Shown piece after piece: positions 1 to 44,482 of a stretch of DNA of 44,482 nt. This stretch comes from a virus. Every line of letters starts with the position of its first letter. The first letter of the stretch is position 1. Location of the stretch: the IMG/VR virus record IMGVR_UViG_3300020171_000057, positions 1-44,482 of that record. One strand, written 5' to 3'. Made by a program: the position numbers and the translations under genes. Under the pieces are notes generated by a model. It saw nothing but the letters and a program-made list of their open reading frames with translations. It was not told the origin of the DNA and did no database searches.

Positions 1-1011
1 TGCATTTGAAAACAATCTCCAAGCGGCACCATTAGTAGAGCCCCCTGTTGCATAATCCAACATTATTTCTCCCGTAGCAACGAATAATTTAGAACTCGGC
101 GCCGTCGTCCCGATGCCGACTTTGCCGGTGCCATCTATCACCATTCTGTCTACTAAAGACGCTTGAGCAGCATCAGAATTTGTTTGAAATCTTAATTTCC
201 CTTTCCAACTACCAGAGTCAAAACCTCCGATTATGGCTGCATATTGCCAAGATGTATAGGTAACTCCTGGTGCAAAACTTATCCCTGGAGAACCGCCAGT
301 ATATGTTGCGGCGGCAAATCTTGCCACTATTGTATCGTCAGTAGCACCACCATCATTGACGTGAAATGTTGTTAATGGCCCCGTCGTGCCGATGCCGACC
401 TGCCCAGAAGTATTTATAGTTAAAAATGGATTAGTGCCTACTGTAGTCCCATCTCCTATTTGAAATTTATCATCATCATCACTTGCCCCATCACTTACAT
501 TCCCAGCCCAAAAGTCAGTATCAGTAGCAGTAGATTGGTCAAAGATTATTGCGGGAGAGGATGAGGTTATGGTAAGGTTGCCGAGCATTGTATCAGCGGC
601 GGAGTTGACTACAAATGCGTCATCTACTGATAAGTCATCATTGGTTAGAGTTATATTTGTCCCTGCGGTAAGATTGGTATCTGATGAAATATCAACAGTG
701 CCAAAAGAAGGATTCCCTGCGGCATTACCGTGTAATACTGTTGTAGTCGTTCCTTGATTAACCATACCTACGCTTGCGCCTGTTAATGTAATTGGAGTAG
801 ATACTGAAATTGGAGTTTGTATAGTAAGATTATCTATTGTATCCAGTGCTTTCTGAATATCAGTATTGGTAATAGAAAGATTATTATTGAAGTTTGTAGT
901 ATCGGTCGTAACATTATCAGCTTCAGTCCCAGGGTTTCCGCCCTGTGCTCCAAAGGATAATGTCGGCAATAAACAAAATATGATTATAAGAAATACTCGT
1001 TTTAATACCAT
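1..1011 (-). CDS. Tail fibre-like protein, N-terminal part (continues at 44482)
   Basis: This is the first 337 codons of a fibre protein that runs off the left edge. The last codon uses bases 3-1, and reading on from base 44482 stays in frame to a stop at 43970, giving 507 residues. It starts at ATG 1011 with an N-terminal hydrophobic segment ending in LSFG, a likely signal peptide, followed by threonine-, serine- and glycine-rich repeats. The repeated motif VGIGTT occurs about residues 205 and 305 here and twice more in the other part; such repeats are typical of trimeric phage fibres and surface adhesins. The start overlaps the end of the gene at 1002-1358 by 10 bases. Receptor binding is an inference. 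A signal peptide on a virion fibre is odd. Confidence 0.8.
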   Translation of the reverse strand, partial: MVLKRVFLIIIFCLLPTLSFGAQGGNPGTEADNVTTDTTNFNNNLSITNTDIQKALDTIDNLTIQTPISVSTPITLTGASVGMVNQGTTTTVLHGNAAGNPSFGTVDISSDTNLTAGTNITLTNDDLSVDDAFVVNSAADTMLGNLTITSSSPAIIFDQSTATDTDFWAGNVSDGASDDDDKFQIGDGTTVGTNPFLTINTSGQVGIGTTGPLTTFHVNDGGATDDTIVARFAAATYTGGSPGISFAPGVTYTSWQYAAIIGGFDSGSWKGKLRFQTNSDAAQASLVDRMVIDGTGKVGIGTTAPSSKLFVATGEIMLDYATGGSTNGAAWRLFSNA

Positions 1012-1358
1012 GCTAAAATCTCCAAAACTACGCCCGCAGTTGCCGATTGCATGTATAAAGTCCTCGTAGTTCCCAATACACCATCATCCCAATACCAAGT
1101 GTTTGCTTTGATAGTATAATATGTAGTCCCGCTTTCCGTTGATGTATATGTTATTTTTACATCATAGGCAGTCCTACATTGAACCATAATTTTATTACAA
1201 CCAGATGGAAGTGCTTGCGAATATTCTGTATTTGCAGAAGTCAATGTCTTATTATAAACAATAGGATTATTAGGATATTCCACTTCCACTTTTTGCCCCG
1301 CGTAACACTCACCCGCCAAAACCAATAAAATACTTATGAATAAACAAATTTTTCTCAT
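1002..1358 (-). CDS. Small exported protein in the fibre module
   Basis: This 118-residue protein begins MRKICLF and has a clear signal peptide (charged start, LLVLAG core, predicted cut after CYA at about residue 20). The mature part is rich in T, Y and V and looks all-beta, with TTYYTIKANTWYWDD near the centre and a hydrophobic end (EILAWY). It overlaps the coiled-coil gene upstream by ATGA and the fibre gene downstream by 10 bases, so it is translated as part of the fibre unit. I do not recognise the family. A virion-associated or surface-exposed accessory is plausible, but only the export signal is seen directly. Confidence 0.7.
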   Translation of the reverse strand: MRKICLFISILLVLAGECYAGQKVEVEYPNNPIVYNKTLTSANTEYSQALPSGCNKIMVQCRTAYDVKITYTSTESGTTYYTIKANTWYWDDGVLGTTRTLYMQSATAGVVLEILAWY

Positions 1359-1870
1359 TTTGCCTCCAGAATAAAGTCTAAACCTTTGATTTCAGCTTCT
1401 ATCTCTTTAGTATCTTTATTGTTCTTCTTCATAAACATTTGCTGTTCGTATAACTGTTTTCGTTTTTCTCTTATCTTATCGCCTTTAGTTTTTATAGAAA
1501 AATCTATATTATTACCTTTTATCTTTTCTTCTATCTTGTAGCGTTCTTCAAGAATAGGTTTTAAAAGTTCCGCTCGAACACGGTTAAAATCTTTCTCATA
1601 ATCAGAATTTCTTACAAGTTTATCTATCAATGTTATATCTTTAAAGATACCCTCCATATAATTGATGGATATTTTCTCTTCTAACTGCCTGATTTTATTT
1701 TCTATATAACCTTGCCACGCCTTAAAATTATCTTCTAAAAAGATAATCTTTGAATTTATAGAACTAATTAAATTGTTATGTTCATTAAATTCAGTTCGTA
1801 AATTGCTTATATTACTGGCTAATGTAATAATCTTTTTATCTAATAAATCTAACTCTTTTTTATTGAACAT
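1355..1870 (-). CDS. Coiled-coil protein of the fibre module
   Basis: This protein has 171 residues and no recognised family. Heptad patterns dominate residues 5-75 (LDLLDKKIITLASNISNLR and onward) and again residues 95-165, with many K, E and I, so it should form long helical coiled coils. It has no signal peptide or membrane segment, unlike its neighbours. It overlaps the gene at 1002-1358 by ATGA and sits 3 bases after the gene at 1874-2200. The position suggests a fibre-associated or assembly (chaperone) role; that is inference. Confidence 0.65.
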   Translation of the reverse strand: MFNKKELDLLDKKIITLASNISNLRTEFNEHNNLISSINSKIIFLEDNFKAWQGYIENKIRQLEEKISINYMEGIFKDITLIDKLVRNSDYEKDFNRVRAELLKPILEERYKIEEKIKGNNIDFSIKTKGDKIREKRKQLYEQQMFMKKNNKDTKEIEAEIKGLDFILEAK

Positions 1871-1873
1871 AAA

Positions 1874-2200
1874 TTAGCTCTCCTGTATTGAAAGTAAAAT
1901 TTTCATTTGTTCCTGTAAACTTACGGGCCCATATATCCACATCTCATAAAACCCTTTTACTGGGATATTGAGATTATATTGATTTAGGATATTGGTAGAC
2001 CAGTCTGCGCTATCAAACACTATCCTGTCTCGCTCATCGTAAATCTTAAATTTAAAATCTGTGGTAGACGTAGCGCTTTCTACATAGACTTGGTTTAAGA
2101 TACCTGTTATCCTATTAGCGGTTAATCCTTTCCATACGCCTGCTGACCAGCCACTATCGCCTGCTGAAACTGTTTTTTCTTCTTGATGAATGCCTATCAT
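1874..2200 (-). CDS. Small beta-rich protein, probably virion-associated
   Basis: This 108-residue protein starts MIGIHQEEKTV and is preceded by a clear AGGAG ribosome site 5 bases upstream. Alternating polar and hydrophobic residues (FKFKIYDERDRIVFDSADW, then IPVKGFYEMWIYGP) suggest a beta sandwich. I see no motif that gives a function. It lies between the ejection-type proteins and the fibre genes, so a tail or fibre accessory is the likeliest role. Confidence 0.65.
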   Translation of the reverse strand: MIGIHQEEKTVSAGDSGWSAGVWKGLTANRITGILNQVYVESATSTTDFKFKIYDERDRIVFDSADWSTNILNQYNLNIPVKGFYEMWIYGPVSLQEQMKILLSIQES

Positions 2201-2210
2201 AGAGACTCCT

Positions 2211-2291
2211 TTAAAATATATAACAGCCTATTAATAATCCACCAAAAAAACATATTGCAAGAAAAAATCCTATAAAAAATGACTTTATCAT
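2211..2291 (-). CDS. 26-residue single-span membrane peptide
   Basis: The start codon overlaps the stop of the 548-residue gene upstream as ATGA (2291-2288), the coupling used through much of this genome. The peptide (MIKSFFIGFFLAICFFGG, then LLIGCYIF) is almost entirely hydrophobic, one membrane span. Its stop is followed immediately by the AGGAG site of the next gene. Very short, so it could be chance, but the overlap and full hydrophobicity favour a real gene. No function can be assigned. Confidence 0.45.
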   Translation of the reverse strand: MIKSFFIGFFLAICFFGGLLIGCYIF

Positions 2292-3934
2292 TCTCCGCCT
2301 GGTGCAATATTTTCTATTGCTTTAATTACAGGTTTTCGTAATAGACTAGTACCTATACCAGCTCCTACTAAACCAGTTCCCCATTTCCCAACAGTTTTAA
2401 CTCCAGTAGCAAACCTATGTGCAGCTAAATCTTTAAATATTGATTCAGTAAAACTTCCTAAAAATGGTTCTAAGTTTTTCTTAATAAAATTAAAGTCTTT
2501 TGGAGAAGTAGCTTTCTGAAGTTCGTTAGCTATCATGCTACCTTGGCCAGGAATATCTTCAGTAATTCTATATATTTTATCTAACTCCATACCAGCGGTA
2601 AGACTTGATAAATCATCTACGAATGGGTCTTGGATATAACCTTCAATCTGTTTTAAAGCTCTTATTTGTTCTTTTGTAAGATTATGAAATCTAGCTAAAT
2701 TCTTTTCGTTTAATAATCCTTTTGTAGCGAGATTTTCCATCTCAAAAGCAGATTTTTCTAATTGTCTTGCATATTGTATACCTGACATACCAGATTTATC
2801 AGCAGAGTTATAAAGAGCATCTCTTAACTGCATTATAGATATATCAGAAGGTTTATCTTTTAATAATCTTGATAACATATCCCTATATGTTAAAAAATCT
2901 TCTTTATTAATTTTAAATCCTTTTAGAACTTTACCTTTATATGGAGTTCTTAAATCTTGGTAAAGCCTTGTTAACTCGTCTAAAATAGGGTCTAATTTAG
3001 AACCATATCTTGTTGTAGGTTTTCCAGTCTGGTCTACCCAGCCCTTTCTTTTTAAGATAGTACTTAATTGGACTCTAAAAGAAGAAGCATCTATTATGTC
3101 ATCAAATTTATCTACAATATTCTTATAATAACCATCTATCATCGCTCTTTTATTTTCTAATCCTTTGGTTACTTTTTGGTAGATATTATCAATATTATTA
3201 TCATATAAATCTCTAACTTTATTTATAGCATTAACACCTTTTGATTTTATAGTATTTATAGCAGATTGAGATATTTTCAGTTTTTCTCTTGCAAATTTCT
3301 CTATTCCAGGAGTGAACTTATCTATATTAGTCTTAACAGCTTGCTGTGCTTTAGGAAGTAACTCTGTCTTTATATAATCGGATTTGAATACTTTTCCTAA
3401 TTGAGCAGGAGACTGCCTTTCTTTAGTCATAAACCTTGATAATGCCTGTACTGGCTTCTGTTGCATTGTTACTCCACCTAAAGTACGCCCACCACCTACA
3501 GGAGTTTTTCCTGCTAACATCATTAATAAATTAGCTGGATTAGTAGCTATATCTCCTGCCATACCTAAACCAGAAGCTGCTATCATACCAGGTAATTCTT
3601 GCATTGTACTTGCAGGTTTATTTCCATAAGGTCTTGAAGCTCTTTTCTCTAATAACATCTCCTGAAATGTAGGTACTTTTTCTGGAGTAATAGCCCCTTT
3701 TTGATAACCTCTACCTAATAGTCCAGACCTTATAGCCGCGCCTGGTCTTTCAAATACATCGCCTAAAAAAGTCCTTTCTCCTGGTCTTTCTTGGTATTTA
3801 GTAAGTCCTGCTGGTAATAGATACTCAGCTTTCGTTCTTGGTCTGGAACTTACGACTTCCCATTCACTGGGGTTATACTTTTTCGTATCTTGGACTACTT
3901 CCCATTCGTCTGGATTATATATTTCATTGCCCAT
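2288..3934 (-). CDS. Putative internal virion / DNA-ejection protein
   Basis: This 548-residue protein opens with an imperfect duplication, YNPDEWEVV at about residue 6 and YNPSEWEVV at about residue 20, a short linear motif that may be a docking or packaging tag. Residues 60-170 are G/P/M-rich and the rest is largely alpha-helical and lysine-rich, ending with a small glycine-rich hydrophobic segment (GLVGAGIGTSL). It is the third of three large consecutive genes between the nozzle/fibre genes and the second fibre, where short-tailed phages keep internal core proteins ejected with the DNA. It overlaps the preceding gene by 11 bases. No enzyme motif was seen. Confidence 0.6.
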   Translation of the reverse strand: MGNEIYNPDEWEVVQDTKKYNPSEWEVVSSRPRTKAEYLLPAGLTKYQERPGERTFLGDVFERPGAAIRSGLLGRGYQKGAITPEKVPTFQEMLLEKRASRPYGNKPASTMQELPGMIAASGLGMAGDIATNPANLLMMLAGKTPVGGGRTLGGVTMQQKPVQALSRFMTKERQSPAQLGKVFKSDYIKTELLPKAQQAVKTNIDKFTPGIEKFAREKLKISQSAINTIKSKGVNAINKVRDLYDNNIDNIYQKVTKGLENKRAMIDGYYKNIVDKFDDIIDASSFRVQLSTILKRKGWVDQTGKPTTRYGSKLDPILDELTRLYQDLRTPYKGKVLKGFKINKEDFLTYRDMLSRLLKDKPSDISIMQLRDALYNSADKSGMSGIQYARQLEKSAFEMENLATKGLLNEKNLARFHNLTKEQIRALKQIEGYIQDPFVDDLSSLTAGMELDKIYRITEDIPGQGSMIANELQKATSPKDFNFIKKNLEPFLGSFTESIFKDLAAHRFATGVKTVGKWGTGLVGAGIGTSLLRKPVIKAIENIAPGGE

Positions 3935-5105
3935 AAGCGCTCCTCGGGACCATCTTAATTTCTCCAGTTCTCTTATTTCTTATTTGTACCATATCTCCCT
4001 GTGATTGCTCTTGGCTTCCTCTGAATATATTTATCGGTTTTGCAGCTGGTGTACTTGAAACATTCTGCCACATTTCTTCAAAAGCCATTTCTTCGTCTTT
4101 ACTAAGTTTTACGCTTGATATTAAAGCTTTAAGTCTATTCTGTATAACCCATGGATTCTGGCTATTTAATTTCTTTACTTCTTCTGGAGATATTACATTC
4201 TTCTCTATGGCTAAAGCAATCCTATAAGCATTTCTTAATGACTGGTGAATATTTCTTGAAAAGTCTGCTTCAGATGATATTTTCTTAGGCAATGTAGTTT
4301 TAATCATTCTTACAACACCTTCTATAATTCTATTTTGCCCAGTAAGTATTGGAGATAATGATAATGCTACTTCAGCTAATTGGCCTTCAAAACCAGTAAT
4401 ACCACTATAAGATTTGTAAGGGTCTGTTTCTCCAGTTATCCTTGCGCCTAATCTACCTGTTGCTCCTTTAATAGCGGGGCCAATACCAAGACCTCCCTGT
4501 TCTTTTGCCATTAGCTTACCTTGAGCTACTAACTCAGAAAATGCACCTTGAAGCCTTCTCACATTCTCAGAAGCTTTTAAATAACTTTCAGATTGCTTAC
4601 TAGATAATTTAGTTGATTCTGTAATACCTGTCTTTTCTGCTTCAGCCCCTATATCTTCATATTTAGTAGGGTTTAAGTTACCCCATACATCTTTTTCGTA
4701 ATTCGTACCTCTTAACTGTGGGGTATTACCTATATCTTGACCTTGCTGATTTTGGAATGGCATTATACCAGTTGCTCCAGATGGTTGTGGAGTTTGTGGT
4801 CTCATCTGTGAAGTTATCTGTGGTGCTCCTATTTGTGGAGGCATCTGTGGACTAGGAAAACCACCTTGTCCTTGAGCATTTTGCTGGCCTATTAAAGCAG
4901 ATAATGGTATATTTAAAGCTTTAGCTACTTCTGCAAGCTTTCCAAGATTAAGCATTTGGTTTAAAGGATTCTGCTGTTCAATCTTAGCTTTTATTAAAGC
5001 TTCCATTATAGCATTTTTATAAGTTTGCTCTTGCTGTTGTTTATTCTGCCTGCCTTGCAGATATTGTTGAGCTGCTCCTGTAAATGCTGCGGTACTAATT
5101 CCCAT
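3924..5105 (-). CDS. Putative internal virion protein
   Basis: This 393-residue protein begins with a helical Q/N-rich segment (AAQQYLQGRQNKQQQEQTYK), then a P/Q-rich low-complexity linker (about residues 75-130), then a helical domain (about 150-350) containing GLGIGPAIKGATGRLGARITG. The phrase QGQDIGNTP also occurs near the C-terminus of the 874-residue neighbour as QGQDIGNMP, suggesting duplication or a shared interaction motif. Size, low complexity and place in the late operon fit a core or ejection protein; no enzymatic motif is visible. It overlaps the 548-residue gene by 11 bases. Confidence 0.6.
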   Translation of the reverse strand: MGISTAAFTGAAQQYLQGRQNKQQQEQTYKNAIMEALIKAKIEQQNPLNQMLNLGKLAEVAKALNIPLSALIGQQNAQGQGGFPSPQMPPQIGAPQITSQMRPQTPQPSGATGIMPFQNQQGQDIGNTPQLRGTNYEKDVWGNLNPTKYEDIGAEAEKTGITESTKLSSKQSESYLKASENVRRLQGAFSELVAQGKLMAKEQGGLGIGPAIKGATGRLGARITGETDPYKSYSGITGFEGQLAEVALSLSPILTGQNRIIEGVVRMIKTTLPKKISSEADFSRNIHQSLRNAYRIALAIEKNVISPEEVKKLNSQNPWVIQNRLKALISSVKLSKDEEMAFEEMWQNVSSTPAAKPINIFRGSQEQSQGDMVQIRNKRTGEIKMVPRSAYGQ

Positions 5106-5117
5106 AAAACCTCCTAT

Positions 5118-7742
5118 TTAAAACCAGTTCCATATATTTTGACCTAAATTCCAAAGACCTTGGCCTACTTGAGCTGTTTGTAGACCAGTTTGACCGTATC
5201 CTAAATATTTCTGTAAATCACTTTGCTGAGGCATATTTCCTATATCTTGACCTTGTGTATTATAATAAGGCATAAAACTTGAACCAGTATTCTGTCCTGT
5301 TCCATAATTAGGGTTATATACTGGATTCTGTGGGAATAAATTACTCATCATTCCCATGCCCATTAAAGAAGCTAACTGCTCGTCTGCTGCTTGTCGCTTT
5401 GCAACTTTAGCATATTCTAATTCAAAACCACGTTGAATAGGGGTATTTTCTAACCCAGTATATCCTAATCCTTTATTATACCAGTCTGAACCAGAAGAAC
5501 TTATCTGCGAACCTAAATTACCAAGTTGACCTGCTAACCCTGCTTGGAACTCCGGAACCCATTGAGCTAACTGCCCGCGTTGCCCTAAAGCAGTTGATTG
5601 CTGTTGAGCCAAATAATCACCTAACATATTAGCCCTGTATGTAGAGTCATACTGCCCTTGCGAAGCCATTAAAGGATTTATATATTTTTCATATTTCTGC
5701 CTATCTATATCCTGTTGAGCATTAAGCCCTGCCATTATCTGTTCTGTCGGGTCAGTCCCCATTAAACTTTGGAATTTATTAGAAGCTAAACCATATTCAG
5801 CTGGATTCATAGTTCCTTGCCTTACTTGCTCCATCCAAGTAGGCCATTGAACCGCTGAAGGAGATGGATAATCATAATCTTTTTGATTTAAGTATGCTAA
5901 CATCGCTAATGGTAATAATGTCCCCGCGCCACCAACACCTTGATAAATTTGACCTAAACTACCCCAAAGACCAGCTTGACCTCCTGTTTGACCTCCTCCA
6001 GTTTGACCAGTTGCTTGATTGTTTAATAATCTTCTTAAATTATCTAAAAGATTAGGTTGAGAATTATTAGAATAAGTTAAATTATTTGGAGGCATATTCT
6101 GTCCTTGAATTTGAGCTAAATAATTAGCCAAATCAACAGAACCTTGAGGCATACCCTGACCTATATTTTGCATAAGAGTATTATAATCCATATAAGGTTG
6201 ACCACCTACAGTCATATTCCCACCTACATTCCCAAGATAATTACCCCCACCACCTAATTGAGAATATATGTTTGGGTCATTAAAAAAAGAATTTATAGGC
6301 ATTTGTTGTCCATTTATAGTAAGATTACCCATTAAATCTGATATAGGTGGCCCACCTATTGAATAATTAGGTTGAGCAGACATTTGCATTATTAAATCAT
6401 TTATTAATTGTGTAGGTATCTGTTGACCGTTTATAGTCATATTATTTCCTGGGTTTTGCCAATTTGTAATATTTGGACTAAAAGAAGTCTGCATCTGTAA
6501 ATCATTTATGAGTTGTGTATTCTGCGCTCCTCCATTCTGCCCCGTAAGATTCGCCCAATTTATTGAACCATCAGGGTTATAAATGCTTGCCATATTTCCT
6601 CCTAATTGAGATGCTGTTTGACCTTGAGTTCCTAATTGACTTAATAATGACGCATAGTTTATTCCTGCCCCTGCTCCAGTGCCTGCACCTGCTCCAGCTC
6701 CAATTCCACCAGATACATAGCCAGTTGTTGGAGCAGCACCACCATATAAAAGATTACTACCTGTTGAAGCAGCAGAACCTGCTCCACTAGTAGTAAGATT
6801 TGAACCACTTTGTAAAGCTCCCCAATCTAAAGGAATAGCAGATTCTACTACACTTCCACCACCTTCTACAGTTGCTATTGTCGCATCAGTTGCTGCATGC
6901 GGAGCTGTTTCCATTATACTTGAAGCGTTAGGACTACTAAGAAAATTTGTTATAGACTGAGTTATTCCCTGAGCGCCAGCAGATATTCCATATCCTTGAG
7001 CAGCTCCTAAACCTACAGGCAATATTGCATCTTTTAATTTAGTGCCTTCTGGGACGCCTTTTGAACCTGCAAGACCACCATAAGCAGCTGCAATAGCTTT
7101 TGCTGCTAATAAACTTGCGCCACCTGTCATAGGAGCGAATATAACACCTAATACACCTATAATAGCTTCAGTAATCATTTGAGTAGTCTTGTTTTCTGAT
7201 ACAAATGTCCTCTCTGCCTGCCTTCCTGGCTTGTGCATAAAATTCTGTAAATCTTCTGACATTAAATCAGTCATCACTGCACTTGCTACTTCTATCGGCC
7301 ATTTCCAAAAAGCTGCACCATCTCTTTTTATAGCTTCATCTATGTGTTTAACTGATTCGGGGAGTAATGGATCAATTACTTTTTTAATAGGTTCATATAT
7401 TGGTTCTAAAACTGCTTCATCAAACTTTTGAGCAACATCTTTTACTGGGTCAATAACTTTATCTTGAAACCAATTTCCTATCTTCTTAAAAAACCCATAT
7501 CTAATTCCATCTACTTCATGTGGAGATACAGATATTATAAGTTCCTCTAATTCATGTTCCATATGCTGTTGATTTAATTTTTTATTCCCTGTATCTACAA
7601 TAATAGCAGTTCTTTCTTTAGGATTTGCAAATCCAAATGTCTTATCAGCATATTCTTTATGCGGAACTAAATCTTTGTATTCTTTTTTGCTTACAATTCC
7701 TATCTTATACTCATTGTGTTTTTTAGGTCTATAATGGCTCAT
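5118..7742 (-). CDS. Large virion-ejection protein candidate with N/Q/G-rich repeats
   Basis: This is the largest protein in the window (874 residues). The first 90 residues form a distinct small domain with HMEHELEEL and SPHEVDGIRYGF, which resembles but does not complete an HExxH metalloprotease signature. Residues 95-190 are amphipathic helices (VKDVAQKFDEAVLEPIYEPI), and residues 195-260 are glycine/alanine-rich and hydrophobic and could insert into a membrane. Residues 330-620 are low complexity (G, Q, N) with repeats of the type NMTINGQQIP / NLTINGQQMP / NMTVGGQPYM. The C-terminus shares QGQDIGN with the next gene. A channel-forming or ejection function is inferred from size, composition and place; no homologue is named. 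Confidence 0.6.
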   Translation of the reverse strand: MSHYRPKKHNEYKIGIVSKKEYKDLVPHKEYADKTFGFANPKERTAIIVDTGNKKLNQQHMEHELEELIISVSPHEVDGIRYGFFKKIGNWFQDKVIDPVKDVAQKFDEAVLEPIYEPIKKVIDPLLPESVKHIDEAIKRDGAAFWKWPIEVASAVMTDLMSEDLQNFMHKPGRQAERTFVSENKTTQMITEAIIGVLGVIFAPMTGGASLLAAKAIAAAYGGLAGSKGVPEGTKLKDAILPVGLGAAQGYGISAGAQGITQSITNFLSSPNASSIMETAPHAATDATIATVEGGGSVVESAIPLDWGALQSGSNLTTSGAGSAASTGSNLLYGGAAPTTGYVSGGIGAGAGAGTGAGAGINYASLLSQLGTQGQTASQLGGNMASIYNPDGSINWANLTGQNGGAQNTQLINDLQMQTSFSPNITNWQNPGNNMTINGQQIPTQLINDLIMQMSAQPNYSIGGPPISDLMGNLTINGQQMPINSFFNDPNIYSQLGGGGNYLGNVGGNMTVGGQPYMDYNTLMQNIGQGMPQGSVDLANYLAQIQGQNMPPNNLTYSNNSQPNLLDNLRRLLNNQATGQTGGGQTGGQAGLWGSLGQIYQGVGGAGTLLPLAMLAYLNQKDYDYPSPSAVQWPTWMEQVRQGTMNPAEYGLASNKFQSLMGTDPTEQIMAGLNAQQDIDRQKYEKYINPLMASQGQYDSTYRANMLGDYLAQQQSTALGQRGQLAQWVPEFQAGLAGQLGNLGSQISSSGSDWYNKGLGYTGLENTPIQRGFELEYAKVAKRQAADEQLASLMGMGMMSNLFPQNPVYNPNYGTGQNTGSSFMPYYNTQGQDIGNMPQQSDLQKYLGYGQTGLQTAQVGQGLWNLGQNIWNWF

Positions 7743-7749
7743 ATATCTC

Positions 7750-8046
7750 CTATGCGGAATTTATAGTTCGTAAATTATTAGCACTATCTAAATAGTAAAT
7801 TTTTCTTGAAGTTGAAGTAGCATGATTTAAAATTTTCACATCTGTTAATATCCCGCCTTTTCCATCTCCTGTCTTTGACATAACAGTGGAAACTGGGGCA
7901 GAATCTACCACTTCAATAGTTATCAATTTTGAATATATATCCCTCAACGTATCCTCTAACTTCGCTATAACCGCCGCCATTTGAGCGGTAGCTGAAGGGT
8001 CATCTAATATAATAGGTGAAGCTAGAGAGATGTCAGGGATTTTGAT
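7750..8046 (-). CDS. Small structural-region protein, probably starting at a near-cognate ATC
   Basis: The first ATG in this frame (7980) gives 76 residues and has no ribosome site. The same frame is open upstream through a sensible sequence (KIPDISLASPIILDD) to an ATC at 8046-8044, placed 6 bases after AGGAG and 1 base after the stop of the fibre gene upstream. The gene is therefore drawn from 8046 (98 residues). Translation from ATC, or a recent ATG to ATC change, would both explain it. The protein contains a helix (AAVIAKLEDTLRDIYSKL) followed by beta-like sequence ending in RTINSA. Function unknown; probably a minor virion protein. Confidence 0.6.
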   Translation of the reverse strand: MKIPDISLASPIILDDPSATAQMAAVIAKLEDTLRDIYSKLITIEVVDSAPVSTVMSKTGDGKGGILTDVKILNHATSTSRKIYYLDSANNLRTINSA

Positions 8047-8047
8047 T

Positions 8048-9619
8048 TTATTCTCCTTTTAAAATTAAACTTGCTTCTTCCTTTGTAATGCCTAACTTTT
8101 TGAGTATCGCATTTTTCTTAACATCATCATCAAATTGCTTTGCTTTATATTCTGCCTGTTTTTCTTCTTGTCTTATTTCTTTATCTTCTTTATCCTTATC
8201 TGTCGCTAAAACTAAACGCCTTACTTGAATATAATCAGGAATACTCTCTACTAATACAGGCTTATGCTCTGGCGAAAACTGTCCTGAATGTATCGGCACA
8301 TAAGGATAAGTTTCGCTAAAATCTATTTTATAATCCCTGTCTATTAATCCTAATATTGACAAACCTTTATCCTTTGCTTCTTGTTCCATCGCTTTTGCTT
8401 GATTTTTCTCTATTAAAATTATATCTTGGGTATTAGAGTCATAACTTCTAAATGGATGTGGTTGTTTATCAAAGTCATTTGAATTACCGTAAGCTGGATG
8501 GTCGGGAGCTCCTGCCATTGATAAAACTTCTTTTGTATTTTTATCTATTAAAGCCCAAAGCCAGTAGTCTTCGCCAGAAGCAGTTATATATCGTTGAATA
8601 GCATAAAGCGTATCTGTACTATCAGAAAATAATGAAATATTTGTAGTATAAGATGTCCAACCCAACATACTTCTATCGCTTCTTCCTGCGATACTGGCAG
8701 ACCTTCCTTCAGTATTAGCTGTTGTCATTTTTATTTGAGGATAAAATCCATATTGTCCACCTGCAAAGGTATATTGGTTCATAGTGGCAGCTGTGCTATT
8801 ACTTACTTCACTCGTTGCTGTCTTTAACATAGTGGTAATGACTTTTCCTGCGGCTATCGTAGTAGCGTTTCCAGCTGAAGTTACATCGCCTGTAAGGTTG
8901 GCGTTAGTAGTTACTGTTGCGGCGTTGCCTGAACAGGAAGTAGAAGCCCCAGTCAAAGCGGCTGTTACTGTCCCAAATGTTGGGCTTGAGGTAGTAGTTA
9001 GAGCTTGATTAATGGCAGTAAGGTTAGAATTATATGCTTGGACATCACTGCCTATCGCTAAACCTAAAGCAGCCCTTGCAGCTAAAGCAGTTGATGAACC
9101 AGTGCCACCATCGGCTACCGCTAAATCAGTGATGCCAGAAATCGTCCCGCCATTTATAGCAACGGTAGTTACTGTTCCTAAATTTGTCCAAGTGCCTGTT
9201 ACTGTTACCGCATTTGTAAGTGTCCAAGCGGAAGGATGAAAAGTTAAAGCGTCGCCTGTGGCGTTACCTATGGTAGTATCACCGTTTAAGGTCGTAGCCC
9301 CTGAAGCAGTCAAAGTCGTGAATGCCCCAGTTGAAGCAGATGTTGAACCGATAGCGGAAGCAGTAGTAAAGTCTATTTTTGAAGCTACTATTGCGGCAGT
9401 AGTAGATATATCAGCATTGACTATAGTCCCATCGGTTATATCAGCAGTTCCTATCTGATGATTTAGTATGTTGTCAAATTCTGCGTTAAGGTCAGTATGA
9501 GTTAGAACTTCTGCACTCCAAGTCTTGACACGGGATATATTAAGCCCATAAGCTATACCGCCTAATATAAATACGCCGATAGTTATAATACAAATCTTTT
9601 CTAATAACCTATTTTTCAT
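8048..9619 (-). CDS. Tail fibre / host-recognition protein with N-terminal signal sequence
   Basis: This 523-residue protein starts with a charged, hydrophobic leader (IITIGVFILGGIAYG) typical of a signal peptide or anchor. Residues 25-60 (VKTWSAEVLTHTDLNAEFDN) resemble the collar region of many phage fibres; residues 60-270 are T/A/G/S-rich repeats (ADISTTAAIVASKID, TGAFTTLTASGATTLNGD). Residues 280-390 look like a globular head (QYGFYPQIKMTT, DYWLWALID), and the C-terminus is charged and helical (KDKEDKEIRQEEKQAEYK). It overlaps the HNH gene upstream by ATGA. Receptor binding is inferred from this composition. The leader is unusual for a virion fibre. Confidence 0.7.
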   Translation of the reverse strand: MKNRLLEKICIITIGVFILGGIAYGLNISRVKTWSAEVLTHTDLNAEFDNILNHQIGTADITDGTIVNADISTTAAIVASKIDFTTASAIGSTSASTGAFTTLTASGATTLNGDTTIGNATGDALTFHPSAWTLTNAVTVTGTWTNLGTVTTVAINGGTISGITDLAVADGGTGSSTALAARAALGLAIGSDVQAYNSNLTAINQALTTTSSPTFGTVTAALTGASTSCSGNAATVTTNANLTGDVTSAGNATTIAAGKVITTMLKTATSEVSNSTAATMNQYTFAGGQYGFYPQIKMTTANTEGRSASIAGRSDRSMLGWTSYTTNISLFSDSTDTLYAIQRYITASGEDYWLWALIDKNTKEVLSMAGAPDHPAYGNSNDFDKQPHPFRSYDSNTQDIILIEKNQAKAMEQEAKDKGLSILGLIDRDYKIDFSETYPYVPIHSGQFSPEHKPVLVESIPDYIQVRRLVLATDKDKEDKEIRQEEKQAEYKAKQFDDDVKKNAILKKLGITKEEASLILKGE

Positions 9620-10272
9620 AATATCTCCTTGTTAGAGCTCATATAAGCCTCCGCCTTTCTAATATCTTGTGGTCTAATTATAAAGTTTCTTGTTAAATCA
9701 TGACAATCATTGCATAATGTTTTTCCATTGGTTATATCCCAAAAAGGTTGATAATTTATTGCTAATCTAACTAAAGTTTCTTTATCTTCTATGGGAGAAA
9801 ATTGACTGTAAACTTGCAGAAATTCTTTTAGAATTATATTAAATCTTTTAATATGATGTGCTTGTATTTTTCCTTTTTTTCCACATTCTTGGCAAGTATA
9901 ATTATCTCGTTTAAAAATAGTATCTCGCCAGTTCTTATTTTCTTCTAAATGTCTTATTAAATTATATAAAGGAGTAATACCGCCTTTCCAGTTAGGATGT
10001 TTTGGTTTATTATTTTTCCAGTAATCAGATATTTTTTTCTTATGTTCTTCAGATATTGGTTTGCCTTTAAATCTTTCTCTCATTTTTTCTATGGTTTCTT
10101 GAGAATGATGTTTACCTTTCATTGGGCCTACCTTACCTTTTAAAGGATGAATAAAATCAGGTTTTTTACATTTATGATTTTCGCTTATTTTTCTTTTTTG
10201 TTCCTTTGGAATAGTGCCACCTCTATTCCAAGAAACTCTTCCTACATTTATTTTATGTCCTTTTGTAAACAT
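9616..10272 (-). CDS. Free-standing HNH homing-type endonuclease (copy 1)
   Basis: The N-terminal half (218 residues in all) carries DNA-binding repeats of the NUMOD3 kind (WNRGGTIPKEQKRKIS; SQETIEKMRERFKGK; SEEHKKKISDYWK). The nuclease lies at about residues 118-205, with CQEC (127/130), the HH pair (139/140) in QAHHIKRF, and TNGKTLCNDCH. This beta-beta-alpha metal fold cuts DNA. The gene sits between the nozzle gene (9 bases) and the fibre gene (ATGA overlap), a typical spot for a mobile endonuclease between conserved virion genes. A GAGG ribosome site precedes the start. Confidence 0.88.
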   Translation of the reverse strand: MFTKGHKINVGRVSWNRGGTIPKEQKRKISENHKCKKPDFIHPLKGKVGPMKGKHHSQETIEKMRERFKGKPISEEHKKKISDYWKNNKPKHPNWKGGITPLYNLIRHLEENKNWRDTIFKRDNYTCQECGKKGKIQAHHIKRFNIILKEFLQVYSQFSPIEDKETLVRLAINYQPFWDITNGKTLCNDCHDLTRNFIIRPQDIRKAEAYMSSNKEIL

Positions 10273-10281
10273 TCTTATTCC

Positions 10282-11835
10282 TCACAATTCATATAAGTAT
10301 TCGTAGTCCAGTTGCAAGTTTCTAATTATCGGCTGTGAACCTATGTCCGTATGGTATATTTTTATTGATATATCTTTTCCTACTGCGTTGTCTGGTAAAC
10401 GTGTAGTAACTGATGTTTCTGTATCTTCAGCTAAAGTATCAGTGCCTAATATAAAAGCCCCTAAAGCAGTTCCAGTAGGAGATGTATCTATTGTAAAACT
10501 TCCACTTGTAATTCCACGATTTGTATACCAAGTTACTATTAAACTCCCTGTGGCTGAATAATATCGTAACCTCACTTTAGAAAATCTTTTAATCACATGA
10601 GGTAATCCCATATCAAAATACTTAGTCTGGTAAGTGCCTGCGATATTAGCAGTATCATCAGCCCCTGTTGAGGAGAAATCTAATCTATAAACAAATCCCG
10701 TGGCTTGTGAAGTGCCTGCAAATAACTCATTAGCGTCAGTCGCGCCATCAAAAACTATCGGGCAGTTCATGCTTAAAGCATCTCTTTCATACCAGATATT
10801 TTTACCCTCGTATGGATTAGAATGGTCGACATCATATACTAAGCAGTCCTTATTTGTAGTATCACTTGTTGAGGTATAAAATAACCAGTAAAGCCCTTCT
10901 CTGTAAACTCCGAAAGCATTTTGTATATAAGTTGGATTTATTAGTTTTATAAGTGAATTAATCTGGTCTGAAATCTTGATAAACCGTGTGCCATCATACA
11001 TCCAGACTGCGTCTTGTGATAAGAAGAACATTAAACCTTTGCCTTGAGCTATTGAATAAGGCGCTGGACATCCTGGCGCTCCGGATATTTTCTGTGCTTG
11101 CGGAGCAGGATAACCCCAGACTTTAAAAGCAGTGCCATCTTTAAACACTATGTCATAAGCTCCGAAAGTCGCGCCACCAGTTAAAGATTCTGATTTAGCG
11201 CCGTCTATGGCTATTGAACCAGCGTCATTAGTAGCGCTCCAGTCATCTGCGGCTGCGCCAGTAGGGTCTATCTTTGAATAATAAAGAGTAGAGCCATTAA
11301 CTATGTTATTAATAGCTATTAAACGTCTATCTACTCGTTTATATAGAAATCTACATTTATCTGTAGGCGCGCTTGTAGTTGCTGCGGCAGTATTAGTCCC
11401 TGGCGTAAATTTATATAAACCATCTGTTAATCCGGTAAAAAAGAATAAGTCGTTATAGTTGACCCCTGTTACAAATTCACCTGTAGTAAAAGCTACTGTG
11501 CCTGCTTCTCTTGTAAATGTAGCTCCATCATCATTCGAATAGTAAAGTCCGACGCCGCATTTGGCTAAAAGTTTAGTAGTCCCGCTTGTTTGATAAACTC
11601 TGAATAATCCTGTAATTGCCGCATCACCTATCTTCGTAGCGTTCTTTTTAGTGAAACCTGTTACCTTTTTAATAGCTCCGAGTTCAATTTGAGACCAGTT
11701 CTTTCTAATTATAGACTCATTATCTAAAAGCTTCTCGTTAGCGGCAGTAGTATTTAATCCCATAGAAAAATCAGGGATATATTTAGAGTCGCCAACGTTT
11801 TCGATTTGATCAATTACCTGATACAATTTAGGCAT
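10282..11835 (-). CDS. Tail nozzle (T7 gp12-like) protein
   Basis: This is a 517-residue beta-rich protein with no signal peptide. Repeated blade-like units (LLAKCGVGLYYSNDDGATF, VTGVNYNDLFFFTGLTDGLY, RLIAINNIVNGSTLYYSKID, GLMFFLSQDAVWMYDGTRF) fit a beta-propeller such as that in tail nozzle proteins of short-tailed phages. It directly follows the adaptor gene (2 bases), the same order as gp11-gp12 in T7-like phages. The role would be to form the distal tail tube through which DNA leaves. The assignment rests on order and fold-like pattern, not on sequence identity. Confidence 0.68.
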   Translation of the reverse strand: MPKLYQVIDQIENVGDSKYIPDFSMGLNTTAANEKLLDNESIIRKNWSQIELGAIKKVTGFTKKNATKIGDAAITGLFRVYQTSGTTKLLAKCGVGLYYSNDDGATFTREAGTVAFTTGEFVTGVNYNDLFFFTGLTDGLYKFTPGTNTAAATTSAPTDKCRFLYKRVDRRLIAINNIVNGSTLYYSKIDPTGAAADDWSATNDAGSIAIDGAKSESLTGGATFGAYDIVFKDGTAFKVWGYPAPQAQKISGAPGCPAPYSIAQGKGLMFFLSQDAVWMYDGTRFIKISDQINSLIKLINPTYIQNAFGVYREGLYWLFYTSTSDTTNKDCLVYDVDHSNPYEGKNIWYERDALSMNCPIVFDGATDANELFAGTSQATGFVYRLDFSSTGADDTANIAGTYQTKYFDMGLPHVIKRFSKVRLRYYSATGSLIVTWYTNRGITSGSFTIDTSPTGTALGAFILGTDTLAEDTETSVTTRLPDNAVGKDISIKIYHTDIGSQPIIRNLQLDYEYLYEL

Positions 11836-11837
11836 AA

Positions 11838-12749
11838 TTAACTCCTGTAAGCATCTCGTATCACGCTATCATCGTCAGTTTCTTCATAATCGCTTATAAA
11901 CTGCCCTAACTCTTGAAAATACTGTTGCATAAAAAGTTGTCCAAGTTGGCTACGAATCCCCCCCTTGCTCCACGACCGACCAAGAGTATAAAGAATCATA
12001 AGCGGATGTGCAGTTTCAGGCAATTCACTCACCATACCATAATAACTTGATGTAGTAGGTGTAGTAGTGAAGTTTACTGTACAGACTTTAGTTGAACCTA
12101 CATAATCAGTTATCTTGGCTCTTTCGCCTATTCCTGTCCCTGAATAAAGCTCCATATATAAATCATTGTAATAATCATCTACACTAGAACCATAAGGTTG
12201 AGTCGCAGAACCTGTGGCTAATGTAAGAGTAGTCGCTGCTCCTGCCGAAGCAAGTCCTGCGTTTAATATTCTCGGCATATAGATACCTTCAATCAATAGA
12301 TAAGCACCTGCATTACTTGCGTTAGGTTTAGGATAGAGTCCTATCGTTTTAGAAGCTTTATCGTAGTAGTAATTCATCGGAGTCCCGCTTGACGCGCTTC
12401 TCCAGTTTGGTTGGTCTATATTAAGCTGAGCTTTAGTAGTATATTTAAGAGTATCCCAAGAAGTGCCGCCTATCTTAAAGCTAACCCCATCTTCAGATAT
12501 GTCTATAATGTCCTGAAAAGCGTTTGTAGAAGTCTTTAAATCGTATTCTTGTGTGCCAGAGGTTGTAGTTACTGTAACTGCTTTTTTAAGGCACCTTGCT
12601 TTCATTGCTATATCTTGCTGGGCCTGGTTAAGCCAGTTGTAGAGTTCCAGATCTACCCAGAAGCTTGGGCTCACTTCCGCCAGTCTCCTTCTAACTTCTA
12701 AAAACTGTGCGTAAAAATTAAGACCTTGTGAATGGATAAAGGGTGACAT
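11838..12749 (-). CDS. Head-tail adaptor (T7 gp11 / tail tubular A-like) protein
   Basis: This 303-residue protein begins with a helical region (FYAQFLEVRRRLAEV, LYNWLNQAQQDIAMKARCLK) followed by a beta domain with TSGTQEYDLKTS, GTPMNYYYD and KTIGLYPKPNASNAG. These are hallmarks of the adaptor proteins that join the portal to the tail in podoviruses. The helical C-terminus (MILYTLGRSWSKGG, QQYFQELGQFISDYEE) packs against the portal in the family. It is followed 2 bases later by the nozzle gene. The family call is made from pattern recognition. Confidence 0.78.
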   Translation of the reverse strand: MSPFIHSQGLNFYAQFLEVRRRLAEVSPSFWVDLELYNWLNQAQQDIAMKARCLKKAVTVTTTSGTQEYDLKTSTNAFQDIIDISEDGVSFKIGGTSWDTLKYTTKAQLNIDQPNWRSASSGTPMNYYYDKASKTIGLYPKPNASNAGAYLLIEGIYMPRILNAGLASAGAATTLTLATGSATQPYGSSVDDYYNDLYMELYSGTGIGERAKITDYVGSTKVCTVNFTTTPTTSSYYGMVSELPETAHPLMILYTLGRSWSKGGIRSQLGQLFMQQYFQELGQFISDYEETDDDSVIRDAYRS

Positions 12750-12758
12750 ATTATCTCC

Positions 12759-13052
12759 TTAAACTGTGAATATATGTAACTCGTCAGAAGCACCCTGCAA
12801 AGTTACAAGCAAACCATCGAAACAAGCCCCTATATTTCTAAATGTTCTCTCGTAACTTGTAGCCGCAGTCGCTCCTATAATTTTATCAATAGAGTTGCTA
12901 TTTTTATCTTTTATAGTAACTGCATTTGAATTAGTCGCTGGTATATAGGAAAATTTATATACCCATTGCTTATCTGTAGAAATTGATGTTTCTGTTACTC
13001 CGCCTGTGCATCTAAAACCATAAGTCGTTTTAGTTACTGTTAAAGCTGCCAT
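12759..13052 (-). CDS. Small beta-sandwich head or tail protein, function unknown
   Basis: This 97-residue protein starts after a strong AAGGAGG site. Alternating hydrophobic residues (WVYKFSYIPATNSNAVTIKD, ELHIFTV at the end) suggest a beta sandwich of the kind found in decoration or neck accessory proteins. It contains two cysteines and no signal peptide. It lies directly before the adaptor gene. No family recognised. Confidence 0.62.
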   Translation of the reverse strand: MAALTVTKTTYGFRCTGGVTETSISTDKQWVYKFSYIPATNSNAVTIKDKNSNSIDKIIGATAATSYERTFRNIGACFDGLLVTLQGASDELHIFTV

Positions 13053-13062
13053 TTAATCCTCC

Positions 13063-13398
13063 TTAATTATATTTAACTGATTTTTTGTTTCGTAGTTGGT
13101 CTGCGTTATGCAAATTTCCTTCTTCTCCAAGTTTCTTAAAAGTTTTGTTTATAGTTGACCATTCTTTCATCGCCTGCTCATGGGTTGTGCCATCAGTCAT
13201 TTTAGACTGTTTCCACGCGTCATATTCTTTTACGCGTTTATTCTCATGGTCTTCATCGTGGCAGTCTCGCTGTTCCATCTTGTCTTTAGAAAATATAGTT
13301 TCTTTTAAACCGCTCTCTATGAACTTTCTCCTATGGTGAAGCTCGTCTTTAGACATATGGCTTACTTCTCGTGATTTACTTTTTACTATTAAATACAT
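13063..13398 (-). CDS. Charged helical protein of unknown function
   Basis: This 111-residue protein is very rich in K, E, D and H (HHRRKFIESGLKE, QRDCHDEDHENKRVKEYDAW). The start at 13398 shares one base with the upstream stop (TAATG) and has GAGGTGA in front of it. It is predicted to be helical and soluble. Its place between a capsid-associated gene and the neck genes suggests a structural or assembly accessory; nothing in the sequence proves that. Confidence 0.6.
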   Translation of the reverse strand: MYLIVKSKSREVSHMSKDELHHRRKFIESGLKETIFSKDKMEQRDCHDEDHENKRVKEYDAWKQSKMTDGTTHEQAMKEWSTINKTFKKLGEEGNLHNADQLRNKKSVKYN

Positions 13399-13670
13399 TA
13401 TTCACCTCTAAGTGAACCTAAACTAACAGGAGCCTCGCCTATTTGTAAACCGAGTTCGTTTATCTCTTGAACATTAGCGATATAACCTTTTTCCTGTTCA
13501 TACTTTACTCTTATCGCTGGGCCACCTCGTTTAATAACAGATTTAGATAATAGATGTGGTTTAAGTTCTGCTATTAACTTATCACGCTTTACTTTAATTT
13601 CACTTACATCAGTGATAGTTTCTGCAACTTCACTTTCCGACGCTGTTTTTGTTTCTTTCTTCTTAGACAT
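13398..13670 (-). CDS. Small protein behind the O-antigen polymerase-like gene
   Basis: The frame is open further upstream, but the ATG at 13670 has a near-perfect AAGGAGG site 6 bases away and gives a 90-residue protein starting MSKKKETKTASESEV. Its first 8 bases overlap the end of the membrane-protein gene. The N-terminus is acidic and flexible; the C-terminal part (RGGPAIRVKYEQEKGYIANV, EINELGLQIG) looks like a small beta domain. Function unknown; possibly a head or neck accessory. Confidence 0.65.
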   Translation of the reverse strand: MSKKKETKTASESEVAETITDVSEIKVKRDKLIAELKPHLLSKSVIKRGGPAIRVKYEQEKGYIANVQEINELGLQIGEAPVSLGSLRGE

Positions 13671-14763
13671 GTAAAGCCTCCTTGTTTGAATTACCATTTT
13701 CATATATTGCAAGACTAAGCATTGCTATCATCCATACAGGATAGCTGAAAAAATATGTAAAGCTTGTTATTAAACAAGCGACTATTATCGCAAATGATAA
13801 AGCTTTGTTCTCTGTTATATATTTATGTAAATCAAATAGATACATACTTACAAGTATCGGAAATCCTATTCCTAACTGCCACCATCCTAAAAGCCACTCG
13901 TTATGAGGGTTATTCATTATCGCCCCAGCGTAATTAAAGCACCCTCCCAAATAATAACTTTCTGCTTGTGGTATAGTCGCTATTATTGGTTCAAAACTAC
14001 CTACGCCCCAACCAAGTATAGGGTTATGTTTTATGCCATCGAGTGTCCCTGCCCAGAATATTAACCTCTGCCAAAATTCTGTCATAAGGTAATTCCACTT
14101 ACTCATCAGGAATGTAATTGAAACTAAAGTTACTAACATACATATAACTAACATTACTAAGTTATAATATTTCTTATTAGTATAATATAGATAGAATGCG
14201 CTTGCTAAAAGCCCTGCTATAATCCCAGTTGTAGAACCGCATAAGAGTAAAGCTAACGCTAAAAACCATAATCCATGCCTAAAATATCGTATAAAGAGTG
14301 GTGTAGTTATGCCTAAAAATGCACCTGTTACGCCAGGATTACCTAAGAAGCCGCTCAATCCTTGAACTGGAAGAATCCTTATAGCGTTGTGGTCAAATAC
14401 CTGTATTATTACTAAAAATATATTTAGAATAGCAGGAATTAGAAACCATTTTAGTATATCTTCCTGTAAATTTAATATTCTTGTAAAATAATAAATTCCG
14501 AATATGCAAAATCCCGCTAATCCTGCTTCATATAGAAATATATCTGGAGCCTGCTGGAATAGCATAGTTTTTAAAAACATCAAACTGCACAACCCTGCAA
14601 GATAACCAAGATACTTATTGAAACGGCATATAAGATAACTTCCTAATATCCCGAATGAGAATACAAATAATGCTAATTGAGGTGTATTAAATCTATTTAT
14701 GTTTTCCATCTTAAAAGTAAATATCCCAGTTAAAGCTATAAGTAATATTATTATTTTCTTCAT
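13663..14763 (-). CDS. O-antigen polymerase / ligase-like membrane protein (Wzy_C type)
   Basis: This 366-residue protein has about ten hydrophobic spans. The periplasmic-loop signature of the O-antigen ligase/polymerase superfamily is visible: GNPGVTGAFL (141-150), a basic residue in WQRLIFWAGTLDGIK (about 231-245), NPILGWGVGSFEP (247-259) and NPHNEWLLGWWQLGIG (285-300) with the conserved histidine H287. Members polymerise or ligate lipid-linked sugar units in the inner membrane. Phage D3 of Pseudomonas carries such a gene for serotype conversion, so changing the host surface is the likely role. It stands inside the capsid operon, behind a strong hairpin and with no visible ribosome site, unlike its neighbours, which marks it as a possible moron. 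Confidence 0.8.
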   Translation of the reverse strand: MKKIIILLIALTGIFTFKMENINRFNTPQLALFVFSFGILGSYLICRFNKYLGYLAGLCSLMFLKTMLFQQAPDIFLYEAGLAGFCIFGIYYFTRILNLQEDILKWFLIPAILNIFLVIIQVFDHNAIRILPVQGLSGFLGNPGVTGAFLGITTPLFIRYFRHGLWFLALALLLCGSTTGIIAGLLASAFYLYYTNKKYYNLVMLVICMLVTLVSITFLMSKWNYLMTEFWQRLIFWAGTLDGIKHNPILGWGVGSFEPIIATIPQAESYYLGGCFNYAGAIMNNPHNEWLLGWWQLGIGFPILVSMYLFDLHKYITENKALSFAIIVACLITSFTYFFSYPVWMIAMLSLAIYENGNSNKEALHV

Positions 14764-14771
14764 AAATTAGA

Positions 14772-14792
14772 GCGGGGCTGTTTATGCCCCGC
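14772..14792 (-). terminator. Strong GC hairpin after the capsid genes
   Basis: A perfect 7-bp stem (GCGGGGC / GCCCCGC) with a 7-base loop stands between the 92-residue exported protein and the polymerase-like gene. Only a weak T-rich tail (TCTAATTT) follows on the minus strand, so it is more likely an attenuator or a transcript-end stabiliser for the capsid message than a full terminator. Confidence 0.6.
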
Positions 14793-14802
14793 CCTTAATT
14801 CA

Positions 14803-15081
14803 CTACTTTAATAGTACGCCTAAATCATCTGTCAATTTAGTAGTAGTTAAATCAATAGCAGCCTTAGAACAAAATAATGGTTGCCCATCAGATGTTCTCA
14901 TCCAGATATATCCTAATACTGTTCCGTTACCATCAGTAAAAGCTATATACCCTGGCTGCCCTTGATAACCATCTACCCTGACATTATTAGTGCCCGACTC
15001 ATACTTAGACCAGTCTGCTCCATACGCTAATCCAGCGAAGCAAAAAGTTCCGATTAAAAGGAGGACTACAATTTTTTTCAT
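14803..15081 (-). CDS. Small exported protein next to the major capsid gene
   Basis: This 92-residue protein opens with a textbook signal peptide (MKKIVVLLLIGTFCFAGLAYG, written here in part; likely cut after AYG-A near residue 22). The mature part (PGYIAFTDGNGTVLGYIWMR, DGQPLFCSKAAIDLTTTK) is a small beta-type domain of about 70 residues. The gene lies 12 bases behind the major capsid gene with a GGGAGG site, where tailed phages often keep decoration or head fibre proteins. An export signal in this position is unexpected. No family was recognised. Confidence 0.68.
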   Translation of the reverse strand: MKKIVVLLLIGTFCFAGLAYGADWSKYESGTNNVRVDGYQGQPGYIAFTDGNGTVLGYIWMRTSDGQPLFCSKAAIDLTTTKLTDDLGVLLK

Positions 15082-15093
15082 TGGCGGCCTCCC

Positions 15094-16008
15094 TTAGGAT
15101 GTCGCATCGTTGCCATACACGAATGTCCAGTCAATCCAACCATATGAATACCTCATATAAGCTGAATATCTGGATTCGTAGGTATTGAATGCTACATCTT
15201 CGTTCAGTTCAAGCGCAACCCTATCAAACCATAACAAGCTCTTCTTTTGCAATCTTGAGTCCACTATAAACCAATCGTATTGACTTGTTAAATCTGGCCA
15301 TACGATTAACTTATATTTCCCGTAATGAAAGTTAGCATTGTTTATATCTGTTTCAGGTTCGCCTTTTGAACTGATTATTACCCAAGCATCTTCTTCTTTA
15401 TCTAATGGGACTATTAATGTATCTCCCATCACGCCTATTCTCTCACCATTCAAGCCATTGAATTTCATCATGGCTAAACGAGCTGAGGAAACAGTCGTTT
15501 TAGATAAAGTGTCTGTGCCTGTGTTGCTCTGTGTTGATACACCGCTTACAGTTGATGTATGAGCAGAATTGCAAAGTGAAAGACTATCAGGGCCGCCTGT
15601 CCCTGCAAAAGCTCCGATGAATACACCTGCACCGTGCTTTTCCCTACTTCTTGCGGCTGCTGTTCCACGCTGACTTACCAAGTTATCAAAAATCGAGTAT
15701 AAGTCATCGTCTTTTAAAGCCCTTCTAATCTTAAACGCCTTTGTCCACTCATTGTGAGTAAACGTCTTTTTATAGCCTTCTGCGATGTCATCATAAGTAA
15801 GCTGTCCTGTTGCCGTAAAATCTTCGTAATCCCCTAACGCAGAAACTGATAAAGCATATTCATTCTGCTTAGAAGATTTGGACATCCCGAATATTCTCGG
15901 CACCATAGCTTCTTTACTGATGACTTCATCATAGCTATTGAAAAAGACTTCACGTATACCAACTGTAGTTACATTGGTAAAACTACCAGAAGTCATTGGT
16001 GCTCCCAT
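15094..16008 (-). CDS. Major capsid protein
   Basis: This 304-residue protein has the features of an HK97-fold coat protein. The N-terminal part (REVFFNSYDEVISKEAMVPR) is followed by a spine and E-loop-like region (GYKKTFTHNEWTKAFKIRR), then SLCNSAHTS, the A-domain-like segment (GDTLIVPLDKEEDAWVIISS), NFHYGKYKLIVWPDL and DWFIVDSR, and a C-terminal R-Y-S-A-Y-M-R stretch with YGWIDWTFVYG. It follows a probable head protein and lies three genes after the scaffold candidate, as expected for a head module. It would self-assemble into the shell. The exact coat subfamily is not certain. Confidence 0.82.
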   Translation of the reverse strand: MGAPMTSGSFTNVTTVGIREVFFNSYDEVISKEAMVPRIFGMSKSSKQNEYALSVSALGDYEDFTATGQLTYDDIAEGYKKTFTHNEWTKAFKIRRALKDDDLYSIFDNLVSQRGTAAARSREKHGAGVFIGAFAGTGGPDSLSLCNSAHTSTVSGVSTQSNTGTDTLSKTTVSSARLAMMKFNGLNGERIGVMGDTLIVPLDKEEDAWVIISSKGEPETDINNANFHYGKYKLIVWPDLTSQYDWFIVDSRLQKKSLLWFDRVALELNEDVAFNTYESRYSAYMRYSYGWIDWTFVYGNDATS

Positions 16009-16034
16009 AAAATTCCCTTTCTGTTATCCTACTG

Positions 16035-16781
16035 TTATCCCATTGCTGAGATTTTAGTATCACTAAATACTACTAAACTTGAAAAACGAACTCCACGAGT
16101 GTTGAGGTTATCAGCAGAGGTGAGTATTGAATTTAGTGTTGGGTCAAGTTCTAACCTTCCGAACGGCCCTTCAATAAAATTCTTCAATACTATAATTTCA
16201 CTTGTCGCTGAGCCATCAAGCTGAGCTAATAGTTTTGTCCTATCTGAGTTCAGGATATTTCCACCAGCCGCATGAATACCAACGTGCCTGATTAAAATAA
16301 AATCAGATGTATTATCTGGTGTAGTTGTAAATGCTGAACTTACAGTATAAGTCATGCCATCAGCCGCCTTAATATACCTTAACTGTCCTGCGCCTGTTCC
16401 TGAATTGATATAAAGCCATCCGCCATCAGCATTGTCATCATGTGCCGCTGTAGTAACAATTGTTGATGTTGAGCTGGAAACATCTAAATCAGTAGAAGCG
16501 GTTAAATCGTAATAAGCCTTCCAGATATTAACTGGTTGGACTATCTGTACTAACGCCTGATATACTACTGGTGTCCCGATATGAGTTGTCTGTACTGCTG
16601 GAACATCTAACGCTACTGCAAAAGCGTCTACTCCTGCATTAGCAGAAAGTATCAACCCTGTGGTATCTGTACCATTACCATCTACTCCCCAAATCAGAGC
16701 TTCACCAGCTACTATCACATTCGTAGCGCTATATATAGGCAGTTTTATTTCTCCGCTACCATATTCATTAGCTTTAATCAT
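16035..16781 (-). CDS. Head protein upstream of the major capsid gene
   Basis: This 248-residue protein is beta-rich and A/T/D-rich, beginning MIKANEYGSGEIKLPIYSA. The centre (DNADGGWLYINSGTGAGQLR, then TYTVSSAFTTTPDNTSDF) resembles a head decoration or fibre-like Ig/jelly-roll domain, and the C-terminus (GPFGRLELDPTLNSIL) may anchor it. The position between the zinc-ribbon proteins and the coat gene is where decoration proteins or capsid cofactors are found. It has a strong AAAAGGAG site. Call by position and composition only. Confidence 0.6.
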   Translation of the reverse strand: MIKANEYGSGEIKLPIYSATNVIVAGEALIWGVDGNGTDTTGLILSANAGVDAFAVALDVPAVQTTHIGTPVVYQALVQIVQPVNIWKAYYDLTASTDLDVSSSTSTIVTTAAHDDNADGGWLYINSGTGAGQLRYIKAADGMTYTVSSAFTTTPDNTSDFILIRHVGIHAAGGNILNSDRTKLLAQLDGSATSEIIVLKNFIEGPFGRLELDPTLNSILTSADNLNTRGVRFSSLVVFSDTKISAMG

Positions 16782-16838
16782 TTTATTTCTCCTTTTAACT
16801 GTTCCCTAAAGCGATTAAGAGTATAACAGTAAGTCTCA

Positions 16839-17531
16839 TCAGTAATAATTGAAGCTCCCACATTGGGGGCATCCACTATTTCCTGTCGCTTCAGTCGCAT
16901 TTCCGTTACTCATTAACATGGCACAATCAACATAGGCTGTGCCATCCGCGTTATCCGCGTATATATAGACATCAATAGAACTTACTGAAGCTGGGCAAAT
17001 GACTACTACCGATATATCCTCAAACATCTCTTGCCCACGATTATAATTAGAATAGTAAGTAGTAGAACCTACTTTTAAACCTAATCTAATTACGTCTTTC
17101 GTGGAGCATTTCACCCTCGCCCTAAATGAAACTGTCTTAGAATTAAGGTTAGAAGGTGTTGCGTAAGACTGTGTTAAGGATTTAGTAGTGCCACTTCTGG
17201 TAATCTGTATACTATAACTTCCATCATCAGATTTATCAAAATATCCTGAAGTTGAGGTTTTAGTTATAGTTCCAGTTACTGTCCAACTATCCAGAGTGCT
17301 ACCTGTCCAATTTTCAAACGAGCCGTTGGTTAAATAATTCCCACTCGTTATAGTTTCTCCTGCGTATTCTGTGAAATCCTTTGCATCCCGACTTGTATTG
17401 CAAATAAATCCGCACTGTTTACAGTAAACAAAGCCTGCTTCTTTATAAGGGCCTAAATCTCTATGAAGCCCTTTAGTAAGAGGTTCTGAATAAATATTTC
17501 CTTGTTTAGCTGTTGGCGATGGATGACCCAT
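16839..17531 (-). CDS. Carbohydrate-binding-like jelly roll inserted in a zinc ribbon
   Basis: This 230-residue protein has one half of a zinc ribbon near the N-terminus (YCKQCGFIC, Cys37/40) and the other half at the very end (CPQC, Cys221/224). Between them, residues 65-215 look like a family 4/9-type carbohydrate-binding jelly roll (LTNGSFENWTGSTLDSWTV, DGSYSIQI, SVSFRAR-like strand, AYVDCAMLM). The two CxxC pairs could join into one zinc site when the jelly roll folds. The gene lies next to another small zinc-ribbon gene in the head module. A sugar-binding head accessory is an inference. Confidence 0.65.
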   Translation of the reverse strand: MGHPSPTAKQGNIYSEPLTKGLHRDLGPYKEAGFVYCKQCGFICNTSRDAKDFTEYAGETITSGNYLTNGSFENWTGSTLDSWTVTGTITKTSTSGYFDKSDDGSYSIQITRSGTTKSLTQSYATPSNLNSKTVSFRARVKCSTKDVIRLGLKVGSTTYYSNYNRGQEMFEDISVVVICPASVSSIDVYIYADNADGTAYVDCAMLMSNGNATEATGNSGCPQCGSFNYY

Positions 17532-17540
17532 AATTTCCTT

Positions 17541-17768
17541 TTAACATATTGCTCCTCCGTGATAATAAGGTTGAATTGAAGGATAATATGGATAATTATA
17601 ATCTCTATATGGTCTGCCACAAGTAGGACAATATCCACAATGAGGGCAAACTCCACCAGTTAAATGATTTATGTTCGCACTTCCTGTTTGTCCTTGTTTT
17701 TGCATTTGTTCTTTAAATTGTTTTAATGTATCTTCCGAATTGGACGGAGTAGATTTTTCGTTTTCCAT
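17541..17768 (-). CDS. Small zinc-ribbon protein of the head module
   Basis: This 75-residue protein has a flexible, charged N-terminus (MENEKSTPSNSEDTLKQFKE), followed by CPHCGYCPTCGRPY, a tight cluster of four cysteines that should bind zinc, and then a tyrosine/proline-rich tail (YNYPYYPSIQPYYHGG). The start shares one base with the upstream stop (TAATG). Function unknown; it pairs with the zinc-ribbon/jelly-roll protein just downstream. Confidence 0.65.
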   Translation of the reverse strand: MENEKSTPSNSEDTLKQFKEQMQKQGQTGSANINHLTGGVCPHCGYCPTCGRPYRDYNYPYYPSIQPYYHGGAIC

Positions 17769-18607
17769 TAACTCCTCCCACCATCTGGTTTAGTAAACTG
17801 TAAAAATACATTCCTATCATTCGCCGCTTTAGAGTTAGGAAATCTCCTGCGATATTCCTGAAAACTTGTTTCCATTTCTGGGGATAGCGGACTTCCAGAA
17901 CCGCCACCACCAGCAGGAGGTAATCCTTGATTTGACTGAGTATTTAGAAAATCATTAACTCCTTGAGCTGCGGCATTCTTTCTCATCTCATCAAACTTCC
18001 TGCCTTTGACTCTTAAAAGAGCATCTTCCCAAGTCTTTTTATTTGCCCTATACTGTAAGGGAACAGCAGCTACTTCTTTTTTAACATCTTCTTCAAATCC
18101 TTTAGCTTCAGCAGAACCTAAAACCTCATTCTCAATTCCAAAACTCTGAGTTTGTAATTGGTCTCTATGTTCAAGCATAGCGTTAAAAATAAACGCTTCC
18201 CGCTGCCCTGTGGGCATTTTAGCTAACTGAATTTGTAAAGGGTCGGTAATCTGCTTTCCTGTGTAAGGGTCATAAATAATCTCTTGTTCCTCTGGCGCTT
18301 GATAATGAGGTTGCCCTTGAGGAGCTACATAGCCAGGTCTTGGTATGACATTCCCTTTATCATCTACCGTTAAACTGCCTTGCGACTGTTGTTCTACCTG
18401 AGTCTTTACTGTATTGACTACATTTTTAGTCCTTCCAAGTTCTGTCTCAGCTTCACGATAGCTTTTAGCAAAGTCATCATTACTCTTAAAATTCTTTGCT
18501 TTCATCACTTCTTCATACGGTGTCGGCTGAGGTGGTTGATTACCTGCCGAAGCCGCACCTGCCGCAGGATTAACCTGTGGATTAGGATTTGGGTTATTCG
18601 GTTCCAT
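17768..18607 (-). CDS. Capsid scaffold protein candidate
   Basis: This 279-residue protein begins with an N/P/A/Q-rich flexible region (residues 1-30), then a helix (YEEVMKAKNFKSNDDFAKSY), a Q/P-rich central stretch and helical, charged segments (EDVKKEVAAVPLQYRANKK), ending in a glycine-rich linker and a basic C-terminus (RRRFPNSKAANDRNVF). This is the usual make-up of scaffolding proteins, and the gene lies between portal and coat, the usual place. No protease domain is visible. Inference from composition and order. Confidence 0.68.
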   Translation of the reverse strand: MEPNNPNPNPQVNPAAGAASAGNQPPQPTPYEEVMKAKNFKSNDDFAKSYREAETELGRTKNVVNTVKTQVEQQSQGSLTVDDKGNVIPRPGYVAPQGQPHYQAPEEQEIIYDPYTGKQITDPLQIQLAKMPTGQREAFIFNAMLEHRDQLQTQSFGIENEVLGSAEAKGFEEDVKKEVAAVPLQYRANKKTWEDALLRVKGRKFDEMRKNAAAQGVNDFLNTQSNQGLPPAGGGGSGSPLSPEMETSFQEYRRRFPNSKAANDRNVFLQFTKPDGGRS

Positions 18608-18638
18608 AAATCTCCTTTTTGCCCGCCTATCTCATAAG

Positions 18639-20741
18639 TTAGGGCATTCTGTTAGGCATACCTTGTGGCATACCTTGTGGCTGTTGCATTCTTTGCTGCA
18701 TAAGTTTCTGTGCTAAAAGTGCAAGTATCTGCGGAGGGAGTCCGCCATTGCCTCCTGGCGGCATCCCTTGTCCACCCATTTGCGGAGGTTGAGGCATTCC
18801 TTGAGGCAAGCCCTGTGGAGCTCCTTGAGGAAGCCCTGGCGCCCCTTGCGGTAAGCCCGCTGGCTGAGGTGGTTGCATTGGCTGCATCGGCATATTCGGA
18901 TTTATCATTATAAAATCTTCTACATCTTCTAATCCAAGCCATAAAGCAATTCTCTTTATAATATTAGGATAGTTTGTAATCGCTTGAGCTGGAGGTATTT
19001 TAGCAGTGAGTTCCATTAACTTGGTAAGTTTATCTATATTCTGGGCTTTATCTATACTCTCACTTAACCCTGTGCAGAAGAAGTTAAGGTTTTGTGTAAT
19101 TGCCCCTGGCGTATACTGATAGACTTTACTCACCCCTAATTGCTTTAACTCATCCTGACTTGCTATAAGCTCTATAGCCTTATTCTGTTTAAAGAATTGC
19201 CTTGTAAGTATAAAAGCCCTATTAGCGATCTGTCTGACTCCCATTAACTCCATCATTACTAAGTCAGGTTTTAATTTTTGGATAGACTGACTTAACATCA
19301 TTTGCATACCACCTAAAGTATCTGGTAAGTCTTTCTGGTTTCCTGTGGGTTGAAGCGAAGCGGTAGCTCCAGTTATTTCTCTATGATCATTGACTGCTGT
19401 TTCTTCTTCTTTGTAATCATCAGGGGTTAAAGTAACTGGAATATCAGGTCTTGCCGCCTTATCAACGTCAGTGCAAGATTTCCAAAGCCCAGGAACAGCA
19501 GTCTGTAACTCTTTCTTTTTAATCTTTTTATCTAAAGCGTTATACCAGCCTCCGCCTTTTAAGAGTTTCTTCTTCATATCACTACGGATATTTACATTAA
19601 GATTAGCCCTATCTTCCGCGTCTTTACCTATCTGGACTACACCTATGCCGTAATAAGATGGCTTCTCATCTTCAGTCCAGACTATATGAAAGAGAGGAGG
19701 TTTCTTATCCCAACGAGGATTTTCCTTCTTCTGTATTAGATACTGGCGATTAGCAATCGTAATCCACATCTTCTTTTCTTCGCCTTTAGATTTAGTTTTT
19801 CCTTCTCTATCAGTTTCGCTATCGCTATAAAATCCCCAGTAATGCAGTAACTCTATGCGCGGGTTCTTATCATCTTTATATTCGCCTTCTTTTTCTAAAC
19901 GTTTAAGGTCTTTATTATCACCGAAGATACTTTCTTCTATTAAATCCATATTATCGAAAGCAGAATAGCCCATAGCCTTCGCTTTTGTTTCCTTACGTTT
20001 CAAGTCATTATAGGTTACAAACTCCTGTTTAATAACTGGGAAGTCATCATCATCACTTAATTTGTTAGGGTGTATTCGCCAAGAAAATATACTCGCTTTC
20101 TTCATTTTATATCTATCTTCTACTATCTTTTTGTTCCATTGGAGTTTCTTAACAGTCTTAATTCCTACTTCTTCTGTCCTGACATTGCCTTCTTCATCGA
20201 ATATACGGTTGCCATCAGGTAATACCATAGGGCGATAATCTGGCTCCTGGACATCTTTTTCCTCTGGGACTGTATCTACTTTCTGATACCACTCGTCCTC
20301 AAATAATCCTGTGCCATAGATAGCGGCTGAACGCATACCTGACAGAAATTCTTTACTGATTAAGCCTATCTTGAACCAGTGAGCGACCATTGATTTACCT
20401 ACAAGCGCCTGAAGTTCGTCATTTACCTCGGTAGAGTCTGTATCTATGGGAGCTGAAGTCGGGAATAATGCTGAATGATACCTTGCAACGAGTGTCTTTT
20501 CTGCTTGCCAAGATAATCGCTTATGAAATTGTGATTGCCATTCCTCATCACGCTTGGGTTTTACGCCAATCCATTGATCGTAATAACGCTCAAACTCCTG
20601 TAACTTATTACCCCAATGAGCGTCCCAAGACTCCCAAGAGTCTTTAACGAACATTACAATTGGCTCTAAAGTCTCGGTTTTCTTTAAACTATTATCTGCT
20701 GTTGACTTCGTATTATAATGACTTACTTTTTCTTGTCCCAT
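18639..20741 (-). CDS. Portal protein
   Basis: This 700-residue protein matches podovirus portal proteins in length and layout. The N-terminal helical region carries PIVMFVKDSWESWDAHW and LSWQAEKTLVARYHSALFPT; the middle has YGTGLFEDEWYQKV and the wing-like beta region; further on are the stem helices (QKLKPDLVMMELMGVRQIAN). The C-terminal 90 residues are a low-complexity P/Q/G/M tail (GLPQGAPGLPQGAPQGLPQG), as seen in several podovirus portals. It forms the dodecameric ring for DNA entry and lies between the terminase region and the scaffold. Confidence 0.85.
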   Translation of the reverse strand: MGQEKVSHYNTKSTADNSLKKTETLEPIVMFVKDSWESWDAHWGNKLQEFERYYDQWIGVKPKRDEEWQSQFHKRLSWQAEKTLVARYHSALFPTSAPIDTDSTEVNDELQALVGKSMVAHWFKIGLISKEFLSGMRSAAIYGTGLFEDEWYQKVDTVPEEKDVQEPDYRPMVLPDGNRIFDEEGNVRTEEVGIKTVKKLQWNKKIVEDRYKMKKASIFSWRIHPNKLSDDDDFPVIKQEFVTYNDLKRKETKAKAMGYSAFDNMDLIEESIFGDNKDLKRLEKEGEYKDDKNPRIELLHYWGFYSDSETDREGKTKSKGEEKKMWITIANRQYLIQKKENPRWDKKPPLFHIVWTEDEKPSYYGIGVVQIGKDAEDRANLNVNIRSDMKKKLLKGGGWYNALDKKIKKKELQTAVPGLWKSCTDVDKAARPDIPVTLTPDDYKEEETAVNDHREITGATASLQPTGNQKDLPDTLGGMQMMLSQSIQKLKPDLVMMELMGVRQIANRAFILTRQFFKQNKAIELIASQDELKQLGVSKVYQYTPGAITQNLNFFCTGLSESIDKAQNIDKLTKLMELTAKIPPAQAITNYPNIIKRIALWLGLEDVEDFIMINPNMPMQPMQPPQPAGLPQGAPGLPQGAPQGLPQGMPQPPQMGGQGMPPGGNGGLPPQILALLAQKLMQQRMQQPQGMPQGMPNRMP

Positions 20742-20749
20742 AGTTTACC

Positions 20750-22819
20750 TCAGACTCTGTAGTGTATCGATTTCGGTTCTTTCTGTTTCTTTATATTAGC
20801 AAAACTCTCAGCTTCGTATTTAGGTAAAGCTGAAAATAAGTCAAAACCTTTCTTTTTAATATCATCTTTAATCTCTGGTGTTAATTCTAATGCTGGCTGT
20901 TTAAGATAGACTGGGCTACCGTCTTTCTTAGTTCCAGTAGGCATCAAGATTTCAGTTATCTTTCCACCTGTTAAATCCCGTAGTATATTTGGTATCTGTT
21001 TATCATATAGGTTCTTAGCCCATTCGCCACCAAAACTTAATCCTTTACCTGATAATTTACCTTTTGGATTTTCTATTATTTTTTCAGCAATTCCTTTTCC
21101 AATAACTTCATTTATTTTTCTACCACGCCAATCTGCATGACCTCCCCAAGTTTCTATAATAGTTCCATCTTTTTCTATTTCTAAATTAATATTATGTCCT
21201 TCTTTTTCAATTAAATCTATTGCTTTTGTTTCTCTACCATGCCATTCACTTTTGTTCCATTTAACTTCATTTAAAACAGTTGCTAAATCATACCTATCTG
21301 CCTGTTGTTCACCAGTAGTCCAAGAGATATACTTTTTGCCTTCATTGACACTATCCATTAACCATTTCTTTATTCCAAGTTCCTGCCAGTTTTTGAGGAG
21401 GGGATGGGAAGGTGATTGGTGTTGATTAACCCAATCTTGTGCTTCTTGTTTAGTGTCAAATGCCCTGCCTACATCACTTTCATTGATAGTATCAGTAACC
21501 CACCATTGATTTCCAGGCAAGTTGGTTGCAGGTTCTACTTTATATTGTCCACCGCTACGAGCAGTTTTCGCCCAATCACTCTGCAATTCCTCTAAGAAAG
21601 ATACATCTTCTTTCTTATCGGTTAATCTATCGTTTTTACGCAGATGGAGTAAGGGGTTAGGTTCGTCCCAGTGAGAGGATTTGAAATTTCCTGCCTTGAC
21701 GGAAACATCACCTTGAAGTTCATCTTGAGTTTTAGCTTCACCAACCATGTTCCCATTTTTATCATAGGCACGAAACATTCTATCAATGCTATCATATTTA
21801 ATTATACGAGGGCCAACCATTCCCTCTGTTGGTGCCTTTACCACCACCTCTTTATAATTAGAACCGCCTGGAAGTTGGTATTGGGAGAATTTAGCAGAAG
21901 TTATTCCAGTCGGCTTTTGTGATAAGACTTCTGATATAACCGAGTTTTGGGCGTCTTGGAATGAGAGATATTTTCCAATTATTTGAACCGCATCAGCATA
22001 GGTCGTAGCTTCTGCAGGAGGTTTTAATCTAAGTGCTACAAATTGACTTCCTTTTTTCTCAATAACATATTGATTTATTTCAGTTCCTAATACCCAATAA
22101 TCTTTGCTTGTTTCTTGAAAAGCCTTTTTTAATGAACCTATATCAACTGGTTTTCCCCCCTTCACCACTTCCTCTATCTGCGGGGTAGACTGTTCTATAT
22201 GTTTAAGCAATTCTTGTTTAGTAACTTTAGATTTGCCTTCAAGGAATTGTGGTATGCCTAATCCTTCAAGTTCTGACTTCCTGACTTTGCCACTTAAAAA
22301 TCCAAGTATCTGGTTAGGTGTAGCCACTTCTTGAGATAATAAAGATAGTAATTGAGGCGTTCTTAGATTAAATGGTATTGTCTGCCCTACCTTCGCAGGC
22401 ACTCCAGCGCCGCTATACATAGAAGTTAGATTTGGGTTTAGTTCAGGCATACGACCTGCTACATAATCGCCTAATCTTGATTTGATAGCGCCAGATTGAG
22501 CAGGATTGAACAATCCTTCGGGTAAGCGACTATAAGCGCCTTCTACACCAGCGTTATATCTATTCTGAAGCATACCACCCTGTAACTGTTGTAATCCTTG
22601 CTGACCTGCCTGCCCTGCCATAGCAATAGCGAGTATTGCTCTCATAGTGTCTAAACCTTGAGGAGTGTTGGTGGCAAGGTTAGTTTCAGGAGCTATCGGG
22701 CCCAAAGCTCCATAATGAAGCGGAGCCATAACAGCGCTTGGAATAGTCCCAATAGGCGTCTTTACGCTTGGAGGCGCTAATCTTCTAAGTAACTCTTGCT
22801 TTAATAGTTCAATATCCAT
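20750..22819 (-). CDS. Polyvalent-type large protein upstream of the portal
   Basis: This 689-residue protein is not a known head component. Residues 165-225 (QILGFLSGKVRKSELEGLG, KVTKQELLKHIEQ) and the block at 380-510 (HWDEPNPLLHLRKNDR, FLEELQSDWAKTA, HPLLKNWQELGIKKWLMDSV, WTTGEQQADRYDL) match, from memory, modules in phage and plasmid polyvalent proteins: large proteins thought to travel with incoming DNA and act in the recipient cell. The biochemical activity of that block is not known to me. The N-terminal 150 residues are A/G/Q-rich like an internal virion protein. The gene ends 9 bases before the portal gene. Confidence 0.6.
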   Translation of the reverse strand: MDIELLKQELLRRLAPPSVKTPIGTIPSAVMAPLHYGALGPIAPETNLATNTPQGLDTMRAILAIAMAGQAGQQGLQQLQGGMLQNRYNAGVEGAYSRLPEGLFNPAQSGAIKSRLGDYVAGRMPELNPNLTSMYSGAGVPAKVGQTIPFNLRTPQLLSLLSQEVATPNQILGFLSGKVRKSELEGLGIPQFLEGKSKVTKQELLKHIEQSTPQIEEVVKGGKPVDIGSLKKAFQETSKDYWVLGTEINQYVIEKKGSQFVALRLKPPAEATTYADAVQIIGKYLSFQDAQNSVISEVLSQKPTGITSAKFSQYQLPGGSNYKEVVVKAPTEGMVGPRIIKYDSIDRMFRAYDKNGNMVGEAKTQDELQGDVSVKAGNFKSSHWDEPNPLLHLRKNDRLTDKKEDVSFLEELQSDWAKTARSGGQYKVEPATNLPGNQWWVTDTINESDVGRAFDTKQEAQDWVNQHQSPSHPLLKNWQELGIKKWLMDSVNEGKKYISWTTGEQQADRYDLATVLNEVKWNKSEWHGRETKAIDLIEKEGHNINLEIEKDGTIIETWGGHADWRGRKINEVIGKGIAEKIIENPKGKLSGKGLSFGGEWAKNLYDKQIPNILRDLTGGKITEILMPTGTKKDGSPVYLKQPALELTPEIKDDIKKKGFDLFSALPKYEAESFANIKKQKEPKSIHYRV

Positions 22820-23016
22820 TATTTCCTATAATGTGATGTTTTGTTCTTTGACTTTCTTTTATTCAAATATTTCTGTTCTTCTGGAGCGATTGTTGGTTTC
22901 TTTGACTTGCCAGATTTACTCATTGCTATTGCGATCGCTTGCTTTTGTGGTCTGCCTGATTCCACCAGTTCACTTATATTCTTTCCGATATTCTTCTTAC
23001 CACGTTTTAAAGGCAT
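22819..23016 (-). CDS. Small basic phage protein
   Basis: The frame is open up to 23070, but the ATG at 23016 has a perfect AGGAGG site, so the protein has 65 residues starting MPLKRGKKNIGKNISEL. It has the pattern of a common small phage protein: a basic start followed by SGRPQKQAIAIAMSKSGKSK, a nucleic-acid-binding-like helix. It overlaps the next gene by one base (TAATG). The 18 extra codons upstream begin with ATGA overlapping the stop of the HNH gene and may be what is left of an earlier gene boundary displaced by the HNH gene. Function unknown. Confidence 0.65.
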   Translation of the reverse strand: MPLKRGKKNIGKNISELVESGRPQKQAIAIAMSKSGKSKKPTIAPEEQKYLNKRKSKNKTSHYRK

Positions 23017-23066
23017 ATTCCCTCCTGGTTTAACTATTTCTTGAAAATTTCCTGATGTCATTGAAC

Positions 23067-23594
23067 TCATATAAAATTGTTTCTCTTTGCTCTACCTTTA
23101 TAATTATCTGTTTTTTTATGGCAATCCTCACATAAGGTTTTGCCATTATCAACTATATATCTTAAATCTGGATAATTTTTCCAAGATTTTATATGATGAG
23201 CAGTTATATAAACTCCACTTAAACCACAATTCTGACAAGTATATAAATCTCTATCAAAAACTGCTTCCCTCCATAGTTTATAATTTATATCGAAATATTG
23301 TCGTCTTTCTGCTGTGCTTCTGCCACCTTTCCAATTAGGAGATTTACTTCCTTTGCAAGCTTCACTAAGTTTTCTTCTCTGTTCTTCTGAAAGTTTTATA
23401 TTTTTATGAGCAATACTCATATTTTTCTTCGCTTCAATACTATGTTTTTTACCCTTATTTATAATACTTAGTTTTAATTTATGTTCTTCTGAAAGTTTCC
23501 TACCTTTATTAGCAAGACTTATATTTCTTTTTGTTTCTTCTGTCATAGGTTTACGTTTAATTTCATGAGTTCTTATATACACACCTTTTGGCAT
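23067..23594 (-). CDS. Free-standing HNH homing-type endonuclease (copy 2)
   Basis: This 175-residue protein has three to four tandem NUMOD3-like helices (TEETKRNISLANKGRKLSEE; HKLKLSIINKGKKHS; SEEQRRKLSEACKG) for DNA contact, then SPNWKGG and the nuclease: RDLYTCQNCGLSG, TAHHIKSW, DNGKTLCEDCHKKT. It belongs to the same group as copy 1. A hairpin with a T-run lies just upstream (23668-23619), and AGGAG precedes the start. It sits between small unknown genes and the basic protein gene, so it probably was inserted at a gene boundary. Confidence 0.87.
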   Translation of the reverse strand: MPKGVYIRTHEIKRKPMTEETKRNISLANKGRKLSEEHKLKLSIINKGKKHSIEAKKNMSIAHKNIKLSEEQRRKLSEACKGSKSPNWKGGRSTAERRQYFDINYKLWREAVFDRDLYTCQNCGLSGVYITAHHIKSWKNYPDLRYIVDNGKTLCEDCHKKTDNYKGRAKRNNFI

Positions 23595-23618
23595 TATTTT
23601 CTCCTATATAATAAAAAA

Positions 23619-23668
23619 GGGTTAACCAACTCGTGAATAGGGATATTAACTCACGAATCAATTAACCC
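23619..23668 (-). terminator. Two-stage hairpin with T-run in front of HNH copy 2
   Basis: On the minus strand, GGGTTAA pairs with TTAACCC, a symmetric 5/5 internal loop follows, and TTCGTGA pairs with TCACGAG around a 14-base loop. TTTTTTATT follows directly, so it has the form of an intrinsic terminator or attenuator. Its 3' side (CCCTTTTTTATT, then a ribosome site and an HNH gene) resembles that of the two HNH genes at 31381 and 39157, but no A1/A2 pseudoknot strand is found here and no promoter is visible. Confidence 0.7.
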
Positions 23669-23695
23669 TCTGTTTTGTTACAGTTAGGCGATTAT

Positions 23696-24034
23696 TTAGT
23701 TATACAGCCACGTTGCCACTTTCACCCTCAATTCGTCTAATGGTTCTACAAAATTATCACATTCTCGCATTTCTACAACTTCGTTTATACGGTTAAATTT
23801 TATTGTTTGCCTATAGTGTTGTTTGCCCATTGACACTGGTAACACTGGTTGTTGATATGCCTGTTGCCAATCTTGCGTTGTTGAAGTAGCTGCATTACCC
23901 CAACCACCTAAAGCACTACCTAACATACCTATGCCAATACCTTGATAAGGTGATTGAGCCAGAGGTGGAGCTTGTATTTGCTGTTGTGCCAATGTCTGAT
24001 AATATCGTAATAATTCCTTATCTATTTCTCCCAT
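23696..24034 (-). CDS. Unknown protein of the terminase-portal interval
   Basis: This 112-residue protein has a helical N-terminus (DKELLRYYQTLAQQQIQAPP), a glycine-rich centre (GIGIGMLGSALGGWGNAA) and a C-terminal part with NEVVEMRECDNFVEPLDELR. Its start shares one base with the upstream stop (TAATG). A short Q/G-rich protein near the portal could be virion-associated. No family recognised. Confidence 0.58.
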   Translation of the reverse strand: MGEIDKELLRYYQTLAQQQIQAPPLAQSPYQGIGIGMLGSALGGWGNAATSTTQDWQQAYQQPVLPVSMGKQHYRQTIKFNRINEVVEMRECDNFVEPLDELRVKVATWLYN

Positions 24035-24441
24035 TATCTTAACCTTTTCTCTAATGTCAAGTTCACGTTAGGAAGCCTTGCCATTAAAGCCTGGTATATT
24101 TCTTTAAGGTTCCCAAGTTCTACATTAAAGCGTCCTTCAAGTTTACCGTGTAATTCTTTAGTCAACTGTAATAGCGCCGCAGTCTGTTCTTCCCTGAATT
24201 TATTTAAATCCTCATTATATTTCTTTTCAAGCTCAATTTGTTTCTTTGCAACCTCACTATCTTTCCGTTCCTCGTTAATCTTAACCATGTGCTTTATTTC
24301 CTCCTGCTCAAGGCGTTTCTTGAGCTTCAAATCTTCAAGTTCTTCTTTCGTAACCCTCAATGCCTTTACAGTCTTTTCATATTCAGCCTGTAATTCATTG
24401 ACATCCGTTTGCTTAATAAATAACTTGCTCCACAATCCCAT
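24034..24441 (-). CDS. Coiled-coil protein
   Basis: This 135-residue protein is almost wholly charged helix (ELQAEYEKTVKALRVTKEEL, KKQIELEKKYNEDLNKFREE), so it should form a long parallel coiled coil. No membrane segment or cysteine cluster. The AAGGAGG ribosome site is good. It may be a scaffold-like or DNA-associated helper; nothing specific can be assigned. Confidence 0.6.
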   Translation of the reverse strand: MGLWSKLFIKQTDVNELQAEYEKTVKALRVTKEELEDLKLKKRLEQEEIKHMVKINEERKDSEVAKKQIELEKKYNEDLNKFREEQTAALLQLTKELHGKLEGRFNVELGNLKEIYQALMARLPNVNLTLEKRLR

Positions 24442-24442
24442 T

Positions 24443-24640
24443 TTAAGCCTCCTTTTTGTTAAGGTTAGTTTGTATGTTAACAGCTGGTATATGCTTAGTA
24501 AAATTACAGTTTATAGGCACACCCGACTGAAAGTTTATTTCTAACTTGCCGAATAACTTATTAGTTCGTATGTTCATAAGCTCTTGGTTATGATTAAATC
24601 GCAGTTCAAAATCTGAAATCCAATCACAGGAGTTAATCAT
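24443..24640 (-). CDS. Small protein, function unknown
   Basis: This 65-residue protein begins MINSCDWISDFELRF and contains FGKLEINFQSGVPINCNFTK, probably a small alpha/beta domain. It overlaps its upstream neighbour by ATGA and ends 2 bases before the coiled-coil gene. No motif or family recognised. Confidence 0.55.
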   Translation of the reverse strand: MINSCDWISDFELRFNHNQELMNIRTNKLFGKLEINFQSGVPINCNFTKHIPAVNIQTNLNKKEA

Positions 24641-24822
24641 TTCTCTGTTAATTTCAATAATAGTTTATAATGCCCATTTACACAAGGGATTATCTCTAAT
24701 TTATATTTTGAGTCTTTAAATACTTCTTCTAATATATTATGTAAATAAGTTATAGAAACTGTATCACCATCTTCTTTGCCTATCACATCTAATATAATGT
24801 CAAGGACTATTTCATTCATCAT
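24637..24822 (-). CDS. Small acidic protein, function unknown
   Basis: This 61-residue protein (MMNEIVLDIILDVIGKEDGD) has an acidic, hydrophobic helix followed by YLHNILEEVFKDSKYKLEII and a strand. Start and stop are both joined to neighbours by ATGA overlaps, which supports translation as part of a chain of small genes. No family recognised. Confidence 0.55.
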   Translation of the reverse strand: MMNEIVLDIILDVIGKEDGDTVSITYLHNILEEVFKDSKYKLEIIPCVNGHYKLLLKLTEK

Positions 24823-24986
24823 TCATTGCCCAATATTTTGTTTATACTAATATCTTCGTTGATAACTTGCCCAAATTCAGGTTCATCAAATTTGCTCTTA
24901 ATAGCTTTAAGGACTTCTGCTTTTAAAAAGTGCCAAGGGCATTTATCTATAATCTCTTTAATTTCGTTAAAAGTTAAAGCTTTCAT
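24819..24986 (-). CDS. 55-residue protein, function unknown
   Basis: It starts at ATG 24986 (MKALTFNEIKEIIDKCPWHF) with GAGG upstream and ends by ATGA overlap with the next gene. The sequence is helical and charged, with one cysteine, and ends EDISINKILGNE. The region before the start repeats, base for base over 22 nt, that found before the gene at 25130 (see the repeat entry). No function can be assigned. Confidence 0.55.
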   Translation of the reverse strand: MKALTFNEIKEIIDKCPWHFLKAEVLKAIKSKFDEPEFGQVINEDISINKILGNE

Positions 24987-25004
24987 CTCTTATTATGCCT
25001 CGTT
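24983..25004 (-). repeat. 22-bp direct repeat, copy 1 (translation-start region)
   Basis: TCATCTCTTATTATGCCTCG plus TT occurs here and again at 25130-25151 without mismatch. On the minus strand each copy holds a GAGG ribosome site and the next gene's start codon (AGATGA). The two copies lie in different reading-frame contexts, so this is a repeat of the initiation signal and not of protein sequence. Confidence 0.8.
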
Positions 25005-25130
25005 TTTTCCCCACCAAATTTTATCATCTGTTAGCTCTGGAAATACAATTAATTTATAACTTCTATACATTATAGAAGTATCTACCCAATTTTTGACCAT
25101 TAATATCTGTAAATGTTCTGTAATATCCAT
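24993..25130 (-). CDS. 45-residue protein, function unknown
   Basis: ATG 25130 shares one base with the stop of the lysin gene (TGATG). The protein (MDITEHLQILMVKNWVDTSI, then YRSYKLIVFPELTDDKIWWG) looks like a small compact domain rich in aromatic residues. The stop TAA at 24995-24993 lies within the ribosome-site repeat of the next gene. Supported by the coupled start; function unknown. Confidence 0.5.
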   Translation of the reverse strand: MDITEHLQILMVKNWVDTSIMYRSYKLIVFPELTDDKIWWGKNEA

Positions 25131-25151
25131 CATCTCTTATTATGCCTCGTT
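25130..25151 (-). repeat. 22-bp direct repeat, copy 2
   Basis: Identical to 24983-25004. It covers the C-terminal codons and stop of the lysin gene and the start of the 45-residue gene. The 125 bp between the copies hold exactly one small gene, so recombination between them would delete that gene cleanly. Confidence 0.8.
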
Positions 25152-25624
25152 GAGGGGTATGTGAAAACCGAATATTCCCCGACCGTTCCTAACGGCACGA
25201 CCTTACTAAAGTTAAATATCTTCTTGCCATTTTTATTACTCATGATATTTTCCACTTCCTGCGGTTTGAAATAAAACATCGCATTGCCAAAGTCCCTATT
25301 TTTCATTATGTCATTATAGACTTGCTGTGTTTCTTTCCAAGCCTCTTGGCTTAATGGGTTATTGAACTTACCGGATAGGGCTTCTGTATACGGTTTATTT
25401 TTATTCTTTACGGCATAGTAGCCTTTATTTAGGATTTCTGGTATCGTCCTTCCAAACTCTTTAGTCTTACCGCTTAAGAGACGGTTTATAGCAGACTGCA
25501 TAACCATCTTCTTTACTTCGTAAGGCTGGTTAGCGGCTTCGCCGTAAGTGCCTTGCTGTAAGGCTAAGACTTCTTCGGGTAGTAAATTTAAGTCTAAACT
25601 ATTTATGTTTCCCAAATGCGCCAC
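25130..25624 (-). CDS. SleB-like cell wall hydrolase (endolysin candidate)
   Basis: Recognisable protein begins near NSLDLNLLPEEVLALQQG. The hydrolase signature follows: TYGEAANQPYEVKKMVMQSA with the catalytic-type glutamate in YGEA, then INRLLSGK, a proline/glycine-rich region and NAMFYFKPQEVEN near the end. This fits the SleB/cell wall hydrolase 2 family that cuts peptidoglycan glycan strands. The frame stays open far upstream inside the 92-residue gene, but there it is only a shadow. GTG 25624 is a tentative start; TTG 25615 is an alternative. No signal peptide or SAR segment is seen, so a holin would be needed. It overlaps the upstream gene by about 26 bases. Confidence 0.6.
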   Translation of the reverse strand: MAHLGNINSLDLNLLPEEVLALQQGTYGEAANQPYEVKKMVMQSAINRLLSGKTKEFGRTIPEILNKGYYAVKNKNKPYTEALSGKFNNPLSQEAWKETQQVYNDIMKNRDFGNAMFYFKPQEVENIMSNKNGKKIFNFSKVVPLGTVGEYSVFTYPSTRHNKR

Positions 25625-25877
25625 CCATACGGTTAAGAATATTAGGTTTAACAAGCTGAACTTTTGATATACTGACTTTAGTATCATGGTCTTTAATGAA
25701 GTCTTTAGCTTTGTCAAGCATCCAGAGGCAGATTGGTTCATTATACATATCACCATTACCTGGGCCTTTGACTTCAATACCCTTCCCTTCTTTGAAAGTT
25801 ATCTCCATATGTAAGTCTTTAGACTCTGGGATTATTGGTTCTATTGGTTTTAGGGTGTCGCCATTCCCGTTAGACAT
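25599..25877 (-). CDS. Small protein behind the large terminase
   Basis: This 92-residue protein starts MSNGNGDTLKPIEP with AAGGAGG 4 bases upstream and overlaps the terminase end by 8 bases. Strand-like HMEITFKEGKGIEVKGPGNG is followed by a helix (YNEPICLWMLDKAKDFIKDH) and a basic end. Small proteins of this size after the terminase are common in phages; function unknown. Confidence 0.62.
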   Translation of the reverse strand: MSNGNGDTLKPIEPIIPESKDLHMEITFKEGKGIEVKGPGNGDMYNEPICLWMLDKAKDFIKDHDTKVSISKVQLVKPNILNRMGGAFGKHK

Positions 25878-27435
25878 GCTGCCTCCTTATGTAATTTTCA
25901 CTATAACGGTCTTCTTCTTCCTCGTAGGAAATTCTCACATCGCCCAGATCACCGACAACTTTATATGTTACATCGCTATTTGATTGTTTTGTTTCTTGAA
26001 TCGGCGAGAACACATTGACGGCGATGTAGTCAATGCAATTCATCGGATGTTCATAAAAATTTTCCCTTTCTGGTTTCTCTAAAATATAGCCATGTCGATT
26101 GCCTTCAGGATAATGCCAGCCACCCTCAAATGCTTCTATAATAACCTGGTTTCTGGGTATATCATTTACGAGTAAAGCAGGCATGCCATCTATTAACTGT
26201 TTTAATCTCATCTCGATTATGTTTTTACGAGCTGTATAGTTAGTCATATAACTATTGCTCGCTTTAGATATAACCTGAACTCCTGTAATTTCTTCCACCC
26301 ACATAGCTGAAGTCTTGGTTGATTTATCGTTTACCTGCTCGCCTGCAGGATCACCATAGTTAGTTATCGGATATTTAGGAAAATTCTGATTTAAAAATAA
26401 TACTACTTTATCTGCGAAATCTTTAATAAGTTCCTTCTCTCCGAATACACAATCAAGTATATGCCACCTACCTATATCAGAAATTTGCGAGATTACACAG
26501 CAAGGATGCCAATATCCAAAGTCCCATCCTAATATCAGTTCTTTAGAACTTATAACATTAAGCTTACGAGAGTGCATACCACGTATAAACCCTGCGTAGA
26601 ATGGGTCACCTGCTGATACTGTATAATTTATATCAAGCTCTTGAGCTATATCTTTTGCTGGACGAATTGCTTTCTGTTGTTCATACCAAGCTTGGGATTT
26701 ATTAGGATGAACGTGCCAGTGTAAACTTATAGTCTCTATCTGGCCAGATTTCTTGAGGCGCGCAAAGTGATTGTGGTTGCCTTTCGGAGTTGAAACCACG
26801 AACTTGCTTGGTGCGGTATCACCCGCGGCAGTCCAGGCTTGCTCCGCCACATCCCAAGATGCGAATTCGTCCAGCAATATCGCGTTAAACCTACCTTGCC
26901 TTGAGAAGTCTACGTTTGTAGACTCGCCTATTATCGAGGCTTGATTAGGTTTATGTATCTTCATAAATGATTTGGTGTCTAATTTATTAATACCACAAGC
27001 CCTAATTAACCATAATGGCATTCCGTTAATCATATATCGTAAGCGTTCAAATAAGGTTTCTATGTTGCCGAGTGTATCAACGAGTTCTTGTTTACGTGAA
27101 CCTATTAAGAAGTTCTCATCATAAAACATCCAACGGTATAAGAATACCCCAAGTATCATCCAGGTAACTCCCATATCTCTGGACTTCTCGGTTAGCAATG
27201 ATTTGCCCTCAATTATATATTGATTAACTTTTCTAACATAATCTTCTTGGAATGGATAAAGTATGAATGGCTGGTCTTTTATTTGTTGGCGCGGGTCGTA
27301 AGTGAATAAGCATAGATTAAAGAAGCTTACTATATCAGTCTTGAATAAATCTATTGCTTTAGCTTCCGCTTCTTTATTGTTTACGCAGTTTATATGAAAC
27401 TCTTTTCGTAAATCTAAATTTTCGTCTATTGTCAT
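25870..27435 (-). CDS. terL: Terminase large subunit
   Basis: This 521-residue protein has both terminase domains. The ATPase has a variant Walker A (TEKSRDMGVT, 82-91), Walker B with catalytic acid (AILLDEFASW, 185-194) and the coupling motif STPKGN (215-220). The RNase H-like nuclease has GWDFGYW (Asp305), YGDPAGEQ (Asp362) and a final acidic residue in NCIDYIAV near 480. It packages DNA into the prohead with the portal. It overlaps the small-subunit candidate by ATGA. Subfamily, and hence headful or cohesive-end packaging, cannot be told from the sequence by eye. Confidence 0.9.
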   Translation of the reverse strand: MTIDENLDLRKEFHINCVNNKEAEAKAIDLFKTDIVSFFNLCLFTYDPRQQIKDQPFILYPFQEDYVRKVNQYIIEGKSLLTEKSRDMGVTWMILGVFLYRWMFYDENFLIGSRKQELVDTLGNIETLFERLRYMINGMPLWLIRACGINKLDTKSFMKIHKPNQASIIGESTNVDFSRQGRFNAILLDEFASWDVAEQAWTAAGDTAPSKFVVSTPKGNHNHFARLKKSGQIETISLHWHVHPNKSQAWYEQQKAIRPAKDIAQELDINYTVSAGDPFYAGFIRGMHSRKLNVISSKELILGWDFGYWHPCCVISQISDIGRWHILDCVFGEKELIKDFADKVVLFLNQNFPKYPITNYGDPAGEQVNDKSTKTSAMWVEEITGVQVISKASNSYMTNYTARKNIIEMRLKQLIDGMPALLVNDIPRNQVIIEAFEGGWHYPEGNRHGYILEKPERENFYEHPMNCIDYIAVNVFSPIQETKQSNSDVTYKVVGDLGDVRISYEEEEDRYSENYIRRQHV

Positions 27436-27884
27436 TTACGGTTTAGAATATCTCTTATTTTATCCTGCACTGGGAGTTTTCTAAATTCTTCTAAGTTTAT
27501 ATTGTTAGTCAAATGTAAATGTTGAGACTGGTCTATTACAGGTTTATCGCCTTTTATTTCTCTGCGTAATTGTTCAAGAATATCAGTAATATCTTTTTTA
27601 GTTCCTAAATTTTTCTTACGTCGATACATTGCAATTAACTCTAAAACTCTGCCTTCTTCTAACACCAAAGGATTAAGTTTCATTACCATATCTAAATAAA
27701 CTTGAGTATTGTTTCTAACTATTGTAGATATGCAACCTTGTGTCAAATCTAAATTTAATAATTTTAAAACTTCGTCTTGGGTTAATTCTGGTTGGTATGC
27801 AAGTAATTCGAGGATACAATAATCTCTATCTTTTTTCTTTTGACTTTCGCCTTTTATGCGGTCTTTGAATTGTTTTTCGCTCAT
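27432..27884 (-). CDS. Terminase small subunit candidate
   Basis: This 150-residue protein overlaps the large terminase by ATGA. It has a helix-turn-helix-like region (YCILELLAYQPELTQDEVLK, LNLDLTQGCISTIVRNNTQV), a central helical region (MYRRKKNLGTKKDITDILEQ) and a C-terminal tail (NLEEFRKLPVQDKIRDILNR), the DNA-binding, oligomerisation and tail layout of small terminases. The start has no clear ribosome site and follows a hairpin, so its translation may be limited. Call by position and domain pattern. Confidence 0.65.
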   Translation of the reverse strand: MSEKQFKDRIKGESQKKKDRDYCILELLAYQPELTQDEVLKLLNLDLTQGCISTIVRNNTQVYLDMVMKLNPLVLEEGRVLELIAMYRRKKNLGTKKDITDILEQLRREIKGDKPVIDQSQHLHLTNNINLEEFRKLPVQDKIRDILNRK

Positions 27885-27898
27885 ATAAATACAAAATA

Positions 27899-27929
27899 GC
27901 TCAACCGCTTGATTTCTTAAGCCGCGAGC
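27899..27929 (-). terminator. Leader hairpin of the late operon
   Basis: On the minus strand GCTC pairs with GAGC and GCTT with AAGC around AAGAAATC, with a small internal loop, followed by TATTTTGTATTT. An outer ACAAAA/TTTTGT pairing is possible. It lies between the late promoter and the terminase genes and could act as an attenuator; the run of T is interrupted, so termination would be weak. Confidence 0.5.
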
Positions 27930-27956
27930 CTCACCTGTTTTGTTCTGTGCAATAAT

Positions 27957-27985
27957 AATATGCCTTATATTTTATTCTTTGTCAA
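27957..27985 (-). promoter_or_regulatory. Sigma70 promoter for the late operon
   Basis: A perfect -35 TTGACA (27985-27980) overlaps the end of the preceding gene. The -10 is either CATATT at 17 bp or TATTAT at 19 bp spacing, so it is weaker than the four early promoters. It is the only good promoter seen ahead of the terminase-to-fibre block. Confidence 0.65.
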
Positions 27986-28295
27986 GCTTGTTATTCTCTT
28001 CATCTAATTCCTTTATCATAGAAAACTTATTTATAATATCCCAGAGTTTATCTTTGTAAGGGGTTATTTGCGTTTCCCTGGCTACTCTGCATACACTTTC
28101 AATATGTAGTAATTCATTTTCTGCTTTCTCCGCATCTCTGTAAATAGATTTAAGTGCTTCGGGCCAGTTTACATTTTTAATATCACCAATTCTACGTTTA
28201 CGTAAACATCGCCGAATAAAAACATCATCGATGACCAGTTGCACTTTCTTAACCGCAGGTAGTTTAATCTGCCTATCAAGTATCCCCACGATCAC
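27972..28295 (-). CDS. Helical protein upstream of the late promoter
   Basis: This 107-residue protein starts with GTG at 28295, overlapping the lipoprotein stop (GTGA). It has a basic N-terminal half (FIRRCLRKRRIGDIKNVNW) and a long acidic helix (YRDAEKAENELLHIESVCRV; KELDEENNKLDKE). The late-promoter -35 lies over its last codons. It might bind DNA near that promoter, but that is a guess. Confidence 0.58.
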   Translation of the reverse strand: MIVGILDRQIKLPAVKKVQLVIDDVFIRRCLRKRRIGDIKNVNWPEALKSIYRDAEKAENELLHIESVCRVARETQITPYKDKLWDIINKFSMIKELDEENNKLDKE

Positions 28296-28714
28296 CGCCT
28301 TTCTCGCTTCAATATCTTCGTTCTCACTTTTACTCGTTCCACTAAGTCTGTATAAACTCTATCTATTTTTTGAAATGGATTAGTTTCTATCAGATATCCT
28401 GCAAAACCTTCAATCTCTGAACGCTTATACTTTTCCCAAAGGATAGTTGCGTCTGGTTCAGAAAGACCAAACTCTATCATTATGGCATTTATCATAACTT
28501 GCTTACTATTTTTATTTAAACGGAGGGCAGTTTTTGATTTTACTTTCATCGGGCTGAAACTTGCGTCGCAAATCCAGCACCTTCCAGTGTCATAATCCCA
28601 TCGGTGTTTATGGATTTTAACAATATTAGTTTTTATCTCTGATTGGGTAGCCACACAACCCACTACCATTAATGATACAAATGCCACTCCCGCGATAATT
28701 TTATTTGCTTCCAT
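28292..28714 (-). CDS. Putative lipoprotein with a CxxC site
   Basis: This 140-residue protein begins with a lipoprotein signal (IIAGVAFVSLMVVGC, lipobox VVGC, Cys20). The mature protein has HKHRWDYDTGRCWIC (His35/37, Cys46/49), a likely metal site, and a basic helical C-terminus (RVYTDLVERVKVRTKILKR). A lipid-anchored phage protein read from an early region could block superinfection or alter the envelope; the function is not shown by the sequence. Confidence 0.65.
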   Translation of the reverse strand: MEANKIIAGVAFVSLMVVGCVATQSEIKTNIVKIHKHRWDYDTGRCWICDASFSPMKVKSKTALRLNKNSKQVMINAIMIEFGLSEPDATILWEKYKRSEIEGFAGYLIETNPFQKIDRVYTDLVERVKVRTKILKRERR

Positions 28715-28809
28715 AAATCCTTTCCGTGTATTTTTTCTCCAAGTTCATCTATTCTTTTATTAAGCCAGAGTATACGATAGTATTTAATATCTTCAATGCG
28801 TCTTTTTAT
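28669..28809 (-). CDS. Possible 46-residue protein with a non-ATG start
   Basis: Behind GGGAG, at 4 bases spacing, stands ATA (28809-28807). The frame from there reads KRRIEDIKYYRILWLNKRI, then DELGEKIHGK, a plausible charged helix of the kind seen in small phage proteins, and stops at 28669 after running 46 bases into the lipoprotein gene. It has no ATG. Listed because it fills the 78-base gap between two genes; it may be a decayed gene or use a rare start. Confidence 0.3.
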   Translation of the reverse strand: MKRRIEDIKYYRILWLNKRIDELGEKIHGKDLWKQIKLSREWHLYH

Positions 28810-29002
28810 AGAACTCCCTCTGGTTTTGAGCAAAGTCGGTCAACTCCTTTTGGGCTTGGCTTATATTTGTAATAGATATATTATTTAATGCTTCTTCGAC
28901 TATTTGAGCTTTTTCGCCGACATTTTTGCCTATTTGAAAAATACAAAACAAAATCATAATCACACAAATAGGCATTATAATATAAACGCAAAAGTTTTTC
29001 AT
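28793..29002 (-). CDS. Small membrane-anchored coiled-coil protein
   Basis: This 69-residue protein has one N-terminal membrane span (VYIIMPICVIMILFCIFQIG), then a polar helix (EKAQIVEEALNNISITN, QAQKELTDFAQNQREFYKKT). It overlaps the large mosaic gene upstream by ATGA. The shape (short anchor plus periplasmic helix) resembles an inner-membrane spanin, and a lipoprotein gene lies just downstream (28714), so an i-spanin/o-spanin pair is possible but unproven. Confidence 0.55.
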   Translation of the reverse strand: MKNFCVYIIMPICVIMILFCIFQIGKNVGEKAQIVEEALNNISITNISQAQKELTDFAQNQREFYKKTH

Positions 29003-30591
29003 ATTTTACTCCTTTCCAGTAATAGTGAATGGATTGCATCCGCTATCCTATCTGTTTCTTCACAATCTTGGTCTAATCCTATATCAGCAATAACTCTATG
29101 GATTTCCAAAGCACTCGGCACGCTTAATTTAAAGTGGGAAAATCTTTGAGCTAATTCAAGTCTATATCTTCGCCTTTCTGAATTAGTTTTACTCCTCTCT
29201 ATATTTAACTCATACCCTTCAAGCATATCTAAAATTTTGTTCTCCTCCAACTCTACCTTCGGCTCAGGCACTTCTTTGGGTTTGTTAATATAAATAGGTT
29301 CCCATTTCTTAAATACTGCTAAAGCACAAATAAGTCCATTAGCCATACCTCGCATATATGGGTCAGTCTTACTTGAGGGGTCATCAACTTGTATCTTTAC
29401 TAACTGCCATAATTTATCAACATCATTCTTTGCTTCTTTGGGACATTTCTCATCCTTCGGCTCAGGCTTTTCCTCATAAATGCTAAGTGCTCTTTCCCAA
29501 TACTCTATTTCTACTTCAGAAAGTTCATCTCCCACGCTTCCTCTTGCAGTTGCTATTTCTATTAAATCCTTCAATCTTTTTCTATTTATAGGCACGCTTA
29601 ATTTAAAGTGATTGCAGATGGATTGGGCTATACTATTTGTTTGGTTATAATAATCCTCACAGCTATCTATTGAGCGATTATCTAATAATTCTTCTACCGC
29701 CTTTTCCTCCAACCCTACCTTCTTATTATCTGTTGCTTCTCTTTTTAACCTATCTATTATCTTTTCCGCCACAGTCAAGTTACACCAGACGCAACTACTT
29801 CTAATGATTTTCTCTTTGACGTGTTCACATTGATATTCATTATTTACCTTGGGCAACATTTCTACCTTCGGCTCAGAAACTTCTTTGGCTTTGATTAGTT
29901 CCTCTTGTAATTGTTTTACTGCCTGTCCACAACCTGCCACAATAGCTCTTTCATAAGGCGAAGGGTAAGCATTTTCTCCATATTTCCATTCAGGGTGTAC
30001 TTTAATTTTATCACAGGCTTCTTTCATTTCTTTCATTGCCCAAGTTTCATATTTTTCCTGTTCCTTATACGCTTCTTTCCAAGTAACAGGTTTTATTTTT
30101 CCCCCATAACCATCATCTTCACCACCTTTGTGTTGATAAATAAGGTCATCTACCTTCGGCTCAGAAACTTCTTTGGTGGGTGGACATAGACAAGTATACA
30201 ATCCACATTTTGGGCAGAGCTCATCTTTGGCAGGGTCGGTATGTATAGAACAAGGTTGGTAGATGCAATCACAATATACTTTTATTTTCTCTTTCTCCTG
30301 TGAGACTTCTTTGGTGGGTCTTTCTATAATCTTGCTACAATCAGGATATACTTCATTTACGTCTTGAGGTGGTTCTTTAGCAAGATATCTGGGACAAGTA
30401 TCCATTACCCAGTCGCCCTTACAATAGTTTATACAAGATGGACAAATATCTCTCTCTTTCGGCTCAGAACAATAGTCAATGAGGGTTCTAAGTGCATCTC
30501 TATTTCTTAGTCCAAGAGGCGTTAGTGCTTCTTTGCTATCTAACATCTCCTTCATAAAAGTTGCTATCCCTACCGCTTCTTTAATATCCAT
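28999..30591 (-). CDS. Mosaic multi-module protein with zinc clusters and repeated linkers
   Basis: This 530-residue protein is a chain of short modules joined by nearly identical linkers of the type TKEVSEPKVE (about residues 137, 237 and 440, with shorter forms elsewhere). Modules include cysteine clusters (ICPSCINYCKGDW; YCDCIYQPC; LCPKCGLYTCLC; CEHVKEK...CVWC). HFKLSVP occurs twice (near residues 335 and 492), each followed by a helical module, with an exact 20-bp repeat in the DNA. The repeats make it a likely product of recombination between small phage genes. No activity is recognised; zinc binding is expected. Confidence 0.6.
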   Translation of the reverse strand: MDIKEAVGIATFMKEMLDSKEALTPLGLRNRDALRTLIDYCSEPKERDICPSCINYCKGDWVMDTCPRYLAKEPPQDVNEVYPDCSKIIERPTKEVSQEKEKIKVYCDCIYQPCSIHTDPAKDELCPKCGLYTCLCPPTKEVSEPKVDDLIYQHKGGEDDGYGGKIKPVTWKEAYKEQEKYETWAMKEMKEACDKIKVHPEWKYGENAYPSPYERAIVAGCGQAVKQLQEELIKAKEVSEPKVEMLPKVNNEYQCEHVKEKIIRSSCVWCNLTVAEKIIDRLKREATDNKKVGLEEKAVEELLDNRSIDSCEDYYNQTNSIAQSICNHFKLSVPINRKRLKDLIEIATARGSVGDELSEVEIEYWERALSIYEEKPEPKDEKCPKEAKNDVDKLWQLVKIQVDDPSSKTDPYMRGMANGLICALAVFKKWEPIYINKPKEVPEPKVELEENKILDMLEGYELNIERSKTNSERRRYRLELAQRFSHFKLSVPSALEIHRVIADIGLDQDCEETDRIADAIHSLLLERSKI

Positions 30592-30593
30592 AT

Positions 30594-30845
30594 CTACTCC
30601 TTTTGTTTAGAGAGTTGTTCAATGGTTATCTCTAATCTCTTAATGTATTTTCCTAATGGACTTTTCCTAATAAATCTTTGGCACTTGAATATTTCAATGG
30701 GGATTTTTCTGCCCCAAAGCCAAATAGCAAATTCTCCATATATATCTGTTAGGGCTTTTTTGTTTGTAATTTCATATAATCTTTTTTTAGTTCTATATTT
30801 TGGAGCTATGGAATACCATTCTTTTCTTATATCATTATTAGTCAT
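30594..30845 (-). CDS. Small basic protein, function unknown
   Basis: This 83-residue protein (MTNNDIRKEWYSIAPKYRTK) is basic and helical with two tryptophans in FAIWLWGRKIPIEIF and a helical end (KYIKRLEITIEQLSKQ). It overlaps the HNH gene by ATGA, so it is probably expressed from the promoter at 31530. Function unknown; nucleic-acid binding is possible. Confidence 0.55.
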   Translation of the reverse strand: MTNNDIRKEWYSIAPKYRTKKRLYEITNKKALTDIYGEFAIWLWGRKIPIEIFKCQRFIRKSPLGKYIKRLEITIEQLSKQKE

Positions 30846-31381
30846 CTCTCCTCCTTCCCACCCAACAATGACTGGCGTAGGGCGGTGGCTATAATTAAAA
30901 GTTTATAATTTTCTATAATTCTATGGCAATGCTCGCATATCCATAATACCTCTAAAGGTTTTTTATAATCTTCGTGGTGTGCGTGCAGTTTTCTTTTTTC
31001 ATAACAAAGCTGGCATAAATCTGGTTTTTTTATCTTGTTGCTTCTCAATGCCTTACTAACCTGACCTCTTGCAGAGGCTTTTTCTTTGTTTTTATAGTAA
31101 TAAACCAATGTTCTTTCGTTCCTTTTGTTTTTAAAATCTGGATTATCTTTAATTTTTAAATAGCGTTCTCTGGCATATAAGGCACTATTAGTCCTCCTTC
31201 TAATTCTTTTTTTCCTATCCATTTCTTTAGCTCTTTCAGGATTTTTCTTACGCCATTCTTTTTGATACTTTGATTTGCAGGCTTTTCCTTCTTTCGTTTT
31301 AACCCATCTTCTATTTTCTTCTAATAGTTTTTCCCTATTTTTTATATAATATTTCCTTGTCCACTCTTTCTTATTAAACAT
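30842..31381 (-). CDS. HNH endonuclease (copy 3), behind pseudoknot leader E1
   Basis: The N-terminal two thirds of this 179-residue protein are strongly basic helices (KEWTRKYYIKNREKLLEE, RAKEMDRKKRIRRRTNSALY), unlike the NUMOD3 repeats of copies 1 and 2. The nuclease has LCQLCYEKRKLHAHHEDYKK with Cys-x-x-Cys and His-His, then EVLWICEHCHRIIEN. It has a strong TTGGAGGG site directly after the T-run of leader E1, and the leader peptide stop overlaps its start codon. The downstream gene is coupled by ATGA. Confidence 0.83.
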   Translation of the reverse strand: MFNKKEWTRKYYIKNREKLLEENRRWVKTKEGKACKSKYQKEWRKKNPERAKEMDRKKRIRRRTNSALYARERYLKIKDNPDFKNKRNERTLVYYYKNKEKASARGQVSKALRSNKIKKPDLCQLCYEKRKLHAHHEDYKKPLEVLWICEHCHRIIENYKLLIIATALRQSLLGGKEER

Positions 31382-31472
31382 ATCTATCCCTCCAATAAAA
31401 AAGGCACCGTTCGGGTGTTAGTGAGAAAAGAGTTATCTTTTCAACCCTACTAAGTGCCAGTTTATCAGACAT
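31374..31472 (-). CDS. E1 leader peptide
   Basis: AAGGAG followed by TTTTTTTATG starts a 32-residue frame (MSDKLALSRVEKITLFSLTP, ending FYWRDRYV). It crosses the pseudoknot and terminator strands and stops 8 bases inside the HNH gene, so the two are translationally coupled. The ribosome site lies just after strand A1 and could be hidden when the pseudoknot forms. Whether the peptide itself matters is unknown. Confidence 0.55.
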   Translation of the reverse strand: MSDKLALSRVEKITLFSLTPERCLFYWRDRYV

Positions 31473-31495
31473 AAAAAAACTCCTTCCCCACTAAC
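31403..31495 (-). promoter_or_regulatory. Pseudoknot leader RNA E1 ahead of an HNH gene
   Basis: In RNA order: A1 GTTAGTG (31495-31489), B1 GGCAC (31458-31454), a short GGGT strand, hairpin AAAAGA/TCTTTT (31441-31426), A2 CACTAAC (31423-31417), ACCC, B2 GTGCC (31407-31403), then TTTTTTATT. A1 pairs A2 and B1 pairs B2, which cross, so an H-type pseudoknot can form. Stem B plus the T-run looks like an intrinsic terminator. The same order recurs in E2, E3 and E4. Confidence 0.7.
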
Positions 31496-31501
31496 GATTA
31501 A

Positions 31502-31530
31502 AGTATACCATTTTTATTGAGATATGTCAA
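31502..31530 (-). promoter_or_regulatory. Consensus sigma70 promoter P-E1
   Basis: TTGACA (31530-31525), 17 bp, TATACT (31507-31502) on the minus strand. The -35 lies in the last codons of the gene at 31514-31885 and uses its stop region. It would start RNA just before strand A1 of leader E1. Confidence 0.88.
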
Positions 31531-31885
31531 TACCATTTAATTTTATTTTCCCAAGCATAACCATTTTAGTAAGCCATAAAATTATTTCAGAACGGGCAGC
31601 ATTATAGCCAGTTTGATATAAATCAAATAAGTGTTTCTGTTCGTGTTCAGGCATATCCTCATCTTTAATCTTCGGCAACATCTTCTCACTTACATTTATC
31701 ACAGCGGAGGCGAGGGATATAATTAAATCAAATGCCTTCTTATAATTTTTCTCATAACTAAAAACTGCGGGAGTGTTATAAACTTCTTTGCCTGAATGCT
31801 TATCAATATCCACAGAAAAATCAGCCTGAATAGTTTTTAATATCTCCACGCTTTCCTTCACTTCATCTATGTTCGGTATGTTCAT
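31514..31885 (-). CDS. Helical protein, function unknown
   Basis: This 123-residue protein (MNIPNIDEVKESVEILKTIQ) is mostly alpha-helical, with YKKAFDLIISLASAVINVSE and a C-terminal part RSEIILWLTKMVMLGKIKLN. It has no cysteine cluster or signal. The start overlaps the NinG-like gene by ATGA. The promoter of leader E1 is embedded in its 3' end. No family recognised. Confidence 0.6.
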   Translation of the reverse strand: MNIPNIDEVKESVEILKTIQADFSVDIDKHSGKEVYNTPAVFSYEKNYKKAFDLIISLASAVINVSEKMLPKIKDEDMPEHEQKHLFDLYQTGYNAARSEIILWLTKMVMLGKIKLNGIDISQ

Positions 31886-32331
31886 AATGCCTCCTTTTTT
31901 TTGTAATATTCCAGTTTATCCAGTAAATCTGCCTTCAATAATTTTAGATCGCTTGTATATATCGGCTTACAATAAATCCTATCCTGCATTTCAAGCCACT
32001 CGACTTTTTCAAGGCCGATTTTCCTGATTAACCACTCACGATAAAGATGTGGGCGCTTATGAAACAGGAACAGGTGAACGCCGCCATTGAGTAAAACCAC
32101 GTTATCAAGATTGTGCCTTAAATGAATATTGGAACGTGTTATATAGTGAGAAACTTGCAAGTTATCGGTCTTGCCTGAATATAGGCAGACTTTATCACGG
32201 AGTTTAAGAATATCGCGGATAATCTGGTCAAGTTGCGCTATAAGCATAGCCCGCTCACTCTTGGAGTTCTTGCGTAAAGGACTCCGCTTTAAAACTGATT
32301 TGCCGCGCTTGAGCCAACTTCTCTTTAACAT
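31882..32331 (-). CDS. NinG/Rap-like recombination endonuclease
   Basis: The N-terminus of this 149-residue protein (MLKRSWLKRGKSVLKRSPLR) is the basic start typical of NinG. It is followed by RDKVCLYSGKTDNLQVSHYI, TRSNIHLRHNLDNV, NGGVHLFLFHKRPHLYREWL and IGLEKVEWLE, the order seen in lambda NinG (Rap), an HNH-like nuclease acting on recombination intermediates. It lacks the multi-cysteine zinc finger of the longer homologues. It is coupled to the methyltransferase gene by a 7-base overlap and belongs to the same recombination set as the NinB-like and exonuclease genes. Confidence 0.75.
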   Translation of the reverse strand: MLKRSWLKRGKSVLKRSPLRKNSKSERAMLIAQLDQIIRDILKLRDKVCLYSGKTDNLQVSHYITRSNIHLRHNLDNVVLLNGGVHLFLFHKRPHLYREWLIRKIGLEKVEWLEMQDRIYCKPIYTSDLKLLKADLLDKLEYYKKKEAL

Positions 32332-32879
32332 CCTAACCCCCTTACATCTTTACAGGTAGACGAAACGGTGAATAGCTCTGGTTGACTATTATCTTTTATT
32401 AACCAGCTCAATATTCTTATAGTATGATAACCGCCCGGGAACAAAAACCATAGTTTCTTTCTTTTAAATCCTGCCGGTAACGGGGCGCACATATCAAGCC
32501 ATAAAATATTAGTAGTATGCTTTTTAAAATATTCTACTAATTCCCTGCGCAATATAACATCTGCCGCCACACTTGAAGTTCTACCATATTCCTCAAGTTT
32601 AGATTTTCTTTTAATCTCATAGGGCGGGTCAAGTATGATAAAATCCCATTGCCTTGTATCGGTTTTTATAAAATCCAATATATCCTGTCTTTTAGTCGCC
32701 TCCGGGCGTTCAATATCAATTCGTTCTTCCCCTATCTTTGAAACCCCGCTAAATAAATGTAAAACCTTGCCATAAATAACCTCTCTTATTATATTGTTTA
32801 CCACCGGTGTAAATGCTCCGGGATACCCTGTAATATTGTTCCCTAATCCACATATCTCTATATCAAAAGTCTTATTCAT
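32325..32879 (-). CDS. DNA adenine-type methyltransferase (DPPY)
   Basis: ATG 32879 follows AAAGGAG at the usual spacing and gives 184 residues; the longer frame from TTG is less likely. Motif I is a variant (KVLHLFSGVSKIGEER, with an acidic residue in RIDIERPEA) and the catalytic motif is IILDPPYEIKR (84-87). An NPPY/DPPY motif means transfer of a methyl group to an exocyclic amino group, usually N6 of adenine. It is short and has no clear target-recognition domain. Likely role: modifying phage DNA against restriction. No partner restriction gene is seen. Confidence 0.75.
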   Translation of the reverse strand: MNKTFDIEICGLGNNITGYPGAFTPVVNNIIREVIYGKVLHLFSGVSKIGEERIDIERPEATKRQDILDFIKTDTRQWDFIILDPPYEIKRKSKLEEYGRTSSVAADVILRRELVEYFKKHTTNILWLDMCAPLPAGFKRKKLWFLFPGGYHTIRILSWLIKDNSQPELFTVSSTCKDVRGLGC

Positions 32880-32901
32880 ATCTCCTTTATGCAAGCAGTT
32901 A

Positions 32902-33279
32902 CTAATCTTTATCCATATTTTTTATAATAGGATATGGTGGTTTATCTCTATCAGAAATATCTATTTTCTTTAATCCTTCTTCGCGCGAAAAAGCCATAGT
33001 CCCATTTACCCTAACAGGACAATCAAATAATTCCCCATTTTTGGCTTTTTTCCAACAATCCTTTGCCATATTTTTGCCATAAGCAAAATCGCATTCAGTA
33101 TTTCCGCATACACAACCAGGACAATTTCTATCATAAAAACGATAAAGATTAACATAATTTTTTAAATTCTTTAAGCTTTCATCAACAATGAATTCCTGCA
33201 AATTATAACCAAACATATCTTTTAAAGCACCTCTCATGGCTTCTTCAAAATCACCTTTACTATAAATATATTCATTCAT
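32902..33279 (-). CDS. Cysteine-rich protein, function unknown
   Basis: This 125-residue protein has a helical N-terminus (DFEEAMRGALKDMFGYNLQE) and a cysteine cluster (RNCPGCVCGNTECDFAYG, then KDCWKKAKNGELFDCPVRV), probably one or two metal sites. The start overlaps the upstream stop by ATGA. It lies in the replication-recombination block. No family recognised. Confidence 0.58.
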   Translation of the reverse strand: MNEYIYSKGDFEEAMRGALKDMFGYNLQEFIVDESLKNLKNYVNLYRFYDRNCPGCVCGNTECDFAYGKNMAKDCWKKAKNGELFDCPVRVNGTMAFSREEGLKKIDISDRDKPPYPIIKNMDKD

Positions 33280-33575
33280 TTTCCAACTCCTTTCACTAAT
33301 TCCCTTATATTCTTACAGTTAGACAATTTATTTAATTCTACGCTTTCGGTAATATTTTGCTTGGCGTTATAATCCGCCCAGCACTCTTTGGCAGTCCGCA
33401 TAAACCACGCCCATTTGTTTATAATATGAGCTTTGTTTTTGAGATAGCTTTCACAGATAGTCATAATCACTTCTTCGGGTAGTTTTATATTTTCCTTATT
33501 GAGCTTGCCTAAATATTTGTAGATAGGGAAGTCTTTGTAAACTTTAACCATAATGTCCTCTGTATCTTTATTCAT
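33276..33575 (-). CDS. Replication-related small helical protein (tentative)
   Basis: This 99-residue protein has LPEEVIMTICESYLKNKAHI followed by NKWAWFMRTAKECWADYNAK. This resembles, by eye, the C-terminal region of phage replication-initiator or helicase-loader proteins, in which a helical segment with N-x-x-x-W-F precedes a basic end. The N-terminal winged helix such proteins have is missing here, but a separate gene at 34554-34895 has it. A split initiator is thus possible. It overlaps both neighbours. Confidence 0.45.
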   Translation of the reverse strand: MNKDTEDIMVKVYKDFPIYKYLGKLNKENIKLPEEVIMTICESYLKNKAHIINKWAWFMRTAKECWADYNAKQNITESVELNKLSNCKNIRELVKGVGK

Positions 33576-33777
33576 CGTTTCTTGCTTGCCATTTTTTATA
33601 ATCTATAATTATAAAATTCCTTAACTGCCCTGGCATTAGTGCAACCAATTTTCCTATTTTCGGATTACGCCTGATACAAACCATACCAGATAATTTAAGA
33701 CAAACCCACCACGGAGTAGCTTTATCTACTTTAGTATTTAAGATATAATCGCCCTTATGAACATCTTTAAATTTCAT
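33568..33777 (-). CDS. Small protein, function unknown
   Basis: ATG 33777 follows AAGGAG; an in-frame GTG 6 bases earlier is less well placed. The 69-residue protein (MKFKDVHKGDYILNTKVDKA) has a compact beta pattern, with PWWVCLKLSGMVCIRR and FIIIDYKKWQ. It overlaps the next gene by 8 bases. No family recognised. Confidence 0.55.
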   Translation of the reverse strand: MKFKDVHKGDYILNTKVDKATPWWVCLKLSGMVCIRRNPKIGKLVALMPGQLRNFIIIDYKKWQARNDE

Positions 33778-33802
33778 ACCCACTCCTTTTTTATTTCACT
33801 AT

Positions 33803-33970
33803 TCATTTTGTAACTATCCCCCCATCTTCATCTTGACATTCAGGGTGTTCCTTGCAGATAACTTTCAAGATACACCAGACGCTCATATCTTTATTATGCA
33901 GGATTATTTTATCGCCTACATCAGTATTTCGTATCGCTTGTAAAATTGCGTAACCTTTCGGGAATGGCAT
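33803..33970 (-). CDS. 55-residue protein, function unknown
   Basis: It starts at ATG 33970, sharing one base with the upstream stop (TAATG). The protein (MPFPKGYAILQAIRNTDVGD, with IILHNKDMSVWCILKVICKE) resembles a small beta-barrel, possibly of the SH3-like size class. Like its neighbour at 33568-33777 it contains a W-C-(I/V)-L-K pattern, hinting at relatedness. Function unknown. Confidence 0.5.
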   Translation of the reverse strand: MPFPKGYAILQAIRNTDVGDKIILHNKDMSVWCILKVICKEHPECQDEDGGIVTK

Positions 33971-34257
33971 TATCCCACCTCTTGCATTTCTGGATATTTT
34001 TCAGAATTTTTATATACTCTCAAAGCAGTTACCTCATATGATTTGCCTATATCTCTTTTTTCTTTCCAGTAATGGTCAAAATTGCAACATTGCCCTAACA
34101 TCATCATCCGCCCTATGCCAGCAATAGCATTTTTATAGCTCCCGACTCTTACTATCTGTTCAGCTACAACCAACGCCCTTAAAGCTATTTCTTCCCTACC
34201 CATTTTTCCACCCATTGCTTTTAATTCCTTACTTATTGTTAAATCATAAATAGCCAT
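33970..34257 (-). CDS. Small protein, function unknown
   Basis: This 95-residue protein (MAIYDLTISKELKAMGGKMG) has a helical core with VAEQIVRVGSYKNAIAGIGR and HYWKEKRDIGKSYEVTALRV. The start shares one base with the upstream stop (TAATG). It lies behind the repeat array and the initiator-like gene and may take part in replication, but no motif supports this directly. Confidence 0.55.
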   Translation of the reverse strand: MAIYDLTISKELKAMGGKMGREEIALRALVVAEQIVRVGSYKNAIAGIGRMMMLGQCCNFDHYWKEKRDIGKSYEVTALRVYKNSEKYPEMQEVG

Positions 34258-34466
34258 TATTTTTCTCCTTTTTTTCTTATTTTATAAATTTTTTTAGGGC
34301 GATTTAATGCTATTGCCCCTTCGTTAGGGTCATTTGCCATACAAAGCCTTGCCTCTGGACAACCACAATCAGGAAAAGTGCATTCAGAGGTCAACTTTCC
34401 TTTCGCAAGCGATGTCGCTTTCCTTTCGCAAGCGATGTCGCTTTCCTTTCGGCATAATGGTTTCAT
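34257..34466 (-). CDS. Small cysteine-rich protein encoded partly by the repeat array
   Basis: The frame is open from 34499. ATG 34466 behind AAAGGAAAG gives 69 residues; TTG 34400 is another possible start that would leave only the conserved-looking part. The first third (RKESDIACERKATSLAKGK) is the translation of the 23-bp tandem repeats. The rest has ECTFPDCGCPEARLCMAN, a cysteine motif seen in small phage proteins, then a basic end. The number of repeats therefore changes the protein length. Function unknown; metal binding expected. Confidence 0.5.
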   Translation of the reverse strand: MKPLCRKESDIACERKATSLAKGKLTSECTFPDCGCPEARLCMANDPNEGAIALNRPKKIYKIRKKGEK

Positions 34467-34530
34467 TCGTCGCTTTCCTTTCGCAAGCGAGCCAAGCACA
34501 ACCCTGTTTTTTCTCTCGCTTTCCTTTCGC
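34395..34530. repeat. Iteron-like repeat array next to the initiator-like gene
   Basis: A 23-bp unit, CTTTCCTTTCGCAAGCGATG plus TCG, occurs twice in perfect tandem (34395-34417 and 34418-34440), followed by partial copies at 34441-34451, 34473-34491 and 34519-34530 that keep CTTTCCTTTCG. The unit contains the inverted repeat AAGCGA/TCGCTT. The array lies about 25 bp downstream of a winged-helix initiator-like gene, as iterons of replication origins do. On the minus strand each unit also reads AAAGGAAAG, a ribosome-site-like sequence. Confidence 0.7.
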
Positions 34531-34553
34531 CAATCATTATATATATCTCCATA

Positions 34554-34895
34554 TCATACAACCTTACTGTTATAATAAAAATCCTTATACTTACCAATAA
34601 ACTTATACTTACTTACTCCTTGAAATAATCCGCCTTTTTTAGTATTTTCTATCCAGCTATTATCTAAAAGCTCTTTTAAAGCTCGGCTCATAGCTTTTGA
34701 ACCCATTATACCTTTCATCTGGCTATAAGTAACTTGGGTTTCTTTTGAATTTGAATAATCCCAATAATTCCTTAAATAAAGCCAGAGTATTTTTGCTCCG
34801 CTTGTTAATTTCTTCCACTCTACATCTTGTAATAGGTCTTTCCGCACCATAATAAAAGGCGGTAGTTTTACTTTCCCTCGTTTGAATTGGCTCAT
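34554..34895 (-). CDS. Replication-initiator-like winged-helix protein
   Basis: This 113-residue protein matches the N-terminal DNA-binding domain of phage replication initiators and replisome organisers: LPPFIMVRKDLLQDVEWKKL, TSGAKILWLYLRNYWDYSNS, TYSQMKGIMGSKAMSRALKE (recognition helix), LLDNSWIENTKKGGLF. It stops right after the wing (KYKFIGKYKDFYYNSKVV), so the C-terminal helicase-loading part is missing or encoded elsewhere. It is expressed from promoter P-E4 behind leader E4, with no ribosome site between terminator and start. It would bind the repeat array just downstream. Confidence 0.68.
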   Translation of the reverse strand: MSQFKRGKVKLPPFIMVRKDLLQDVEWKKLTSGAKILWLYLRNYWDYSNSKETQVTYSQMKGIMGSKAMSRALKELLDNSWIENTKKGGLFQGVSKYKFIGKYKDFYYNSKVV

Positions 34896-34905
34896 ATATC
34901 ATAAA

Positions 34906-35037
34906 TTAAAAACCTTGCAGGTGAACAATGCTTTTAACATTATTCTTTAAGCTGGGGAGCGCCTGCAAGGCAAAATAAAAGCGACGATTTAATTCTCCGT
35001 CGCTGATTTTTTGATTGTTTATAGTTATATTATTCAT
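34906..35037 (-). CDS. E4 leader peptide
   Basis: ATG 35037 stands 5 bases after GGGGAGCG, which is strand A1 and also the only ribosome-site-like sequence. The 43-residue frame (MNNITINNQKISDGELNRRF, ending SIVHLQGF) crosses the H hairpin, B1, A2 and B2 and stops in the T-run, 10 bases before the initiator-like gene. Pairing of A1 with A2 would hide its ribosome site. Peptide function unknown. Confidence 0.5.
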   Translation of the reverse strand: MNNITINNQKISDGELNRRFYFALQALPSLKNNVKSIVHLQGF

Positions 35038-35050
35038 TTTCACGCTCCCC
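34913..35050 (-). promoter_or_regulatory. Pseudoknot leader RNA E4 ahead of the initiator-like gene
   Basis: In RNA order: A1 GGGGAGCG (35050-35043), hairpin GCGACG/CGTCGC (35003-34981), B1 CCTTGCAGG (34970-34962), A2 CGCTCCCC (34961-34954, directly next to B1), B2 CCTGCAAGG (34921-34913), then TTTTTAATTT. A1/A2 is 8 of 8 and B1/B2 9 of 9. The crossing order A1-B1-A2-B2 is that of E1-E3. Stem B plus T-run has the form of an intrinsic terminator in front of a replication gene. Confidence 0.75.
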
Positions 35051-35062
35051 GATTATGATAAT

Positions 35063-35091
35063 AGTATACATTATCTTTTAAATCCTGTCAA
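35063..35091 (-). promoter_or_regulatory. Consensus sigma70 promoter P-E4
   Basis: TTGACA (35091-35086), 17 bp, TATACT (35068-35063). The TGA of the -35 box is the stop codon of the upstream 56-residue gene. RNA would start just before strand A1 of leader E4. Confidence 0.88.
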
Positions 35092-35258
35092 GCACTATTA
35101 ACATAATTCTTTCTACTCTTTCTACTATCATTAGGAGACAATATTTCATATCCCAATTCTTTTAATACACCATAAAGATAGTTTATATCCACTTCTATTT
35201 TACCTGTAATATCAAAATTATAAACTGATATAAGCCTACCTTCAAGTATTATTTTCAT
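35088..35258 (-). CDS. 56-residue protein, function unknown
   Basis: It starts at ATG 35258 with a GGAA-type ribosome site. The protein (MKIILEGRLISVYNFDITGK, IEVDINYLYGVLKELGYEIL) looks like a beta-alpha unit with a basic tail. Its stop is part of the -35 box of promoter P-E4. The 64 bases between this gene and the radical SAM gene hold nothing that I recognise. Confidence 0.5.
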   Translation of the reverse strand: MKIILEGRLISVYNFDITGKIEVDINYLYGVLKELGYEILSPNDSRKSRKNYVNSA

Positions 35259-35322
35259 ATATTTCCATAGAACTAACGTAAATTCATCTTATATACACCG
35301 TTGATATTGTTATGATCATAGC

Positions 35323-36117
35323 TTACTTCATTCTACTTCTTGTAATTGCAGGTCTTGACCATCTTCTTTGAAATCTTTTCCACGCCTTTGAATAATTTAT
35401 AGAATTTTCTTTATTTTTAAATAATTGGGCGAAAGGTTTACAACCTATGCGCCACACTTCTTTAAGGCGATGGATATTTTCTCTTGCGTTATCTCCTATC
35501 AATACAAAACAATATAAATTATCACGTTTAAATCCAGCTTTTTGTAATATAGCTACCGCTTTTCTTAGTGGTTCAATAGCATTTGGAGTATCACAAGCAA
35601 GCCATAATGATTTAATCCTTAATCCTCTTAAATCTTCAGCGATCCTCGGAGTTATCCTATATTTTTCAAGCCCACCCTTAAATTCAATAGCTTTTTGTTT
35701 TTTAAGCATATCCATTACTAACCGCCAATGCTTATCTGAACAAGCAAGGATATTATTATCTTGGATAATATTACCCTCTGGAAAGTCATCAAATTCTATA
35801 AGCCCTCGCCTTACCATACAAAAACTACAATTATTAGGGCAACCTCTTGAAGTAATTGTAATACCATTTTTAAGATATATGCCTATTTTAAATGGTTGTT
35901 CACTCTCGCCATCTATCGCCACTCCCCCTATTTTGACTTTACCTTTTGTTCTCCAAGCGGATGCTAACCTATGCGCCTTTTTAATATCCCAAGTGAATGT
36001 TGTTGATATATGAATTTCGTCATATATAGGTGTAAACAAATCTGGCTCATCAAAATAAGCGTCTTTATCATCAGGCGACATGCTTGTTTTAGTGGGAAAT
36101 ACTCTTGCTATTTTCAT
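35323..36117 (-). CDS. Radical SAM protein
   Basis: This 264-residue protein has TSRGCPNNCSFCMVRRG with the CX3CX2C iron-sulfur motif (Cys93, 97, 100), followed by barrel-like segments: NNILACSDKHWRLVMDML, KAIEFKGGLEKYRITPRIAE, IKSLWLACDTPNAIEPLRKA, FKRDNLYCFVLIGDNARENI, VWRIGCKPFAQLF. The enzymes cleave S-adenosylmethionine to start radical reactions. The N-terminal 85 residues resemble a shortened B12-binding-like lead-in but are too short for the domain. No partner or substrate is shown by neighbours; nucleic-acid modification is a guess. It is tandem with small early genes. Confidence 0.83.
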   Translation of the reverse strand: MKIARVFPTKTSMSPDDKDAYFDEPDLFTPIYDEIHISTTFTWDIKKAHRLASAWRTKGKVKIGGVAIDGESEQPFKIGIYLKNGITITSRGCPNNCSFCMVRRGLIEFDDFPEGNIIQDNNILACSDKHWRLVMDMLKKQKAIEFKGGLEKYRITPRIAEDLRGLRIKSLWLACDTPNAIEPLRKAVAILQKAGFKRDNLYCFVLIGDNARENIHRLKEVWRIGCKPFAQLFKNKENSINYSKAWKRFQRRWSRPAITRSRMK

Positions 36118-36155
36118 AATTCCATCTTCGGCTTACTTAAGAGAAGGGTCATAGG

Positions 36156-36344
36156 TTAAATGTTTTTTAAATAGCTATCTGCTAACTTTCCTTCTAATTC
36201 TGATACAATAGCCCTTCCGATTATATAAATATCGCTTATTTCAAAAGTATTCGCTGGAGGTTTTTCTTGTTTCATCCATTTTCCTGTCTTGTCTAAATCG
36301 TATTCTCTAATATGTTTCATAACAATATCATGTATTTTACTCAT
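36156..36344 (-). CDS. Small protein, function unknown
   Basis: This 62-residue protein starts after AAAGGAG. It is helical (IHDIVMKHIREYDLDKTGKW), with FEISDIYIIGRAIVSELEGK near the end. Its ribosome site belongs to a 16-bp sequence repeated in front of the gene at 36357-36581. Function unknown. Confidence 0.55.
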   Translation of the reverse strand: MSKIHDIVMKHIREYDLDKTGKWMKQEKPPANTFEISDIYIIGRAIVSELEGKLADSYLKNI

Positions 36345-36350
36345 CGTCCT

Positions 36351-36366
36351 CTCCTTTCAGGTTATG
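36351..36366 (-). repeat. 16-bp repeated ribosome-site region, copy 1
   Basis: CTCCTTTCAGGTTATG here and at 36588-36603 are identical. On the minus strand the unit reads CATAACCTGAAAGGAG and provides the ribosome site of the following gene; here it also encodes the stop of the gene at 36357-36581. Confidence 0.75.
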
Positions 36367-36581
36367 ACATCTTTTGCTCTTTCATTAAAAGGATTTATTT
36401 TGGGCGGGTTATCTACGCCAAAAGTCCAATTAGGTTTAATTTCCGCCCACGACCAATCTTCCTTACCTTCAACACGCAAAAAGAATTTAGGTTTTTCTAT
36501 CGGCAGTTCAGGGTGTTTAAGGTCTAATAATATCTTTTCAATCTGTCCCGCTATATACTGTTTTTCTTTCATACTAAACAT
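36357..36581 (-). CDS. Small phage protein, function unknown
   Basis: This 74-residue protein starts after AGGAG at 6 bases. It has a helix (KEKQYIAGQIEKILLDLKHP) then FFLRVEGKEDWSWAEIKPNW and GVDNPPKINPFNERAKDVI. The last phrase looks like a conserved end seen in small phage proteins, but I cannot name the family. It may be a DNA-associated accessory of the recombination block. Confidence 0.55.
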   Translation of the reverse strand: MFSMKEKQYIAGQIEKILLDLKHPELPIEKPKFFLRVEGKEDWSWAEIKPNWTFGVDNPPKINPFNERAKDVIT

Positions 36582-36587
36582 AAACTA

Positions 36588-36603
36588 CTCCTTTCAGGTT
36601 ATG
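36588..36603 (-). repeat. 16-bp repeated ribosome-site region, copy 2
   Basis: Identical to 36351-36366. It stands between the winged-helix gene and the 74-residue gene, 240 bp from copy 1, so the pair brackets one whole gene. Confidence 0.75.
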
Positions 36604-36615
36604 GGGTATAGGGGG

Positions 36616-36858
36616 TTACCTATCATTAGGATAAACACTCCATACATCCTCTTTAGTCTTACCATATACCATTTCCTTAATATCATCACGCATACGCCAG
36701 ATTAAGCCTTTTTTTGCCAAATCCCGCGCATCCCTTGAAGCCCTGTCGGGATGATAAATAGATACTCCAAAGGCGCAGACTTCCGAAGTCCTGGCCCTAC
36801 CCTTACTCGTTATAAATCTGTAAACCTGTTCTTTTTTGCTTAAATATAGGTCTGTCAT
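36616..36858 (-). CDS. Winged helix-turn-helix protein
   Basis: This 80-residue protein is one DNA-binding domain: KKEQVYRFITSKGRARTSEV (helices 1-2), FGVSIYHPDRASRDARDLAK (recognition helix), KGLIWRMRDDIKEMVYGKTK (wing). It may regulate early genes or act in recombination. It overlaps the NinB-like gene by ATGA. It is one of the few candidate transcription regulators in the genome, and no classical phage repressor was found. Confidence 0.62.
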   Translation of the reverse strand: MTDLYLSKKEQVYRFITSKGRARTSEVCAFGVSIYHPDRASRDARDLAKKGLIWRMRDDIKEMVYGKTKEDVWSVYPNDR

Positions 36859-37487
36859 TGATTTAAAAGTTTTTCTATGATTAGAGTATCTAAGCGTTCA
36901 CATTCTTCTTGCGTCAAGTCTCTAGGTTCACGCCCGCCAAAATTATCACTACACAACTTCATAAGGTTTGCCTGAGTCACGCTGCCCTTACCGACCCAAC
37001 CCATTAACTCCTCTAAAGTTTCAGGGCTGACTAACTGCGTCTTTCGGGCCTCGGTGTCTTTGGCTAACTGTTCTCTATATTCCTTTACCTCGCCAGAAGC
37101 AATGTCCACTTCTTCAGGGTCAGGGATTACTATGCCCAAATCTTCTGAAGCAAATTGCCTTATACTTTCAACATAAGCGGTAAATGCTACGGTATCTAAA
37201 GAAGTAGTTGAGCGCACAACAGGGAATTTGCCGAGATTATCAATTAAAAACATTGCCCTCATTGAGTCGTGGATTTCGTCAACTGTATAGCCGGTATGAT
37301 CGCTGATGAGTTTATAACAAACTGCCCAAAGATATCGATTCTGTGGAAGTGTCCTATCCTTTTTATGCCTGCGGACAATGACATCTACATTTTTTCCTTC
37401 AAGCAAGGTAAGATAATCGTTGAATAAACCCAGATTATCAAAGACTACCTTACCTGTTGAGATTATCGCTCGGAATATTGGACTCAT
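36855..37487 (-). CDS. NinB/Orf-like recombination mediator
   Basis: Residues 1-130 of this 210-residue protein carry the NinB pattern: RRHKKDRTLPQNRYLWAVCY, DHTGYTVDEIHDSMRAMFLI, TTSLDTVAFTAYVESIRQFA, DLGIVIPDPE. Lambda NinB (Orf) binds single-stranded DNA and SSB and helps load recombinase. Residues 135-210 are an extension not in lambda Orf (LVSPETLEELMGWVGKG, DLTQEECERLDTLIIEKL) that looks like a small helical module. It directly follows the SSB-like gene, consistent with a shared role. Confidence 0.72.
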   Translation of the reverse strand: MSPIFRAIISTGKVVFDNLGLFNDYLTLLEGKNVDVIVRRHKKDRTLPQNRYLWAVCYKLISDHTGYTVDEIHDSMRAMFLIDNLGKFPVVRSTTSLDTVAFTAYVESIRQFASEDLGIVIPDPEEVDIASGEVKEYREQLAKDTEARKTQLVSPETLEELMGWVGKGSVTQANLMKLCSDNFGGREPRDLTQEECERLDTLIIEKLLNQ

Positions 37488-37489
37488 AG

Positions 37490-37804
37490 TTAAAATGGAG
37501 CTTCTTCTCCTGCCTTTGATTGAGCGCCTATTATCTCTACTTCGTATTTAGTATCCATAGACTGCCCTGTTTTCGTAACCTTAATTTTACTTCCGACAGG
37601 TATCGCATCCATTAACTCGGCAAGCCTGACAGATTGAGAGTCAAAAGTTTTATCATCAATCTTGTACCTCATAACTTCTTTTTCCTCGCCAAAAGTTTCT
37701 TTAACAATGCTTTTCATTCCTCCAAAAATCCCTTCAATAATCCCGTCTTCATCAAACTTGACAAATGAAGAATTGCGTTTCGCAAAATCTTTACCGATAC
37801 CCAT
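37490..37804 (-). CDS. Putative single-stranded DNA-binding protein
   Basis: The body of this 104-residue protein is beta-rich (RYKIDDKTFDSQSVRLAELM, KIKVTKTGQSMDTKYEVEII), compatible with an OB fold. It ends GAQSKAGEEAPF. A short acidic tail ending in Pro-Phe is the hallmark by which bacterial SSB recruits partner proteins. It lies between the RecB-like exonuclease and the NinB-like gene, which fits. It is not a typical SSB sequence, so the call depends on the tail and position. Confidence 0.6.
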   Translation of the reverse strand: MGIGKDFAKRNSSFVKFDEDGIIEGIFGGMKSIVKETFGEEKEVMRYKIDDKTFDSQSVRLAELMDAIPVGSKIKVTKTGQSMDTKYEVEIIGAQSKAGEEAPF

Positions 37805-37805
37805 T

Positions 37806-38570
37806 TTATTCTCCTTTCTGTTGTGTTTCTAATTTTAAACTCGTTGGCAAATCTATTTTCTTTGGTTCTACACCTTCCTGCTCGTTCTGCCAAATCCTAT
37901 AAGCTGACTTAAAAAGGTCAAATTTATCTTCAATCTCTGTAAACTTGTATTTCTTTTTGTTAAGACGGTATCCGACTTGAAGTATCCCAAGTTTCAATAT
38001 CTTATGGTGCATTAAAGCGTGCCTATAAGCAGATACTTGCAACTCATATTCAGGCCAGATATACTGTCCTGTTTTAAAATCTATGAGCCAAGTTTCGCCT
38101 TTAACCTGGCACAAAAAGTCAACTGTGCCAGCGTAATGTAATTCCTCGTTGAATATTGCAACCTCTCTTGTTATTATTAAAGGCTTTACTTCTTTAAACC
38201 AGTTTACAAAACTTAATAAGCACTCATATTCTTCAAGTGCTAATTCTTCCAAGTTCCCTGTCTTAGGATTAGGATATTGCATATTCATTGCGATTTCATT
38301 CCCATCTATTAAGTCCATAATGGCCGAATGAACCTTTGAACCTTTATCACCTGCGGCCTGTTTAAGGGATTCCGACTCATCCCATCCATGATTAGCGAGC
38401 CATTTATAAAACGCCACACCTTTAGGATAATGCCCGCAAATCCATGTAACAGAGGGATAGAATACATCCTGCCCTGTTTTTTCGTCGGGTTTAACATAGA
38501 ACCTCTCATCCTCACAAGTTATCTGCATTGTCTTTTTATCTTCGGAAAGATATTTAATTATTTTCTTCAT
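37806..38570 (-). CDS. RecB/Cas4-type PD-(D/E)XK exonuclease
   Basis: This 254-residue protein has the full nuclease core: GSKVHSAIMDLIDG (His81), TREVAIF (Glu136), YAGTVDFLCQ (Asp151), TWLIDFKTG (Asp164, Lys166) and YELQVSAYRHAL (Gln178, Tyr182). This is the RecB-like family that includes phage recombination exonucleases. No cysteine cluster for an iron-sulfur site is apparent. With the SSB-like, NinB-like and NinG-like genes it forms a recombination set. It overlaps the HNH gene by ATGA. Confidence 0.8.
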   Translation of the reverse strand: MKKIIKYLSEDKKTMQITCEDERFYVKPDEKTGQDVFYPSVTWICGHYPKGVAFYKWLANHGWDESESLKQAAGDKGSKVHSAIMDLIDGNEIAMNMQYPNPKTGNLEELALEEYECLLSFVNWFKEVKPLIITREVAIFNEELHYAGTVDFLCQVKGETWLIDFKTGQYIWPEYELQVSAYRHALMHHKILKLGILQVGYRLNKKKYKFTEIEDKFDLFKSAYRIWQNEQEGVEPKKIDLPTSLKLETQQKGE

Positions 38571-39157
38571 CTGTCATCATCCTCATTTCTGGAGTCCCAA
38601 TCAACTCCGCTTTCGTGGTCGTCCTGTTCAAAATATTTTATCCAATATTCTCTATTATAACCTGTTTTACAATGACAACTTGTGCATAATGAAATAAGAT
38701 TATTTTCCATTATGTTAATTTTATTGTAATCTTTATGGTGAACATCAAGTTTTCTGCCATTTTCTACTTCTGAACAACCGCATAATTGGCACTTATAACC
38801 ATCTCTAAATCTAATTTGTTCTTTAAAAGTTTTACTCCATCCTAAAGGATACGGTTCAAAAGATTTTCCTCCTTTCCAATTAGAGCCATTCTCTCCCAAC
38901 TGGCCTTTTGCACAACATAAACGAGAACAATATTTAGTCCTATTTTTTCTTGAAGGACTTACTAAAAATTCTTTATTGCAAATTTTGCATATAATTAAAA
39001 TTCTTTTATCCTTTTTTCCTTTCCAGTAAATACTTATTTTTCTTTTAAATTCTTCCGTGTGTTTGTAACCTTTTTTTAGAACAGGATTTATTTCTATCAT
39101 GTGTTTTCTATATTCAAGATTTTTCCAAAGTAATTTTGTTTTTTCACCTGATGGCAT
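38567..39157 (-). CDS. HNH endonuclease (copy 4), behind pseudoknot leader E2
   Basis: ATG 39157 follows TTGGAGGGG and gives 196 residues. The frame is open upstream through the leader to 39247 and beyond, so a longer form is possible. It has TEEFKRKISIYWKGKK (NUMOD3-like), a cysteine pair region (ICKICNKEFLVSPSRK...YCSRLCC, a zinc finger), GSNWKGGKSFEPYPLGW, then the nuclease YKCQLCGCSEVENG, LDVHHKDYNKIN and NLISLCTSCHCKTG. The block NWKGGKSFEPY and what follows closely match copy 5, so the two are paralogues. It is coupled to the exonuclease gene by ATGA. Confidence 0.85.
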   Translation of the reverse strand: MPSGEKTKLLWKNLEYRKHMIEINPVLKKGYKHTEEFKRKISIYWKGKKDKRILIICKICNKEFLVSPSRKNRTKYCSRLCCAKGQLGENGSNWKGGKSFEPYPLGWSKTFKEQIRFRDGYKCQLCGCSEVENGRKLDVHHKDYNKINIMENNLISLCTSCHCKTGYNREYWIKYFEQDDHESGVDWDSRNEDDDR

Positions 39158-39176
39158 ATTCCCCTCCAATAAAAAA

Positions 39177-39270
39177 GGGCTTCGTTCAGCGTGTGGACAA
39201 AAAACAGTTAAGTCTTTTGAACGCCTACTAAAAGCCCCTGTTGGCATAAAAAAATCTGTTTTCTGTCCAC
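39177..39270 (-). promoter_or_regulatory. Pseudoknot leader RNA E2 ahead of an HNH gene
   Basis: In RNA order: A1 GTGGACAGAAAACAG (39270-39256), B1 GGGGCTT (39238-39232), CGTTCA (39223-39218), A2 CTGTTTTTTGTCCAC (39207-39193), TGAACG (39188-39183), B2 AAGCCC (39182-39177), then TTTTTTATT. A1/A2 is 15 bp with one G-T pair; B1/B2 and CGTTCA/TGAACG nest around A2, so A crosses B as in E1. TTAGTAGG after B1 and GAACG before B2 are shared with E1, as is CCTTTTTTATTGGAGGG at the 3' end. A frame from ATG 39247 crosses the element and runs into the HNH gene; it has no ribosome site of its own. Confidence 0.78.
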
Positions 39271-39276
39271 GATTAT

Positions 39277-39304
39277 AGTATACCATTTTATTAGAGTTTG
39301 TCAA
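39277..39304 (-). promoter_or_regulatory. Consensus sigma70 promoter P-E2
   Basis: TTGACA (39304-39299), 16 bp, TATACT (39282-39277), 2 bases after the stop of the gene at 39307-39513. From the -10 into A1 the sequence TATACTATAATCG resembles TATACTTTAATCG of P-E1. Confidence 0.87.
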
Positions 39305-39306
39305 GT

Positions 39307-39513
39307 TCACAGTAATCCCCAGAAGTCTGCAATATTCTGGTCTTTAGTGAAAGCATCTTCAATAATTTCTTCTGGCCCACAGTCTTCTGGCGAGAATAAG
39401 CATTCAACGCCGTCTTGGTCTACAAGTTTTAAACTATCCACTTCATCCGGTTCTTCGCCCTTTACTACCTTAATAAGCTCGATTGCTTCTAAAGTTCTGT
39501 CAACTGCGGTCAT
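39307..39513 (-). CDS. Small acidic protein, function unknown
   Basis: This 68-residue protein (MTAVDRTLEAIELIKVVKGE) is strongly acidic in its second half (VECLFSPEDCGPEEIIEDAF), which could mimic DNA or bind a basic partner. It overlaps its upstream neighbour by ATGA. It is the last gene of the unit behind promoter P-E3. No family recognised. Confidence 0.57.
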   Translation of the reverse strand: MTAVDRTLEAIELIKVVKGEEPDEVDSLKLVDQDGVECLFSPEDCGPEEIIEDAFTKDQNIADFWGLL

Positions 39514-39653
39514 GTTCGCCTCCTCGTTTTTATGCTTAACTGATATTTCCTTAATACCCTTGCCTGTAACTTGTGCAACCTCTTGGTTATATTCTTCCCT
39601 TCTTTAGCTGTGATCCTCACTATCGGGATATGGTTTGAATTTGCACGGGTCAT
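39510..39653 (-). CDS. 47-residue basic protein
   Basis: Both ends are coupled by ATGA overlaps. The protein (MTRANSNHIPIVRITAKEGK, then ITKRLHKLQARVLRKYQLSI and KTRRRT) is strongly basic and helical, suggesting RNA or DNA binding. A good GAGG site lies before the following gene within its end. Function unknown. Confidence 0.55.
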   Translation of the reverse strand: MTRANSNHIPIVRITAKEGKNITKRLHKLQARVLRKYQLSIKTRRRT

Positions 39654-39778
39654 ACCAACCCCTTAAACTCATCATCGTAAGGGCCTTTCATAGACTGGCT
39701 GAACCTACGATAAAGCCAGAACACAAGCGGCGCGGACAAGATAAAAAACAAAATCAGATAGCCCCATCCATCATTCAT
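39650..39778 (-). CDS. 42-residue single-span membrane protein
   Basis: It starts at ATG 39778 behind TTTGGAGG, with the stop of the E3 leader peptide overlapping the start (ATGA). It has one span (WGYLILFFILSAPLVFWLY) followed by a basic and then polar tail (RRFSQSMKGPYDDEFKGLV). It is the first gene expressed from P-E3, an early position that suits a host-takeover or exclusion protein. Function unknown. Confidence 0.6.
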   Translation of the reverse strand: MNDGWGYLILFFILSAPLVFWLYRRFSQSMKGPYDDEFKGLV

Positions 39779-39927
39779 AAACACCTCCAAATATAAAAAA
39801 TAGCCCCTGCCTTCTCACGGGTGCATAATGACTTTAGAGCCATTAAACACAAAAAATCGCAGGATGAGTGCGATTTATTTACAGGGGCTTTGTTTATTCT
39901 GTTTTTCCGTGAGAAGATTTTAAACAT
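39775..39927 (-). CDS. E3 leader peptide
   Basis: AAGGAG stands 5 bases before ATG 39927. The 50-residue frame (MFKIFSRKNRINKAPVNKSH, ending AIFYIWRCL) crosses A1, B1, the H hairpin, A2 and B2, and its stop overlaps the next start as ATGA. The end resembles that of the E1 peptide (FYWR / FYIWR), which follows from the shared DNA near the ribosome site. Confidence 0.55.
   Translation of the reverse strand: MFKIFSRKNRINKAPVNKSHSSCDFLCLMALKSLCTREKAGAIFYIWRCL
39802..39916 (-). promoter_or_regulatory. Pseudoknot leader RNA E3 ahead of small early genes
   Basis: In RNA order: A1 CTTCTCACGG (39916-39907), B1 AGCCCCTG (39889-39882), hairpin AAATCGCA/TGCGATTT (39876-39854), A2 CCGTGAGAAG (39820-39811), one base, B2 CAGGGGCT (39809-39802), then ATTTTTTATATTTGGAGG. 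A1/A2 is 10 of 10, B1/B2 8 of 8 and the hairpin 8 of 8. Because A and B cross, the fold is a pseudoknot; stem B plus T-run would otherwise act as a terminator. This is the cleanest of the set. Confidence 0.8.
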
Positions 39928-39970
39928 TTTTACTCCTTACATCGTCGGAGAACTTTATTCGATTACCTAA

Positions 39971-39999
39971 AGTATATACTATGCCAAACCCTTTGTCAA
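39971..39999 (-). promoter_or_regulatory. Consensus sigma70 promoter P-E3
   Basis: TTGACA (39999-39994), 17 bp, TATACT (39976-39971). It stands at the edge of the longest non-coding stretch. RNA starting here would have about 40 bases before the leader peptide start. Confidence 0.88.
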
Positions 40000-40212
40000 A
40001 TAAAATCGCATTTATTTTTCGTAGTTAACAATTTAGTTATGGAAGGTTATTTAGGTAAATAGGCGAATTTCGCGTTTAAAGGGCTAAAAAGGGGTTAAGG
40101 TAGGATATTCCGTGTTTTGAGAGAAAGTTCAACCTGAGGCATTTTTGAAGGGTAGTTTTGGCTATTATGAGTATGTATGATATATCTATACCCTATTCCT
40201 TAATCAAAAAGC
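40000..40212. other. Longest non-coding stretch, upstream of the early region
   Basis: These 213 bases between the lipoprotein gene and promoter P-E3 hold no convincing gene. Visible are the palindrome GCGAATTTCGC (about 40063-40073) and an A/T-rich segment, ATGAGTATGTATGATATATC (about 40168-40187), with inverted character. Both could be operator sites for the first early promoter. No terminator or repeat array is obvious. Confidence 0.4.
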
Positions 40213-40440
40213 CTAATCCGTTGAAGAAGTCCTGTGTTTTAAGGCGTCTTGCATAATATCATACATCGTGTCTTTATCGATTAGCCAGCCTTCAATAGGC
40301 GCAGGATCACCCGTTTTGAGATAATATCCTTGCTTTGTAACAGGCTTTATATTACTTTTTTGGCTTATACAACTTACCAAGCACCCTATTAAAAGTAGAC
40401 TCATCCCCAGACATAATAGCCTTGCCGGTATCTTTTTCAA
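40213..40440 (-). CDS. Small lipoprotein overlapping another gene
   Basis: TTG 40440, with AAAGGA upstream, gives a 75-residue protein with a full lipoprotein signal (MKKIPARLLCLGMSLLLIGC, then LVSC), two lipobox choices at Cys20 and Cys24; ATG 40404 would remove the basic start. The mature part has YLKTGDPAPIEGWLIDKDTM. Its first 89 bases lie out of phase inside the end of the 53-residue gene, like an Rz/Rz1 spanin pair, but that partner has no membrane anchor. An outer-membrane lysis or exclusion role is possible. Confidence 0.65.
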   Translation of the reverse strand: MKKIPARLLCLGMSLLLIGCLVSCISQKSNIKPVTKQGYYLKTGDPAPIEGWLIDKDTMYDIMQDALKHRTSSTD

Positions 40441-40513
40441 GTTTATCGTCCTTTCGTTTGAAGAAACCTTTTATAAATCCAAAAGCAGTATCCAATGCTT
40501 TTAATCCAGCCAT
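40352..40513 (-). CDS. 53-residue basic protein with an embedded downstream gene
   Basis: ATG 40513 stands 4 bases after AGGAGG. The protein (MAGLKALDTAFGFIKGFFKR, KDDKLEKDTGKAIM, TFNRVLGKLYKPKK) has an amphipathic start and basic ends. Its last 30 codons overlap the lipoprotein gene in another frame. The excellent ribosome site supports it. Function unknown. Confidence 0.6.
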   Translation of the reverse strand: MAGLKALDTAFGFIKGFFKRKDDKLEKDTGKAIMSGDESTFNRVLGKLYKPKK

Positions 40514-40521
40514 ATAGCCTC

Positions 40522-40599
40522 CTATGCAAATTTATCCCAATTATGAAACAACAAAAAATAAACTAAGAATATAAATATTATACCGAATATGATTATCAT
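40522..40599 (-). CDS. Possible 25-residue membrane peptide
   Basis: The frame from ATG 40599 reads MIIIFGIIFIFLVYFLLFHN, then WDKFA, one hydrophobic span; its stop is part of the TAGGAGG site of the next gene. No ribosome site is visible. It lies directly behind structure E6. Short and unsupported apart from composition and position. Confidence 0.35.
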   Translation of the reverse strand: MIIIFGIIFIFLVYFLLFHNWDKFA

Positions 40600-40606
40600 A
40601 ATGACG

Positions 40607-40702
40607 GGCGGTGTTTATAAACTTGGGTAACCTAACGCTCGGAGCTTAAGTGAGCACAACATCCGCTACCACCGCCAATACACGGAAGGTTGTTAACCAA
40701 GT
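40607..40702 (-). promoter_or_regulatory. Pseudoknot-like structure E6 without promoter or T-run
   Basis: In minus-strand order: A1 ACTTGGTTAAC (40702-40692), B1 GGCGGTG (40676-40670), hairpin GCTC/GAGC (40655-40637), A2 GTTACCCAAGT (40631-40621, one mismatch to A1), B2 CACCGCC (40613-40607). The crossing order and inner hairpin match E3 and E4, but no -35/-10 pair lies upstream and no T-run follows. It sits between the outer-membrane-like gene and the small lysis-region genes. The folding could also occur on the plus strand. Confidence 0.55.
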
Positions 40703-40706
40703 GAGC

Positions 40707-41078
40707 TCAGAATTTTACAGATGCAATAACATAAATACCGTATTTTGTCTCGCCAAAATCCTTTAGATTTTCCACTCTTTTTTGCCCTACTGCCGCACCT
40801 ATCCCTACTGCGAACTTATCGTTTATATCATAGTTATAGGAAACTCCAGTAAGAACGGTAACATTATCATTGTTCTGTATCTGGCCTAAATCATTGCCTA
40901 TAAACGCATCAACATCAAGGTTCTTAATGCCCTTTACATCTTTCACTACAGCTACTCCTACGATTTCAAGCGGTGAATTATCTGCTAATTCGTATAATAT
41001 ACCAGCTTTAGGTGCTGCTGCCTGTGCTACTCCTGCTAACATTAGCAGTCCTACGACGAGAGTGATAATTTTCTTCAT
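40707..41078 (-). CDS. Small outer-membrane beta-barrel-like protein
   Basis: This 123-residue protein has a signal peptide (MKKIITLVVGLLMLAGVAQA, cut before AAPK). Alternating strands follow (LEIVGVAVVKDV, NVTVLTGVSYNYDINDKFAV, GIGAAVGQKRVE), with a C-terminal strand ending in phenylalanine (KYGIYVIASVKF), the usual signal for outer-membrane insertion. At about 100 mature residues only four to six strands fit, so it may multimerise. Masking a phage receptor would explain a phage-borne copy. It overlaps the holin candidate gene by ATGA. Confidence 0.65.
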   Translation of the reverse strand: MKKIITLVVGLLMLAGVAQAAAPKAGILYELADNSPLEIVGVAVVKDVKGIKNLDVDAFIGNDLGQIQNNDNVTVLTGVSYNYDINDKFAVGIGAAVGQKRVENLKDFGETKYGIYVIASVKF

Positions 41079-41266
41079 TTTGCTTCCTCCTTTGGTCTAT
41101 CCGACCTGTTAAAATAACTTATGAAAACAGCTGTTACTATTGCACTTACCGCCTGACTATCAAGGATTTTAGCATAAGTAGCATACGCAAAAACTAACCC
41201 TGCTATGATAGTTAAGAAATATCGCCCTGATGTTACTTGTCTTACAAATAATTCTTTTAAGGTCAT
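41075..41266 (-). CDS. Holin candidate (two-span membrane protein)
   Basis: ATG 41266 follows GGGAGG; a GTG 6 bases earlier is the alternative. The 63-residue protein has two spans (YFLTIIAGLVFAYATYAKIL and AVSAIVTAVFISYF) with a charged end (NRSDRPKEEAK), the layout of a small class II holin. It lies among other small membrane genes of the envelope cassette, but the SleB-like lysin is far away at 25624-25130, so pairing is by function only. Confidence 0.6.
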   Translation of the reverse strand: MTLKELFVRQVTSGRYFLTIIAGLVFAYATYAKILDSQAVSAIVTAVFISYFNRSDRPKEEAK

Positions 41267-41276
41267 AATCACCTCC

Positions 41277-41693
41277 CTAAATTATCTGGCCCCAGAGTAT
41301 TCCTAAAACCCCGCTTGTTAATGCTTCACATATCCGCCAATTAAATATATACTGCCATTTAGGTTTGTTAGATAGATAAAATGTCCCCAAAAATACAATG
41401 GGTAATATAATCATCCAGAAATTAAACTTTATAATTAGCGACGGTAAACTAATAGCTAAAGCATAGATAATCTTCATAAACCAATTAGAGTTTTGTCCAT
41501 AGCCAAGATGTAATGCCCCACATAATACCAATGTAGCCAAAAATACATTAAGATTATATGTTCCATTTATAGTTGATATAATTGTGTATAAAAGAGGGAT
41601 ACCATAGCGCCTCAAAGGTTTCCAAAACATTCCACCTAAACTATATAAAAGAATTGTAAAAATTATAGTAATAAGTATTAAATTTTCCGTCAT
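41277..41693 (-). CDS. Polytopic membrane protein of the envelope cassette
   Basis: ATG 41693 overlaps the upstream stop as ATGA (GTG 41702 is a second option). The protein has about five spans (LILITIIFTILLYSLGG; NVFLATLVLCGALHLGYG; WFMKIIYALAISLPSLIIKF; WMIILPIVFLGTFYLSN; ALTSGVLGILWGQII) with the motif GGMFWKPLRRYGIPLLYT between the first two. I have a sense that similar proteins occur in phages beside holin-like genes but cannot name the family. It may be a holin or holin accessory. Confidence 0.58.
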   Translation of the reverse strand: MTENLILITIIFTILLYSLGGMFWKPLRRYGIPLLYTIISTINGTYNLNVFLATLVLCGALHLGYGQNSNWFMKIIYALAISLPSLIIKFNFWMIILPIVFLGTFYLSNKPKWQYIFNWRICEALTSGVLGILWGQII

Positions 41694-41866
41694 TCTTTCC
41701 ACCCATTTAACCCATTATGTATTCTTTCATAACTATTTACAGCTTCAATTGCGTCCTGCCAATCCTGTTCTGCGTTTCCTTGCAAATGGCATCTCTCTCT
41801 TATCTGCCAGAAATTATATGCGAACCTTTTAATTATTTCTTCTCTTGTTTCATCTAAACAATTCAT
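41690..41866 (-). CDS. DUF2934-like small protein
   Basis: This 58-residue protein from ATG 41866 (MNCLDETREEIIKRFAYNFW, QIRERCHLQGNAEQDWQDAI) matches the DUF2934 pattern: a helix with A-Y-x-x-W, a GNAEQDW-type centre and a second helix. The family has no known function and is common in bacteria and phages. Its start lies one codon after the upstream stop (TAAATG) and its end overlaps the membrane gene by ATGA. Confidence 0.62.
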   Translation of the reverse strand: MNCLDETREEIIKRFAYNFWQIRERCHLQGNAEQDWQDAIEAVNSYERIHNGLNGWKE

Positions 41867-42133
41867 TTATTTATGCCCATTACTAAGTATTCGTTTTACA
41901 TCCGCTTTTATCTCAACTAAATCCGCTTTCACCCTATCAAAATTATCATTAACCTGTTTATGCTGGAGTTCACACATATCTTTGCGAGTAAATTTTTCGT
42001 CGTTATCTTTTTTAACTTCATCCAAACGCTGATATATTCTGTTTATCTTTCCATCGCTATTCTTTACCATTGTCCAGACAAGCCCTACAAGCCCTATTAC
42101 ACCAGTTGTTGTTACTATTTCAGCCATTTGCAT
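41867..42133 (-). CDS. Membrane-anchored coiled-coil protein
   Basis: This 88-residue protein has an N-terminal span (IVTTTGVIGLVGLVWTMVKN) followed by a long charged coil (INRIYQRLDEVKKDNDEKFT, NDNFDRVKADLVEIKADVKR). The order anchor then coil fits an inner-membrane spanin or a holin-associated protein. The only nearby lipoprotein is at 40440. The name is left open. Confidence 0.6.
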   Translation of the reverse strand: MQMAEIVTTTGVIGLVGLVWTMVKNSDGKINRIYQRLDEVKKDNDEKFTRKDMCELQHKQVNDNFDRVKADLVEIKADVKRILSNGHK

Positions 42134-42145
42134 AGACGCCTTTCA

Positions 42146-42466
42146 TTATGGAACAATATTTCCAGTTACAGTTATTTCCTTAACGCCAAGTTTGATACTT
42201 TCTGTTATTACCGCGTTTATATCGGCAATCTGCTTATCCAGCGAAGCTATCTGGCTATTATATGAACTGGTGATATTAGTCTTCTGAGTTTCAAGATTAG
42301 CTTTCTCCTGTTTCAAAGATAAAATAGTCTTATTATTTACTGTAACTGTTTCCGTGGTAGTGGTTACCTTTAAAATACTATCGCTGACCTTCTCAATTAT
42401 CTGCCCTGCATAGGCCATACTTACTACAAACATCAACGTCATTGTAATACATATTATTTTTTTCAT
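42146..42466 (-). CDS. Exported coiled-coil protein
   Basis: This 106-residue protein has a signal peptide (MKKIICITMTLMFVVSMAYA, cut before GQII). The mature part is a coil (ILSLKQEKANLETQKTNITS, SYNSQIASLDKQIADINAVI) ending VKEITVTGNIVP. It is exported and not lipidated. It is 12 bases behind the recombinase gene with an AAGGAGG site. A periplasmic role in lysis is possible. Confidence 0.62.
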   Translation of the reverse strand: MKKIICITMTLMFVVSMAYAGQIIEKVSDSILKVTTTTETVTVNNKTILSLKQEKANLETQKTNITSSYNSQIASLDKQIADINAVITESIKLGVKEITVTGNIVP

Positions 42467-42478
42467 ACTTCCTCCTTG

Positions 42479-43306
42479 TTAGTTATAACTTGGCACTCGG
42501 TATTCGTATTCAGTTTTGATTTTGTGCGGAAAACTATGAACATAAATCATAACAGTTTTAATATCTTGATGTCCAAGTTGTTGTTGTATTCCGACTAAAT
42601 TCATTCCTTTACTGAGTAAATGCGTTGCTAAACTGTGCCTGAATAAATGGGGATAAACTCTTTTTTTAATCTTCGCCCTTTTAGCTACTACTTTAACCAC
42701 TTTTCTTAATGCCCAGCCATTATATTGCTTACCTTCTCGTAAAGTTGTAAATAGATATTGCCCATCTACATTTTGAAGATATTGCCCGATATATTCAGTT
42801 ACAACTTTTGCACATTCTTTTGAGATATTGACAACCCTATCTTTATTGAACTTACCACCTATAACTCTAAGAACATTATCATCCAAGTTTACATCGTGAG
42901 CTTTAAGTGAACAAAGTTCTTTATTGCGTATTCCGCTATAAGCGAGGATTGCTAACATTGCTTTTTCCCTGTTATTTTTAGTTGCTGCTAATATTCTTGC
43001 TACTTCACCTTCTGTCATGACATCTTTGAGCAAGGATTTAGGTTTTCTGGGATGAACTATTTTTATAGGCTTTTTTATAAATTCCATATAACGCCCAATA
43101 GCAACCGATGTATTTATAACATGACTAAATGAATATGTTTTTTTTCTTATCTCTGCGATGTAATTTTCTGCCTGCTTACGCGTAGGATTTTCTGTCCCAA
43201 TATCCCTGAAGAATTTTGAAAGGACACGCTTATAACCACCTATAGTCACGTCGCCAAAGCCCTTTTTGATAAGCAAAAAATCGTAAAACTTTTCTGGCAT
43301 AGTCAT
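42479..43306 (-). CDS. Tyrosine recombinase / integrase
   Basis: ATG 43306 shares a base with the HNH stop (TAATG) and has AAGGAG upstream, giving 275 residues; the longer frame from 43336 runs through the HNH end. The core-binding domain (about 1-90) precedes the catalytic domain with Arg127 (YSGIRNKEL), Lys152 (GGKFNKDR), His220 and Arg223 (PHLFRHS), His246 (GHQDIKT) and Tyr255 (VMIYVHS): a complete active set of the XerC/D type. It could integrate the phage or resolve genome multimers. No attachment site was found by eye. Confidence 0.88.
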   Translation of the reverse strand: MTMPEKFYDFLLIKKGFGDVTIGGYKRVLSKFFRDIGTENPTRKQAENYIAEIRKKTYSFSHVINTSVAIGRYMEFIKKPIKIVHPRKPKSLLKDVMTEGEVARILAATKNNREKAMLAILAYSGIRNKELCSLKAHDVNLDDNVLRVIGGKFNKDRVVNISKECAKVVTEYIGQYLQNVDGQYLFTTLREGKQYNGWALRKVVKVVAKRAKIKKRVYPHLFRHSLATHLLSKGMNLVGIQQQLGHQDIKTVMIYVHSFPHKIKTEYEYRVPSYN

Positions 43307-43968
43307 TAGTTTACGCTCCTTGCCACCTCGAACCATTTATTCCAATACTTTCTATTGTGATTTGTTTTTCTATGGCATTTTATACAAAGAGTTATTAAAT
43401 TATCTGGATTACAATTTTTTTTGTCATAATCCTTATGATGAACATCATGAGTTTTATCTCCCTGTTTCTCTCCACAAATTTGGCAAGTATATTTATCTCG
43501 TTCTCGAATAGATATTTTTAAACTTCTTGTCCAATCAATAGTATATGGTTCAAAAGATTTACCACCTTTCCAATTAGGATTTTTTTCTTTAAGTCCATGC
43601 CCTTTCTTAAATTCTGTTTTAGAACTATAATGTATTCCTTTCTTAAAAGCTGATTTGGGAACTAATCCAGTTTTTAATCCTTTATTCCAAGGTATATGAC
43701 CTTTAAGTTTTTCTTTAATTTTATTTATTGTTTCTTTAGAATAAACATTAGTCTTTCCTTTGTTCCAAGGAATTTGTCCTTTAGGTCTACCCGAATTAGA
43801 AAGTTGCGGATATTCTTTTTTGGTTTTCCCTTTACTCCAAGAAGGTTTTCCTTTGCTTGCTTTATGTCCTGCTTCTACAAACTTTCTTATTCTTTCGTCT
43901 TGTGTTGCTTTTAAACCTCTATTCCAAGGAATTCTACCTTTATTTATTTGATTGCCTTTTTTAAACAT
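43306..43968 (-). CDS. Free-standing HNH homing-type endonuclease (copy 5)
   Basis: The first 115 residues (of 220) repeat a short motif: GRIPWNRGLK, GKPSWSKGKT, GQIPWNKGKT, GHIPWNKGLK, with KSAFKKGIHY and TEFKKGHGLK after it, a DNA-groove binding array. Then NPNWKGGKSFEPYTIDW and the nuclease YTCQICGEKQGD, HDVHHKDYDKKN, NLITLCIKCHRKTN. Copy 4 is its closest relative. It lies between the fibre stop (1 base) and the recombinase (shared base), that is, inserted at a gene joint. Confidence 0.88.
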   Translation of the reverse strand: MFKKGNQINKGRIPWNRGLKATQDERIRKFVEAGHKASKGKPSWSKGKTKKEYPQLSNSGRPKGQIPWNKGKTNVYSKETINKIKEKLKGHIPWNKGLKTGLVPKSAFKKGIHYSSKTEFKKGHGLKEKNPNWKGGKSFEPYTIDWTRSLKISIRERDKYTCQICGEKQGDKTHDVHHKDYDKKNCNPDNLITLCIKCHRKTNHNRKYWNKWFEVARSVN

Positions 43969-43969
43969 T

Positions 43970-44482
43970 TTAATTCGTGCTCCTGCTTACTTCATAAAAT
44001 GAAGTTCCATCATATATTAACTGTAATACTTTATCGTCTGCCGAAGTAAATGCGGCATTCAAATCTACTGTGTTAGATGTGTGAGCATCTGTATCAGTTA
44101 TAGAAGTTAAAGCATCAACAAAGATTAAAGTTACTAATTGCCCATTGGCGGCTCCAGTTATAGTTGCAATTACGTTGCTGCCTGCATCAGAAGTTACGGT
44201 TATCGTATTACTTGTAACCGCGAATGTTGTTGCCGAAGCAGCAACGGTTACTGCGGTATTTCTTGAGGCAATTCCACCAACTACATCTAATTTTGTTGCA
44301 GGTGCCGTCGTCCCGATGCCGACGTTGCCGCTCTCTAAAACCGTGAAAACTTCTACCCCGCCTGTCTCAAATAAATTAAGAATATCTACTGTTCCTGTTG
44401 TTTTGACTGCTAACTTAGATAAAGGTGCCGTCGTCCCGATGCCGACGTTGCCGGCGAGAGTTAAACTTGTTCCTGTGTTGTC
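43970..44482 (-). CDS. Tail fibre-like protein, C-terminal part (continues from position 1)
   Basis: These 170 codons plus the stop continue in frame from base 1 (codon boundary exactly at the edge). Two more VGIGTT repeats appear, and the C-terminal domain (FAVTSNTITVTSDAGSN, NGQLVTLIFVDALTSITD, DDKVLQLIYDGTSFYEVSRS) is of a kind common at the ends of phage fibres and probably forms the trimer tip that binds the host. The stop is followed after one base by the HNH start. Confidence 0.8.
   Translation of the reverse strand, partial: DNTGTSLTLAGNVGIGTTAPLSKLAVKTTGTVDILNLFETGGVEVFTVLESGNVGIGTTAPATKLDVVGGIASRNTAVTVAASATTFAVTSNTITVTSDAGSNVIATITGAANGQLVTLIFVDALTSITDTDAHTSNTVDLNAAFTSADDKVLQLIYDGTSFYEVSRSTN
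44301..44330 (-). repeat. 30-bp GC-rich repeat in the fibre gene, copy 1
   Basis: The plus-strand sequence GGTGCCGTCGTCCCGATGCC and ten further bases recurs without change at 44424-44453, and in shortened forms at 101-127 and about 381-399. It encodes the VGIGTTAP repeat. It is far richer in G and C than the rest of the genome. Confidence 0.85.
44424..44453 (-). repeat. 30-bp GC-rich repeat in the fibre gene, copy 2
   Basis: Identical to 44301-44330, 123 bp away and only 29 bases from the window edge. Exchange between copies would shorten or lengthen the fibre by 41 codons in frame. Confidence 0.85.

Follow-up and report, generated by a model that had tools for sequence, protein, structure and literature searches.

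Attenuators of the trp and pyrBI type combine a short leader ORF with an RNA terminator before the gene and are controlled by the ribosome, and in the HEARO/omega RNA of IscB a structured RNA lies directly upstream of an HNH-encoding gene. In phage T4, gp32 autoregulates gene 32 through a pseudoknot in its mRNA leader, and hairpins hide the ribosome-binding sites (RBS) of the homing endonuclease genes I-TevI, mobE, and segB in read-through transcripts (PMC3014915). HK022 put and the Bacillus EAR element are antiterminator RNAs that cause read-through (PMC11658703). Here, we describe promoter-linked leaders in the early region of an uncultured phage, IMG/VR virus record IMGVR_UViG_3300020171_000057 (positions 1 to 44,482; this whole stretch of 44,482 nt is referred to as the window).

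All features discussed below lie on the minus strand. As a first-pass annotation of this DNA had reported, the early region contains four consensus promoters (TTGACA and TATACT separated by 16 to 17 bp) at 31530 to 31502, 35091 to 35063, 39304 to 39277, and 39999 to 39971, and downstream of each lie strands arranged as A1-B1-A2-B2 and then a T-run. A promoter scan of positions 30500 to 40500 revealed no other site with a score of 11/12. The same annotation had grouped the four leaders, here referred to as S1, S2, S3, and S4, respectively, into one family; only S1 and S3, however, are homologous (type 1), while S2 represents a second class and S4 is unplaced.

In S1, whose promoter has a 17-bp spacer and an extended −10 element (TGG), strand A1 (31480 to 31495) begins 6 nt downstream of the −10 hexamer, at the predicted +1. 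It forms a 16-bp helix with A2 (31417 to 31432; GTTAGTGGGGAAGGAG/CTCTTTTCTCACTAAC), and the equivalent S3 helix has 15 bp, so that the stem of 7 nt (GTTAGTG) originally read for A1 was too short. Downstream of A1 follow B1 (GGCACT; 31453 to 31458), the 5′ side of an internal loop (UAGUA; 31448 to 31452), and C1 (GGGT; 31444 to 31447). A2 is adjoined without a gap by C2 (31413 to 31416), the 3′ side of the loop (GAAC; 31409 to 31412), B2 (GGTGCC; 31403 to 31408), and a segment comprising the U-run and the Shine-Dalgarno sequence (TTTTTTATTGGAGG; 31389 to 31402). The loop is a candidate sarcin-ricin/loop E motif by sequence consensus only. A putative leader ORF of 32 amino acids (31374 to 31472) ends just inside the endonuclease gene (PHROG 2340; 30842 to 31381), the start lying directly 3′ of the U-run, as gene starts do in the members read. 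The S3 leader (39163 to 39271) repeats this arrangement with A1 at 39256 to 39270, B1 at 39231 to 39237, C1 at 39221 to 39225, A2 at 39193 to 39207, C2 at 39188 to 39192, GAAC at 39184 to 39187, and B2 at 39177 to 39183, upstream of a NUMOD3/HNH homing endonuclease gene (38567 to 39160).

Throughout type 1, helix A is nearly constant in length (15 to 17 bp), with A1 running from the predicted +1, 6 to 7 nt past the −10 hexamer, and the 4-bp helix C adjoins A2 (C2-A2 gap of 0 to 1 nt), inside B across the sarcin-ricin-like loop. About 6 of the 13 members have the exact loop motif AGUA facing GAA, and 3 read CGUA/GAA; the variants AUUA/GAA (1/13) and GGA/GA-type (3/13) were judged from the letters alone. 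In an alignment of these 13 members, compensatory changes were present in 24 of 26 pairs (15/16 in A, 5/6 in B, and 4/4 in C), and 96.1% of cells were paired, compared with 41 to 52% when the strands were slid and with 0 of 500 shuffles; the first five members alone gave the same picture. Covariation in related phages, whose absence had been named beforehand as the refuting outcome, is thus present, and the earlier observation that the stems differ while pairing is kept extends from this genome to other phages. Because helices A and B cross, the knot itself is present in the covariation, and on the basis of this covariation and pairing we conclude that the type-1 crossing pairing is a real RNA pseudoknot. 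We also scored the crossing helix A, with B fixed, against 2000 dinucleotide shuffles. S1 and S3 scored better than all of them, while p was 0.002 for S4 and 0.009 to 0.0145 for S2.

The first relatives were found via 3′-end motifs (GAAC..TTTTTTATTGGAGG), and therefore the conservation of these letters is partly due to selection; pairing was never included in any pattern, and L203, L224, L235, and L074 came from promoter or model searches. By covariance model, the S1/S3 type occurs in at least 6 other IMG/VR phage contigs, several with 2 to 4 copies, and further copies were recovered blind in whole records, as was S3 by model R1 (E value of 2.5 × 10−13). Leaders were also recovered downstream of promoters located without any leader motif. 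In agreement with the initial statement that no described RNA family is known to have this layout, Rfam 15 (including riboswitches, HEARO, and self-cleaving ribozymes) yielded no match in the window at an E value of ≤1, and the sole match at E ≤ 0.5 in 17 leader-carrying stretches was one tRNA. The leaders resemble HEARO/omega RNA in lying directly upstream of HNH-encoding genes, but differ from it in this lack of an Rfam match, in the small downstream HNH/NUMOD endonucleases (~110 to 200 amino acids, not IscB), and in the internal pairing of A1. An HDV-like ribozyme, which has a similar strand order, was rejected, since A1 at the transcript start leaves nothing to cleave and Rfam is silent.

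Other searches delimited the distribution. The leader was absent from the annotated phages and plasmids searched and from the regions upstream of both protein relatives of the S1 endonuclease, and there was no confident leader among the PD-(D/E)XK relatives (L032 to L039) or, for one pattern run over bacterial genomes, among the matches listed. No hit was obtained with model R2 in 6 single genomes or in 390 genomes of two phyla. The pattern TTAGTAGG..TT.AAAAGA..AAC gave 15 chance matches and no leader in viral contigs, and GTAG..GAA..TTTTTT.TTGGAGG gave true matches only in L023/L031, the rest being terminator-like sites or coding matches.

S2 and S4 have only the layout in common with S1 and S3: A1 does not begin at +1, helix C is absent, and an extra hairpin with a T-run lies in the middle of the leader. 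S2 (34900 to 35050) consists of A1 (35043 to 35050), the hairpin (34972 to 35004), B1 (34962 to 34970), A2 (34954 to 34961), B2 (34913 to 34921), and a T-run (34908 to 34912). It carries a leader ORF (34906 to 35037) and precedes a replication-initiation-like gene (34554 to 34895) with orthologs in G004, G014, and G012. In S4 (39784 to 39927), the leader ORF start (39927) is followed by A1 (39907 to 39916), B1 (39882 to 39889), a hairpin terminator (39850 to 39876), A2 (39811 to 39820), B2 (39802 to 39809), and the T-run with Shine-Dalgarno sequence (39784 to 39801) before a small gene starting at 39778. Taken by itself, the S2 pairing appears marginal; against this stand S2-like leaders with other stem sequences, which two further phage records carry upstream of the orthologous gene; of these, the G012 copy does not reach significance by itself in the shuffle test (p = 0.21). 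A third phage has an S1-type leader in front of a gene orthologous to that of S2. That one or the other class stands before this orthologous gene, depending on the phage, suggests that they are interchangeable and, as the two are unrelated and share the strand order, that the A1-B1-A2-B2 layout itself is selected. As a search pattern, the S2-type hairpin matched only G014 and one unrelated site, and a fourth helix (D) spotted by eye in this class gained no support in a direct test.

A GC-rich stem against a U-run is the classic layout of an intrinsic terminator. In most copies a GC-rich B2 lies directly 5′ of 5 to 7 T residues, the U-run being weak in two members (CTTTAATTT and TCTTTTATT), and the B2-U-run arrangement recurs in the unrelated leader classes (S2, S4, G012b, and G003b). 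For four leaders, folding with A1 kept single-stranded gave the B-C hairpin a predicted energy of −19 to −28 kcal/mol. That A2 and C2 abut exactly speaks for coexistence of A and B over mutual exclusion, and the near-constant length of helix A together with the C2-A2 gap of 0 to 1 nt is in keeping with a stacked knot in which both are present; alternatively, A may act against B, since a nested-fold program chooses A alone.

A start codon lies 3′ of A1 in all 15 leaders examined (13 ATG and 2 TTG). The leader frame is open into the gene in 9 of 15, a modest excess over the other two frames (5 and 3), and in 5/15 its stop lies no more than 5 nt from the gene start, compared with 2/30 for the other frames. 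Since 6 of the 15 leader ORFs end after 3 to 19 codons and A1 of S3 is without a clear Shine-Dalgarno sequence, we only infer that leader ORFs are translated. The gene behind a type-1 leader usually encodes an HNH homing endonuclease and sometimes a replication-type protein; an HNH-only cassette was rejected because L027a and L203b lie upstream of replication-type genes. The original proposal that all four leaders drive entire early operons does not fit S1 and S3, which, like most relatives, lie directly 5′ of HNH endonuclease genes.

We give about even chances to the reading that each leader is a cis-acting pseudoknotted RNA attenuator, with a ribosome on the short leader ORF as its likely key. 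The termination and switching that we infer would probably make it an on/off valve for homing endonuclease and replication genes. The nascent RNA would begin with A1 at the very 5′ terminus, followed by the start codon, B1, and C1; once A2 is made, A1 and A2 would close the 15- to 17-bp helix, and the emerging C2 and B2 would pair with C1 and B1 within its loop. The product would be a rod-like pseudoknot in which B, the sarcin-ricin-like loop, and C are stacked end-on on A, with the RNA 5′ terminus at the A/C junction. Because the U-run directly follows B2, the finished knot would act as an intrinsic terminator just 5′ of the Shine-Dalgarno sequence of the gene. A1, whose 3′ half in S1 reads AAGGAG, may double as a Shine-Dalgarno-like strand for the leader ORF just 3′ of it. 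If a ribosome loaded ahead of A2 synthesis, it would keep A1 from A2 and cover B1, so that no terminator would form and the gene would be transcribed. The trp and pyrBI type resembles these leaders in the short leader ORF, putative here, the terminator layout before the gene, and possible ribosome control; here, however, the leader peptide is not conserved and the terminator lies within a pseudoknot that includes the first nucleotides of the transcript.

The same knot could also serve mRNA stability, and it is unlikely, though conceivable, that this is its main role: a 5′-end protector and translation enhancer that blocks 5′-dependent mRNA decay by locking the 5′ terminus into a long helix, with the U-run as a ribosome stand-by site and no terminator. 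The position of A1 at the predicted +1, the 5′ end at the A/C junction, and the near-fixed distance of the U-run and Shine-Dalgarno sequence from the gene start codon would suit such a role, but the recurrent B2-U-run terminator layout does not, nor do S2 and S4, which do not begin at +1.

We regard as quite unlikely an RNA operator at which a phage protein, comparable to gp32, represses or activates early genes by binding to the conserved linkers and internal loop. The conserved unpaired positions (UUUUUUAUGUC, UAGUA/GAAC, and AAAACUUAAC) exceed what pairing requires, several copies occur per genome, and T4 provides a precedent (PMC3014915). No candidate binder was found, however, and leaders of one type stand before endonuclease genes, replication genes, and small ORFs, which are unrelated, rather than, as with gene 32, before the gene of their own binder; simple autoregulation by a single product therefore cannot explain all copies. 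Both knots belong to phage mRNA leaders and would control a gene through coaxially stacked helices, but that of gp32 is small, is followed by an A+U-rich RBS region, has neither a terminator-like U-run after the second stem nor a helix from the first nucleotide of the transcript, and serves one gene only.

Improbable is a trans-acting small RNA, whereby the terminated RNA of ~100 nt with both ends locked would be the product and the downstream gene incidental. Promoter, compact fold, and terminator do constitute the layout of a small-RNA gene, but a Shine-Dalgarno sequence and a gene follow the copies at a near-fixed distance and helix A sequences differ wholly between copies in one genome. 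About equally improbable is a processive antiterminator like HK022 put that modifies RNA polymerase to pass later terminators: the leaders are likewise structured cis RNAs near the transcript head, at the start of early transcripts, and S2 and S4 each enclose a further hairpin with a T-run, but unlike put and EAR the element itself ends in a terminator-like B2-U-run, and most copies lie directly 5′ of an endonuclease gene and not of a known long operon. We give practically no credence to chance or to inverted repeats acting in the DNA as operators for a binding protein, since, although A1 and A2 are long inverted repeats, G-U, a mismatch in DNA, accounts for 27 of the 201 paired cells of helix A, the arm sequences vary widely while three helices covary, and shuffles do not reach the observed pairing.

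Compared with the hairpins of I-TevI, mobE, and segB, which also are RNA structures before phage homing endonuclease genes and limit their expression, the attenuator proposed here would be a promoter-linked pseudoknot with a terminator layout, present in several phages and not confined to endonuclease genes. The leaders add a strongly covarying RNA family to those of uncultured phages, in which few cis-regulatory RNAs have been described, and exhibit an unusual terminator geometry, as the first ~16 nt of the transcript pair inside the loop of the terminator hairpin. They offer a testable way for freestanding homing endonucleases to carry their own expression control. A less likely reading, raised with considerable doubt, is that several RNA classes unrelated in sequence converged on A1-B1-A2-B2-U as a portable, protein-free switch of ribosome availability, built from a promoter and a 5′-anchored pseudoknot terminator. 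If so, a gene would be expressed only if free ribosomes arrived at the nascent 5′ end ahead of A2 transcription, and phages and their homing endonucleases would use this switch before early genes.

The phage record under study (44,482 bases in IMG/VR) is that of a tailed phage with its genes on the minus strand, and its capsid protein has only distant relatives among annotated phages (best, approximately 28% identity). A scan of positions 30500 to 40500 at a threshold of at least 11 of 12 consensus positions revealed four promoter-like sites only, all on the minus strand, at 31530, 35091, 39304, and 39999 (leaders S1 to S4, at ~31.5, ~35.1, ~39.3, and ~40.0 kb). Behind each of them, strands in the order A1-B1-A2-B2 are followed by a T-run, which bears out the crossing layout described in the first-pass annotation. 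With helix B held fixed, none of 2000 dinucleotide shuffles equaled helix A of S1 or S3; the same test gave p=0.002 for S4 and p=0.0145 for S2 (0.009 in a repeat run). An extra hairpin with a T-run lies between A1 and A2 in both S4 (39850-39876) and S2 (34972-35004). Transcription starts are predictions from the promoters, and we infer from position and promoters that the genes behind the leaders are early.

Relatives of S1 and S3, which form one RNA family (type 1), were found on metagenome-derived contigs. A pattern from the S1/S3 3′ end detected leaders at the loci L023 (L031 is a near-duplicate), L026, L027, and L028, and direct reading revealed three copies at L027 and two at L028. The first-pass annotation had proposed a covariance-model search of related phages, and this recovered S3 blind as well as further copies in other records: model R1, built from five leaders with helix A as its sole structure, found S3 (2.5e-13), brought the L027 record to four copies, and picked out L078 and L084 among further pattern matches. 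A promoter-only search, using no leader letters, yielded L203, its near-duplicate L205, and L224, with two leaders each; searching whole records then revealed one more in that of L224, its third. Per record, there are four copies in G004 (the L027 record), three in G014, two in the window, G012, and G013, and one in the remaining records. More distant examples of the layout occur in the L026 record, in L028, and in L079.

In a 13-member alignment of S1-type leaders (A6; helices A, B, and C of 16, 6, and 4 pairs), 96.1% of the cells form standard pairs and 24 of the 26 pairs show changes on both sides, counts that depend on a model-fitted alignment favoring helix A, to which it was fitted; B and C were absent from the structure of that model. 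Pairing fell to 41-52% when partners were slid, and no shuffle reached the observed values. A 5′-end helix of at least 14 of 16 pairs occurs at 22 of 442 promoter-like sites (15 records/loci) versus 0.66% of random positions, a few of the 22 being chance matches or double counts of one leader. As approximately 13% of the paired cells in helix A are G-U (27/201 in A6), the helix points to RNA rather than to a DNA operator. Helix A crosses both B and C, and S1 runs without gaps from A2 through C2, GAAC, and B2 to the U-run. Nearly all members have C2 directly against A2, with A1 beginning 6 to 7 nt 3′ of the −10 hexamer, which should place the RNA 5′ end where C meets A in a continuous stack. 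In the internal loop that separates B from C, UAGUA lies opposite GAAC or a near variant; judged from sequence only, this combination has the consensus of a sarcin-ricin (bulged-G) loop. Three members carry a GGA/GA-type loop in its place.

S2 represents a second class. Orthologs of the replication-initiation-like gene behind it (34554-34895, minus strand) lie behind S2-like leaders in G014 and G012, whose stem sequences differ (GGGAGGCA/TGCCTCCC and GTCCGGTAGG/CCTATCGGAC in G014; GGTGTCTT/GAGACACC plus a 14-bp B in G012), and the additional hairpin with a T-run, CGACGGAGAATT, is common to S2 and G014. Taken together, helix A of S2, G014, and G012 gave p=0.003 (G012 by itself, 0.21). Further, sequence-unrelated examples, each a promoter followed by A1-B1-A2-B2 and a T-run, were found in G012 at 37353 (minus strand; read by eye, with an HNH-like gene next) and in G003 at 43497 (plus strand), which suggests convergence on this layout. 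For S4, no relatives have been found so far among the phage records examined.

HNH/NUMOD endonuclease genes stand behind S1, S3, L023, L027b, L027c, L074, L084, L203a, L224a, and L235, and the gene behind L078 matches such endonucleases weakly. The gene behind L027a shares 56% identity with that behind S2, and behind the L203b leader lies the gene for a protein whose replication-initiation match is weak. A third HNH gene of the window (43306-43968), beside an integrase and behind a structural gene, is preceded by no promoter-leader of the S1-S4 kind; the leader is thus not carried by every HNH gene. In L074, ~1.2 kb downstream of a leader with its homing endonuclease gene, there is a tRNA gene (2819-2883). 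A 17- to 23-nt unit (CTTTCCTTTCGCAAGCGATGTCG) recurs in several tandem-like copies in or near a small predicted gene at 34395-34532, just 3′ of the S2-controlled gene, and GGCAACGTCGGCATCGGGACGACGGCACCT is repeated at 44300-44482 in an apparent tail or fiber gene that leaves the contig end. In G004, direct repeats of AGTTCTGTAGTTTTGACCAAT (minus-strand read-out from 18325) near a replication-initiation-like gene (17804-18088) are possibly origin iterons.

The earlier statement that no described RNA family is known to have this setup agrees with our searches: no Rfam family matches the leaders, L027b has no match in annotated phages and S1 none in plasmids, and literature searches, mostly of openly accessible papers, returned nothing relevant. 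We know of no homing endonuclease RBS hairpin, gene 32 pseudoknot, put/EAR antiterminator, or leader-peptide attenuator in which a terminator loop is paired with the transcript's own first nucleotides. These four are the nearest ideas to the leaders; put/EAR are covered in PMC11658703, and the RBS hairpins in PMC3014915, a 2010 account that also describes the gene 32 pseudoknot as perhaps the sole viral pseudoknot serving translational autoregulation.

With A1 single-stranded, the predicted fold is the B-C hairpin (−19 to −28 kcal/mol in four leaders); with A1 free, a nested folding program gives helix A in S1-type leaders. The gapless A2-C2 junction and the near-constant length of A argue that both would coexist. 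A start codon closes the U-run after A1 in all 15 type-1 leaders (13 ATG, 2 TTG), and the 3′ half of A1 is often Shine-Dalgarno-like. The frame set by the start codon stays open as far as the gene in 9 of 15 leaders, versus 5 and 3 for the other two frames; its stop lies no more than 5 nt from the gene start in 5 of 15, compared with 2 of 30 for the others. Where this frame ends early, the terminating ribosome would sit on B1 or beyond it. In our model, the ribosome would open a pseudoknot terminator, and we infer that the type-1 leader may be such a ribosome-opened terminator, with both termination and translation as predictions.
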